Under the pieces are notes generated by a model. That model saw nothing but the letters and a program-made list of their open reading frames with translations. It had not been told where the DNA came from and did no database searches. 41,647 nt of DNA, from the NCBI GenBank assembly GCA_016879935.1, contig JAACJQ010000009.1:1-41647 (forward strand). Direction: 5' to 3'. The DNA is from Archangiaceae bacterium (GTDB lineage Bacteria > Myxococcota > Myxococcia > Myxococcales > Myxococcaceae). A program made the translations under genes and the position numbers. Below are positions 1-41,647 of this stretch, in pieces; within the stretch, counting starts at the first letter, position 1; each line of letters opens with the position of its first letter.

Positions 1-935
1 ACCCGGCGAACCCGAAGGCTCACGAAGAGAGCACCGGCCCCGAGATCGCCAAGCAGCTGAACAACGATCTCGACGCGATGATCGTCGGCGTCGGCTCGGG
101 CGGCACGCTCACCGGCCTCGCCAACGCGTTCAAGAAGTCGATGCCGAAGTGCGAGATGGTGCTCGCCGACCCGAAGGGCTCGATCCTCGCGGACTACATC
201 TCGACCGGCAAACTCGGTCAGGCGGGCAGCTGGGTCGTCGAGGGCATCGGCGAAGACTTCATTCCCACCATCTGCGACCTCTCGAGCGTGAAGAAGGCCT
301 ACACCATCACCGACACCGAGAGCCTCGAGACCGCGCGCGAGCTGCTGCGCAAAGAGGGCGTGCTCGCCGGCTCGTCGTCGGGAACGCTCATCGCCGCGGC
401 GCTCAAGTATTGCCGCGAGCAGAAGACGAAGAAGCGCGTGTGCACCTTCGTCTGCGACTCGGGCAACAAGTACCTGTCGAAGATGTTCAACGACTATTGG
501 ATGATCGATCAGGGCTTCATCAAGCGTGAGACGAAGGGCGATCTGCGAGACGTCATCTCGCGGCACTTCGACAACGACGCGGTGGTGACGGTGGCTCCCG
601 ACGACACGCTGCTGACGGCGCTGGCCCGCATGAAGCTGTACGACGTGTCGCAGCTGCCCGTGCTCGATCAGGGCCGCCTCGCCGGCATCGTCGACGAGTC
701 CGACCTGCTGTTCGCCACCGTCGACGACGAGAAGAAGCTGAAGCTCTCGGTGCGCGAGGTGATGGTGACGCGCCTGCGCCTCAAGACCGTGCAGGTGAAC
801 ACGCCGCTGCGCGAGCTGACGCCCATGCTCGACTCCGGGTTCGTGCCCATCGTGATGGACGGCGACACGTTCTGTGGGCTCATCACCCGCATGGACGTGC
901 TCAACCACCTGCGTCGCCGCCTCAAGCCGGTCTAG
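1..935 (+). CDS. cbs: Cystathionine beta-synthase with two C-terminal CBS domains (5' truncated)
   Basis: The frame is open from base 3 with no start inside the window, so the gene begins upstream; about 310 residues are visible. The PLP-dependent fold-type II half shows the substrate-side NPxAH segment at the very start and the phosphate-binding loop GSGGT shortly after. Further on is the SSSGT segment that packs on the PLP pyridine ring in this family. After about residue 180 the chain becomes two CBS domains, each with a 'LPV/VPI ... G(I/L)I/VD' pattern, which in this family bind adenosyl ligands. The enzyme condenses serine and homocysteine to cystathionine (transsulfuration). A cysteine synthase activity cannot be excluded, but the CBS tail favours this call. 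The stop codon TAG is at 933-935. Confidence 0.9.
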   Translation, partial: PANPKAHEESTGPEIAKQLNNDLDAMIVGVGSGGTLTGLANAFKKSMPKCEMVLADPKGSILADYISTGKLGQAGSWVVEGIGEDFIPTICDLSSVKKAYTITDTESLETARELLRKEGVLAGSSSGTLIAAALKYCREQKTKKRVCTFVCDSGNKYLSKMFNDYWMIDQGFIKRETKGDLRDVISRHFDNDAVVTVAPDDTLLTALARMKLYDVSQLPVLDQGRLAGIVDESDLLFATVDDEKKLKLSVREVMVTRLRLKTVQVNTPLRELTPMLDSGFVPIVMDGDTFCGLITRMDVLNHLRRRLKPV

Positions 936-971
936 CCAGCACGGGCCCTCTCGCGCTCTGATACGGCGCGG

Positions 972-1805
972 GTGGAGACGACCAGAAGCTCACAACCTGC
1001 GATGGCACCGGTCGGTCGCGTCGGCCGGTGCGCCAGCTGCGCGGCCTTCACCTACGACGCGAACGATCTCCCGGAAGAAGACCTGCGCCGGCTCGTGCTC
1101 GAGACCGAAGGCCGCGTGCTGACGACGCTCGTCCACCGCACCGACGGCCGGGTGATGTCGGTCGACTGTGGCCACGGAACGATTCGGACGGGGCGCCGCT
1201 CGAACAGCCGCAGGTTCGTGGTGCTCGGTGCTGCCGTGGTGGTGTTGGCGCTCGGAGCGCGTCTGCTGTGGCCAAGGCCCGTGATGGATGATCAGCACGA
1301 CCAGGCCATCGACGGCGTCGAGGTGCCGACGCCCGTGCCTTCGGAGCCCATCGTCGAGGTGCCTCCTCCGCCGGTCACGCAGCCGGTCGTTCCGCAGACC
1401 TTCGTGATGATGGCGCCCGCGCCCGAGGTTCGGCCGATCTCCGAACCCATCGTCTCGGAGGCGATGCGAGTCGACGTGCACCTCGGAGACGTCACCCACA
1501 CGTGGGACCGGCACATCGTGCAGACCAACCAGGTGGTCGACGCGCTCGAGGGTCAGCTCGACCCGGTGCGAGGCTGCTACCGCTCCACGCTCGAGACCTC
1601 ACGCGGCTACCGCGGCGTGCTGACGACGCGGCTCTTCGTCGAGCGTGATGGCCGGGTTTCGCGACTGTCGCTCTCGTCGACCAACCGCCAGACCGCCAAC
1701 GCGGCGCTGGAGCGCTGCGTCGAGTCGTCCATGAAGGCCATGGAGTTTCCCGTCTGGGGCTCGGGTCAGGTCGCGTTTCGACTCGTCTTCTCTGGAGCGC
1801 TCTGA
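972..1805 (+). CDS. Membrane-anchored AgmX/PglI C-terminal domain protein
   Basis: About 277 residues from a GTG start; an ATG at 1002 (residue 11) is an equally plausible start, since neither has a clear Shine-Dalgarno sequence. A short cytoplasmic head carries a CxxC pair (C20, C23) and C66. One hydrophobic membrane span follows at about residues 81-100, then a Pro/Val-rich periplasmic linker. The last 100 residues have the pattern 'CYR..L....GYRGVLTTRLFVERDGRVS' ending in a 'FP.W' segment. I recognise this as the AgmX/PglI-type C-terminal domain, first linked to gliding motility in Myxococcus and resembling a TonB C-terminus. A role in motility or envelope energy transduction is inferred only. 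The gene abuts the downstream methyltransferase: TGA at 1803-1805, next start at 1806. Confidence 0.7.
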   Translation: METTRSSQPAMAPVGRVGRCASCAAFTYDANDLPEEDLRRLVLETEGRVLTTLVHRTDGRVMSVDCGHGTIRTGRRSNSRRFVVLGAAVVVLALGARLLWPRPVMDDQHDQAIDGVEVPTPVPSEPIVEVPPPPVTQPVVPQTFVMMAPAPEVRPISEPIVSEAMRVDVHLGDVTHTWDRHIVQTNQVVDALEGQLDPVRGCYRSTLETSRGYRGVLTTRLFVERDGRVSRLSLSSTNRQTANAALERCVESSMKAMEFPVWGSGQVAFRLVFSGAL

Positions 1806-2516
1806 GTGTTCCACCCACGCGGGCCGTCGTTGTTCGAGCTGGCACAGCAGGCGCTGACGTCGACCGAGCGCGGGTACGACTTGCTGGCCCGCAAGTTCGA
1901 GGTCACCCCGTTCCGTACGCCCGATGTGCTGCTCGCGCCGTTCTTCGCGCACGTGTTCGCGAACGGCTCCGTCGCTTCGGCGCTCGACGTCGCGTGCGGC
2001 ACTGGCGCGCAGCTGAAGTACCTGGCGCCGCACGTCACGCGCCGGCTCACCGGCGTCGACTTTTCGCAGGGCATGCTCGACGAGGCCGCGCGGCAGTTGC
2101 CCGACGTGAAGCAGCTCGAGCTTCGTCGCCTCGACGCACGCGCGTTGCCCTTCGCGCAGGAGTTCGAGCTGGTCACCAGCGCGGGCGCGTTCGGTCACTT
2201 CGTCGGCGCCGACGAAGACGCGCTGCTCGACGGCATCTCTCGTGCGTTGGTGCCGGGTGGGCGGTTCGTCTTTCTCACCACGCCGATGCCGCCGGTGACG
2301 TCTCCGAGCCGCTGGGCCGCCCACGGGTTCAACGCTGCGATGCACCTGCGCAACGCGCTCGTGTCTCCGCCGTTCATCATGTTCTACCTGACGTTCACCT
2401 GGCCCGAGGTGAAGCCAGCGCTCGAAAGGCATGGCTTCGACGCGACCGCGCGTGATGGCCTGGTCGAAGGGCGGTTCGCGAAGGTCGTCGCTGTCACGGC
2501 GACGAGGCGGAAGTGA
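1806..2516 (+). CDS. Class I SAM-dependent methyltransferase
   Basis: A 236-residue protein starting with GTG directly after the previous stop, so probably translated with it. It has the class I methyltransferase glycine loop 'DVACGTG' at about residues 61-67. An acidic strand end follows (GVDFS, about 20 residues later), then motif II 'RRLDARALPF' and the 'VTSAGAFGHF' strand usual for ubiE-like or methyltransf_11/25 enzymes. The C-terminal third carries a hydrophobic cap rather than a recognised substrate domain, so the substrate is unknown. Its TGA overlaps the next GTG (GTGA at 2513-2516), consistent with translational coupling. Confidence 0.8.
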   Translation: MFHPRGPSLFELAQQALTSTERGYDLLARKFEVTPFRTPDVLLAPFFAHVFANGSVASALDVACGTGAQLKYLAPHVTRRLTGVDFSQGMLDEAARQLPDVKQLELRRLDARALPFAQEFELVTSAGAFGHFVGADEDALLDGISRALVPGGRFVFLTTPMPPVTSPSRWAAHGFNAAMHLRNALVSPPFIMFYLTFTWPEVKPALERHGFDATARDGLVEGRFAKVVAVTATRRK

Positions 2517-3535
2517 AGCCGACACCCGAACAGCGGCTCGAGCGCCAGAGAGACAGGGCCCTCATTCTGGGTGGCGAGCCGCAGGAGATCATCGCGCGCG
2601 CCGAGTCTCTGGCCCAGCTGGGCGACGAGTACGGAGGCAGGCACTTCTTCGATTGTCTCGCGCGCTCACCCCGAGCGGGTCATCTCGAACTCTTGCTGCA
2701 GTTGGTGGACGCGAGCCTGAACCGGTGGAGTCCGGTGTTCGAACTCGCCGAAGGGGTGGCTCAGCGCGCCGACGTGCCGGAGTTCGTGAGCCTCCTGTCG
2801 ACACGTGCCCGCTCACTCGAGTTCAGCGCGAACCTGCTGCAGCGGCTCGTGTGCCAGGGCGCCGCCTTGGAACACGTTGCCGAGGTTCAGGTGTTTCGCG
2901 ACGAACTACTCGAACGGGAGCATCCCTTCGGTGTTCTTCCGCTTCGACGTACCTCGCTCGAGAATTCGCTGGTGCTGTCGCCGAAGGACCTGAGCACCGA
3001 AACACGATTCGAGTTCCCTCGAAGCAATCCCGCACAGGCCGTCGCGCCTCGGGTCGCTGCCGTCGTAGAGGCACCTGACGCGCTTCGTGCTGCGACCCGG
3101 GCGTGGCGTCGTTGGGAGAGCTTGCAGGTGCTGTTGCACCCTCCGCACGCGGGGCCAATCGATCTCCGCTCGCTGCCGCTGGCGTCGGTTCGTGGTGGGG
3201 GACTGCGCGTGGCCGAGACGACCGCGAGCGAGGTCTTCGTGCGCCTCTTCGATGCAGCGGCGCAGGGTGGAGTCCCCGATCTCCCGTTTCGTGGCGGCCG
3301 TGGGGCGCTCGGTACCGCGGCGGGGCGGCTGGCTGCCTTCAAGACGCTGTCGGCTTTCATCGACGGGGCGCCGCTCATCGACGCGGTCGACGTGGCCGCG
3401 CGCGCCGAGCAGTGCCGATGGTGGCTGTGGGAAGGGACTGGCTGGTTCGGCAACGTCGCATGGGACTTCGGCGCGGCCTGCCTGCGACCAGACAGCATGA
3501 CGCTCGTCGCGCACGCCGCCACCGACACCGACTGA
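2513..3535 (+). CDS. DUF6183-like protein of unknown function
   Basis: A 340-residue soluble protein without signal peptide or membrane span, starting at a GTG that overlaps the upstream stop by four bases. The N-terminal half is helical and repeat-like, rich in Leu and Ala. The C-terminal half contains 'LRSLPLASVRGGGL', 'AAQGG' and 'GRLAAFKTL' followed by a WFGNVAWD segment, and ends in AATDTD. From memory this matches the DUF6183 family, which has no assigned function; this is a moderate-confidence recognition by pattern. It is the last gene of the rightward block and converges on the biotin carboxyl carrier gene with one base between the two stop codons. Confidence 0.6.
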   Translation: MKPTPEQRLERQRDRALILGGEPQEIIARAESLAQLGDEYGGRHFFDCLARSPRAGHLELLLQLVDASLNRWSPVFELAEGVAQRADVPEFVSLLSTRARSLEFSANLLQRLVCQGAALEHVAEVQVFRDELLEREHPFGVLPLRRTSLENSLVLSPKDLSTETRFEFPRSNPAQAVAPRVAAVVEAPDALRAATRAWRRWESLQVLLHPPHAGPIDLRSLPLASVRGGGLRVAETTASEVFVRLFDAAAQGGVPDLPFRGGRGALGTAAGRLAAFKTLSAFIDGAPLIDAVDVAARAEQCRWWLWEGTGWFGNVAWDFGAACLRPDSMTLVAHAATDTD

Positions 3536-3536
3536 G

Positions 3537-4064
3537 TTACTCGACGACGACCAGCTTCGCGCCGTTCTCGACGGCCTGGCCCTCTTTCGCGACGACCTCG
3601 AGCACCGTGCCGGCCTTCGGCGACTTCAGCTCGTTCTCCATCTTCATCGCCTCGACGACGACCAGCCCCTGGCCTTCGGTCACCACGTCGCCGGCCTTCA
3701 CGAAGACCTTCACGACCTTGCCGGGCATCGGCGAGTTGATCGTCTGCCGGCCCTCGACTTCGAACACCGCGTTGGCGGCGCGCAGAATGCTCTGGCGCTC
3801 GTCGACCACGTCGAAGCGGTTCACCTGCCCGCGGAGCAGCACGGCAATCTCATCGGCCTTCTCTTCGAACTCGGCCACGAAGGTCGACGAGCCCTGGCGC
3901 AGCGTCATGCCGAGGCCTGGGAGCGCCTGGGACTCCACCTCGAGGCGCTGGCCGTCGATCGACACGGCGTAGCGATCGTCACCGAGCGACTCGATGTCGA
4001 GCGTGACGGCCTTGTCCTTCGGCTTCGAGAGATCCTTCGCGAGGTAACGGGTCGCGCGTGACAT
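3537..4064 (-). CDS. Biotin carboxyl carrier protein (acyl-CoA carboxylase subunit)
   Basis: A 175-residue protein whose last 75 residues form a biotinyl/lipoyl domain. The biotin-attachment motif EAMKMEN is present with the acceptor lysine at residue 141, preceded by 'SPMPGKVVKV' and followed by the mirror-image 'SPKAGTVLEV' hairpin. The first 100 residues resemble the linker domain found between biotin carboxylase and biotin carrier in propionyl- or methylcrotonyl-CoA carboxylases, more than the short Ala/Pro linker of E. coli AccB. It starts four bases after the biotin carboxylase stop, so the two are one transcription unit. Together they would carboxylate biotin with bicarbonate and ATP. 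The carboxyltransferase is not in this window, so the acyl-CoA substrate is undetermined. Confidence 0.9.
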   Translation of the reverse strand: MSRATRYLAKDLSKPKDKAVTLDIESLGDDRYAVSIDGQRLEVESQALPGLGMTLRQGSSTFVAEFEEKADEIAVLLRGQVNRFDVVDERQSILRAANAVFEVEGRQTINSPMPGKVVKVFVKAGDVVTEGQGLVVVEAMKMENELKSPKAGTVLEVVAKEGQAVENGAKLVVVE

Positions 4065-4068
4065 GGCT

Positions 4069-5586
4069 TCAGCTCCTCTTCCAGCTCGCGGCGCGGCGGC
4101 CAGCGGTGCGCCAGCCCGACGTCGCAGCGACGGGGCCGGTGGTGGCGTGCAGCTTCGCCTTTGCTTCGGCGCGTTGGTGGGCGCGCAGGGCGGCGGCGAT
4201 CATCGCGACGCGCGTCAGCTCGGGCTTTGCTTCTCCGAGCAGCGTCGCATGCGCACGGCCGAGGAAGCCCGTGTCGTAGTCGCCGCGCTGGAACTCGGGG
4301 TGCGCGAGAATGCCCTTCAGGTACGCGATGTTCGTCGTGATGCCCTTGACGATGTACTCGTCGAGCGCGCGCTGCATGCGGCGAATCGCTTCGGCGCGCG
4401 TGGGGCCCCAGACCGACAGCTTGCTGATCATCGGGTCGTAGGTGTTCGGCACCGTGTACCCGGCGTACACGCCCGAGTCGTCGCGCATGAACGGGCCGCT
4501 CGGCGTGCGCAGCGCTTCGATCGTCCCCGGCGAGGGCATGAAGTTCGTCGCGGGATCTTCCGCGTACACGCGCACCTCGATGGAGTGCCCACGCGGCGGA
4601 ATCGGCTCGAGCAACGGCAGCACACCACCTTGCGCGACGTGCAGCTGCCACGCGACCAGGTCGATGCCCGTCACCCACTCGGTCACCGGGTGCTCGACCT
4701 GCAGGCGCGTGTTCATCTCGAGGAAGTAGAAGTTGCGCGAGGCGTCGACGAGGAACTCGACCGTGCCGGCGCCGACGTAGCCGACGGCCTTGGCCGCCTT
4801 CACCGCCACCTCACCCATCGCCGCGCGCATCTGCGGCGTGAGAATGGGCGAGGGCGTCTCTTCGACGACCTTCTGGTTTCGCCGCTGCGCGCTGCACTCG
4901 CGCTCGTTGAGGTGAATGCAGTTGCCGTGCGTGTCGGCGAACACCTGAATCTCGACGTGGTGCGGCTGGTCGAGGAACTTCTCCATGTAGACGGAGTCGT
5001 TGCCGAACGCGCTCATCGCCTCGCTGCGCGCCGTGCGCCAGGCCGAGTCGAGATCGTCTTCGCGGTCGACGCGGCGCATGCCCTTGCCGCCACCACCACC
5101 CGCCGCCTTCAGCATCACCGGGTAGCCGATCTTCTTCGCGTAGGCCTTCGCCTCGTCGGCGCTGGTGAACGGCTCCGTGGTGCCGGGAACGACGGGCACG
5201 CCGGCCTTCATCATGTTGGCGCGGGCGCGCGTCTTCTCGCCCATCGAGTCCATGGCCGAGGCCGGAGGCCCGACGAAGGTGACGCCGGCCTTCTCGCACG
5301 CGCGCACGAACGACGCGTTCTCGGAGAGGAAGCCGTAGCCCGGGTGAATCGCGTCGGCGCCCGACTGCTTCGCGGCGGCGAGAATGTTCTCGGCCACGAG
5401 GTAGCTCTGTCGCGAAGGCGCCGGGCCGATGCAGTACGCCTCGTCGGCGAAGCGGGCGTGCAGCGCGGTGCGGTCTGCCTCGGAGTAGACGGCCACGGTC
5501 TTGATGCCGAGCTCTTTGCAGGTGCGCATGACGCGAACGGCGATCTCGCCGCGGTTCGCCACCAGCACCTTCTGGATGCGTGCCAT
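4069..5586 (-). CDS. accC: Biotin carboxylase (acetyl-/propionyl-CoA carboxylase subunit)
   Basis: A 505-residue ATP-grasp enzyme starting 'MARIQKVLVANRGEIAVR', the family's N-terminal signature. HPGYGFLSEN is at residues 81-90 and the glycine-rich ATP loop GGGGGKGMRR at 163-172. Later come 'ERECSAQRRNQK' and the catalytic 'EMNTRLQVEHPVTE' block. It catalyses ATP-dependent carboxylation of biotin on the carrier encoded immediately downstream. The usual length is about 450 residues. The extra 50 or so at the C-terminus are basic and Ala-rich ('HQRAEAKAKL'), without a known domain. The initiating ATG is the only start before the conserved N-terminus. Confidence 0.95.
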   Translation of the reverse strand: MARIQKVLVANRGEIAVRVMRTCKELGIKTVAVYSEADRTALHARFADEAYCIGPAPSRQSYLVAENILAAAKQSGADAIHPGYGFLSENASFVRACEKAGVTFVGPPASAMDSMGEKTRARANMMKAGVPVVPGTTEPFTSADEAKAYAKKIGYPVMLKAAGGGGGKGMRRVDREDDLDSAWRTARSEAMSAFGNDSVYMEKFLDQPHHVEIQVFADTHGNCIHLNERECSAQRRNQKVVEETPSPILTPQMRAAMGEVAVKAAKAVGYVGAGTVEFLVDASRNFYFLEMNTRLQVEHPVTEWVTGIDLVAWQLHVAQGGVLPLLEPIPPRGHSIEVRVYAEDPATNFMPSPGTIEALRTPSGPFMRDDSGVYAGYTVPNTYDPMISKLSVWGPTRAEAIRRMQRALDEYIVKGITTNIAYLKGILAHPEFQRGDYDTGFLGRAHATLLGEAKPELTRVAMIAAALRAHQRAEAKAKLHATTGPVAATSGWRTAGRRAASWKRS

Positions 5587-5624
5587 GGGCCGGGCCCTGT
5601 AGCCCCGACCGCCACGCCTGTCAT

Positions 5625-7328
5625 TCAGTCGATGGTGCCGCCGTCACGGCGCTGGCCGGTGGTGCCGGGCGTCTCTGAGGTGGTGAGCCACCTGAACGAG
5701 TCGACCGTGATGAAGCTGTCGAGAATGTGATCGCCCACGTCCCAGATGGCGATGCGCAGCTCGAACTCCTCGCCGCCCTTCACGTTGCCGCGGGTGATGA
5801 GCCGGGCCGTCGCTCCGCCACGCAGGCACGTCGTCGGCGCCGTCTTGTCGAAGTACGTGCCCGCGAGCACCGCCGGGCCTTCGGTGCACGAGTCGGGGCT
5901 CAGCGACTGGTCCCAGCACTTCGGGTTCGCCCGCTCCGTCTCGCAGGCCTGGAAGAGCGGCGTGCCTGACGCGACGTTGATGCCGATGGGCCACGAGAGC
6001 CCACCCTTGGTGAACGTCATCAGGTTGTGGTCGGGCGGGTTCTGCGCCGTCGAGGTGGTCAGCACCACGACCTGATCGTTGTACGGGCTGCAGACGTACT
6101 CGGGGAACTCCTGGCTGTAGAAGCGGGTCAGCAGGCTGAAGCTGCGAGCCTGCTGCGGCGCCTTGAGCTTCAGGTGCAGCATGATCGAGTCGCGCGCCTT
6201 GCTGTCCGACGAGCCGGCCTGACACTGCGGCGTCGAGGGCAGCAGGCCGGGGAGCTTGAGGGGGCCGTTGCTCGCGCCGAACCAGTCCTGCAGACAGCCC
6301 GGGCCCTGACACTGGTTGAGCTCGACGTTCGAGCCGAGGCTGGCGGGGCCGAGGCCTGCGGGTTGGTTCGCGCGCCCCGAGCCGAGCACGAGCATCGTGT
6401 TGCCCGTCTCGGCACGCTCGGGACCGACACTCTCGAGAATGCCGATACCAGCGGCCGACAACGGTGCCTGGGTACCATCGGCACGGCGAACGTCCGCCCA
6501 GAGCAGGCCTTCGCACACGTCCATCGCGCGCGCGTAGTCACCTGCATCGAGCGCGCTCCCTGGCAGCAGGCCGTCGTCACAGCCACCGTCAGGGCGCACG
6601 GCGTCGACCAGCCCATCGCAGTTGTCATCAATGCCGTTGGGCACGTCGGGCGCGGCGGGGTTCACCTGCGCGGGCCTCGGGCACGTGGTCGTCGTCTCGC
6701 AGCAGTCTCCCGTGAGCACCGTGAAGCCGTCCCCATCAGGGTCGGCCGGCGTCGCGCACGTGCCCGCGTCACAGCCCTGCGTTCGCGAGCACGGGGCGTC
6801 GCAGCGGCCGCAGTGCAGGCGGTTCGTCGAGGTGTCGATGCAGACGCCGCTGCACGCCGTGAAGCCGGCGGGGCACGACAGCTCGCAGGTGCCGGCGTCG
6901 CAGACCTCTGCGCCCAGACAGCGCACGCCGCAGCCGCCGCAGTGGGCCTTCGAGGTCGCCAGCTCGAAGCAGCCTCCGGAGCAGAAGGTCGTCGGCACCG
7001 CGCACTGGCAAGCGCCGGAGACGCAGGTGCCGTTTTCACAGCGCGCACCGCACTGGCCGCAGTTGAGCTCGTCGTCGGTGAGCGACACGCAGCGGTTGAA
7101 GCAGAGCGTCTCGGTCTCGGTGCAGGCCGTGCAGACGCCCGCGACGCAGCCCTCGCGATCGCCGCAGGCGAGGTTGCAGCCGCCGCAGTGCCGTCGATCA
7201 GACGTGGTGGCCACGCACTGGCCGTCACACAGCGCCTGCGTGTCGGAGCAAACGATCGCGGCTTCGGGCTGACACGACGAGCAGGCGTGCACGAACGTCG
7301 CCATCAGCACCACGCTCCCGAGTCTCAC
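5625..7328 (-). CDS. Cys-rich lipoprotein with Stig1-like repeats, MopE-type motif and choice-of-anchor L-like region
   Basis: A 567-residue protein from a GTG start. The first 16 residues form a short signal peptide ending in a lipobox-like VHAC (acylated Cys at 16). Residues 27-191 contain four cysteine-dense repeats with the core 'HCGGC...C', of the Stig1-like type common in myxobacterial surface proteins. Residues 196-242 carry a DxDGDGF start and 'NGIDDNCDGLVD', the putative metal-binding motif of MopE-type proteins. The remaining 325 residues resemble the choice-of-anchor L domain, with conserved 'ARAMDVCEG', 'GSGRANQP' and an aromatic 'FSLLTRFYSQEFPEYVCS' segment. A surface adhesin or matrix protein is likely; the function is not established. 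It stands alone between biotin carboxylase and rsgA. Confidence 0.8.
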   Translation of the reverse strand: MRLGSVVLMATFVHACSSCQPEAAIVCSDTQALCDGQCVATTSDRRHCGGCNLACGDREGCVAGVCTACTETETLCFNRCVSLTDDELNCGQCGARCENGTCVSGACQCAVPTTFCSGGCFELATSKAHCGGCGVRCLGAEVCDAGTCELSCPAGFTACSGVCIDTSTNRLHCGRCDAPCSRTQGCDAGTCATPADPDGDGFTVLTGDCCETTTTCPRPAQVNPAAPDVPNGIDDNCDGLVDAVRPDGGCDDGLLPGSALDAGDYARAMDVCEGLLWADVRRADGTQAPLSAAGIGILESVGPERAETGNTMLVLGSGRANQPAGLGPASLGSNVELNQCQGPGCLQDWFGASNGPLKLPGLLPSTPQCQAGSSDSKARDSIMLHLKLKAPQQARSFSLLTRFYSQEFPEYVCSPYNDQVVVLTTSTAQNPPDHNLMTFTKGGLSWPIGINVASGTPLFQACETERANPKCWDQSLSPDSCTEGPAVLAGTYFDKTAPTTCLRGGATARLITRGNVKGGEEFELRIAIWDVGDHILDSFITVDSFRWLTTSETPGTTGQRRDGGTID

Positions 7329-7349
7329 GCGCGCGAGCGTAGTCGCTCT

Positions 7350-8399
7350 TCAGCGGCGTTTGCCGTGACCGACGCGATCGCGACGCTTCGTCTCGGGAAT
7401 CTGGCGCTGCGGCTTCGCGCGGGCCTCGAGCTCACGCTGCAGCTGCCGCCACGCCTCGTAGCGATCGTCGGCGAGCGTCTCGTCCTGCAGGGCCTGCTGC
7501 ACCGCGCAGCCCGGCTCCTGCTGATGACGACAGTCGGAGAAGCGGCAGCCCTCGGCCAGCGCCGTGATGTCGTCGAACGCCTTCGTGAGGCCTTCGTCGG
7601 CGTCCCACAGCTGCACCTCGCGCAGGCCGGGGTTGTCGATGAGCGCTCCGCCCGTCGGCAGCACGATGAGCTCTCGGCTGGTGGTGGTGTGTTTGCCTTT
7701 GCCGTCGTCTTTGAGCTCACCGGTGCGCTGCTGCCCGCCACCGATGATGCGGTTCACCAGCGTCGACTTGCCGACGCCCGAGCTGCCGAGGAACGCGGTC
7801 GTCTTGCCGGGGCCGACGTACTGGCGAAGCTCGTCGAGGCCCTGCCCATCGAGCGCGCTCACCACGTGAATGGGAACTTCGGGCGCCACGGCCTTCGTCT
7901 CGTCGAGGAAGAAGGGCAGGTCGTCGCAGACGTCGGCCTTGTTCAAGATGACGACGGGCTTCGCGTTGCTCTCCCAGCTCAACGTCAGGTAGCGCTCGAG
8001 CCGGCGCGGGTTGAAGTCCATGTCGAGGCCCATCACCAACATCAGGAAGTCGATGTTCGCGGCGATGACCTGCGGCTGGTTCTGCGTGCCCGCCACCTTC
8101 CGCACGATGGACGAGCGGCGGGGGAGCAGGGCGTAGACGAGCGCTTCGCCCTCTTCGGGAATGCGAGCGGCGACCCAGTCACCGACGGCGGGGTGATCTT
8201 CGGCGCTCTCGGCCTTGTGCAGAATGCGGCCGCCAGTGCGGGCCCAATGCTCTCCGCGCTTCGAGATGACGCGCAGCTGCTTGCGGTAGACGAGAATGAC
8301 GCGCGCGGGCTCGAGGCCTTTCGCGGCGTGCGGGGCGATGGCGGCGTCGAAGTCGGGGCCCCAACCGAGGTTCGTCTTCCAGTCGGCGGCGTCCGTCAT
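7350..8399 (-). CDS. rsgA: Ribosome small-subunit-dependent GTPase A
   Basis: A 349-residue circularly permuted GTPase. The G4 motif NKAD comes first, then G1 'GSSGVGKST', and G3 'DNPG'. This order is diagnostic of the RsgA/YjeQ family. The N-terminal 100 residues fit the OB fold. The C-terminal zinc-binding segment 'GCRFSDCRHQQEPGC' provides the expected Cys/Cys/His/Cys set. RsgA helps the late maturation of the 30S subunit. The C-terminal tail is strongly basic ('KRRDRVGHGKRR'), plausible for rRNA contact. It starts at ATG 8399, 43 bases from the desaturase stop. Confidence 0.95.
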   Translation of the reverse strand: MTDAADWKTNLGWGPDFDAAIAPHAAKGLEPARVILVYRKQLRVISKRGEHWARTGGRILHKAESAEDHPAVGDWVAARIPEEGEALVYALLPRRSSIVRKVAGTQNQPQVIAANIDFLMLVMGLDMDFNPRRLERYLTLSWESNAKPVVILNKADVCDDLPFFLDETKAVAPEVPIHVVSALDGQGLDELRQYVGPGKTTAFLGSSGVGKSTLVNRIIGGGQQRTGELKDDGKGKHTTTSRELIVLPTGGALIDNPGLREVQLWDADEGLTKAFDDITALAEGCRFSDCRHQQEPGCAVQQALQDETLADDRYEAWRQLQRELEARAKPQRQIPETKRRDRVGHGKRR

Positions 8400-8442
8400 G
8401 CGGGCAGGACGACGCGGGGGCGCGGAGCTGACGTCACGAGCT

Positions 8443-9468
8443 TCAGTGCGGGTACCCGACCATCTCGTGCTTCTCGGGATCCCACAGCTTGAGCTTCAGC
8501 GCGGCGACGATGTCGCGCGGCGACCACGTGGTGACGCCGGGGTGCTGCAGCTCGGGAATGCCGGCCATCGCCTCGGGCAGCCGGTAGAAGGGAATCGTCG
8601 CGTTCAGGTGGTGCACGTGGTGGAAGCCGATGTTCGCCGTCATCCAGTTCATGAAGAAGCCCATCTTCATGTAGCTCGACGAGTCGATGGCCGCGCCCGA
8701 GAACGTCCACGAAGAGCGGTCGGCCACCTGCACGCCGGGGTAGTTGTGCTGCGCGTAGAACAGGTACGCGCCCGAGCTCGCGGCGACCGCCATCGGAATG
8801 AACCAGCCGAACAGGTACGCGTCGAGGTGGCTGTTCATGCCGCTCCACACACCGAGGCTGGTGACGAGCACGAGCGAGAGCAGGCCGCCCCAGTGCTTCG
8901 CGGGCGCGCGGAGGAACGGCTTGAGGCACATGCCGATGCCGACCACCGTGAAGATGGCCAGCAGCATGTTCAGCGGTGAGCGCACGACGCGGTACATGAA
9001 GCGCTGCATCGGCGTCGCGGCCGCGTACATCGCGGGCGTCAGCATGGGGTAGCTGCCGATGTGCGAGCCGACGAGCTTGGCCGTGTGCTGGTGGTGGTAG
9101 TTGTGCGTCTCGCGCCACACCGACGGCGGCGTGAGAATGAACTCGCCGAAGACGAAGAAGAGGAACTCGGCCGGCTTCGACTGACGAAGAATCGCGCCGT
9201 GCTGGAAGTCGTGGAACAGGCAGAACGCGCGCACCGAGGTGAGGCCCGCCAGCACCGAGAAGGGCAGGCGCATCCACCACTCGGGGAGCATCACCGCGGC
9301 CGTCACCAGGCCCGCGAGAATCGCGAACGTCGACAGCGTGTACGCCCACGAGCGGCCGACGTTCTCGGCCGTGTACTCACGCGAGTGCAGCAGAATCTCT
9401 TTCTCGGCGCGGCGGCCGTTGGCGGCAGCAGCGGGAGGAGCAGGTTCCATCACAGTGGCGGTCGTCAT
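8443..9468 (-). CDS. Membrane fatty acid desaturase
   Basis: A 341-residue integral membrane protein with the three histidine boxes of the di-iron desaturase/hydroxylase superfamily: HDFQH at residues 86-90, HNYHH at 122-126 and HHVHH at 283-287. Hydrophobic segments flank the boxes (about 43-60, 68-85, 101-113 and two more near the middle). The spacing fits acyl-lipid desaturases acting on membrane fatty acids, although carotenoid ketolases and hydroxylases share the fold. Electrons would come from a ferredoxin or similar partner not seen here. The downstream RsgA gene follows after 43 bases. The upstream acyl-CoA dehydrogenase ends 90 bases away, giving a loose lipid-related neighbourhood. 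Confidence 0.88.
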   Translation of the reverse strand: MTTATVMEPAPPAAAANGRRAEKEILLHSREYTAENVGRSWAYTLSTFAILAGLVTAAVMLPEWWMRLPFSVLAGLTSVRAFCLFHDFQHGAILRQSKPAEFLFFVFGEFILTPPSVWRETHNYHHQHTAKLVGSHIGSYPMLTPAMYAAATPMQRFMYRVVRSPLNMLLAIFTVVGIGMCLKPFLRAPAKHWGGLLSLVLVTSLGVWSGMNSHLDAYLFGWFIPMAVAASSGAYLFYAQHNYPGVQVADRSSWTFSGAAIDSSSYMKMGFFMNWMTANIGFHHVHHLNATIPFYRLPEAMAGIPELQHPGVTTWSPRDIVAALKLKLWDPEKHEMVGYPH

Positions 9469-9558
9469 GATGGGCGTGCCGCTAGCACAAGCCGCCAGAG
9501 GAACCCAAGCGGTCGCCCCACCCGAAGAAGCGCAGATAATGCGCGCCTTTGCGGCTGC

Positions 9559-11313
9559 TCAGTCGACGTTGTCCCACCGGAAGGCTTCGCGATCGAGCGC
9601 GTCGTCGGCGAGCGACTTGATGAACTCGTCGTCGTTGTCGTCGATCTTCGCGATGTTCGCGCGCACGCGGTCGCGCGCCTGACCGGTGAAGACCTCGAGA
9701 ATCTCGATCTCCTTCGTCACCGCGGCGGCGCCCTTCTCCTGCAACGCCGTCGACACGCGCGACATCGTCGAGGCCAGCATGAAGAGGTCGATCATGATGT
9801 CGGCCATGCGGCGGCTGGCGAACTGCTTGCCGATGATGTTCTTGCCGTGTTTGCGGAGCACGCGATCGACCGCGCCAGCGAGCTCGCGCGTCAGCTCTTC
9901 GAAGACGAGCTGGTTCTTCTCGAGCGCGGCGTGCAGCTTGGTGAACTTCGTCTTCTCGCGCTTGACCGACGTGGTGGCGAGCGAGGCGCGGCGGTGTGCG
10001 TACTCCGAGAGCACGCCGAAGCCCTTGATGGGGTTGTTGAAGATGCCCTTGAGCGAGTCGGCGAGCTCCTTCAGCTCGGAGCCGACCTCGTTCATCGCCG
10101 TCAACGCGATGAAGAGCCGCAAGATGTCGTTGGTGCCCTCGTAGATGCGGTTGATGCGTGCGTCGCGCAAGATTCGTTCGTAGGGGAACTCGCGCATGAA
10201 GCCGTTGCCGGCGGCGATCTGCAGCGCCTCGTCGGCCGTGCGCCACAAGGCCTCGGTGCCGAACACCTTCGTGATGGCCGCCTCGACGGCGTACTCCTGG
10301 CTGCCGGAGTCGATGATGGCGTTCACCATGTTCACCGCCGACTCGGTCACGTAGCAGTCGACGACCATCTGGCCGATCTTCTGCTTCACGAGGCCGAACT
10401 CGGCGATGGGCTTGCCGAACTGCACGCGGTCTTTCGCCTGCTTCGTCGCGAGCGAAATGAGCTTCTTCATGCCGCCCACGGTGCCGCCGCCCAGACCCGT
10501 GCGGCCCGAGTTGAGAATCTTCATCGCGACCTTGAAGCCCTTGCCGGCCTCACCGAGCACGTTCGACGCAGGCACGCGTACGTTGTCGAAGTGCACCGTG
10601 GTGGTCGACGACGCGCGAATGCCCATCTTGTCTTCGTGCGGCCCGATGGTGACGCCCGGCATGTCGCGCGTGACGATGAACGCCGTCATGTTGCCGCGGT
10701 CGGCCTGGCCACCGGTCTTCGCGAACACGGTGAAGAACTGCGCGATGCCGCCATTGGTGATCCACAGCTTGTTGCCGTTGAGCACCCACTCGTCGCCTTC
10801 CTTCACGGCGGTGGTCTTGATGCTGGCCGCGTCACTGCCGGCGCCGGGCTCGGTGAGACAGAACGCGGCGATCATCTCGCCGGTCGAGAGCTTCGGCATG
10901 AACCTGGCCTTCTGCTCGTCGGTGCCGAACAGCAAGAGGCCGCGCATGCCGATGGAGGAGTGCGCGCCGACCGTCACGGCCACGCTGCCGTCGTAACGGG
11001 CGAGCTCCTGCAGCGTGCGTGAGTACGCGGTGGCCGACAACGCCATGCCGCCGTGCACTTCGGGAATCACGAGCGAGAACAGGCCGAACTGCCGCAGCTC
11101 TTCGATGAACTCGACGGGGAACTCGCCCTTCTCGTCCCACTTTCGAAAGTCCTTCTCGTGCGGCTTGAGCAGCTGCTCGATGGAGGAGCGGATGGCCTTG
11201 AAGGTCTCCTGCTCGGTGGGCTTCATCTTCGGGTAGGGGAGGATGAGCTCCTCCTCGATGGTTCCGAAGCAGAGCTGGCTGATGAACGAGGGAGACGAGG
11301 CGTTCGCGGGCAT
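9559..11313 (-). CDS. Acyl-CoA dehydrogenase, VLCAD/ACAD9-like with C-terminal extension
   Basis: A 584-residue flavoenzyme. The usual acyl-CoA dehydrogenase signatures are present: 'CLTEPGAGSDAAS' at about 152-164, 'NGNKLWITNGG' at about 179-189, and 'RINRIYEGTNDILRL' with the putative catalytic base Glu392 in YEGTN. About 185 residues follow the catalytic core, the extended form seen in very-long-chain and ACAD9-type enzymes. Those form membrane-associated homodimers instead of tetramers. It would introduce the first double bond in beta-oxidation of long-chain acyl-CoA, feeding electrons to ETF. The ATG start is the only one upstream of the conserved N-terminal helix. Confidence 0.93.
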   Translation of the reverse strand: MPANASSPSFISQLCFGTIEEELILPYPKMKPTEQETFKAIRSSIEQLLKPHEKDFRKWDEKGEFPVEFIEELRQFGLFSLVIPEVHGGMALSATAYSRTLQELARYDGSVAVTVGAHSSIGMRGLLLFGTDEQKARFMPKLSTGEMIAAFCLTEPGAGSDAASIKTTAVKEGDEWVLNGNKLWITNGGIAQFFTVFAKTGGQADRGNMTAFIVTRDMPGVTIGPHEDKMGIRASSTTTVHFDNVRVPASNVLGEAGKGFKVAMKILNSGRTGLGGGTVGGMKKLISLATKQAKDRVQFGKPIAEFGLVKQKIGQMVVDCYVTESAVNMVNAIIDSGSQEYAVEAAITKVFGTEALWRTADEALQIAAGNGFMREFPYERILRDARINRIYEGTNDILRLFIALTAMNEVGSELKELADSLKGIFNNPIKGFGVLSEYAHRRASLATTSVKREKTKFTKLHAALEKNQLVFEELTRELAGAVDRVLRKHGKNIIGKQFASRRMADIMIDLFMLASTMSRVSTALQEKGAAAVTKEIEILEVFTGQARDRVRANIAKIDDNDDEFIKSLADDALDREAFRWDNVD

Positions 11314-11379
11314 GGCCGGGTTGTAACGCCGACCCGTCTGCGCTTCACGCGAGTTGAATCGGCGCCTTCGTCAGAACGC

Positions 11380-11985
11380 TCAGAAGGCCCGATGGAGCGG
11401 CTCGAGGGTGTAGCGCGAGTACTGGCCGTCGATGGTCTGCTGGTGGCCGTTCGTTCGAATGACCGCGCGCTCGGCAGCCGTGCAGCAGCCCGAACCGACG
11501 CCGAAGAAGAAGTCGTGTCTTCCCGCGCCGAGGACGACCTCGAACGGGCCGGCGCAGGGCACGGTGAAGCGCGCGCTCGCATCGATGGAGACGGAGCGGT
11601 GCTCGCACGCCCGCGCCGATTCGACCGTCACCCGGTAACGCCAGGCTTCGTTGCTGAAGTCGACCGCGAGTTCGGGTGCTTCGGTCGAGAGCTGGAGCCG
11701 AAGCTCGGAGGTCGGCCCCGCGAAGCTGACGCCCTCTTCGTCGACGGCGACCAGGTCGCGCAGCGTCGTCGGCGTGTCGAACTGCAAGACCACCCCATCG
11801 CGGCCGTCGGCGTGACAGGGCACGGTCTGGCTCACGCCGTCGCGAACGAACGAGACCTGCGAGATGCCGGCGGTTGCGCAGCTTTGACCGTTGAACGTCC
11901 AGAGCAGGGTGAACTGAAAGGTCGAGGGTGGAGCGCCACAGCCGACGGCGAGAACCGCGAGTGCGAGCAGGCGATGGTTGAACAT
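11380..11985 (-). CDS. Hypothetical lipoprotein
   Basis: About 201 residues when started at ATG 11985. That start places a signal peptide first ('MFNHRLLALAVLAVGC') with the acylated Cys at 16. A longer frame extends to 12063, but its extra 26 residues are Arg-rich and would bury the signal peptide. The mature protein is mostly beta-strand-like, with paired cysteines (CHADG, CEHRS, CAGPF, GCC) that suggest disulphides outside the cytoplasm. No family was recognised. It is monocistronic, between the acyl-CoA dehydrogenase and the kinase/transposase scar. Confidence 0.65.
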   Translation of the reverse strand: MFNHRLLALAVLAVGCGAPPSTFQFTLLWTFNGQSCATAGISQVSFVRDGVSQTVPCHADGRDGVVLQFDTPTTLRDLVAVDEEGVSFAGPTSELRLQLSTEAPELAVDFSNEAWRYRVTVESARACEHRSVSIDASARFTVPCAGPFEVVLGAGRHDFFFGVGSGCCTAAERAVIRTNGHQQTIDGQYSRYTLEPLHRAF

Positions 11986-12084
11986 GGCGTGCCGCCCGAA
12001 GCACGACGCGGGCCAGCGTCTGCGTCGAGGGTCGGTCGTACCGCTGTGGGTTCCACGCGACATTCGTCGGGTGTGGCCTGCAGT

Positions 12085-12825
12085 TCACGCAGGGGACTCC
12101 CAGACAGAGACGTCGAAGCCGCGCGCCGCCGAGAGCCGCACGAAGAACAGCTCGTCGAAGCCCTCGGCGATGGCAGGCAGCTCGAGTTCGGCAGAGCGCC
12201 AGAGCACTGCCACGTCTGGCACCGGCCGGCCTCTCCCTTCATTTCTCACGAGCGCGTCACGCACCCTCGACTCGAAGAAGAAGCCGCGAACGCGGAAGCC
12301 AGCGGCGCGAGCGGGGCCGATGAAGCGCAAGCGTTCGGTGCGGGTGACGTTGGTGTTGTCGACGACGAGCGCGGCGGAGGTCGAGAGACAAGCCTCGAAG
12401 AGCACGCGCTCGCGGTGGTGCGTCTTCAGCATGTTGCGATTGAGGCGAACGTGGGTTCCGAAGAACTGGTCTCTGGCGAAGGTCGACTTGCCAGTGGCGG
12501 GAATGCCGATGAGCAGAACGAGCTCCGCCGCCCACTTGATGATGGCCGTGGCGACGAACTCGGGCCCGTTGTCGCTGCGCAGGTGCCGAGGCGCGCCATG
12601 GACGCTGACCAGCTTCGAGAGGACTTCGACGACGCGCGCCGACCGAATGCTGCCGGCGACGTCGATGGCGAGACACTCGCGGGTCCACTCGTCGACGACG
12701 GCGAGGCACTTGAGTTGCTGGCCGTTGGCGCAGGCGTCGAAGACGAAGTCGAGCGCCCAGACGTGCGTCCGGACGCAGGCGTCGGTCGAGGCCTCCTCCG
12801 AGGGAGCTGAAGCCCTCCTGACCAA
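12085..12825 (-). CDS. P-loop kinase fused in frame to an IS3-family transposase fragment
   Basis: One open frame of 246 codons with two unrelated halves. Residues about 22-100 match an IS3-family OrfB integrase core: 'WALDFVFDACANGQQLKCL' with the first catalytic Asp at 26, 'TRECLAIDV', and 'SDNGPEF' with the second Asp at 85. The third catalytic residue (Glu) is absent. From residue 102 the chain is a small P-loop kinase: Walker A 'GIPATGKST' at 107-115, 'DTNVT-like' VVDNTNVTR, and a lid rich in Arg. It is the ATP-binding family resembling the T4 polynucleotide kinase domain, complete to its C-terminus. No ATG, GTG or TTG lies in frame between the TTG at 12825 and the P-loop, so the kinase has lost its own start. 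It is either expressed as a chimera or dead. Confidence 0.6.
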   Translation of the reverse strand: MVRRASAPSEEASTDACVRTHVWALDFVFDACANGQQLKCLAVVDEWTRECLAIDVAGSIRSARVVEVLSKLVSVHGAPRHLRSDNGPEFVATAIIKWAAELVLLIGIPATGKSTFARDQFFGTHVRLNRNMLKTHHRERVLFEACLSTSAALVVDNTNVTRTERLRFIGPARAAGFRVRGFFFESRVRDALVRNEGRGRPVPDVAVLWRSAELELPAIAEGFDELFFVRLSAARGFDVSVWESPA

Positions 12826-12835
12826 GCCTCCCCAT
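12523..12835 (-). mobile_element. IS3-family transposase (OrfB) remnant
   Basis: This segment encodes the middle of an IS3-family OrfB. On the minus strand, one frame reads 'GLQLPRRRPRP' (the basic segment normally just before the DDE core). The adjacent frame then carries the core from 'VWALDFVFD' to 'SDNGPEFVATAIIKWAAE'. The frame change between the two pieces and the sharp stop of homology at about 12523 show that both ends are missing. No terminal inverted repeats or target duplication could be identified. The element is inactive and marks the left side of a mosaic region. Confidence 0.7.
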
Positions 12836-12841
12836 CAAATG

Positions 12842-13279
12842 TTAGCGGTGCTGCTCCACCGCTTGATCGGGGCACGTTGAGGGCGTCGAAGCGATCAGAC
12901 CATCGCAGGTCCTAATAAGAAGCCGCCAATCCGAGCAGTTCTCCGTTGTTCTACGCGTCTCGTGCAAAAGGAGCGCCCCGATAGCTCCGCAAGCTGCCTC
13001 CGCGAAGAGACCATCAAGTTCTGCATTTCTCAGGGCCTTGGCCATCTCCAGCTCTCGACCACTCTGCGCCGCAATCTCACTCAGCTTGTGGATGGCAGCC
13101 AATCCCCGCGTCACCTCAGCGGACGACTCGGCCCGCTGCAGTTTGCGCACGAACCGGTTGAGCTGAGGGTCATAGCTAGTCCGAGAGCTGATATCCTGAA
13201 TTGCCCGGTCGCACTCCATGTCGTCGGGAAAGGAACAGGCAACGAGTAAGCTCTGGCAAAAGAGAATGAGTGCTCTCAT
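12842..13279 (-). CDS. Small AT-rich hypothetical lipoprotein
   Basis: A 145-residue protein starting at ATG 13279. Its signal peptide has the lipobox LVAC (acylated Cys at 15). The mature part is helical, with four later cysteines. No family was recognised. Base composition and codon use (ATA, AGA and TTA-type codons, many A/T third positions) differ clearly from the flanking genes, which suggests recent acquisition. There is no good Shine-Dalgarno sequence, but a sigma70-like promoter overlapping an inverted repeat lies 33-61 bases upstream. Its stop falls within ten bases of the IS3 remnant, so its C-terminus may have been altered by that insertion. Confidence 0.6.
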   Translation of the reverse strand: MRALILFCQSLLVACSFPDDMECDRAIQDISSRTSYDPQLNRFVRKLQRAESSAEVTRGLAAIHKLSEIAAQSGRELEMAKALRNAELDGLFAEAACGAIGALLLHETRRTTENCSDWRLLIRTCDGLIASTPSTCPDQAVEQHR

Positions 13280-13304
13280 GGTGTGAAGAATGTTAGGTCG
13301 TATG

Positions 13305-13336
13305 TATTTGAGTTATGCCCGTAGTTAACCCAAATA
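13305..13336. repeat. Inverted repeat overlapping the promoter, candidate operator
   Basis: The arms TATTTGaGTTA (13305-13315) and TAACcCAAATA (13326-13336) are complementary except for one mismatch and are separated by 10 bases. The repeat covers the -10 box and most of the spacer of the predicted promoter, the usual place for a repressor operator. It could also be a recombination or hairpin site of the acquired segment. Confidence 0.45.
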
Positions 13337-13340
13337 TCAA
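13312..13340 (-). promoter_or_regulatory. Sigma70-like promoter of the AT-rich lipoprotein gene
   Basis: Read on the minus strand: TTGATA (13335-13340; 5 of 6 to TTGACA), a 17-base spacer, then CATAAC (13312-13317; 4 of 6 to TATAAT). It sits 33 bases upstream of the ATG at 13279. Match and spacing are seen in the sequence; promoter activity is inferred. Confidence 0.4.
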
Positions 13341-13413
13341 TTGTTGGATAGTAGGCCAAGCAGAGGCCTAGCATGTCACTTAGATAGTCAACGGCTGACT
13401 GTTCTGGATTCGA

Positions 13414-13441
13414 CCTGCTGGCGTGCCGAACCGCTAGCAGG
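13414..13441. repeat. Hairpin with 9-bp stem in gene-free stretch
   Basis: CCTGCTGGC (13414-13422) and GCTAGCAGG (13433-13441) pair over nine positions (one G-U) around a 10-base loop. It lies in the 203-base gap 13280-13482 between the lipoprotein start and the ParA remnant. Apart from this hairpin and the promoter region, I see nothing recognisable in that gap. No T-run follows, so a standard terminator is unlikely. Confidence 0.4.
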
Positions 13442-13482
13442 CCAGAAAATTAGACAGGTCGCGGAAGCGGCGTATCCTGTAG

Positions 13483-13680
13483 CACTACGTTTCTCAGAAG
13501 GGCGGCTCAGGGAAATCGACCCTGGCTGCAGCCATCGCGTGGGAACTCCTCCACCGTGGCCACAAAGTCCTCGTCGTCGACACGGACCCGCAGGGAACGC
13601 TCCGTGAGGTGGGGCAGGCTGCGGCCGACGGAAACAAGGCGCCGGTCATCGTCGCGATGGGGAAGGAGCTCCATCGGCTC
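13483..13680 (+). pseudogene. ParA-family ATPase remnant (N-terminal part only)
   Basis: The plus strand reads HYVSQKGGSGKST, then 'LAAAIAWELLHRGHKVLVVD' and TDPQGT, the deviant Walker A (KGGxGKS/T) and Walker A' (DxDPQG) regions of ParA-type ATPases. An in-frame stop TAG lies at 13480-13482, immediately before the first homologous codon, and no start codon remains. Similarity fades after 'VIVAMGKELHR' near 13675, where the frame runs into the 3' end of the opposite-strand gene at 13709. About 65 of 200 or more expected residues are left. It is a relic of a plasmid or integrative-element partition gene. Confidence 0.75.
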
Positions 13681-13708
13681 AGTGACGAAGCCGGCGCCAG
13701 AACCAGAC

Positions 13709-14461
13709 TCAGTTCGCGCTGGGCGTGCGCTCGCGCGGCTGGCCGTTTGGCTGCGCGCGACGGCGATTGGAGCCGCCTTGATCCTCCTGTCGCAGCTCCT
13801 GGTACTGCTGCTTCTGCGTCTCATCGAGCAGAGGGATCATGATCGTGTCCGTCTCGCGGCGCTGATCGCGCAGGGCGCGCAGCTCCTCTCGTTCGGGAGG
13901 CGTGCCGCGCTCGAACAACGCCTTGCGCGCCGCGTCTTCGGCTGCGAGCCGCTGATTCAAGGTCTGCTCCTGCTGGTAACTGAGCTTCGCGTCGCTGGCG
14001 AAGCGCTTCCACTTCGCCTGTTGCTCGACGGCGCGCTGCTGCTGGCGCTCCTGCCGCTGAACGATTCGTTCACGGGCGAGGTCGGCTTCGACTTCTCTCA
14101 CGACCTCTTTCATCGCGATGCGCCCGGCGGAGTCGTTGAGCACTTCACCTTGCATCACCGCGCGGAGTTCCTGTTTGAGCTGCGTGACCTCGGCCACCAG
14201 CGCGGGAGACGCGGCGCCACCATCGGCCGGCAGCTCGGTCACGGCCCTTCGCTCGAGCAGCAGCACCCGATTCCACATCGCGCGCTGGTCTTCTTCGATG
14301 AGGTCGACCTTGCGCTTCAACGCGTCGAGCTCGTCGTCGTCGCGTAGCGCCGGAGCCTGCTGCGTCGCCATCGCAGTCGCTGGGCTCTCACGAGGGAACA
14401 TCGCCAACGCGACCGCAGACACGGCGAGCACGAGGCTCACGATGGGAATGGCGCGAGTCAT
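13709..14461 (-). CDS. Exported or membrane-anchored coiled-coil protein
   Basis: A 250-residue protein whose N-terminal hydrophobic stretch ('IPIVSLVLAVSAVALAMF', residues 5-22) acts as a signal peptide or anchor. Most of the rest is charged helix: a Leu-heptad segment near 45-75 ('LDALKRKVDLIEEDQRAMW'), another around 88-105, and a long Glu/Arg/Gln-rich helix at 120-235. The tail is disordered and Arg-rich. The layout resembles periplasmic Spy/CpxP-like or other helical scaffold proteins, but no family motif was recognised. The following gene in the same direction lies 42 bases upstream. Confidence 0.6.
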   Translation of the reverse strand: MTRAIPIVSLVLAVSAVALAMFPRESPATAMATQQAPALRDDDELDALKRKVDLIEEDQRAMWNRVLLLERRAVTELPADGGAASPALVAEVTQLKQELRAVMQGEVLNDSAGRIAMKEVVREVEADLARERIVQRQERQQQRAVEQQAKWKRFASDAKLSYQQEQTLNQRLAAEDAARKALFERGTPPEREELRALRDQRRETDTIMIPLLDETQKQQYQELRQEDQGGSNRRRAQPNGQPRERTPSAN

Positions 14462-14503
14462 GGCTGCTCCGACGAAGGGCCGGAGCGCGTCTTCACTCCA
14501 GGC

Positions 14504-14923
14504 TCACGACCGGGCTTCGTCGTCGAGAATGTCGAAGATGGGACAGTGCGGGTCGGTCACGCACTCGAGCACGACACGCTTCACGGGTTTCGGAGCCAGG
14601 CGCGCGACGTCCTCCCGAAGCGAGACGTCAGCCGGCGACAGCCGCAGGGCGCTCTTCAACGCAGCGTGCGCGTGTTTCAGGTGACCGGCGGCTTCGAGCT
14701 GACGTGCGCTCGCGCGATAGGCCGTGACTGCGAGCGCGGTTCGACCCATTCGTTTCGAGAGCTGCGCGAACAGGTGCCACAGGCCCCAGCCGCCATCGTT
14801 CGTCGCGAGGTACTCGTTGATGAGCTTCGCCGCCGCGTGCATCCGACCCTCGGCCGCGAGCGCCTCGGCGTACGCCTTGAGGGCCTTCTCGGACGGCATG
14901 GTGAGGGCGTGGGCTGCTCCCAT
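14504..14923 (-). CDS. TPR-like helical repeat protein
   Basis: About 139 residues from ATG 14923. A TTG at 14941 and an ATG at 14899 are alternative starts, and none has a clear ribosome binding site. Residues about 10-95 form helix pairs of TPR character ('AYAEALAAEGRMHAAAKLINEYLA', then 'AYRASARQLEAAGHLKHAHAALKSAL'). These are followed by an acidic C-terminus with two cysteines ('ECVTDPHCPIFDIL'). TPR repeats mediate protein-protein contacts; the partner is unknown. It is probably co-transcribed with the coiled-coil gene 42 bases downstream. Confidence 0.6.
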   Translation of the reverse strand: MGAAHALTMPSEKALKAYAEALAAEGRMHAAAKLINEYLATNDGGWGLWHLFAQLSKRMGRTALAVTAYRASARQLEAAGHLKHAHAALKSALRLSPADVSLREDVARLAPKPVKRVVLECVTDPHCPIFDILDDEARS

Positions 14924-15046
14924 GACGGCTGGGCGGTGCAAACGCGCGGCCGTCTCGCAGACCTGCGGCTTCTCAGGGCCTGTCGGAACCCGGACAACCC
15001 CGATGGAGCATGCACGCGGCAGGCACTGTCTTCTCGAGGTGGCGTC

Positions 15047-16216
15047 CTACATGGCGCGAATGACGTCGTCGGCCACGCCTTGCCCACGCACGAACTCGGC
15101 CCGGAGCCGCTCGATGCGGTCGAGCTCGATCGGCTTGCCCGCAGCAGCCAGCGCGTCGGTCCACAGCCGCTTCTCTCGCGCGGTGAAGCGGCCGTCGACG
15201 ATGCACGCGATGGCCAGCACCTGAAGGCTCACCCGCACCTCTGCAGGCGGCAGCTTCTTGAGCCCCGCGAGGAACTCCCCGACGTCGTCGAGCTCGGCGT
15301 TGCCGGTGTGCTTCACGTGCACCATCACCTCGTCGAGCAGCGCCGTGAGGTTCGGGTGAAGGTCTTGCGTACGAACGATCGACGCCGCGACTGCTCGCGC
15401 TGCCGAGATGCGCCCCTCGTCCGACAGCGATGGCGCATCAGCGAAGATGAGATCGACCAGCTCCTGTGACGCGCTCGGGCCCATCGCGCGAATGCGGGCC
15501 TCGCGCAGCACCCACCACGTCACCAGCCCGTTCCACAGCGCCGTCACCGGCACGCCGACGAAGGGCAGCAGCGTCTGCAACGTGCCGCGCACCAGCACGC
15601 GGGCCAGCACGCGACGCAGCAGCATCTTCATCAGGAAGTTCGTGACGCCGACCTTGGCCTTGTACGCGAGCGACGCGAGCAGGAGCCGCATCTTGGAGGA
15701 CTCGCGGCGTGGGTTGATGCCGCGTGGGTCGTCGATGGGGTTGGGCAGCTCGAGCGCTGCACGGGCCAACGCGTCGGCGAGGGCCGCATCGCTCGCCTTG
15801 CGATTCGCGCCGAAGAGCTCGAGGCCAGCTGCGCGCGCCAGCTCGTGCGTGGAGCGGAGAATGTCCCAGTACAGGAAGAGAATCTCGGCGACCGACGCGA
15901 CGGCGGTGGCGCCTCCGACGATGGCCCAGAACTTCAGCGAGCCGGCCGACCACAACGGCGTGCCCTCGGGCGCGAGCGGCGTCGCCCAGACCTCGGCACC
16001 GGCCGAGATGAGGCCCGAGATGGCGCCGGCGATGGCCGCACGAATGATGGCTCCACGCGCGACGGCTCGCATCGCTGCGCGCTCGGTCGGGTTGAGGAAG
16101 TGCACCGCGTCGGCCGCTTCCGTCACCGGCACCGGAGCCCGCTCGCTGCGCCTCGCGAAGTACTGAACAGCGACCCGCTCGAGCAGCGGTTTGGGCGGAG
16201 CTGGAGGCTGGCTCAC
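15047..16216 (-). CDS. Membrane-associated protein with TerB-like C-terminal domain
   Basis: About 389 residues from the GTG at 16216, which overlaps the upstream stop (GTGA) and gives 'VSQPPAPPKPLLERVAVQY'. A longer in-frame extension to 16663 is antisense-like and rejected. Residues about 55-120 contain two hydrophobic spans ('AIIRAAIAGAISGLISAGAEV' and 'FWAIVGGATAVASVAEILFLY'). A third hydrophobic region lies near 190-225. The last 90 residues ('LAIACIVDGRFTAREKRLW') look like a tellurite-resistance TerB-type helical domain, acidic-ion binding in some relatives. The whole architecture may be the LBF_2804-type family, from memory and unsure. It forms a two-gene unit with the membrane protein upstream. 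Confidence 0.65.
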   Translation of the reverse strand: MSQPPAPPKPLLERVAVQYFARRSERAPVPVTEAADAVHFLNPTERAAMRAVARGAIIRAAIAGAISGLISAGAEVWATPLAPEGTPLWSAGSLKFWAIVGGATAVASVAEILFLYWDILRSTHELARAAGLELFGANRKASDAALADALARAALELPNPIDDPRGINPRRESSKMRLLLASLAYKAKVGVTNFLMKMLLRRVLARVLVRGTLQTLLPFVGVPVTALWNGLVTWWVLREARIRAMGPSASQELVDLIFADAPSLSDEGRISAARAVAASIVRTQDLHPNLTALLDEVMVHVKHTGNAELDDVGEFLAGLKKLPPAEVRVSLQVLAIACIVDGRFTAREKRLWTDALAAAGKPIELDRIERLRAEFVRGQGVADDVIRAM

Positions 16217-16773
16217 GCGCGCCTCAGGTCGCGAATGCGAAGAAACAGAATCGGCAGCGAGCCGGCGATGGTGCCGATGGTGATGCCGTTGACGGCGCGC
16301 ATCGCCTCGGGGTCGTCGACGAGCTTCTTCGCCGCGCCCGCCCAGTACTCCTTCGTCGAACCGATGACGACGTACTGCGGGCCGGTGAGCACGAAGATCA
16401 TCACCAGCGTGAAGAGCGCGGCGACGGTGAGCGCGATCGCCCACGAGAGCTTGCTCTGCTGCACGAGGTGGCCGACGGCCAGCGCTCCGGCGAAGCCGAA
16501 CGCGAGCATGATGACGAAGAACGCGAGGTACGTCGGCACCAGTGGCACGTTCGTCGTGTCCATCAGGTACACGTACATCCAGTCGGTGCGAATGAAGTAC
16601 ATCCACCCGACGGCGAGCCCGTAGACGACCGCCCACGCGGCGCCGAACGTCGCTGCCTTCCACACCTCGACCGCGCCGGACTTTCGAATCAGCTTCGTGC
16701 TGAGCAGCGCGATGATCGTGCCCGCGAGGAACGTCGTGGGCGGGTCGAGCAGAATGGTCGCGAGCGGCAGCAT
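16213..16773 (-). CDS. Polytopic membrane protein of unknown function
   Basis: A 186-residue protein with about five hydrophobic spans: residues about 2-24, 43-62, 83-103, 112-133 and 160-178. No catalytic motif or known family was recognised. Its stop overlaps the start of the TerB-like gene by four bases, so the two are probably translated together and may form one membrane complex. ATG at 16773 directly precedes the first span. Confidence 0.65.
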   Translation of the reverse strand: MLPLATILLDPPTTFLAGTIIALLSTKLIRKSGAVEVWKAATFGAAWAVVYGLAVGWMYFIRTDWMYVYLMDTTNVPLVPTYLAFFVIMLAFGFAGALAVGHLVQQSKLSWAIALTVAALFTLVMIFVLTGPQYVVIGSTKEYWAGAAKKLVDDPEAMRAVNGITIGTIAGSLPILFLRIRDLRRA

Positions 16774-16815
16774 GGTGCGCGAGCTAGCGACGGCTGAAGG
16801 CCAACGTCAACCGAC

Positions 16816-18990
16816 TCATCGCACCAACGGAACGATCAGCCCGCCGTAGACCGAGCGCACCCGCCCGAGGAACGTGGAGAGGAACGAGGCCCGCGCCGCG
16901 AGATCGGCCGAGACCGACGGCGTCACTCCGCGAATCGTCGTGACCTGCGCGGCGAGATCGAGCGGGTGGGTCTGCACCACGCCGCGGCCGACGAGCGAGC
17001 GCGCCTCACCCTTCAGCCTGAAGATCTCGACGAAGAGCGTTCGCGTGTCGTGCCAGAGATCGGGGCCGGGGTCGTCTTCGATGCGCTTGTGCCCGAGGCA
17101 CAGAAACCGCTCTCCGTTCACCGCAGTGGCGACGAACTCGTGCTGCATGCGCTGGCCGCCGGGCGCGTCGATGAAGAGCTGGAATCGGCCCCGCGCCACC
17201 GAGAGCGCTTCGGTCGAGAGCAGCGGGCACCGCAGGGTTCCCACCGACGCGGCGAAGACGTCGGCCCGCTGCGCGAGCGCTTCGACCGAAGGCCACTCCA
17301 CGGTGAGCAGAAACGAGAACGGCGAGGCGTCGGGCGGCTCGGGCGAAGGCGCAGGCTCGAGCGCGGCCGTGGGGCTCAGCCAGCCCGTCATTCGCTCCGT
17401 GAAGCAGACGCCCGTCACCGGCTCGACGCGGTCGGGCTGACGGGCAGCGGGGGTCTTCCCGGCCGTGGCGATGATGTTCGACGCACACCGCTCGGCCAGC
17501 GCGGCGATCGTCCACAACGGGTTGGTGCCGAGCGACCCCTGAAAGACCGAGCCGTCACAGACGAAGAGGCCCTCGTGCACCTCGTCGGAGTCGCCCACGA
17601 ACACCCGATGCTGGTGATCAATCACCGCTTCTCTTCCGCTCGCACCCATCGCGCAGCCACCGAGCGGGTGCGTGGTGATGAGCGGCGCGCCTGGAAGCCA
17701 GCGCCAGGCCGGATTCGGCCGGTGCTTTCCGCCCAGCCTCAGCGCGATTCGCGAGAGCTGCTCGTCGACGGCGCGTGCCATCTGCTCCCGCCCGACGTGG
17801 GGCCAGTCGAGCTCGAGCCGCCCGTCACGAACGAGGAGCCGGCCTGCGCCACGATCGCCAGCCGTGACCGACCACGCGACGACGCGCCGATTCGACCCCG
17901 GCCCGAACGCTCCGGCGAGTCCACGCGCCATGAGGCTCAAGGGCCGCGGAATCGCGGTGTCTTGAATCACCATCGGCTGCTCGGTGTCGCGAAGGTCGAA
18001 CATGCCCACGAGCGTGGGGCCGACCTGGCCGCTCGCCCGCCGACTCGCTTCGCCAAGCGCGTTCATCTCGTCGGCCGTGCCCACGGTGAAACCCAGAATC
18101 GTGCCGTTGCCAGAGAAGCGCGTGCCCAGCGACGACGACACCGCGAGCCCACGTGCCCGCGAACGCCACAAGAGCTCGGTCGACCCGAGCGCACCGGCGG
18201 CCACGACGACGACGCCTGCCGTGACCCGCAGCGGTGTGTCTTCGAACCGCTCGCGCTTCAGCTCGTCGAACGAGACCTCGACCGCCCAGCGCCCATCGGC
18301 ACGAAACACACGGAGCACCTCGGCGCCCGGAAACACCTCGGCTCCGTGTCGCACCGCGAGCGGCAGGTAGTTCGTGTCGAGTGAACCTTTCGCGCCCACG
18401 TTGCAGCCGGTGATGCAGTTTCCGCAATGCGTACACGCCGCGAGTGGAATGCCCGCCGACGACTGGCCCGCCTCGTAGCTGACCGCCAGGGGCACGCGCT
18501 CGAAGGTGGCGTGCCCACTCTTCACGATGGCTTTGCTGCGGCCGAACACGTGCCGCGTCGGAACGGGCGCAGGCCGCAGCGTGGCGTTGGCCGTCTCGTA
18601 ACCAGCCTCGAGGGAGCGCGAGACCGCCTCTGGCAGTACCGACAGGCGCTTCGGCTTCAGCATCACGCCGGCGTTGATGAGCGACGTGCCACCGACGCCG
18701 ACGCCCGTGAGCGCGCCGAGGTGGGGGCCCAGATGAAACCGGTACAACGCGTCAGGGCGCCCGAGCCGGCCGAAGGGCAGCTGCGCGCTCGCCTGCCTGA
18801 GAAAGCCAGCCGCGCTCTCGGCGAAGTCGCCAGGCCGGTGCTCGCTGCCACGCTCGAGCACGCAGACGTCGAGCCCTGCTTCGGCGAGGCGCGCCGAGAC
18901 GACCGCGCCTCCATACCCGCTGCCGATGACGATGGCGTCGTAGTGGGCCTTCAACTCGACGGGACGACGAACCAGCGACTCACGCTTCAC
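16816..18990 (-). CDS. GMC-family FAD oxidoreductase (cholesterol-oxidase-like) with extra C-terminal domain
   Basis: A 724-residue flavoprotein from GTG 18990. The FAD Rossmann motif GSGYGG is at residues 23-28 with 'VLERG' closing the beta-alpha-beta unit. The GMC signature region 'LTGVGVGGTSLINAGVM' is at about 94-110, and the C-terminal substrate-domain end reads 'GSLGTNPLWTIAALAER'. A cysteine cluster CTHCGNCITGC is at 186-196, typical of the cholesterol-oxidase-like branch. About 200 residues follow the GMC core ('MTGWLSPTAAL...' onward), a beta-rich domain without a recognised name. The likely substrate is a sterol or other alcohol. There is no secretion signal. Its start overlaps the GH1 gene's end by 11 bases. 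Confidence 0.85.
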   Translation of the reverse strand: MKRESLVRRPVELKAHYDAIVIGSGYGGAVVSARLAEAGLDVCVLERGSEHRPGDFAESAAGFLRQASAQLPFGRLGRPDALYRFHLGPHLGALTGVGVGGTSLINAGVMLKPKRLSVLPEAVSRSLEAGYETANATLRPAPVPTRHVFGRSKAIVKSGHATFERVPLAVSYEAGQSSAGIPLAACTHCGNCITGCNVGAKGSLDTNYLPLAVRHGAEVFPGAEVLRVFRADGRWAVEVSFDELKRERFEDTPLRVTAGVVVVAAGALGSTELLWRSRARGLAVSSSLGTRFSGNGTILGFTVGTADEMNALGEASRRASGQVGPTLVGMFDLRDTEQPMVIQDTAIPRPLSLMARGLAGAFGPGSNRRVVAWSVTAGDRGAGRLLVRDGRLELDWPHVGREQMARAVDEQLSRIALRLGGKHRPNPAWRWLPGAPLITTHPLGGCAMGASGREAVIDHQHRVFVGDSDEVHEGLFVCDGSVFQGSLGTNPLWTIAALAERCASNIIATAGKTPAARQPDRVEPVTGVCFTERMTGWLSPTAALEPAPSPEPPDASPFSFLLTVEWPSVEALAQRADVFAASVGTLRCPLLSTEALSVARGRFQLFIDAPGGQRMQHEFVATAVNGERFLCLGHKRIEDDPGPDLWHDTRTLFVEIFRLKGEARSLVGRGVVQTHPLDLAAQVTTIRGVTPSVSADLAARASFLSTFLGRVRSVYGGLIVPLVR

Positions 18991-20278
18991 GACCAGGCTC
19001 CCCCAGAACTCTCGAACTCGCGACCTGACGAAAATACCCGCACGCGGGCGTCTCCGAGCGCTCCATCGTCTCGAAGTTCACCCGATACAGCCCGAACCGC
19101 GGCCCGTACGCCTCGAGCCACTCGAAGTTGTCCATCAGCGACCAGTGCAGGTAGTGCGTCACGTTCACGCCCTGCTGCCGGGCCAGCAACAATTCCTTCC
19201 AGTGGTCGTACAGGAATTGCGTGCGCCGCGCGCCCGACCGGTCGTCGAGGCCGTTCTCGGTCACCCACACGGGCAGGGGGTAGCGCTTCATCTGCTTGAG
19301 CACCCACCCGAAGCCCTCGGGGTAATACTCCCAGCCGATGTCGGTCAGCCCGCGCCGGTGCACGTCCTTGAACTGAAACGTGATGAAGGGCGCCCCCGCC
19401 ACGAACTTGAGGTGACTGCGTGTGTAGTAATTGATGCCAAGGAAGTCCTGGCTCTTCTCGGCGCCGTCGATGCGCGTCTTTCCTGCCGCGAGCCCGGGCA
19501 TCTGAATCGCCAGCGTGCCCGTCGTGAGCGCCTCGAGGAACGCGTGGTTGAAGTTGGCCTCGGCGAGGCGGGTGAGCGCCTGATCGATCGGGTGCCACCT
19601 TCGCTCGGGCGCGAAGACCTGCAGGTGCTGGCTGATGCCCATGGTGATGGGCCGGCCCTTCGCGCGGTCGAGGAAGGCCTGCCTGGCCAGCACGTGCGCT
19701 CGCACCATGTTCGCGTACGCCGCGTAGAGCTGTCGGCCGTCTTTCACGCCCGGCGGCATCACCCCCGCGAGGAAGCCGCCCATGAGGAACACGTTGGGCT
19801 CGTTGAGCGTGATGATGGCGGCGTCGATTCCCTCGAGCACCTCGGCACACTTGTCGACGTAGCGCTTCCACGCCGGCAGTGACGCGGGTGACGTCCACGG
19901 GCACTCGCCGTGAAACCACGATGGGTGGGTGAAGTGATGCAGCGTCACCACCGGGCGAATGCCAGCCTTCACGAGCGCCTCGGCCCGCGCGCGATAGCCA
20001 GCCCACGCCTCGTCGTTCCACACCCCGCGCTTCGGCTCGACCCGCGCCCACTCGATGCTGAACCGGTACGCGGTCGCGTTGAGGCGCTGCACGAGCGAGA
20101 TGTCGTCGAAGAAGCGCTCCCAGTGTTCGCACGCCCGCCCGCACCGCGCGGCCTTGTCGTGCAATCTTCCCTGCCGCTCCCAGTCGCTCCAGTCGTTCTC
20201 GATGCCGCCTTCGGTCTGGTACGCCGAGGTCGCCACGCCGAAGACGAAGTCGGGCGGGAAGGTGAGGAGTTCCGACAT
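18980..20278 (-). CDS. Glycoside hydrolase family 1 beta-glucosidase
   Basis: About 432 residues from ATG 20278 ('MSELLTFPPDFVFGVATSAYQTEG', the GH1 N-terminal signature). The frame stays open further upstream but without family similarity. The acid/base glutamate is in TLNEP (Glu160) and the nucleophile in VTENG (Glu341), with the usual spacing. 'YRFSIEWARVEP' and the C-terminal 'HWSLMDNFEWLEAYGPRFGLY' are also canonical. It has no signal peptide, so it hydrolyses imported beta-glucosides or related disaccharides in the cytoplasm by a retaining mechanism. It overlaps the GMC oxidoreductase start by 11 bases, suggesting a joint transcript, possibly for a glycoside aglycone pathway (inference). 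Confidence 0.93.
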   Translation of the reverse strand: MSELLTFPPDFVFGVATSAYQTEGGIENDWSDWERQGRLHDKAARCGRACEHWERFFDDISLVQRLNATAYRFSIEWARVEPKRGVWNDEAWAGYRARAEALVKAGIRPVVTLHHFTHPSWFHGECPWTSPASLPAWKRYVDKCAEVLEGIDAAIITLNEPNVFLMGGFLAGVMPPGVKDGRQLYAAYANMVRAHVLARQAFLDRAKGRPITMGISQHLQVFAPERRWHPIDQALTRLAEANFNHAFLEALTTGTLAIQMPGLAAGKTRIDGAEKSQDFLGINYYTRSHLKFVAGAPFITFQFKDVHRRGLTDIGWEYYPEGFGWVLKQMKRYPLPVWVTENGLDDRSGARRTQFLYDHWKELLLARQQGVNVTHYLHWSLMDNFEWLEAYGPRFGLYRVNFETMERSETPACGYFRQVASSRVLGEPGREA

Positions 20279-20435
20279 GCGCGGGCCCTTACTCCACGGC
20301 CAGGTGTCACGCGTGGGTGACGTCGCGGCTTCGAACGATCGCTGCGCTCCACTGCCACCTCGAGATGTCAGGTCTTCAGACCGCTCGGTCATGGAATTCG
20401 GCGACTTGGACGCTGGCATGGAAGCGGCAGAAACA

Positions 20436-22085
20436 ATGACCATGCGGACACGATTCCTGGTCGGGGTGCTTTTCGTCGGGTGCAGCGGACAGGTCGGTGA
20501 GGTGACTGCAGACGCGCCGGTGCGGTTCGCGCTCGAAGAGGCAGCGGAGCAGTCACAGGTGCCGGTCTCGGTGCTGGCTGGCGTCGGCTTCTTCGGCATG
20601 CAGTTGACGATGAACGGTGAGGCACCACTGCTGACCAATGACGTGGCGACGCGCGCCGCGACGCTGAGTGGGCTCGAGGTGAGAGACGTTCAGTCGACGC
20701 TCCGTGGCCAGCTCATCGGCATCGCCGCGCTGTTGCGTTCCTTGCGCGATCAACGCCTCACCTCGACCGGCACCACCGCCAGCGACGACGTCGTCATCTC
20801 GTGGTTTCAAGACGTGCGGGCCCTGCGCACGGCGATTCACGACGACGGCGACGAGGTCTCGACGCACTTCGCTCACGGCGTCTTCGGCCTCGTCGAGAGC
20901 GGCCTCGACGTCACGCTCGGCTCGGAGCACCTCGTGCTGTCGCCAGTCGAGCTCGGCCCCGATGCGCCTCGCGTCAGCGTGAAGCAGGGCCTCGCGGTTC
21001 CCGGAGCGCCGCTGCCCATCGAGTACATGCCCGGCAGCCCCAATTGGTCCGAGCGCTACGGCACGCCAATCGATCGCATCGTCATTCACACCACCGAAGG
21101 CCAGGGCTCGGGGAACATCTCGTACCTGCTGTCGAACACCCGGCAGGTCTCGGCCCACTACCTCGTCATGCGCAGCGGAGCCGTGTACCAGTTCGTGCCC
21201 GAAGAGAAGAAGGCATGGCACGCGGGCTGTTGGAACTCGCGGTCGGTCGGCATCGAACACGAAGGCTTCGCGTCGAACCGCAATCCCTATACAGGCGCGG
21301 CCGTGCCGTTCACCGATGCGACGTATCAGAGCAGCGCCCGCCTCGTGTCGTGGATTGCGGACAAGTGGGGCGTGCCGAAAGACCGCGCGCACATCGTCGG
21401 TCACGGCGATGCCGAGTTGAAAAATTGCAACGACCACACCGACCCCGGCCCATATTGGGACTGGAATCGCTACCTCGCGCTCGTGAATCAGGGCAACCCG
21501 GCCGACTCGAACCCGAAGGGCTTCGTCGACGCGACCACCTGCGACGTGGTGGCGGGGTGGACGTGTGACCCCGACGACCTCTCGCGGCCGCTCGACGTGC
21601 ATGTCTACGCGAGCGGCGTGATGGTGGCGGCGGGGCAGGCGAACGTCACCCGTGAACCTGCAGTCGCCGCCGCCTGTGGTGGCCATGCAGCCCACGGCTT
21701 CCGAATCGCGCTCCCCGAGTCGCTGCGTGATGGCCAGGCGCGAAACGTCATCGCCTATGCCATCAACCTCGGCCGCGGCAGTGGCAACCCGCCGCTCGGT
21801 GGTGGGGCCATCACCTGCCAGCCGCTGCCTGCACACCCGACCGGCCGGCCGCTCCTCGGAGGCGTCACGCCACTCACCGCCGGTCTTCGCTATACACCCA
21901 TCGTCCCCGTTCGAACCCTCGACACCCGCTCGTCGTTTGGTGTGCTGGCTGCAGGGCAATCATTGTCACTCGGCGTTGCCGGAGTTCCCGCCAATGCCTC
22001 TGCGGTCGCGCTCAATCTGGCTGTCGTCACGCCTGGCGCTGCCGGGTACGCCGTGTTTGGGCCCTCGAGCGGCTCGTCGAGCTGA
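20436..22085 (+). CDS. Lipoprotein N-acetylmuramoyl-L-alanine amidase, frame ends early by frameshift
   Basis: About 549 residues from ATG 20436, chosen because it begins the signal peptide 'MTMRTRFLVGVLFVGC' (acylated Cys at 16); upstream ATGs at 20391 and 20418 add a charged lead. Residues about 40-190 are a helical, unassigned N-terminal domain. Residues about 205-350 are an Amidase_2/PGRP domain: 'DRIVIHTTEG' (zinc His218), 'GHGD' (His323) and 'HTDPGPYWDW' (Asp336), spaced as in AmpD-type zinc amidases. It would cleave the stem peptide from muramic acid in peptidoglycan. From about residue 485 a beta-rich repeat with 'VRTLDTR' begins but is cut by a TGA at 22083-22085. The next frame continues the same repeat. 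Confidence 0.8.
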   Translation: MTMRTRFLVGVLFVGCSGQVGEVTADAPVRFALEEAAEQSQVPVSVLAGVGFFGMQLTMNGEAPLLTNDVATRAATLSGLEVRDVQSTLRGQLIGIAALLRSLRDQRLTSTGTTASDDVVISWFQDVRALRTAIHDDGDEVSTHFAHGVFGLVESGLDVTLGSEHLVLSPVELGPDAPRVSVKQGLAVPGAPLPIEYMPGSPNWSERYGTPIDRIVIHTTEGQGSGNISYLLSNTRQVSAHYLVMRSGAVYQFVPEEKKAWHAGCWNSRSVGIEHEGFASNRNPYTGAAVPFTDATYQSSARLVSWIADKWGVPKDRAHIVGHGDAELKNCNDHTDPGPYWDWNRYLALVNQGNPADSNPKGFVDATTCDVVAGWTCDPDDLSRPLDVHVYASGVMVAAGQANVTREPAVAAACGGHAAHGFRIALPESLRDGQARNVIAYAINLGRGSGNPPLGGGAITCQPLPAHPTGRPLLGGVTPLTAGLRYTPIVPVRTLDTRSSFGVLAAGQSLSLGVAGVPANASAVALNLAVVTPGAAGYAVFGPSSGSSS

Positions 22086-22891
22086 ACTTCGCTGCGGGCG
22101 AGGTCGTGTCGGGCGCGACGTGGGCAGCGATTCCCGGTGCGCGGCTGGCGGTGACGACCTCGGCGCCCACCCATCTGGTCGCCGACGTCACCGGCTACTT
22201 CTCGTCGTCTGGCGCGGGGCTCGTTCCCGCTGCGTACCGCCGCGCGCTCGATTCCCGCCAGTCCACCGCGCTCGCCGCAGGTCAGGAGCTTCGCGTCGAC
22301 GTCTCGGGGCTCGTCCCCGCTGGCGCCCTCGCGGCGATGGTGAACGTCACCGCGACCGAGCCCCAGACTGCCGGCTGGCTCGCGGCGTACCCGTGCGGGG
22401 CCTGGGGCGGCACGTCGTCGGTGAACTTCGCTGCCGGCCAGACGGTGGCCACGCACTCGACCGTTCCAGTGAGCGCCGGAGCGTTCTGCGTTCGCAGCTC
22501 GACCACCACCCACGTCGTCATCGACGTCGGGTCGGCCTTCGTGAATGGCCAGGGCTCGACCTTCACCAGCGTCGCGCCGTCGCGCCTGCTCGACACGCGC
22601 CGCGCCGACAGCGCCCTCGCCGGCCGCCTCGAAGCAGGGAAGGAGTATCGCTTGCCGCTCGAGCCGCTCGCCGCGTCAGCCGTGTCGCTCACCCTCACCG
22701 TCGCTGCGCCGGCAGGCCCGGGTTTTCTCTCGGCCGGCCCCTGCGGAACGCTCGGCAACCACTCGAACCTGAACTTCTCGGCAGATGGCGCCCGCGCGAA
22801 TCAGGCCGTGCTGCCGCTCGCAGGTGGGGTCTGTGTGATGTCCTCCGCGGCCGCCGATCTCGTCGTCGATCTGACCGGCGTCTTTCCCTGA
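22082..22891 (+). pseudogene. C-terminal repeat region of the amidase, detached by a -1 frameshift
   Basis: The frame shifted by one base relative to the amidase continues with 'ELNFAAGEVVSGATW', which completes the first beta-repeat. It then carries two further copies. Each copy has R.LD(T/S)R near its start, a 'V..NVTAT/LTVAAP' strand, 'SV/NLNFSA' and a 'VVIDVG/VVDLTG' ending. These LDTR-type repeats occur in extracellular enzymes of actinobacteria and myxobacteria and probably bind cell wall or glycans (inference). Without the frameshift the full protein would be about 818 residues. A later GTG at 22106 is the only plausible independent start, and there is no ribosome binding site. Confidence 0.75.
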
Positions 22892-23377
22892 TCAGAGGCC
22901 GATGATCTGCGCTCGCCGCTCTCGCTCTGCGGCCTCGAGTCGGGCTGCCTCGTCGAAGAGCCGCGCGTGACGAAAGACGGTCGCTGCGTCGAGCAGTCGG
23001 TGATCGCGCTCCAGCCGCCGCCCCAGCTCGGCCGGCCCCTCGAGCTCGTCGAGGTCGGGGAACAGCTGACGCCGCAGCGACTCGGCCAGGCTCACCGCGA
23101 GGTCTCCCGGGTCATAGCCTTCACGCACCGTGATGAGCTCGTAGCTGAGCTGCGCCGGGAGCAGCCCCTCGAAGCGGCACGACGCGATCATCCAGAATGA
23201 CTTCTGCTCGAGGTACCGGCTCCGGTTGACCGAGAACGACAACAGATCGGTGAGTGGTGGCCGCGCACGCGTGAAACGACTCCGCTCACGGCTGAAGCCG
23301 CGACTGCGAATGAAGCGCGCGAGGCCGCTGCCCAGCACCTGCTTCAGAATCGTGCTGCCGTGAGGGAGCGTCGACAT
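22892..23377 (-). CDS. DUF4304-like hypothetical protein
   Basis: A 161-residue soluble protein. Residues 8-75 have the shape of a DUF4304-type domain: 'LKQVLGSGLARFIRSRGFSRERSRFTR' followed by a strand with 'LLSFSVNRSRYLEQKSFWMIAS', resembling 'full-length gene product / N-terminal RGF' patterns of that family. The remainder is helical with 'RQLFPDLDELEGPAELGRRLE'. The assignment is tentative and the family has no known function. It converges on the amidase repeat region: TGA at 22889-22891 is followed directly by this gene's stop at 22892-22894. Confidence 0.5.
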   Translation of the reverse strand: MSTLPHGSTILKQVLGSGLARFIRSRGFSRERSRFTRARPPLTDLLSFSVNRSRYLEQKSFWMIASCRFEGLLPAQLSYELITVREGYDPGDLAVSLAESLRRQLFPDLDELEGPAELGRRLERDHRLLDAATVFRHARLFDEAARLEAAERERRAQIIGL

Positions 23378-23436
23378 GCGCGCACTCTCGCGCGCCGGTC
23401 TGACATCGGGCTTCGGTGATCAGTCTGATCAGCCGC

Positions 23437-24009
23437 TTACTTCGCGGGCGCGGTCTCGGCCTTCCGCTTCACCGCTTTCAACGCCGCCAGCACGCTGCCG
23501 ACGTTCACGCCGACCGTCACCGTCTGCGTCTCGTCTTCGACCGCCTGTGCGATGCCCGAGAAGTTCTTCGCGGCGAGCGTGTGCGTGAGCAGCGTCTTCC
23601 CACCCGGCGCGGCCTCGACCTTCCAGAACCAGCGGCTGCCCTTGAGATCGCCGCTCACCCACGTGCCGGTGATCTCCTTCGCCGCATGATCGGGCGTGTA
23701 CCGAACGACGTAGTCGGTATCGGGCCCCGGCACCTCGATGGTGACGTGCAGGTCGACGTCCTTCTCGGTGCGGCGTTTCACTTCGCTCTCGGTCACCTTG
23801 GGGAGGAAGTTCTTGTACTCCTCGAACTTCGTGATCAGCGCCCACGCCTGCTCGGGGGGCGCGTTCACCAGGATGAAGCCCGTCGCCTGGCCGAACTTGC
23901 CGCCCTTGCCCTCCTCGACGAGCACGAGCGGCCCCTTCTCGAGCTGCGGCGCGAGATCGATCTGAGAGAGCACCATCACCAGAACGGTACAGAGCATGCG
24001 CGACGGCAT
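23437..24009 (-). CDS. Exported SRPBCC (START/polyketide-cyclase-like) domain protein
   Basis: A 190-residue protein with a short hydrophobic N-terminus ('MLCTVLVMVLSQIDLA') that may be a signal peptide. Residues about 38-180 have the helix-grip pattern of the SRPBCC superfamily: 'VNAPPEQAWALITKFEEYKNFLPKV', alternating strands with 'VDLHVTIEVPG' and 'GSRWFWKVEAAPGGKTLLTHTL', then a long C-terminal helix. Members bind hydrophobic ligands such as lipids or quinones. The ligand is unknown. It follows larB after 32 bases in the same direction. Confidence 0.7.
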   Translation of the reverse strand: MPSRMLCTVLVMVLSQIDLAPQLEKGPLVLVEEGKGGKFGQATGFILVNAPPEQAWALITKFEEYKNFLPKVTESEVKRRTEKDVDLHVTIEVPGPDTDYVVRYTPDHAAKEITGTWVSGDLKGSRWFWKVEAAPGGKTLLTHTLAAKNFSGIAQAVEDETQTVTVGVNVGSVLAALKAVKRKAETAPAK

Positions 24010-24041
24010 AGCCGGGCCGGCCGCTCAGGCGATAGGGCCGG

Positions 24042-24704
24042 TCACTTCTTGTCGATGGCGTTGAGTACGCGAATCGCCGCGCACGCTGCGCCGTAGCCGT
24101 TGTCGATGTTGAGCACCGTCACGCCCGGCGAACACGAAGCCAGCATCGCGTTGAGCGCGCTGTGGCCGCCCTCCGCGACGCCGTAGCCGTTCGACGTGGG
24201 CACCGCGATGACGACGCTGCCCACGAGCCCACCGACGACGGTTGGCAACGCCGCGTCCATTCCCGCGACGACGATGACGACCGGGTGCTGCTTGATGGCT
24301 TCGGCGCGCTCGAGCAGCCGCCACAAACCAGCCACGCCGACGTCGTAGAAGGGGCTCGTCTCGTGGCCGTAGTAGCGCGCCGAGCGGGCGATCTCGCGGA
24401 AGACGTGGGCGTCACTCGTGCCTGCCGCGACGATGGCGATGCGGGCGGGCTTCGCGGGTCGCAGGGCTCCGAAGTACGCGGTTCGCGAGACGGGCTCGTA
24501 GTCGATGGCTGCGCGGTGCTCGGCCGTCAGCCCCTCGAGCTGGAGCTGCGAGAGCCGCGTGAGCAGCAGCGAGGCACCCTTCGCCTTCGCGCGATCGAGA
24601 ATGCCGTTGAGCTGCTCGACCGTCTTTCCCTGGCTGAAGATGGCCTCTTCGAAGCCGATGCGCTCGGTGCGCTGGAAGTCGAGGGTGATCTCGGAGTCCG
24701 CCAT
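24042..24704 (-). CDS. larB: Nickel-pincer cofactor biosynthesis protein LarB
   Basis: A 220-residue protein. The C-terminal 130 residues carry the PurE/AIR-carboxylase-like core of LarB: 'ARIAIVAAGTSDAHVFREIA', 'VVAGMDAALPTVVGGLVGSVVIAVPTS' and 'VLNIDNGYGAA'. LarB carboxylates and hydrolyses nicotinic acid adenine dinucleotide in the first step of making the nickel-pincer nucleotide used by lactate racemase and related epimerases. LarC and LarE, needed for the later sulfur-transfer and nickel-insertion steps, are not in the window. The ATG at 24704 precedes the conserved N-terminus. Confidence 0.9.
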   Translation of the reverse strand: MADSEITLDFQRTERIGFEEAIFSQGKTVEQLNGILDRAKAKGASLLLTRLSQLQLEGLTAEHRAAIDYEPVSRTAYFGALRPAKPARIAIVAAGTSDAHVFREIARSARYYGHETSPFYDVGVAGLWRLLERAEAIKQHPVVIVVAGMDAALPTVVGGLVGSVVIAVPTSNGYGVAEGGHSALNAMLASCSPGVTVLNIDNGYGAACAAIRVLNAIDKK

Positions 24705-24743
24705 GGGCGCGGCTCTATCGGCGGAGCCGCCGTCGCGCCAGTC

Positions 24744-25865
24744 TCACTGCACCGGCGGCGCGAGCGGTGTCGCGTCGAGCATGCGCACCTTCATGCGTGG
24801 CGGCTCCCAGGTGAAGACCCAGCGCGAGCGCCACCAGCTCGTGCCGAGCGCCTTCTCGTCGGAGTCGGGCAGCCCACGCACCACCTTGCGCGACAGATGC
24901 AGCGCCGACTCGTCGAAGGTGCGATCGCCCGAGCGTTCGACGATCGACGCATCGGCCAGCACGCCGCGCGCGTCGGTCGTCAGCGCCACGACGGTTCTCA
25001 ACTGCGTGGCCGAGAGGTTCTCTTTGATGCTCTCGAAGCGCGTGAAGCTCTGGGCCACGGCCTGATTGAACTGTTGTTGATCGCCCGGCAGCGCGGGGTT
25101 GCCGATGCGGGCGTTCTGCGCGAACGCGGTGTCGGCCACGCGGTTGATGGCGGCCTCCGAGGGCTTCGTCCTCGTCGGGTCGAGCACGCTGCCGATGGCG
25201 TTGCGCGTCTGCGCCTCGGTCGACTCCTTCGAGACCTTCACATCGGCCTTCTCGGCCGCGTCCTGAAGTGAGCGGGAGATGTCGGTGAAGAAGCCCGGCA
25301 GGCGGCCGGCTCCCTGCGCGGCGCGGGCGACGTCGGTGGCGAGATCGAGCGACAGCTTGCGGCCCACCTTCTCGGCCTCGTACTCGGCGACGGCCCGCTG
25401 GTCTGGCTGGTCCCACACTTCGTTGTGCAACGTGGTGCCGCGCGTGTCTTCGGCGTCGAGCGCCTCGGGCATGTTCATCACGAAGCCCGCGCCCGGCGTG
25501 AGGTTCGGCCGTTTGCCCGGCGTTCCCACCACCGGCCCGCTGCCCCGCTCGGCGATCGGCATGTCGGAGCTGCTCGACGGCGTTCCCGGTGATGGCGCGC
25601 TGACCACGGGCACCTGCTGGGTCGTGTTGCTCTTCTTCTTCTTCGTGGCCGCGCTCGCTGGCTGAACGGGTGGGGTGGGCGGCTGCACGAGGGGTGGTGG
25701 CGGCTCGACCGGGGGCACGGTCTCCACCCACGTCAACGCGGCAGACGACGGGGGCTTCGGCGGCGGCGCCGGCTGAAGCCAGATGATGACGCCAGCGAGG
25801 GCGTGCACGCCGAGAGAGAGCACGATGGCTCCCACTCCTCGCCGTGACGTCGTCTGCCGACTCAT
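24744..25865 (-). CDS. TonB-family energy-transducing protein
   Basis: A 373-residue protein with good ribosome binding sequence (AAGGGG) before ATG 25865. A single N-terminal membrane anchor ('GAIVLSLGVHALAGVIIWL', about residues 11-29) is followed by a Pro-rich spacer ('PPPPLVQPPTPPVQP'). A charged periplasmic region comes next. The last 90 residues resemble a TonB C-terminal domain: 'VVALTTDARGVLADASIVERSGDRTFDESALHL' and a final 'WVFTWEPPRMKVRML'. Together with ExbB/ExbD-like partners (absent here) it would couple the proton gradient to the outer membrane. It is divergent from the ligase gene across a 60-base gap that must hold both promoters. Confidence 0.8.
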   Translation of the reverse strand: MSRQTTSRRGVGAIVLSLGVHALAGVIIWLQPAPPPKPPSSAALTWVETVPPVEPPPPLVQPPTPPVQPASAATKKKKSNTTQQVPVVSAPSPGTPSSSSDMPIAERGSGPVVGTPGKRPNLTPGAGFVMNMPEALDAEDTRGTTLHNEVWDQPDQRAVAEYEAEKVGRKLSLDLATDVARAAQGAGRLPGFFTDISRSLQDAAEKADVKVSKESTEAQTRNAIGSVLDPTRTKPSEAAINRVADTAFAQNARIGNPALPGDQQQFNQAVAQSFTRFESIKENLSATQLRTVVALTTDARGVLADASIVERSGDRTFDESALHLSRKVVRGLPDSDEKALGTSWWRSRWVFTWEPPRMKVRMLDATPLAPPVQ

Positions 25866-25925
25866 GAGCCCCTTCTATTCATCTCTGGGAGCAGAACGCA
25901 CCTCGCCCGAGTACGGTTCGCCGCC

Positions 25926-26975
25926 ATGCCGCTTGCGTTCAAACCCCCGCTCGAACCCATGCTCGCGAAGGCGAACGACGAGATCCCCGAAGGGGCAGGG
26001 TGGCGTTACGAGCCCAAGTGGGACGGGTTTCGCGCCATCGTCTTTCGTGACGGCGACTCGGTCGAGCTCTCGAGCCGTGGAGGCCGGCCGCTCGCGCGCT
26101 ACTTCCCCGAGCTGCTCACCGCGCTGAAACAGGCCCTGCCGCCGCGCTGCATTCTCGACGGAGAGATCATTCTGCCGGGGCCGAAGGGCCTCGACTTCGA
26201 GGCGCTCCAGTCGCGGCTGCACCCCGCCGCGTCACGCGTGAACAAGCTCGCCGTCGAGATTCCCACCAGCTTCGTCGCGTTCGACCTGCTCGGCCTCGGT
26301 GACGAGGACTGGCGTGAGAAGCCGTCCGCCGAACGTCGCGAAGGGCTCGAGAAGCACCTGCCGTCGAACACGCGCGTCTTCGTCACGCCGCAGACGCGAG
26401 ATCCCCGTCAGGCGAAGCAGTGGTTCGTCGACTTCGAGGGCGCGGGCTGCGACGGCGTCATCGCCCGAAGGGAAGAGCTGCCGTACCGGCCGGGTGAGCG
26501 CGTCATGGTGAAGGTGAAGCACGGCAGAACGGCTGACTGTGTCGTCGGCGGTTACCGCGAAGGCAAGACGCCGGGCACCGTGGGCTCGCTGCTGCTGTTC
26601 CTCTACGACGCCGAAGGCGTCTTTCATCACGTCGGGCACACCTCGAGCTTCACCGCGAAAGAGAAGAAGGCGCTGGTCGAGAAGCTCAAACCCTACGTCG
26701 TCGAGGGGCAGGCGCCGGCGCCGGAAGGCAGAACCCCCGACGCGCCCAGCCGGTGGGACCCGAAGGCCGAGAAGACGTGGGTGACGTTGCGGCCCGAGCT
26801 GGTGTGTGAGGTTCGCTACGATTTCCTGCAAGGCGCGCGGTTTCGTCACGCGACGACCTTTCAACGCTGGCGTGAAGACAGAACACCGAAGTCCTGCAAT
26901 TACTCACAGCTCGAACCGCCCAATCCCTTCTCGTTGGACACGCTGGTCGCGCTGGCCCAGAAGAAACCGGAGTGA
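25926..26975 (+). CDS. ATP-dependent DNA ligase (LigC/LigD-ligase type)
   Basis: A 349-residue stand-alone ligase. The adenylation lysine is Lys31 in 'YEPKWDGFRA' (motif I KxDG). Motif III-IV elements are 'CILDGEIILPG' and 'FVAFDLLGL', and motif V is 'MVKVKHGRTADCVVGGY'. The OB-fold domain follows with 'GSLLLFLYD' and ends near 'FRHATTFQRWREDRTPKSC'. It seals nicks with ATP. Bacterial relatives work in non-homologous end joining or base-excision repair, but no Ku, polymerase or nuclease module is present here. NFACT starts three bases after its stop, so the pair is one operon. Confidence 0.92.
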   Translation: MPLAFKPPLEPMLAKANDEIPEGAGWRYEPKWDGFRAIVFRDGDSVELSSRGGRPLARYFPELLTALKQALPPRCILDGEIILPGPKGLDFEALQSRLHPAASRVNKLAVEIPTSFVAFDLLGLGDEDWREKPSAERREGLEKHLPSNTRVFVTPQTRDPRQAKQWFVDFEGAGCDGVIARREELPYRPGERVMVKVKHGRTADCVVGGYREGKTPGTVGSLLLFLYDAEGVFHHVGHTSSFTAKEKKALVEKLKPYVVEGQAPAPEGRTPDAPSRWDPKAEKTWVTLRPELVCEVRYDFLQGARFRHATTFQRWREDRTPKSCNYSQLEPPNPFSLDTLVALAQKKPE

Positions 26976-26978
26976 GTC

Positions 26979-28385
26979 GTGTCGCTGCGCCCCATCGAAG
27001 CCACGCTGCTGGCGAAGGAACTCGAGCGTGACCTCGCGGGAGCGGTCGTGCAGCAGGTCTCGAGCCCGACGCCGACGCGCGCGTACGTGGAATTTCGCAT
27101 TCCCGGTCGCAGTGTGACGGTGCTCGTGTGTTGTGATGTGAAAAGCAGCCGTATTTCGGTGGTCGAGAAGCGGCCGTCGAACCCGCCCGAGCCGCCGGCG
27201 TGGCAGAGCGTGCTCCGTCGTGAACTCATCGGTGCGCGGCTGGTCGACGTCGAGAGCGTCGAGTCGCGGCGGGTGGTGCTGGTGCATCTGAAGGCCGACC
27301 GCGATGGCACCGAGCACGCGCGAACGTTGCTGCTCGAGTACGCCGATTCGCCCGGCATCGCGCTCACCACGAGAGAGGGCAGGGTGCTGGCGATCTCCCA
27401 CCCGTTCCGAGCGGGCTTTCGCCCGGGCTCGACGTGGACGCCGCCTCCCGACGGGCCCGTGAAGGAATCGGTGAGCCGCCTGCAGAGCGACTTCGTGCAC
27501 CTGCGACTCGCGCATGGCGCGGAGTTGCTGTTCGGCAGCCAGGAGGCCGATCGCTGGCTCAAGGCCCGGCTCGCACCCATCGAAGCGAAGCTCAAGAAGC
27601 TCGAGCGCACGCGTGAAAAGGTTCGCGCCGAGACGAACCGCAAGGCCCAGGCAGAATTGTACAAGCAGGAGGGAGAGCTGCTTGCACAGAACCTCCATCG
27701 CCTCACGCGTGGTGCGAAACAGGTCACCTTGCCTGAGTACAGAGCTGACGGTGAGATCGTCGAGCGCTCCATCACGCTCGACCCTTCACGTGCGCCGAAG
27801 CAGGAGGTCGACTGGCGGTTTCATCAGTACAAACGAATTCTGCGCGGCATGGAGTTCGCCTCGAAGCGCCTCGCCCAGCTCGACGACGAACAGCGCCGCC
27901 TGGAGCTCGAGCTCGCGAAGGCGAAGAGCGCTCCCGTCGAAGCGCCCGTCACGAAGAAGGCCACCAACCAGCAGGACGTGGCGATGGCCCCGTACAAGGA
28001 ATACCGCGGGCACGGCGAGCACCCGATCTGGGTCGGCCGGGGCTCGGCGCACAACGACGAGCTCACCTTCAAGGTCGCGCGGCCCTGGCACGTCTGGTTT
28101 CACGTTCGCGGCTCGCCCGGAGCCCACGTCGTCGTTCCCCTTCGCAAGGACGTCTCGCTGCCGCCCGAGGTGCTGCTCGACGCCGCCCACCTGGCGCTCC
28201 ACCACTCCGACCTCAAGGGCGAGCCCCGCGGCGAGGTGAGCTACGTGCCAGTGAAGCGCGTGCGAAAGGGAAAAGACGCTCCGCCCGGTGCAGTGACGTT
28301 CACCGGCGAGAAGACCCTCATGCTGCGCATGGAGCCCGCGCGCCTCGAGCGCCTGCTCGCCACCGAGCGCCTCGAGCCGCGCTGA
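26979..28385 (+). CDS. rqcH: NFACT-family ribosome quality control protein (RqcH-like)
   Basis: A 468-residue protein from GTG 26979. It has a shortened NFACT-N domain (residues about 5-175). A coiled-coil arm follows (about 180-320, 'AKLKKLERTREKVRAETNRKAQAEL' and a Lys/Glu-rich second helix). The NFACT-R domain is at about 340-440 ('HPIWVGRGSAHNDELTFKVARPWHVWFHVRG'). In RqcH this architecture binds stalled 50S-peptidyl-tRNA and adds C-terminal alanine tails. The residues I align by eye with the DR motif of NFACT-N read 'SRRVV', so the acidic member appears replaced by Arg. It is shorter than the roughly 570-residue B. subtilis protein. It may be a binder lacking full tailing activity (inference). 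Confidence 0.85.
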   Translation: MSLRPIEATLLAKELERDLAGAVVQQVSSPTPTRAYVEFRIPGRSVTVLVCCDVKSSRISVVEKRPSNPPEPPAWQSVLRRELIGARLVDVESVESRRVVLVHLKADRDGTEHARTLLLEYADSPGIALTTREGRVLAISHPFRAGFRPGSTWTPPPDGPVKESVSRLQSDFVHLRLAHGAELLFGSQEADRWLKARLAPIEAKLKKLERTREKVRAETNRKAQAELYKQEGELLAQNLHRLTRGAKQVTLPEYRADGEIVERSITLDPSRAPKQEVDWRFHQYKRILRGMEFASKRLAQLDDEQRRLELELAKAKSAPVEAPVTKKATNQQDVAMAPYKEYRGHGEHPIWVGRGSAHNDELTFKVARPWHVWFHVRGSPGAHVVVPLRKDVSLPPEVLLDAAHLALHHSDLKGEPRGEVSYVPVKRVRKGKDAPPGAVTFTGEKTLMLRMEPARLERLLATERLEPR

Positions 28386-28387
28386 CG

Positions 28388-28666
28388 TCAGTCGTCGTCG
28401 CGACGCCGGCCCAGCCAGAAGCCCAGCGCCAGGCCCGCCAGCCCTGCCGCGCAGACGAGCACCGGAAGAACCTTCGGCAGCGCGTCCTGCTCCGCTGCGC
28501 GGGCCCGCAGCCGCTCGAGCTCGTTCGTCGTACGCAGCACCTCTTCGGGCGCCAACCATGCGCCGCCCTGCACCTCGAGCGAGTCTCCGTCGTAGGTGCG
28601 CACGGTCGCCGACGCGACCTCGACCATGTTCTCGAACACCGAAATGCCCGCCGTGGAGTCGGCCAT
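28388..28666 (-). CDS. Small C-terminally anchored membrane protein
   Basis: A 92-residue protein started at ATG 28666 because a strong Shine-Dalgarno (GGGGAG, minus strand) lies just upstream. The frame extends to 28768 without one. Residues about 1-35 are a strand-rich head. A short helix ('TTNELERLRARAAEQDALP') follows at about 40-60, and one membrane span ('VLPVLVCAAGLAGLALGFWLG') is near residues 66-86, ending in basic and acidic residues. The topology is probably a soluble N-terminal head in the cytoplasm with a C-terminal anchor. No family was recognised. Its stop faces the NFACT stop across two bases. Confidence 0.65.
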   Translation of the reverse strand: MADSTAGISVFENMVEVASATVRTYDGDSLEVQGGAWLAPEEVLRTTNELERLRARAAEQDALPKVLPVLVCAAGLAGLALGFWLGRRRDDD

Positions 28667-28984
28667 GCGCTCTCCCCTAACGCCGTTCGTGCCCCGATGA
28701 CACACCCCGGCACACCGCCCAGATTGATCCACGTTTGACACGTGTGCTAGGCCGCCGCGGCTTTCCATACCTGTGCCTACGACATTCAGGGGTGCCGATT
28801 TGTTGTCGAATTGCCGACTTCAGCTGACCCGATCGCTAACGGCTGGCCGCCTCACTGCCAGACCCGACGCAGGGCAGCGGGGTGCAATCGAGGCAAAAGT
28901 CCCTGTTTTCACTCGCGAAACGAATCACCGGTGCCTGGGTACGGAAGTTGCCCCCAGCCCCGCCCGCAACACCCGGAGGTCTGC
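28667..28984 (+). promoter_or_regulatory. Gene-free leader upstream of the barrel/metzincin operon
   Basis: A 318-base stretch with no convincing gene on either strand. It holds a perfect -35 hexamer TTGACA (28735-28740) overlapped by the palindrome ACACGTGT (28738-28745), but no matching -10 box at normal spacing was found. GGAGG at 28975-28979, five bases before the GTG at 28985, is the ribosome binding site of the barrel gene. The rest shows no obvious riboswitch or terminator. Confidence 0.4.
28671..28678 (-). promoter_or_regulatory. Ribosome binding site that decides the start at 28666
   Basis: The minus strand reads AGGGGAGAG just before the ATG. The longer upstream frame has no such site, so translation most likely starts at 28666. 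Confidence 0.6.
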
Positions 28985-30196
28985 GTGAAGCGTCTTCTCT
29001 CAGCCGTGCTCACCGCTGTGATCGTGCCCGCCATCGCGCTGGCCGACGCTGCTCCAACCGCCGCCCAGCCTGAGAATTCCGAGCAGGCCCAGCAGACGAC
29101 GACCACCACCACGACCACCACCACCGAGTCGAAGGACGAGAAGAAGGACGACAAGGCGGCGAAGGATCCCAAGGCTGCGGCCGCGGCTCAGCAGCAGAAC
29201 GCCCTCGCCAACGCCGTTCAGGCCCGTACGCCTGAAGAGCAGGCGAAGCAGTCGGGCTTTCAGTTCGCGTTCGGCCTCGACCACTACATCGGCACCGGAA
29301 CCTTCATCAACCCGCAGTACTACGCGTCGCTCACCGCGGCGCCCAGCCTCTCGGCCACGTACCTGTTCCACCCGGGTGGCGTGACGCTCGCCGCCTCGGG
29401 CCGTGTCATCGCCTATTACGAGTACACGCTGCCTGACACGCCGAACGGCCGTCGCTTCTTCCCCCAGGACATTCGTCTCGGTCTCGTCGCTCCGTCGATT
29501 CTCCGCGACAAGGCCGTCACCGGCATCGGCTTCACCCCGTCGGTCGGTCTCACGATTCCCGCGACGCAGGAGTCGTTCACGGCCGGCATGATCACCACCG
29601 TCTCGCTCGGCGCTGCGGTCACGCGCTCGTTCAACGCCGGCCCCATCGGCTCGTTCGACCTTCGCGTCACGGGCGGTGCGTCGAAGGGCGTCTACACCTC
29701 GCCCGTCAATGGCATTCGCAAGCCCAACGCCTCTGCGACCACGCGTGATGCGCTCGGCACCGCGGTGCTCGTCTGCCGCGACAGCGATGTCTTCTGCGTG
29801 TCGAACGGCGCGAACCCCAACTTCGCCCTCTCGCTCGGCGGCAACGTCAACTGGCGCATCACGGGCAACCTGATCGCGTTCGGTGGCTACACGTACTCGC
29901 ACACCTTCCGCGAGCAGCTCGCGGCCGTCGGTGACCCCACCATTCCGCAGGCGCTCGACAGCAACGGCAACCCGGTCGCACAGGGCGGGCTCGGCGAGGC
30001 CGACGTGACGCGCACGTTCCTGGGCCTCTCGTACCAGCTCAACGAGCACTACAACCTCGACTTCTACATGTACACCGAGCAGACCCCCCTCGTTCGCAAG
30101 GACGCGGTGTGGGCGGTTCGTTTCCCCCTCGGCTCCTTCGATAACGCCGCCTCCAACAACACCAGCGTCGTCGTCTCGCTGGGCGCGGCCTACTGA
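28985..30196 (+). CDS. Predicted outer-membrane beta-barrel protein with Thr-rich N-terminal linker
   Basis: About 403 residues from GTG 28985, preceded by GGAGG. A signal peptide ('MKRLLSAVLTAVIVPAIALA') is followed by a low-complexity linker containing ten consecutive threonines and Lys/Asp/Ala-rich sequence. From residue about 95, amphipathic alternating strands dominate ('GFQFAFGLDHYIG', 'LSATYLFHPGGVTLAASG', 'NFALSLGGNVNWRITGNLIAFGGY', 'YNLDFYMYTEQTP'). They end in 'TSVVVSLGAAY'; a terminal aromatic residue is typical of barrels recognised by BamA. No named family was recognised. It heads the transcription unit that includes the two giant metzincins, 62 bases before the first. It may be their export channel, anchor or partner (inference). 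Confidence 0.7.
   Translation: MKRLLSAVLTAVIVPAIALADAAPTAAQPENSEQAQQTTTTTTTTTTESKDEKKDDKAAKDPKAAAAAQQQNALANAVQARTPEEQAKQSGFQFAFGLDHYIGTGTFINPQYYASLTAAPSLSATYLFHPGGVTLAASGRVIAYYEYTLPDTPNGRRFFPQDIRLGLVAPSILRDKAVTGIGFTPSVGLTIPATQESFTAGMITTVSLGAAVTRSFNAGPIGSFDLRVTGGASKGVYTSPVNGIRKPNASATTRDALGTAVLVCRDSDVFCVSNGANPNFALSLGGNVNWRITGNLIAFGGYTYSHTFREQLAAVGDPTIPQALDSNGNPVAQGGLGEADVTRTFLGLSYQLNEHYNLDFYMYTEQTPLVRKDAVWAVRFPLGSFDNAASNNTSVVVSLGAAY
29096..29125 (+). repeat. Ten-codon threonine tract
   Basis: Codons ACG and ACC alternate irregularly over ten positions in the linker after the barrel gene's signal peptide. Mixed codons argue against simple slippage and for selection on the protein sequence, perhaps as a flexible or O-modified spacer (inference). 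Confidence 0.8.
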
Positions 30197-30206
30197 GATC
30201 ACCCAT

Positions 30207-30243
30207 GTCGAACTCTTCAACCCTGTCGAACCAGAAGTCGAAC
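30207..30243 (+). repeat. Three direct copies of GTCGAAC before the first metzincin
   Basis: The heptamer GTCGAAC occurs at 30207-30213, 30225-30231 and 30237-30243, with repeat periods of 18 and 12 bases, in the 62-base gap between barrel stop and metzincin start. It could be a regulatory or processing site, but may be chance in this composition. Confidence 0.35.
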
Positions 30244-30258
30244 CGTCACGGAGGCATC

Positions 30259-33200
30259 ATGAATCAGCAGTCACCCTGGGCTCGAAGGCTGGCCGCGGCC
30301 GCCCTCGCGCTGTTTGCCGCTGCCTGCGCACAGAGCAACGGCGACGTGAACCGCGTGCAGCCGAACGTCATGCGGAAGAGCGACCTCCTCGATGGCGAGT
30401 GGTACTTCCGCAACTCCGTCACGTACACGCCGCACAACACCCAGTTCACGTACCCCGGTCAGACCGGCGGCATGGAGAAGCTGGTGTTCGAGGTGCAGGA
30501 GAACCACCTCGTCGGCTACCGCTCGTACCCGTACATGCTCGGCATCGAGCCCAACGTCGACAAGACGTCGATCGTCTCGGGCACCACGGCGAAGTACTGC
30601 GACCGTGACGGCAAGTGCACGGGCGGCCAGAAGTACTATGGCGCGCCGGTCGTCGCGTTCCCCATCACCAGCCACTTCGACATTCAGCGTGGCTACAACC
30701 CGGCGACGGGCGAGCAGACCAACGTCATCTCCGAGAACACCTCGGACCGGTACTGGAACCAGCGCGAGTTCATCCGCGTGAACTGGGCCACCAACGTGCT
30801 CAACACGATGTCGGGCATGAACTGGGGCACCGTTCAGAACCCGCTCGGCAGCTCGACGAGCGCCAACTGGATTCAGCCCAACGAGAAGACCGAAGACCCG
30901 CAGGACTGGCCCAGCTTCGAGTACGAGGGCGAGGGCGATGCCCGCAAGCTGAAGTACTTCGACGTGACCGGCCGCTACCTCGCCGTTCCCGACACGACCT
31001 ACTTCGAGGGCTACGGCTCGGTTCCCCTCTGCTACTTCGCCGAAGGCATCTACGACTGCAGCTCGGCCGAGATCAAGATGCGCATCTCGGTGGCGAAGGT
31101 CGACACCAAGAAGGTGCGTGACTACGAGCCGCTCCTCTACCCGAACGACATGATGTCGCTGTTCGGCGTCTTCCGTACCGAGCGCCTGAACTGGGACCGC
31201 AAGTTCGGCACCATCGAGTCGTCGCGCATTCTCATCGGCCAGCGTCACCGCCTCTGGCAGGAGTACTTCCAGAAGGACTCGGCCGGTGTGGCCGACGTGA
31301 CCAAGCCGATCGACGTCGCTCAGCGCAAGGTCAAGCCCATCGTCTACTACTTCTCGCGCGCCGACCGCATGGGTGGCCAGGAGCGCTACGACGAGTTCAT
31401 CGAGCCCGGCCAGCGCATCGCTCGTGACTACGACCGCGCCTTCAAGCGCGCCGTGGCCGCCGTTCGCAACGTCAAGCCCGAGGACGTGAAGGAGCAGGTC
31501 TACTTCCTCTGCGACAACCCGGTGAAGAAGGGCAACCCGAAGGAGTGCGGAGCCGAGGGCTTCTCGCCCAAGTTCGGCGACCTGCGCTACAGCTTCATGA
31601 ACACCGTCGCCGAGCCCGTCGCCAACGGCCTGCTCGGTTACGGCCCCAGCTCGGCCGACCCTGAGACGGGCGAGGTGATGTCCGGTAACTCCAACTCGTA
31701 CCTGTGGGGCGTCGACCTCTACGGCCGCTCCGTCACCGACTGGATTCTGCTGCAGGCCGGCGAGAAGAACCTCACCGAGTACATCTCGGGTCGCGACGTC
31801 GCCAACTTCATCAAGCAGAACCCCGTGTACAACATCGCGAACGTCAACAAGCAGAACGCGACCATTCAGTCCGAGCTCCAGGGCATTCCCCAGCGCAACG
31901 TCGAGACCCAGGGCGCGTTCGAGCGTCCGTCGCCTCGCCTCGCTCGCCTGCTCGGCAACCTGAAGGCCACCGGCGGCATGCCGAAGGCCACGCGCAACGA
32001 GATGCGCGTCGCGGCCGAAGTGCTCAAGCAGCACCCCGACCTCGAGGCCGCCGTCATCGACAACCCTGAGATTGGCGACGACGTCGTCAACCTGCTGCCT
32101 CCGTTCGCTCAGGAGCGCGCCAAGACGGACCCCGCGTTCCGCCGCGACATGGCCCGCATCGCGCTCACCAACTACCAGTCGGTCTACGACTGGAAGAAGA
32201 AGCGCATCGAGTTCTTCTCGAAGAACAACATCTACATGGCCGAGTTCTTCGACCGCACCCTCGCGGGCGTGGCCAACGAGCTGCTCTCGAAGCGTGACGC
32301 GCAGCGCGACGAGATCAAGGCGAAGGGCAACCCGAAGTGCGGCACCCCGACGGCCTGCACCGACGACGAGGCCACTCGCCTCGCGAACGACGGCATCGCC
32401 AAGTACGTGCGCCAGCAGGTGTGGCTGTCGACGTCACTCCACGAGATGGGTCACACGCTGAACCTGCGCCACAACTTCCAGGGCTCGTTCGACGCCGTGA
32501 ACTTCTTCGACGAGTACTGGCCGCTGCGCAAGGCGAGCATCACCGTGCAGCAGAACGGTCAGCCCGTCATTCCCCGCACGCCGAACGATCTCAAGCTGGC
32601 CGCCGAGGGCACCGAGTCGCAGCGCCTCGCGAGCATGCACAACTACGAGTACTCGTCGATCATGGACTACTCGGGCAAGATCTTCACCGACTGGGCGGGC
32701 CTCGGAAAGTACGACGAAGCCGCGATCATCTTCGCGTACACCGCTGTCTCGAAGCCGGGCTCGACGGGCGCCGCCACGACCGACACGTCGTACGTCGAGG
32801 TCTTCAACTCGGCTCGCCGCGACACGATGCAGTTCCGTGGCTCCGATGGTGCGCAGATGAGCATCAGCGGTGCTGCCGTCGACCTGCCGCTGGTGAACGT
32901 CACCCACACCAACCCGAACATTCGCAACTACACCGAGCGGTTCCACTACAGCCTCGCGCCGCTCCACTTCGGTGAAGGCCCGGCGACGAACATCGGAGCC
33001 GTCATCGACAACGGCATCGAGAAGCTGAAGGACCGCAAGCTCGTGAAGTACGAAGAGGTTCGCAAGGACGAGGAGCGCGTGCGCGAGATCCTCAACGGCG
33101 ACCCCTCGCTCGCGAACGATCCTGACCGTGCGAACGGCATGATCGGCACCTCGCTCCTGCGCGTGCCGTACATGTTCTGCTCCGACGAGTCGGCCGACGG

Positions 33201-34617
33201 CCCGGTGCAGTCGTGCTACCGCTTCGACCGCGGCGCCGACTACTACGAGCAGACCCGTACCCACCTCGAGGACTACTGGAACTACTACGTCGACTCGCAC
33301 TTCCGCCGCGACAGCGCGTTCTTCAGCGGCAACGGCGCGATCAACTCGGCGTACGGCACGTTCATCAACGTCGCCAACTCCTACAAGCACTACATGCTGG
33401 AGCTCTACCGCCAGCCTGACCGCAACCAGGAGCAGCGCCTCACCTACCGCATCGACCCCGTCCTCCAGGACCTGTGGACCATCGGCGTCATCGACGGCAT
33501 CAACCAGCACCTCAACGTGATGAGCGTGCCGCCGTTCGGTCTCTTCATGTTCCGCACGCTGCGCACCACCGGCGCCCGCTGGGACGTGATCAGCGAAGGT
33601 GACGACTTCGATGCGCTCACCGCTGCTGGCCGCGCGAAGTACCAGGACCTCTACAGCTCGCGCCTGGGCGCTCAAGACTTCGGCACCATGCCCCGCGGCC
33701 TGGGTCGCCGCATGTACAGCCGCTATGACTTCAAGAGCGGCTTCGGCTTCTTCCAGCGCATGAGCGAGGCCGGTCACTACAACGACCAGGTCGGCGCGAT
33801 GTTCGCCGCAGTCATTCCCCAGATCGACGTGCAGGGCCTCGACACCGACTCCGACCAGAACCGGTTCAACGTGCCCTACTACCTCCTCTTCAAGGACGAG
33901 ATGACCGACACCTTCGGCGCGCTCTGGGGCAACGACGAGCTCAAGGTTCGCCCGACGGCCTTCAAGCGCACCAACGAGCGCGGTGAGATCACCGACGACC
34001 TCGGTCTCTTCTGGCGCGTGTACGTCAACGGCTCCGACATCTTCGCGAACTTCAACTACCCGCCGCAGCAGCCGGGTCGTTGCACGGGCAACAACCGGCC
34101 GCCGACGTGCTTCACGGCCGGCCAGAACCCCGCGCCCGCGAACATTCAGCTCACGTGGACCAGCCGCATCTACTCGCTGTTCCTCGGCATGGCGCTCTTC
34201 CGCACCAACTTCGATCTCGACTACGCGAAGACCAACCAGGTCTACCGCGTCGGTGGCAACGAGCAGTTCACCGTTGCTCCGGGCTACGAGATGGTCGAAG
34301 TGCCCGACGTGACGACTGGCGCCCGCTACGTCGCGGTTCGCCCGGCGTGCGCGGTCGGCCAGACCTGCCCCGACACTGCCGCGACCTCGCTCATCCGCCA
34401 CACGCAGGACATCCTGCTGATGGTTCAGGAGCCCGGCCGCTGCCCGATTCCCGACTACCTCACGGTTCAGGGCTACGGCTGCCTTGCTGCCGAGCAGGCC
34501 AACAACCCCCGCATCATCGAAGACCGCCGCCGTTTCTGGACGGAGATCTTCCGCGATGCCGTTCGTGACCTCGACATGGCCCGCTCGTTCTACGGCGCCT
34601 ACGGAAGGGCGTTCTGA
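30259..34617 (+). CDS. Giant lipoprotein zinc metalloprotease (metzincin), copy 1
   Basis: About 1,452 residues from ATG 30259, chosen for the GGAGG at 30250-30254 and because it begins a classic signal peptide ending FAAAC (acylated Cys23). The +2 residue is Ala, consistent with outer-membrane sorting. The zinc site is 'HEMGHTLNLRH' (His728, Glu729, His732, His738), the metzincin HExxHxxNxxH form. The Met-turn 'SSIMDY' (Met802) follows 64 residues after the third His. About 700 residues precede and 650 follow the site, far longer than most relatives; the family resembles the DUF4953/DUF5117 zinc-dependent proteases (recognised by motif, not searched). It is paired with a tandem paralogue and a barrel protein. 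Proteolysis of external or surface proteins is inferred. Confidence 0.85.
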   Translation: MNQQSPWARRLAAAALALFAAACAQSNGDVNRVQPNVMRKSDLLDGEWYFRNSVTYTPHNTQFTYPGQTGGMEKLVFEVQENHLVGYRSYPYMLGIEPNVDKTSIVSGTTAKYCDRDGKCTGGQKYYGAPVVAFPITSHFDIQRGYNPATGEQTNVISENTSDRYWNQREFIRVNWATNVLNTMSGMNWGTVQNPLGSSTSANWIQPNEKTEDPQDWPSFEYEGEGDARKLKYFDVTGRYLAVPDTTYFEGYGSVPLCYFAEGIYDCSSAEIKMRISVAKVDTKKVRDYEPLLYPNDMMSLFGVFRTERLNWDRKFGTIESSRILIGQRHRLWQEYFQKDSAGVADVTKPIDVAQRKVKPIVYYFSRADRMGGQERYDEFIEPGQRIARDYDRAFKRAVAAVRNVKPEDVKEQVYFLCDNPVKKGNPKECGAEGFSPKFGDLRYSFMNTVAEPVANGLLGYGPSSADPETGEVMSGNSNSYLWGVDLYGRSVTDWILLQAGEKNLTEYISGRDVANFIKQNPVYNIANVNKQNATIQSELQGIPQRNVETQGAFERPSPRLARLLGNLKATGGMPKATRNEMRVAAEVLKQHPDLEAAVIDNPEIGDDVVNLLPPFAQERAKTDPAFRRDMARIALTNYQSVYDWKKKRIEFFSKNNIYMAEFFDRTLAGVANELLSKRDAQRDEIKAKGNPKCGTPTACTDDEATRLANDGIAKYVRQQVWLSTSLHEMGHTLNLRHNFQGSFDAVNFFDEYWPLRKASITVQQNGQPVIPRTPNDLKLAAEGTESQRLASMHNYEYSSIMDYSGKIFTDWAGLGKYDEAAIIFAYTAVSKPGSTGAATTDTSYVEVFNSARRDTMQFRGSDGAQMSISGAAVDLPLVNVTHTNPNIRNYTERFHYSLAPLHFGEGPATNIGAVIDNGIEKLKDRKLVKYEEVRKDEERVREILNGDPSLANDPDRANGMIGTSLLRVPYMFCSDESADGPVQSCYRFDRGADYYEQTRTHLEDYWNYYVDSHFRRDSAFFSGNGAINSAYGTFINVANSYKHYMLELYRQPDRNQEQRLTYRIDPVLQDLWTIGVIDGINQHLNVMSVPPFGLFMFRTLRTTGARWDVISEGDDFDALTAAGRAKYQDLYSSRLGAQDFGTMPRGLGRRMYSRYDFKSGFGFFQRMSEAGHYNDQVGAMFAAVIPQIDVQGLDTDSDQNRFNVPYYLLFKDEMTDTFGALWGNDELKVRPTAFKRTNERGEITDDLGLFWRVYVNGSDIFANFNYPPQQPGRCTGNNRPPTCFTAGQNPAPANIQLTWTSRIYSLFLGMALFRTNFDLDYAKTNQVYRVGGNEQFTVAPGYEMVEVPDVTTGARYVAVRPACAVGQTCPDTAATSLIRHTQDILLMVQEPGRCPIPDYLTVQGYGCLAAEQANNPRIIEDRRRFWTEIFRDAVRDLDMARSFYGAYGRAF

Positions 34618-34640
34618 CCATGACCGCACGGAACTTTTTC

Positions 34641-34644
34641 GGAG
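34641..34644 (+). promoter_or_regulatory. Ribosome binding site that decides the second metzincin start
   Basis: GGAG five bases before the ATG at 34650. The earlier in-frame ATG at 34620 has no such site and would add ten residues before the signal peptide. Confidence 0.55.
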
Positions 34645-34649
34645 AAACC

Positions 34650-37600
34650 ATGAAGCCCTCGTTCCGCACTCTGTTCGCCGCCTGCGCCGCCTTCGTGGCG
34701 GTGGGCTGCTCGCAGCCTGAACTCATCGACCGCACGCAGCCGAACTACGTCAAGAAGACCGACCTGCTCGACGGCCAGTGGTACATCAAGGAGACGATCG
34801 TCGACCTGCCCAAGACTCCGGGCGCGCCTGGCGTCATCGGCTCGGGCGGCAAGCTCGAGAAGATTCGCTGGGAAGTTCAGGAGAACATGCTGGTCGGCTA
34901 CCGCTCGTACGAAGTGGTGCCCGGCGCCGACCCGCGCGTCGACCCCGTGAAGTCGAAGATCGGCGACGTTCGCCTGCGTGATGGCAAGCCCTTCAAGGGC
35001 AACCCCGTCTACGCGTACCCGATCGTGAGCCACTTCGATCGTCAGCGTCAGTACAACGCGGCGACCGGCGAAGTGAGCAACGTGCTGGTCGAAGACACCC
35101 AGGACCGCCCCTGGTACCAGCGCGAGTTCATGCGCGTGGACTGGTCGAGCAACCAGATCCTCAACTACCAGAGCGCGACGGGCCCGTTCGACTTCGCGGC
35201 CGGCATGCTCAAGACCCGCGTCGTCACCGACCAGGATCAGGCCGCCCACAACGAGTCGATGGTCTACGCCTGCACCAACGGCGTGCAGGGCAAGAACTCG
35301 ACGCTCAAGTGCGACGAGGGCGCGAAGCTCTCGTACCTGGACTTCACCACGCAGGCGATCGTCGATCCTCCCGCGGTCGACTACCCGGGCTACGGCCGTC
35401 TGCCGTACTGCCTCTTCAACCCGACCGTCGACTGCGAGAGCTCCAACATGAAGATCCGCACGTCGATCATGAAGGTCGACGAGGCGCGGGTCGATGACTA
35501 CGAGCCGCTGACCTACACCGACAAGATGATGGTGAAGTTCGGCTTCTTCCGGAACGAGCTCTACACCTACAACAAGGATCGCTACTTCACCTACACGGGC
35601 CAGCAGTTCTTCGCGATGCGCCACAACATCTGGCTCAAGTCGAAGGAGCTCGTGAAGGACGGTCAGGGCAAGCAGGTCGTCGACCCCGTCAGCGGCCGCC
35701 CCCAGTACAAGACGATTCCCGTCACGCAGCGTCAGGTGCGCCCGGTCGTCTACTACATGACCGACAACACCCCCCGCGAGCTGTGGGGCGCTGCGGCTCA
35801 GCGTCACGCCGAGAAGGACGGCTTCGAGAAGAAGAACACCATCGAAGCGTCATGGGATCGCGCCTTCCGCAAGGCCGTTGCCGTGCCCCGTGGTCTCGAG
35901 TGGAACGACCCCTCGATGCCGCAGATGTTCTACGTGTGTGAGTCGCCTGTGCAGGAAGGCGCTCCGGCTGCCTGCGGCAAGCCCGGCACCTACGCGCGCA
36001 TCGGCGACCTCCGGTTCCACATGGCTCCGTACGTCGACCAGAACGCTGGCGGTCTGCTCGGCCTCGGCCCCTCCGCGATGGATCCCGAGACGGGCGAAGT
36101 CGTGAACGCCGTTGCCAACGTCTACGGCGCTGGCCTCGACACGTGGGCTGGCTCCTCGGCGCAGCTCGTCGACGTCGTGAACGGAGAGGTCACCCTTTCC
36201 GAGCTCGTCACCGGCAAGGACATCAAGGACTACGTCTTCGCGAACCTGAACGCGACCGACCCGCGCCGTCCGCGCACGGGCCCGTTCACTGCGCAGCAGC
36301 CCCTCATCTCCGACCCGAGCCGTCCCAACGGTTCGTTCTCGAAGCCCACGGGCCGTCTCGCCGACCTGCTCAACACCTGGAAGCAGCAGGGCACGCCCCC
36401 GCTGCTCAAGGGTGACCGCAAGGCCACCGTCGCCCAGCTGCTCAAGGACAACCCGGCCCTCGAAGACACCCTCATCAACCTGCCTGAAGTGCGCGTCGCC
36501 GTTCTCGGCCACATTCCGAACCGCGCCTTCTCACAGCGTCTCGAGAGCGACTCGGCGTTCTACCGTGACGTCGCCCGCAACATCCTGATGGGCGTCGACC
36601 CGGTCGAGCAGGCCCGCACGAAGGCCAAGCGCATGGTCGACCCGACGGTCGGCTGCTTCTACGAGTTCTCGTACTCCGATGAGGACTACATCGGCGTCGC
36701 CAAGCGCAAGCTGGCGCTTCAGAACTCGCTCATCTCGAAGTTCAAGACCCAGGGCAACGCGGGCTGCGCGAACGCTTCGGCCTGCACCGACGCCGAGGCC
36801 AAGAAGCTCGCCAAGGCAGAGGTCTACAACGACCTTCGCCGTGAGGCCTACCGCTCCGTCACCGAGCACGAGATCGGCCACACGCTCGGCCTGATGCACA
36901 ACTTCATCGCCTCGGCCGACGCCATGAACTACCAGGAAGGCTACTGGGACCTGCGCAAGGAGACGATCGGCGTCATCGCCGGTGGTCGTCGCGTGCTGCC
37001 CGTCACGCCGCAGAACATGGCTGACGCTGCGAAGCAGAACGAGAAGCAGCAGGACAGCGCCATGTACGAGTACGAGTACTCGTCGATCATGGACTACGGC
37101 GCGCGCGTCAACTCCCAGAACCGCGGCACCGGCAAGTACGACGACGCGGCGATTCTGTTCGCCTACTCGGGCGGCTTCGAGCCTGGTTGGGTCGAGGTCT
37201 TCAACGAGACCCGCAACGACTACCAGAACACGGCCGTGACGCTCGAGGTCGACAACCTCGCCAAGGTCTTCACGGCGCGCGGTGCGCACGTCGAGATCCC
37301 GCTGGCGATCACCGAGCACTACACGCCGGCGTCGAACCTCTACACCGACAAGTACCACTACTCGACGCTGCCCTTCCATTTCGCCGAGGCCACCGGCTCG
37401 TTCGAAGATCGCCTGAACCAGGGCATCAACCGAATGAAGAACCGCTCATACCGGAAGTGGAGCGAGATGCAGAAGGTGTACGACCGCCTCAACCAGGAGG
37501 TGAAGAACTACGCTCTCAACGCCTCGGGTCTCGGCGAGCGTGACATCGAGCGCAGCCGCACGGTCGTCAACGCGGCCGGCGGCAAGAACGTGCCGGTCGA

Positions 37601-38957
37601 AGTGCCGTACATGTTCTGCTCCGACTACGAAGTCGGCGCGAACCTGCTCTGCAACCGCAACGACCAGGGCGCTGACGTCTACGAGATGACGACGAAGTGG
37701 ATCGAGCGCTTCAACCAGTCGTACGTGTTCTCGAACTTCCGTCGTGACCGGCTCATCTACTCGCCCTCGCAGATCGCGTCGGGCAAGTTCGGCCGCTACC
37801 TCGGCAACGTTCCGAACGTGTACCAGCAGTGGCTCTTCAACATCTATTACATCACCAAGGACTACCAGCTCTCGCCCGAGGAGATTGACGAGCTCTACGG
37901 CCTCGGCGACCCGATCTGGCAGAACTACTGGACGATGGCGGTCGTCGACTCGACGAACCTGCTCATGCAGCAGCTGACGATTCCGTCGGCCGGCTACCAT
38001 GGCAAGCGTCCCGACGGCGTGTGGGAGTACCTGCCCACCGGTGACTCGCTCAACCGCCGCCTCTCGGACGTCGCCGAGGCAGCCCTCAAGGCCGACATCG
38101 CTCGCGCCGACAAGGGTGGCTACACCGACCTCGTGTACGTGCCGCGCGGCCCGGGCCGGTCGATGTTCACGGTGTTCGATTCGTTCGGCTACGACAGCTT
38201 CAGCCGCGTGAACGAAGCCGGTCACTTCTGGGACGTCTACGCCGCGATGCTCGCGCTGATCACGAGCGAGACGAACTTCCTCGGTGTCGACCGTGGCTCC
38301 GACGCGCTCCGCTACTCGCTGCCGTACTACCTCACGTTCAACAAGGAGCTCGCTCCGCTCTTCGGTAACTACTTCACCGAGACGGCCGACTACTACGCGC
38401 CGATGCTCGGCAAGAACGCCGACGGCACCGCGACGATTCAGCTCTCGCCGTTCATCAAGGCCAACGACTACATCTTCGGGTTCAACTACCCCGTCGCGCC
38501 GGTTCAGCAGGTCGACGGCAACGGCAACCCGATGACGATGTCGAAGGTCTACCCGGTGTCGACGTGGAGCGCCCGGTTCTACTCGCAGCTGTTCTCGATG
38601 GCGTACTTCACCCAGAACTACAACCTCGAGTACGCGGAGTTCTCGAAGGTGTATCGCCTGGGCAGCGGTGAGGCCCTCGACCCTGCGGCCGGCTACGAGA
38701 CGGTGCAGTTCGCTGACCCGTTCGGCGGCGGCTACATCTACGCGGCGCTCCGCAAGATTGGTGACCCGAACCCCACGACGGGTGCGGCGATCGTGTCGCG
38801 CGCCGTGGCTCAGAAGGCCAAGTGGGACCAGGCGAAGAACCTGAACCAGCGCGTCGACGGCTTCACGGCCGCCGAGTGGGAAGCGAAGGTTCGTGAGACC
38901 GTGCGCAACATGGAGATCATGCGCGGCCTGTACAACATCTTCGGCCGCGCCCTCTAA
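34650..38957 (+). CDS. Giant lipoprotein zinc metalloprotease (metzincin), copy 2
   Basis: About 1,435 residues from ATG 34650, with signal peptide ending 'FVAVGC' (acylated Cys20). The zinc site 'HEIGHTLGLMH' (His740, Glu741, His744, His750) is the orthodox HExxHxxGxxH metzincin form. The Met-turn SSIMDY has Met814. It is collinear with copy 1 along its whole length: 'LLDGQWYIKET' near the N-terminus, 'VQENMLVGYRSY', 'SHFDRQRQYNAATGE', 'YEPLTYTDKMM' and 'VPYMFCSD' all have matching blocks. Overall the two look like an old tandem duplication. It starts 32 bases after copy 1 and is followed by a strong hairpin, consistent with the last gene of the operon. Confidence 0.85.
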   Translation: MKPSFRTLFAACAAFVAVGCSQPELIDRTQPNYVKKTDLLDGQWYIKETIVDLPKTPGAPGVIGSGGKLEKIRWEVQENMLVGYRSYEVVPGADPRVDPVKSKIGDVRLRDGKPFKGNPVYAYPIVSHFDRQRQYNAATGEVSNVLVEDTQDRPWYQREFMRVDWSSNQILNYQSATGPFDFAAGMLKTRVVTDQDQAAHNESMVYACTNGVQGKNSTLKCDEGAKLSYLDFTTQAIVDPPAVDYPGYGRLPYCLFNPTVDCESSNMKIRTSIMKVDEARVDDYEPLTYTDKMMVKFGFFRNELYTYNKDRYFTYTGQQFFAMRHNIWLKSKELVKDGQGKQVVDPVSGRPQYKTIPVTQRQVRPVVYYMTDNTPRELWGAAAQRHAEKDGFEKKNTIEASWDRAFRKAVAVPRGLEWNDPSMPQMFYVCESPVQEGAPAACGKPGTYARIGDLRFHMAPYVDQNAGGLLGLGPSAMDPETGEVVNAVANVYGAGLDTWAGSSAQLVDVVNGEVTLSELVTGKDIKDYVFANLNATDPRRPRTGPFTAQQPLISDPSRPNGSFSKPTGRLADLLNTWKQQGTPPLLKGDRKATVAQLLKDNPALEDTLINLPEVRVAVLGHIPNRAFSQRLESDSAFYRDVARNILMGVDPVEQARTKAKRMVDPTVGCFYEFSYSDEDYIGVAKRKLALQNSLISKFKTQGNAGCANASACTDAEAKKLAKAEVYNDLRREAYRSVTEHEIGHTLGLMHNFIASADAMNYQEGYWDLRKETIGVIAGGRRVLPVTPQNMADAAKQNEKQQDSAMYEYEYSSIMDYGARVNSQNRGTGKYDDAAILFAYSGGFEPGWVEVFNETRNDYQNTAVTLEVDNLAKVFTARGAHVEIPLAITEHYTPASNLYTDKYHYSTLPFHFAEATGSFEDRLNQGINRMKNRSYRKWSEMQKVYDRLNQEVKNYALNASGLGERDIERSRTVVNAAGGKNVPVEVPYMFCSDYEVGANLLCNRNDQGADVYEMTTKWIERFNQSYVFSNFRRDRLIYSPSQIASGKFGRYLGNVPNVYQQWLFNIYYITKDYQLSPEEIDELYGLGDPIWQNYWTMAVVDSTNLLMQQLTIPSAGYHGKRPDGVWEYLPTGDSLNRRLSDVAEAALKADIARADKGGYTDLVYVPRGPGRSMFTVFDSFGYDSFSRVNEAGHFWDVYAAMLALITSETNFLGVDRGSDALRYSLPYYLTFNKELAPLFGNYFTETADYYAPMLGKNADGTATIQLSPFIKANDYIFGFNYPVAPVQQVDGNGNPMTMSKVYPVSTWSARFYSQLFSMAYFTQNYNLEYAEFSKVYRLGSGEALDPAAGYETVQFADPFGGGYIYAALRKIGDPNPTTGAAIVSRAVAQKAKWDQAKNLNQRVDGFTAAEWEAKVRETVRNMEIMRGLYNIFGRAL

Positions 38958-38980
38958 GGCCTGACCCCGAAGTGATGTGA

Positions 38981-39016
38981 CGACGCCCGGCCCTCGCGAG
39001 AGGTGACCGGGCGTCG
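38981..39016 (+). terminator. Strong hairpin after the metzincin operon
   Basis: A perfect 10-bp stem (38981-38990 with 39007-39016) encloses a second 4-bp stem CCTC/GAGG closed by the GNRA-type tetraloop GCGA (38996-38999). It begins 24 bases after the stop of the second metzincin. There is no clear T-run after it (GCATTT), so it is either a weak intrinsic terminator or a structure that protects the 3' end of the mRNA. Confidence 0.55.
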
Positions 39017-39079
39017 GCATTTGGGCGGTGCTCGACGGGGGAGCTTTCGCGTCGGGCGCGCCATCGCTAGAACGGCCTC

Positions 39080-39943
39080 GTGCAACTGCCACCGCGGCAG
39101 CTCGACTTGTTCAGGGCACCGGCTGCCAGGCCAGCGGTGTTGCGTGAGGGGCCGGCCGCGTTGGCGCCCACTGCGCCTGCGGCCCCACCCGTGCCTTCCG
39201 AGGCTGCGCCGGTCGAGGTCGCCGAGCCCGCTCCAGAAGCCCGGCCGATTCCCAGTCGTCAGCAGGCCTTGAGCGCGGCTCGAGTGCTCGCCCATCAGGT
39301 CGCGGCGTTGCTCGGGGCCGACGTGAAGGTGCTGCTCTCGGTTCATGACAACCGCAGCACGATGATCAGCTTCCGTCGTGAGCCTCCGTTGCTGAGGCTG
39401 CGCGTGCATCACCTGTTTCTCGAAGCGCCGCCCGAGATCGTGCAGGCCATCGCCGACTACGCGGGCCGGGGCAAACGAGCGGCGGGTCAGGTGCTCGACG
39501 ACTACATCGCCGACAAACAGGGCCGCATCAGGGCCGAGCCTCGCCGCGCCGCCACGCTCAACACACGGGGCAAGTGCTTCGATCTCGCCGACATCTTCGC
39601 GAGGCTGAACACGCTCTATTTCCAGGACACGATTCGCGCCCGCATCGGCTGGGGGCGGCACGCGGCGAAGCGGCGGCGAAAGTCGATTCGGCTCGGCGTG
39701 TACGATCACCGCTCCCGCGAGATTCGGGTGCACCCGGCGCTCGACCGCCCCGACGTGCCGCTCTTCTTCGTCGAGTACATCGTCTTCCACGAGATGCTCC
39801 ACCAGGTGTTCCCCAGCGCGCGCGACTCGGGGCGACACGTGCATCACCCCAAGGCGTTCCGCGACCGGGAGCGTGCGTTCCCCCGCTACCCTGCGGCCAT
39901 CGCGTGGGAGAAGGAACACCTGCACGCGTTGCTGCGCCGCTGA
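39080..39943 (+). CDS. SprT-like zinc metalloprotease domain protein
   Basis: A 287-residue protein from GTG 39080. The first 60 residues are Pro/Ala-rich and disordered. The C-terminal 120 residues carry the SprT-type site 'VFHEMLHQVFPS' (HEMLH at 237-241) and a downstream His-rich 'HVHHPKAF' (about 253-260) that supplies the third ligand in this family, plus 'IRVHPALDRPDVPLFFVEYIVFHEM' just before it. No signal peptide is seen, so the enzyme acts in the cytoplasm. Eukaryotic relatives (SPRTN) digest DNA-protein crosslinks; the role in bacteria is poorly known. It is separate from the metzincins by fold and by the hairpin between them. Confidence 0.8.
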   Translation: MQLPPRQLDLFRAPAARPAVLREGPAALAPTAPAAPPVPSEAAPVEVAEPAPEARPIPSRQQALSAARVLAHQVAALLGADVKVLLSVHDNRSTMISFRREPPLLRLRVHHLFLEAPPEIVQAIADYAGRGKRAAGQVLDDYIADKQGRIRAEPRRAATLNTRGKCFDLADIFARLNTLYFQDTIRARIGWGRHAAKRRRKSIRLGVYDHRSREIRVHPALDRPDVPLFFVEYIVFHEMLHQVFPSARDSGRHVHHPKAFRDRERAFPRYPAAIAWEKEHLHALLRR

Positions 39944-40049
39944 CCCGGGCCTCGCGATTCGCGTGATCAGCGACATCACCGCCGAGCGGCTCGCTGTGCT
40001 CCGGAAGGCCGACCTGATCGTGCAGCAGGAGGTCAGGGAGTCAGGTCTG
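39942..40049 (+). pseudogene. guaA: Remnant of GMP synthase (guaA)
   Basis: Frame from GAC at 39942 reads 'DPGLAIRVISDITAERLAVL', then 'RKADLIVQQEVRESGL'. This closely matches the GMP synthase segment around 'PGLAIRV...T.ERL.ILR.ADAI..EEIR.AGL' in the PP-loop/dimerisation part of GuaA. The remainder of the gene is absent on both sides: the SprT-like stop lies at 39941-39943, and the sequence after 40049 no longer matches. The fragment has no start of its own. The rest of the 284-base gap (40050-40227) shows nothing recognisable. Confidence 0.75.
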
Positions 40050-40227
40050 AGGTGGCGTCGAAGGCCACTCGGCGCGGGCGTCGTGAACGCCACGAGGCGA
40101 GACGCTGAGACGAGGTCCCCCGAGCCCGTGCGGTGACCTGCTCGACCGATGAGGCGCCACACGATCGTGACGCACTACGTGATGACTCACTGATGACTCG
40201 CTCCCACCGCTCCGATAAGGCGCGCGC

Positions 40228-41647
40228 ATGCGTCGCGCGAAGATCGTCTGCACCTTGGGTCCCGCCAGCACCAGCCAGGAGATGCTCGAGAAGCTCCTGG
40301 ACGCCGGCATGGACGTGGCTCGTCTCAACTTCTCTCACGGCACTCACGCCGATCATCAGGCGGTGCTCGACCGCCTCCGCGCGGCCTCACTGAAGGTCCG
40401 CAAGGCCGTTGGTGTGCTTGGCGATCTCCAGGGCCCGAAGATTCGAACGGGTAAGCTCGAGAAGGGCGCCGTCGAGCTCGTCGAGGGCAAGGAGATCTCG
40501 ATCACCACCGACGAGTCGGTGCTCGGCACGCAAGAGCTCGTCTCGACGACGTACCCGCACCTCGCGGCCGACGTGAACGTGGGCGACCGCATTCTGCTCG
40601 ACGACGGCCTGCTCGAGCTCAAGGTGCTGGCGACCGACAAGAAGTCGCTCATTCGCACCGAGGTGATTCACGGCGGCACGCTGAAGAACAACAAGGGCAT
40701 CAACCTGCCCGGAGTGGCGCTGCGGGCCGACGCCCTCACGCCCAAAGATCGTGAAGACCTGATCTTCGGCCTGAAGGCAGGCGTCGACATGGTCGCGCTC
40801 TCGTTCGTGCGCACGCCGGAAGACATCGACATGTGCCGGCAGGCGATGATGGAGGCGGGGCGGGTGGTGCCGATCATCGCCAAGCTCGAGAAGCCAGAGG
40901 CCATCGCACGGCTCGACTCCATTCTCGAGAAGACCGACGGCGTGATGGTGGCGCGCGGCGATCTCGGCGTCGAGATCCCTCCCGAAGAGGTGCCGGCGAT
41001 TCAGAAGGACATCATTCGTCGAGCGAACCAGCGCGGCCTTCCGGTCATCGTCGCGACGCAAATGCTGAACTCGATGATCGAACACCCACGGCCGACGCGC
41101 GCCGAAGCGAGCGACGTCGCCAACGCCGTCATGGACAACACCGACGCGGTGATGCTCTCGGGCGAGACCGCCTCGGGCGATTACCCGGTGGAGTCGGTGC
41201 AGATGATGAGCCGCATCGTCGAGGCCGCCGAGTCGGCCATGCGCCAGTCGTTCCCGCGCATCGGCAGCGGCGAGCCCATCACCATTCCCGCCGAGTTCCC
41301 CGACGTGACGTGCGGCGTCGCGTGTCGTGCGGCGCGTGAGGCCGGTTGCTCGCTCATCGTCGCGTTCACGCTGACCGGCAACACCGCGCGGCTCGTTTCG
41401 CGCTACCGCCCGACGGTGCCCATCATCGCGTTCAGCCCGAACCAGGAAGTGCGCCGACGCCTGTCGCTCCTCTGGGGGGTGATGCCGCGCGTGCTCGAGC
41501 CGGTGCAGGAGTCGGAAGAGATGGTTCGCCGCGTCGAGGAAGAGCTGCTCGCGCGCGGCCTCGCCAAGCGTGGTGAGCGCATCGTCATCGTCTTCGGCGC
41601 GCCCGTCGGCCAGGCCGGCAAGATCAACTCGCTCCGCCTGCACACCA
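40228..41647 (+). CDS. pyk: Pyruvate kinase (3' truncated by the window end)
   Basis: 473 codons are visible from ATG 40228 and the frame runs off the end without a stop. N-terminal 'RRAKIVCTLGPAS', 'NFSHG', 'DLQGPKIRTG' (substrate/ADP loop), 'TPKDREDL' and the catalytic 'IIAKLEKPEAI' (the conserved Lys is in AKLEKPEA) are present. So are the K+/Mg2+ site segment 'MVARGDLGVEIP', 'ATQMLNSM' and 'AEASDVANAVMD'. The C-terminal regulatory domain is seen up to 'FGAPVGQAGKINSLRLHT'. It converts phosphoenolpyruvate and ADP to pyruvate and ATP. The start has no clear Shine-Dalgarno; ATG directly before the conserved N-terminus supports it. Confidence 0.95.
   Translation, partial: MRRAKIVCTLGPASTSQEMLEKLLDAGMDVARLNFSHGTHADHQAVLDRLRAASLKVRKAVGVLGDLQGPKIRTGKLEKGAVELVEGKEISITTDESVLGTQELVSTTYPHLAADVNVGDRILLDDGLLELKVLATDKKSLIRTEVIHGGTLKNNKGINLPGVALRADALTPKDREDLIFGLKAGVDMVALSFVRTPEDIDMCRQAMMEAGRVVPIIAKLEKPEAIARLDSILEKTDGVMVARGDLGVEIPPEEVPAIQKDIIRRANQRGLPVIVATQMLNSMIEHPRPTRAEASDVANAVMDNTDAVMLSGETASGDYPVESVQMMSRIVEAAESAMRQSFPRIGSGEPITIPAEFPDVTCGVACRAAREAGCSLIVAFTLTGNTARLVSRYRPTVPIIAFSPNQEVRRRLSLLWGVMPRVLEPVQESEEMVRRVEEELLARGLAKRGERIVIVFGAPVGQAGKINSLRLHT

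Follow-up and report, generated by a model that had tools for sequence, protein, structure and literature searches.

In Pseudomonas, FapF is a polypeptide transporter whose operon co-encodes a protease, FapD, that is needed for export, and the FapF authors suggest that FapD may cleave the periplasmic linker of FapF (PMC5557850). A periplasmic zinc peptidase that acts on a barrel is also known, namely BepA (PMC8423444). Met-zincins (PF16313, DUF4953) usually occur with DUF5117, a common companion N-terminal domain that is not itself part of PF16313, and a literature search on DUF4953, DUF5117 or Met-zincin returned general peptidase papers only. We know of no protease partner of the COG4313 outer-membrane channel. 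No description of a system combining a barrel with a metzincin lipoprotein was found in the literature.

A barrel gene and two genes for lipoprotein Met-zincins, MP1 and MP2, are encoded on one strand of contig JAACJQ010000009.1 (assembly GCA_016879935.1) of an Archangiaceae soil bacterium (Myxococcota; Myxococcaceae). The window, meaning the whole 41,647-nt stretch analyzed (forward strand), contains the following features.

28985..30196, + strand: barrel gene, GTG start at 28985, stop at 30196, 403 aa; GGAGG at 28975-28979
30259..34617, + strand: MP1 lipoprotein Met-zincin, ATG at 30259, 1452 aa; GGAGG at 30250-30254
32431..32490, + strand: MP1 zinc-site region (PF16313 match)
34650..38957, + strand: MP2 lipoprotein Met-zincin, likely ATG at 34650, 1435 aa; GGAG at 34641-34644
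36828..36920, + strand: MP2 zinc-site region (PF16313 match)
38981..39016, + strand: GC-rich hairpin of 36 bases 3' of MP2, candidate end of the unit

As the sequence-only reading had it, an exported, beta-strand-rich protein is followed by two collinear lipoproteins (403-, 1452- and 1435-aa ORFs), with gaps of 62 bases between the barrel gene and MP1 and 32 bases between MP1 and MP2, and a GGAG(G) ribosome binding site before each start. Longer mechanical ORFs open at 30205 for MP1 and at 34620 for MP2; the lipoprotein signals begin at ATG 30259 (MNQQSPWARRLAAAALALFAAAC) and at the likely ATG 34650 (MKPSFRTLFAACAAFVAVGC), respectively. The hairpin thought to close the unit is real (59-base stretch, folding energy −32.4 kcal/mol, z −4.0), but the T-run looked for after it is absent, which sets it apart from a classical intrinsic terminator. 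A consensus promoter/terminator scan of the unit gave no match, such scans being uninformative for myxobacteria. Spacing and synteny support a predicted single barrel-MP1-MP2 transcript, from which two Myxococcaceae loci (L018 and L019) deviate. The dN/dS values of ~0.21 to 0.25 for the proteases and ~0.5 for the barrel indicate purifying selection on all three genes; being conserved as well, the gene set is thus not a product of chance. NCBIfam and Rfam added no label for the module.

Several neighboring genes were recorded. An ATP-dependent DNA ligase gene (25926-26975) adjoins the gene for a 468-aa NFACT-type (RqcH/Tae2-like) protein (26979-28385), and the order of these two next to the module is conserved. 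The minus-strand ORF at 28388-28768 encodes a 126-aa protein of no Pfam family, which probably has a membrane segment at its C-terminal end (GLALGFWLGRRRDDD); a 59% identical copy is found in L020, and in the other fetched loci it does not lie beside the module. Directly after the module, here and in Myxococcaceae loci, comes a gene for a SprT-like metalloprotein (39080-39943; weak Pfam match, E 0.003). Four consecutive same-strand putative long ORFs at 4063-12810 (555, 821, 653 and 585 aa) had no Pfam match at E 1e-4.

Both proteases possess the lipobox, the HExxHxx(N/G)xxH zinc site and the SSIMDY Met-turn that had been read from the sequence. The mature N termini are CAQSNGDVN in MP1 and CSQPELIDR in MP2. 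The motif HExxHxxGxxH is exact in MP2 (HEIGHTLGLMH at residue 740, with SSIMDY at about residue 812), and Asn replaces Gly in MP1 (HEMGHTLNLRH at residue 728, with SSIMDY at about residue 800) and in 8/9 sequences of the MP1 branch. Among 49 long relatives, HExxHxxxxxH is intact in all and the Met-turn S[IV]MDY in 47. PF16313 matches MP1 (E 9.7e-6, 25.4 bits) and MP2 (E 9.8e-8, 32.0 bits) above the cut-off of 24.2 bits, over only 20 to 30 of its 316 positions, as well as all 13 aligned members of the protease family.

For profile comparison with hhalign, canonical DUF5117-DUF4953 proteins were taken from other genomes of the Myxococcota (L144 and L145). Profile positions 251-472 aligned at E 2e-9, and a second block, which starts at the zinc helix, spans the Met-turn and ends with a GxGKYDxAA block, at E 9e-8. 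Residues ~250-487 of the proteases align with the DUF5117/DUF4953 proteins, and since this stretch includes the catalytic domain's upper half, that half lies within the 700 residues that precede the zinc helix. An insert of ~205 residues precedes the zinc helix (DPxTGE to HExxH, ~262 residues versus 56 in canonical members) and one of ~50 residues precedes the Met-turn (HExxH to Met-turn, 72 residues versus 21), while everything C-terminal of about residue 850 (~590 residues) aligned with nothing outside the protease family. The sequence-only reading had called both flanking regions undescribed; this stands for the last ~590 residues, but within the 700-residue flank lie half of the catalytic domain and the 205-residue insert. 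By these alignments, the two inserts and the last ~590 residues are what is new in the proteases, and MP1 and MP2 are larger proteins distantly related to the Met-zincins (DUF4953), with predicted proteolytic activity. A sequence search of solved structures found no relative of the proteases, and a low-confidence model of MP2 residues 280-1435 (pLDDT 54, pTM 0.35) had no Foldseek match at E <0.001.

The exported barrel protein carries an N-terminal tail of ~50 to 70 residues that is disordered and rich in Thr, Ala, Lys and Gln. Its predicted model (pLDDT 66, moderate) shows 12 strands, with a short helix at residues 83-87 ahead of strand 1; the tail, inspected for a helical plug, a coiled coil or a trimer, is of low confidence. 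Orthologs are 33 to 64% identical, and Pfam at E 0.01 assigned no family to any of 14 diverse barrels. With this model, the top Foldseek match was FapF (E 1e-9, TM 0.53 to 0.68 by target length), followed by the COG4313 channel. A second structure aligner gave Z scores of 17 to 18 for FapF and COG4313 and of 16.5 to 16.8 for KdgM and NanC (overall range, 16.5 to 17.9). These four are nearly tied, so the fold leaves undecided what passes through. On the model, assignment as a 12-stranded outer-membrane channel is fairly safe, and the designation “FapF-like” is a lead. A Slam-type Pfam match, looked for in the barrel, was not obtained.

Myxococcaceae-type loci share the conserved order ligase-NFACT-barrel-MP1-MP2-SprT-like-pyruvate kinase, with two exceptions (the barrel is inverted in L018 and absent from L019). 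A profile built only from the window's barrel type found 39 matches in 60 related genomes; counted by hand from coordinates, and subject to contig breaks in many incomplete genomes, 33 of these adjoin a protease-family gene, 2 are cut by contig ends, and 4 stand alone (three from one family, with other neighbors, and one weak). The barrel is thus conserved beside the proteases in other Myxococcota. Three loci of family f6 (L165, L166 and L167) have a barrel homologue and no protease, L165 placing it beside a response-regulator-like ORF; a second use of the barrel is possible there.

At 40 protease loci from other families, a homologous barrel gene is directly upstream in 23 and divergent in one (L118); 16 have no barrel recognized alongside. 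Because upstream ORFs entered the iterated profile in the later rounds of this search, most weight is placed on the first round, in which 18/18 matches were protease neighbors. Of 100 opposite-strand control ORFs, none apart from the divergent one at L118 matched. For the other two module types, the barrel lies no more than 90 bases away in all 17 loci with intact upstream DNA. The tandem protease pair is typical of Myxococcaceae-type loci, and elsewhere one barrel usually accompanies one protease, their order being swapped in G156.

Two further modules, C432 and C270, occur in the source genome, and in both a separate barrel gene lies immediately upstream of the protease. In C270, the third module (L012 4549-5904), the protease match ends after ~450 residues, which indicates a truncated gene or an assembly error. 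C275 (L013 7486-10992) is a lone divergent protease with no barrel recognized upstream, apparently without most of the N-terminal region. Barrel and protease trees of 46 pairs agree (Mantel r 0.79; permutation maximum, 0.17). Part of this agreement is owed to shared species history; the three module types of the source genome form three matching clades in both trees, however, and thus shared history alone is insufficient. The idea that the proteases have a barrel partner of their own, raised from the sequence, gains from both the linkage across the phylum and the agreement of the trees. MP1 sequences form a fully supported monophyletic group and MP2 shares a clade with further sequences from the same family, placing the tandem duplication early within the Myxococcaceae relatives.

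Because the channel-protease pairing is kept repeatedly in related genomes, the two parts probably work jointly at the cell envelope, and we consider it very likely that barrel and protease act together. As to how, we tentatively favor a two-part outer-membrane proteolysis module in which a 12-stranded channel serves as the dedicated partner of a very large, lipid-anchored Met-zincin. Such a module would have been inherited and duplicated jointly in Myxococcota, and with the protease duplicated in the Myxococcaceae relatives, one barrel would serve two proteases. In Myxococcus xanthus lipoproteins, Lys at +2 marks the inner membrane and Ala at +7 the matrix (PMC3222651). The residues after the lipid cysteine of MP1 and MP2 include neither, which makes the outer membrane the default guess under a rule that stems from another genus; the signals are compatible with outer-membrane anchoring of both proteases. 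The barrel would most likely be a conduit or platform through or at which the protease, or a chain that it processes, would cross the membrane, and the disordered periplasmic tail may act as a contact or gate; this specific role is put forward a shade more tentatively than the module itself. More doubtful, if plausible, is the fuller proposal that the dedicated channel exports the giant Met-zincin lipoprotein to the surface or is gated by it, with several specific pairs per genome making up a previously undescribed Myxococcota system. The precedent of FapF, in which a 12-stranded channel has a disordered stretch on the periplasmic side and is encoded together with a protease, favors a dedicated channel or platform and leaves foraging and Fap-like processing as live rivals. 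The near-tie of the structural matches, the moderate confidence of the barrel model and the substantial minority of family proteases with no barrel recognized beside them (16 of the 40 loci above, and C275) weigh against this reading.

In the foraging alternative, outward-facing proteases digest environmental protein and the barrel imports the peptides, as in Sus-like pairs of surface lipoprotein and channel. The small-molecule channels KdgM, NanC and COG4313 score within ~1.5 Z of FapF, a single barrel for two proteases suits a shared uptake pore, and the barrel shows faster evolution than the proteases, a pattern common in exposed loops. However, conserved synteny included no gene recognized as a TonB-dependent receptor, a transporter or another peptidase, and each protease type retains its own divergent barrel type, which is more specific than a general peptide pore requires. 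We regard foraging as unlikely, though it is the best placed of the rivals.

Less probable again is Fap-like processing, in which the barrel would export some other chain, and processing of this chain or of the barrel tail by the anchored proteases would gate export. The best fold match is a transporter whose export requires FapD, the suggested cleavage of the FapF linker has a possible counterpart in the long disordered tail ahead of the modeled strands, and yet the module contains no conserved gene for an exported substrate, its neighbors look housekeeping, and FapD, a C39 cysteine protease, is not related to Met-zincins.

Envelope quality control, in which the proteases would survey misassembled outer-membrane proteins or break them down, with the barrel as substrate or cofactor (compare BepA and LptD), appears very improbable: an outer-membrane lipoprotein anchor by default leaves the active site periplasmic and BepA is a precedent for a zinc peptidase with a barrel target, but a general protease needs no co-inherited private barrel for each paralogous module. 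Equally improbable is that the genes have stayed neighbors by descent and have no joint function, since their adjacency, for all the barrel-free, inverted, divergent and swapped loci listed above, survives great divergence (barrels 13 to 26% identical) and unrelated genomic surroundings, and most rearranged copies remain adjacent.

The protease profile found matches in 79 of 195 genomes and in 60 of the 90 genera searched. Among the large complete genomes listed for the same bacterial family (g3, g5 and g6), probably those of cultured fruiting predators, none had a match to this protease family; several of them carry other, shorter Met-zincins of ~800 residues. The predation role that had been suggested for the proteases is weakened by this distribution, and we rejected it. 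A separate Met-zincin group of ~760 to 830 aa was noted in G113, G116, G117, G133 and others (L147 to L164), genomes of genus g20 carrying as many as 5 strong copies each.

Should the pairing prove functional, an outer-membrane protease system for which we found no published account is widespread in the phylum. It would offer a way to test how very large lipoproteins work at the outer membrane or pass through it, in bacteria where this process is poorly understood, and a proposed role for two protein sets that otherwise have no useful name.

Among known systems, Slam of Neisseria resembles the module in that a barrel gene adjoins a surface-lipoprotein gene, whereas the module's barrel has ~400 residues and no Slam-type Pfam domain (DUF560 barrel, TPR), and its lipoprotein is a protease. 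The COG4313 channel of Pseudomonas putida (4rl8) is likewise 12-stranded (Z 17.6 over 236 residues), although the 14 module barrels checked belong to no Pfam family. With Met-zincins of PF16313, MP1 and MP2 share HExxHxxGxxH-type zinc sites, the SxMDY Met-turn and a strand-helix block upstream of the zinc helix (RPxVYY...AFRxA...GDLRY...DPETGE); they differ in length (~1440 versus ~820 residues) and in context, the source genome having no DUF5117 match and only 1 of 97 genomes of the phylum having one. The Pseudomonas FapF/FapD pair differs in its sequence (FapF is 8 to 14% identical to the barrel), in the class of its protease and in its amyloid substrate, for which no gene was seen at the module, but it too combines a protease gene with a 12-stranded barrel that follows a disordered periplasmic segment, and it provides the top structural match.
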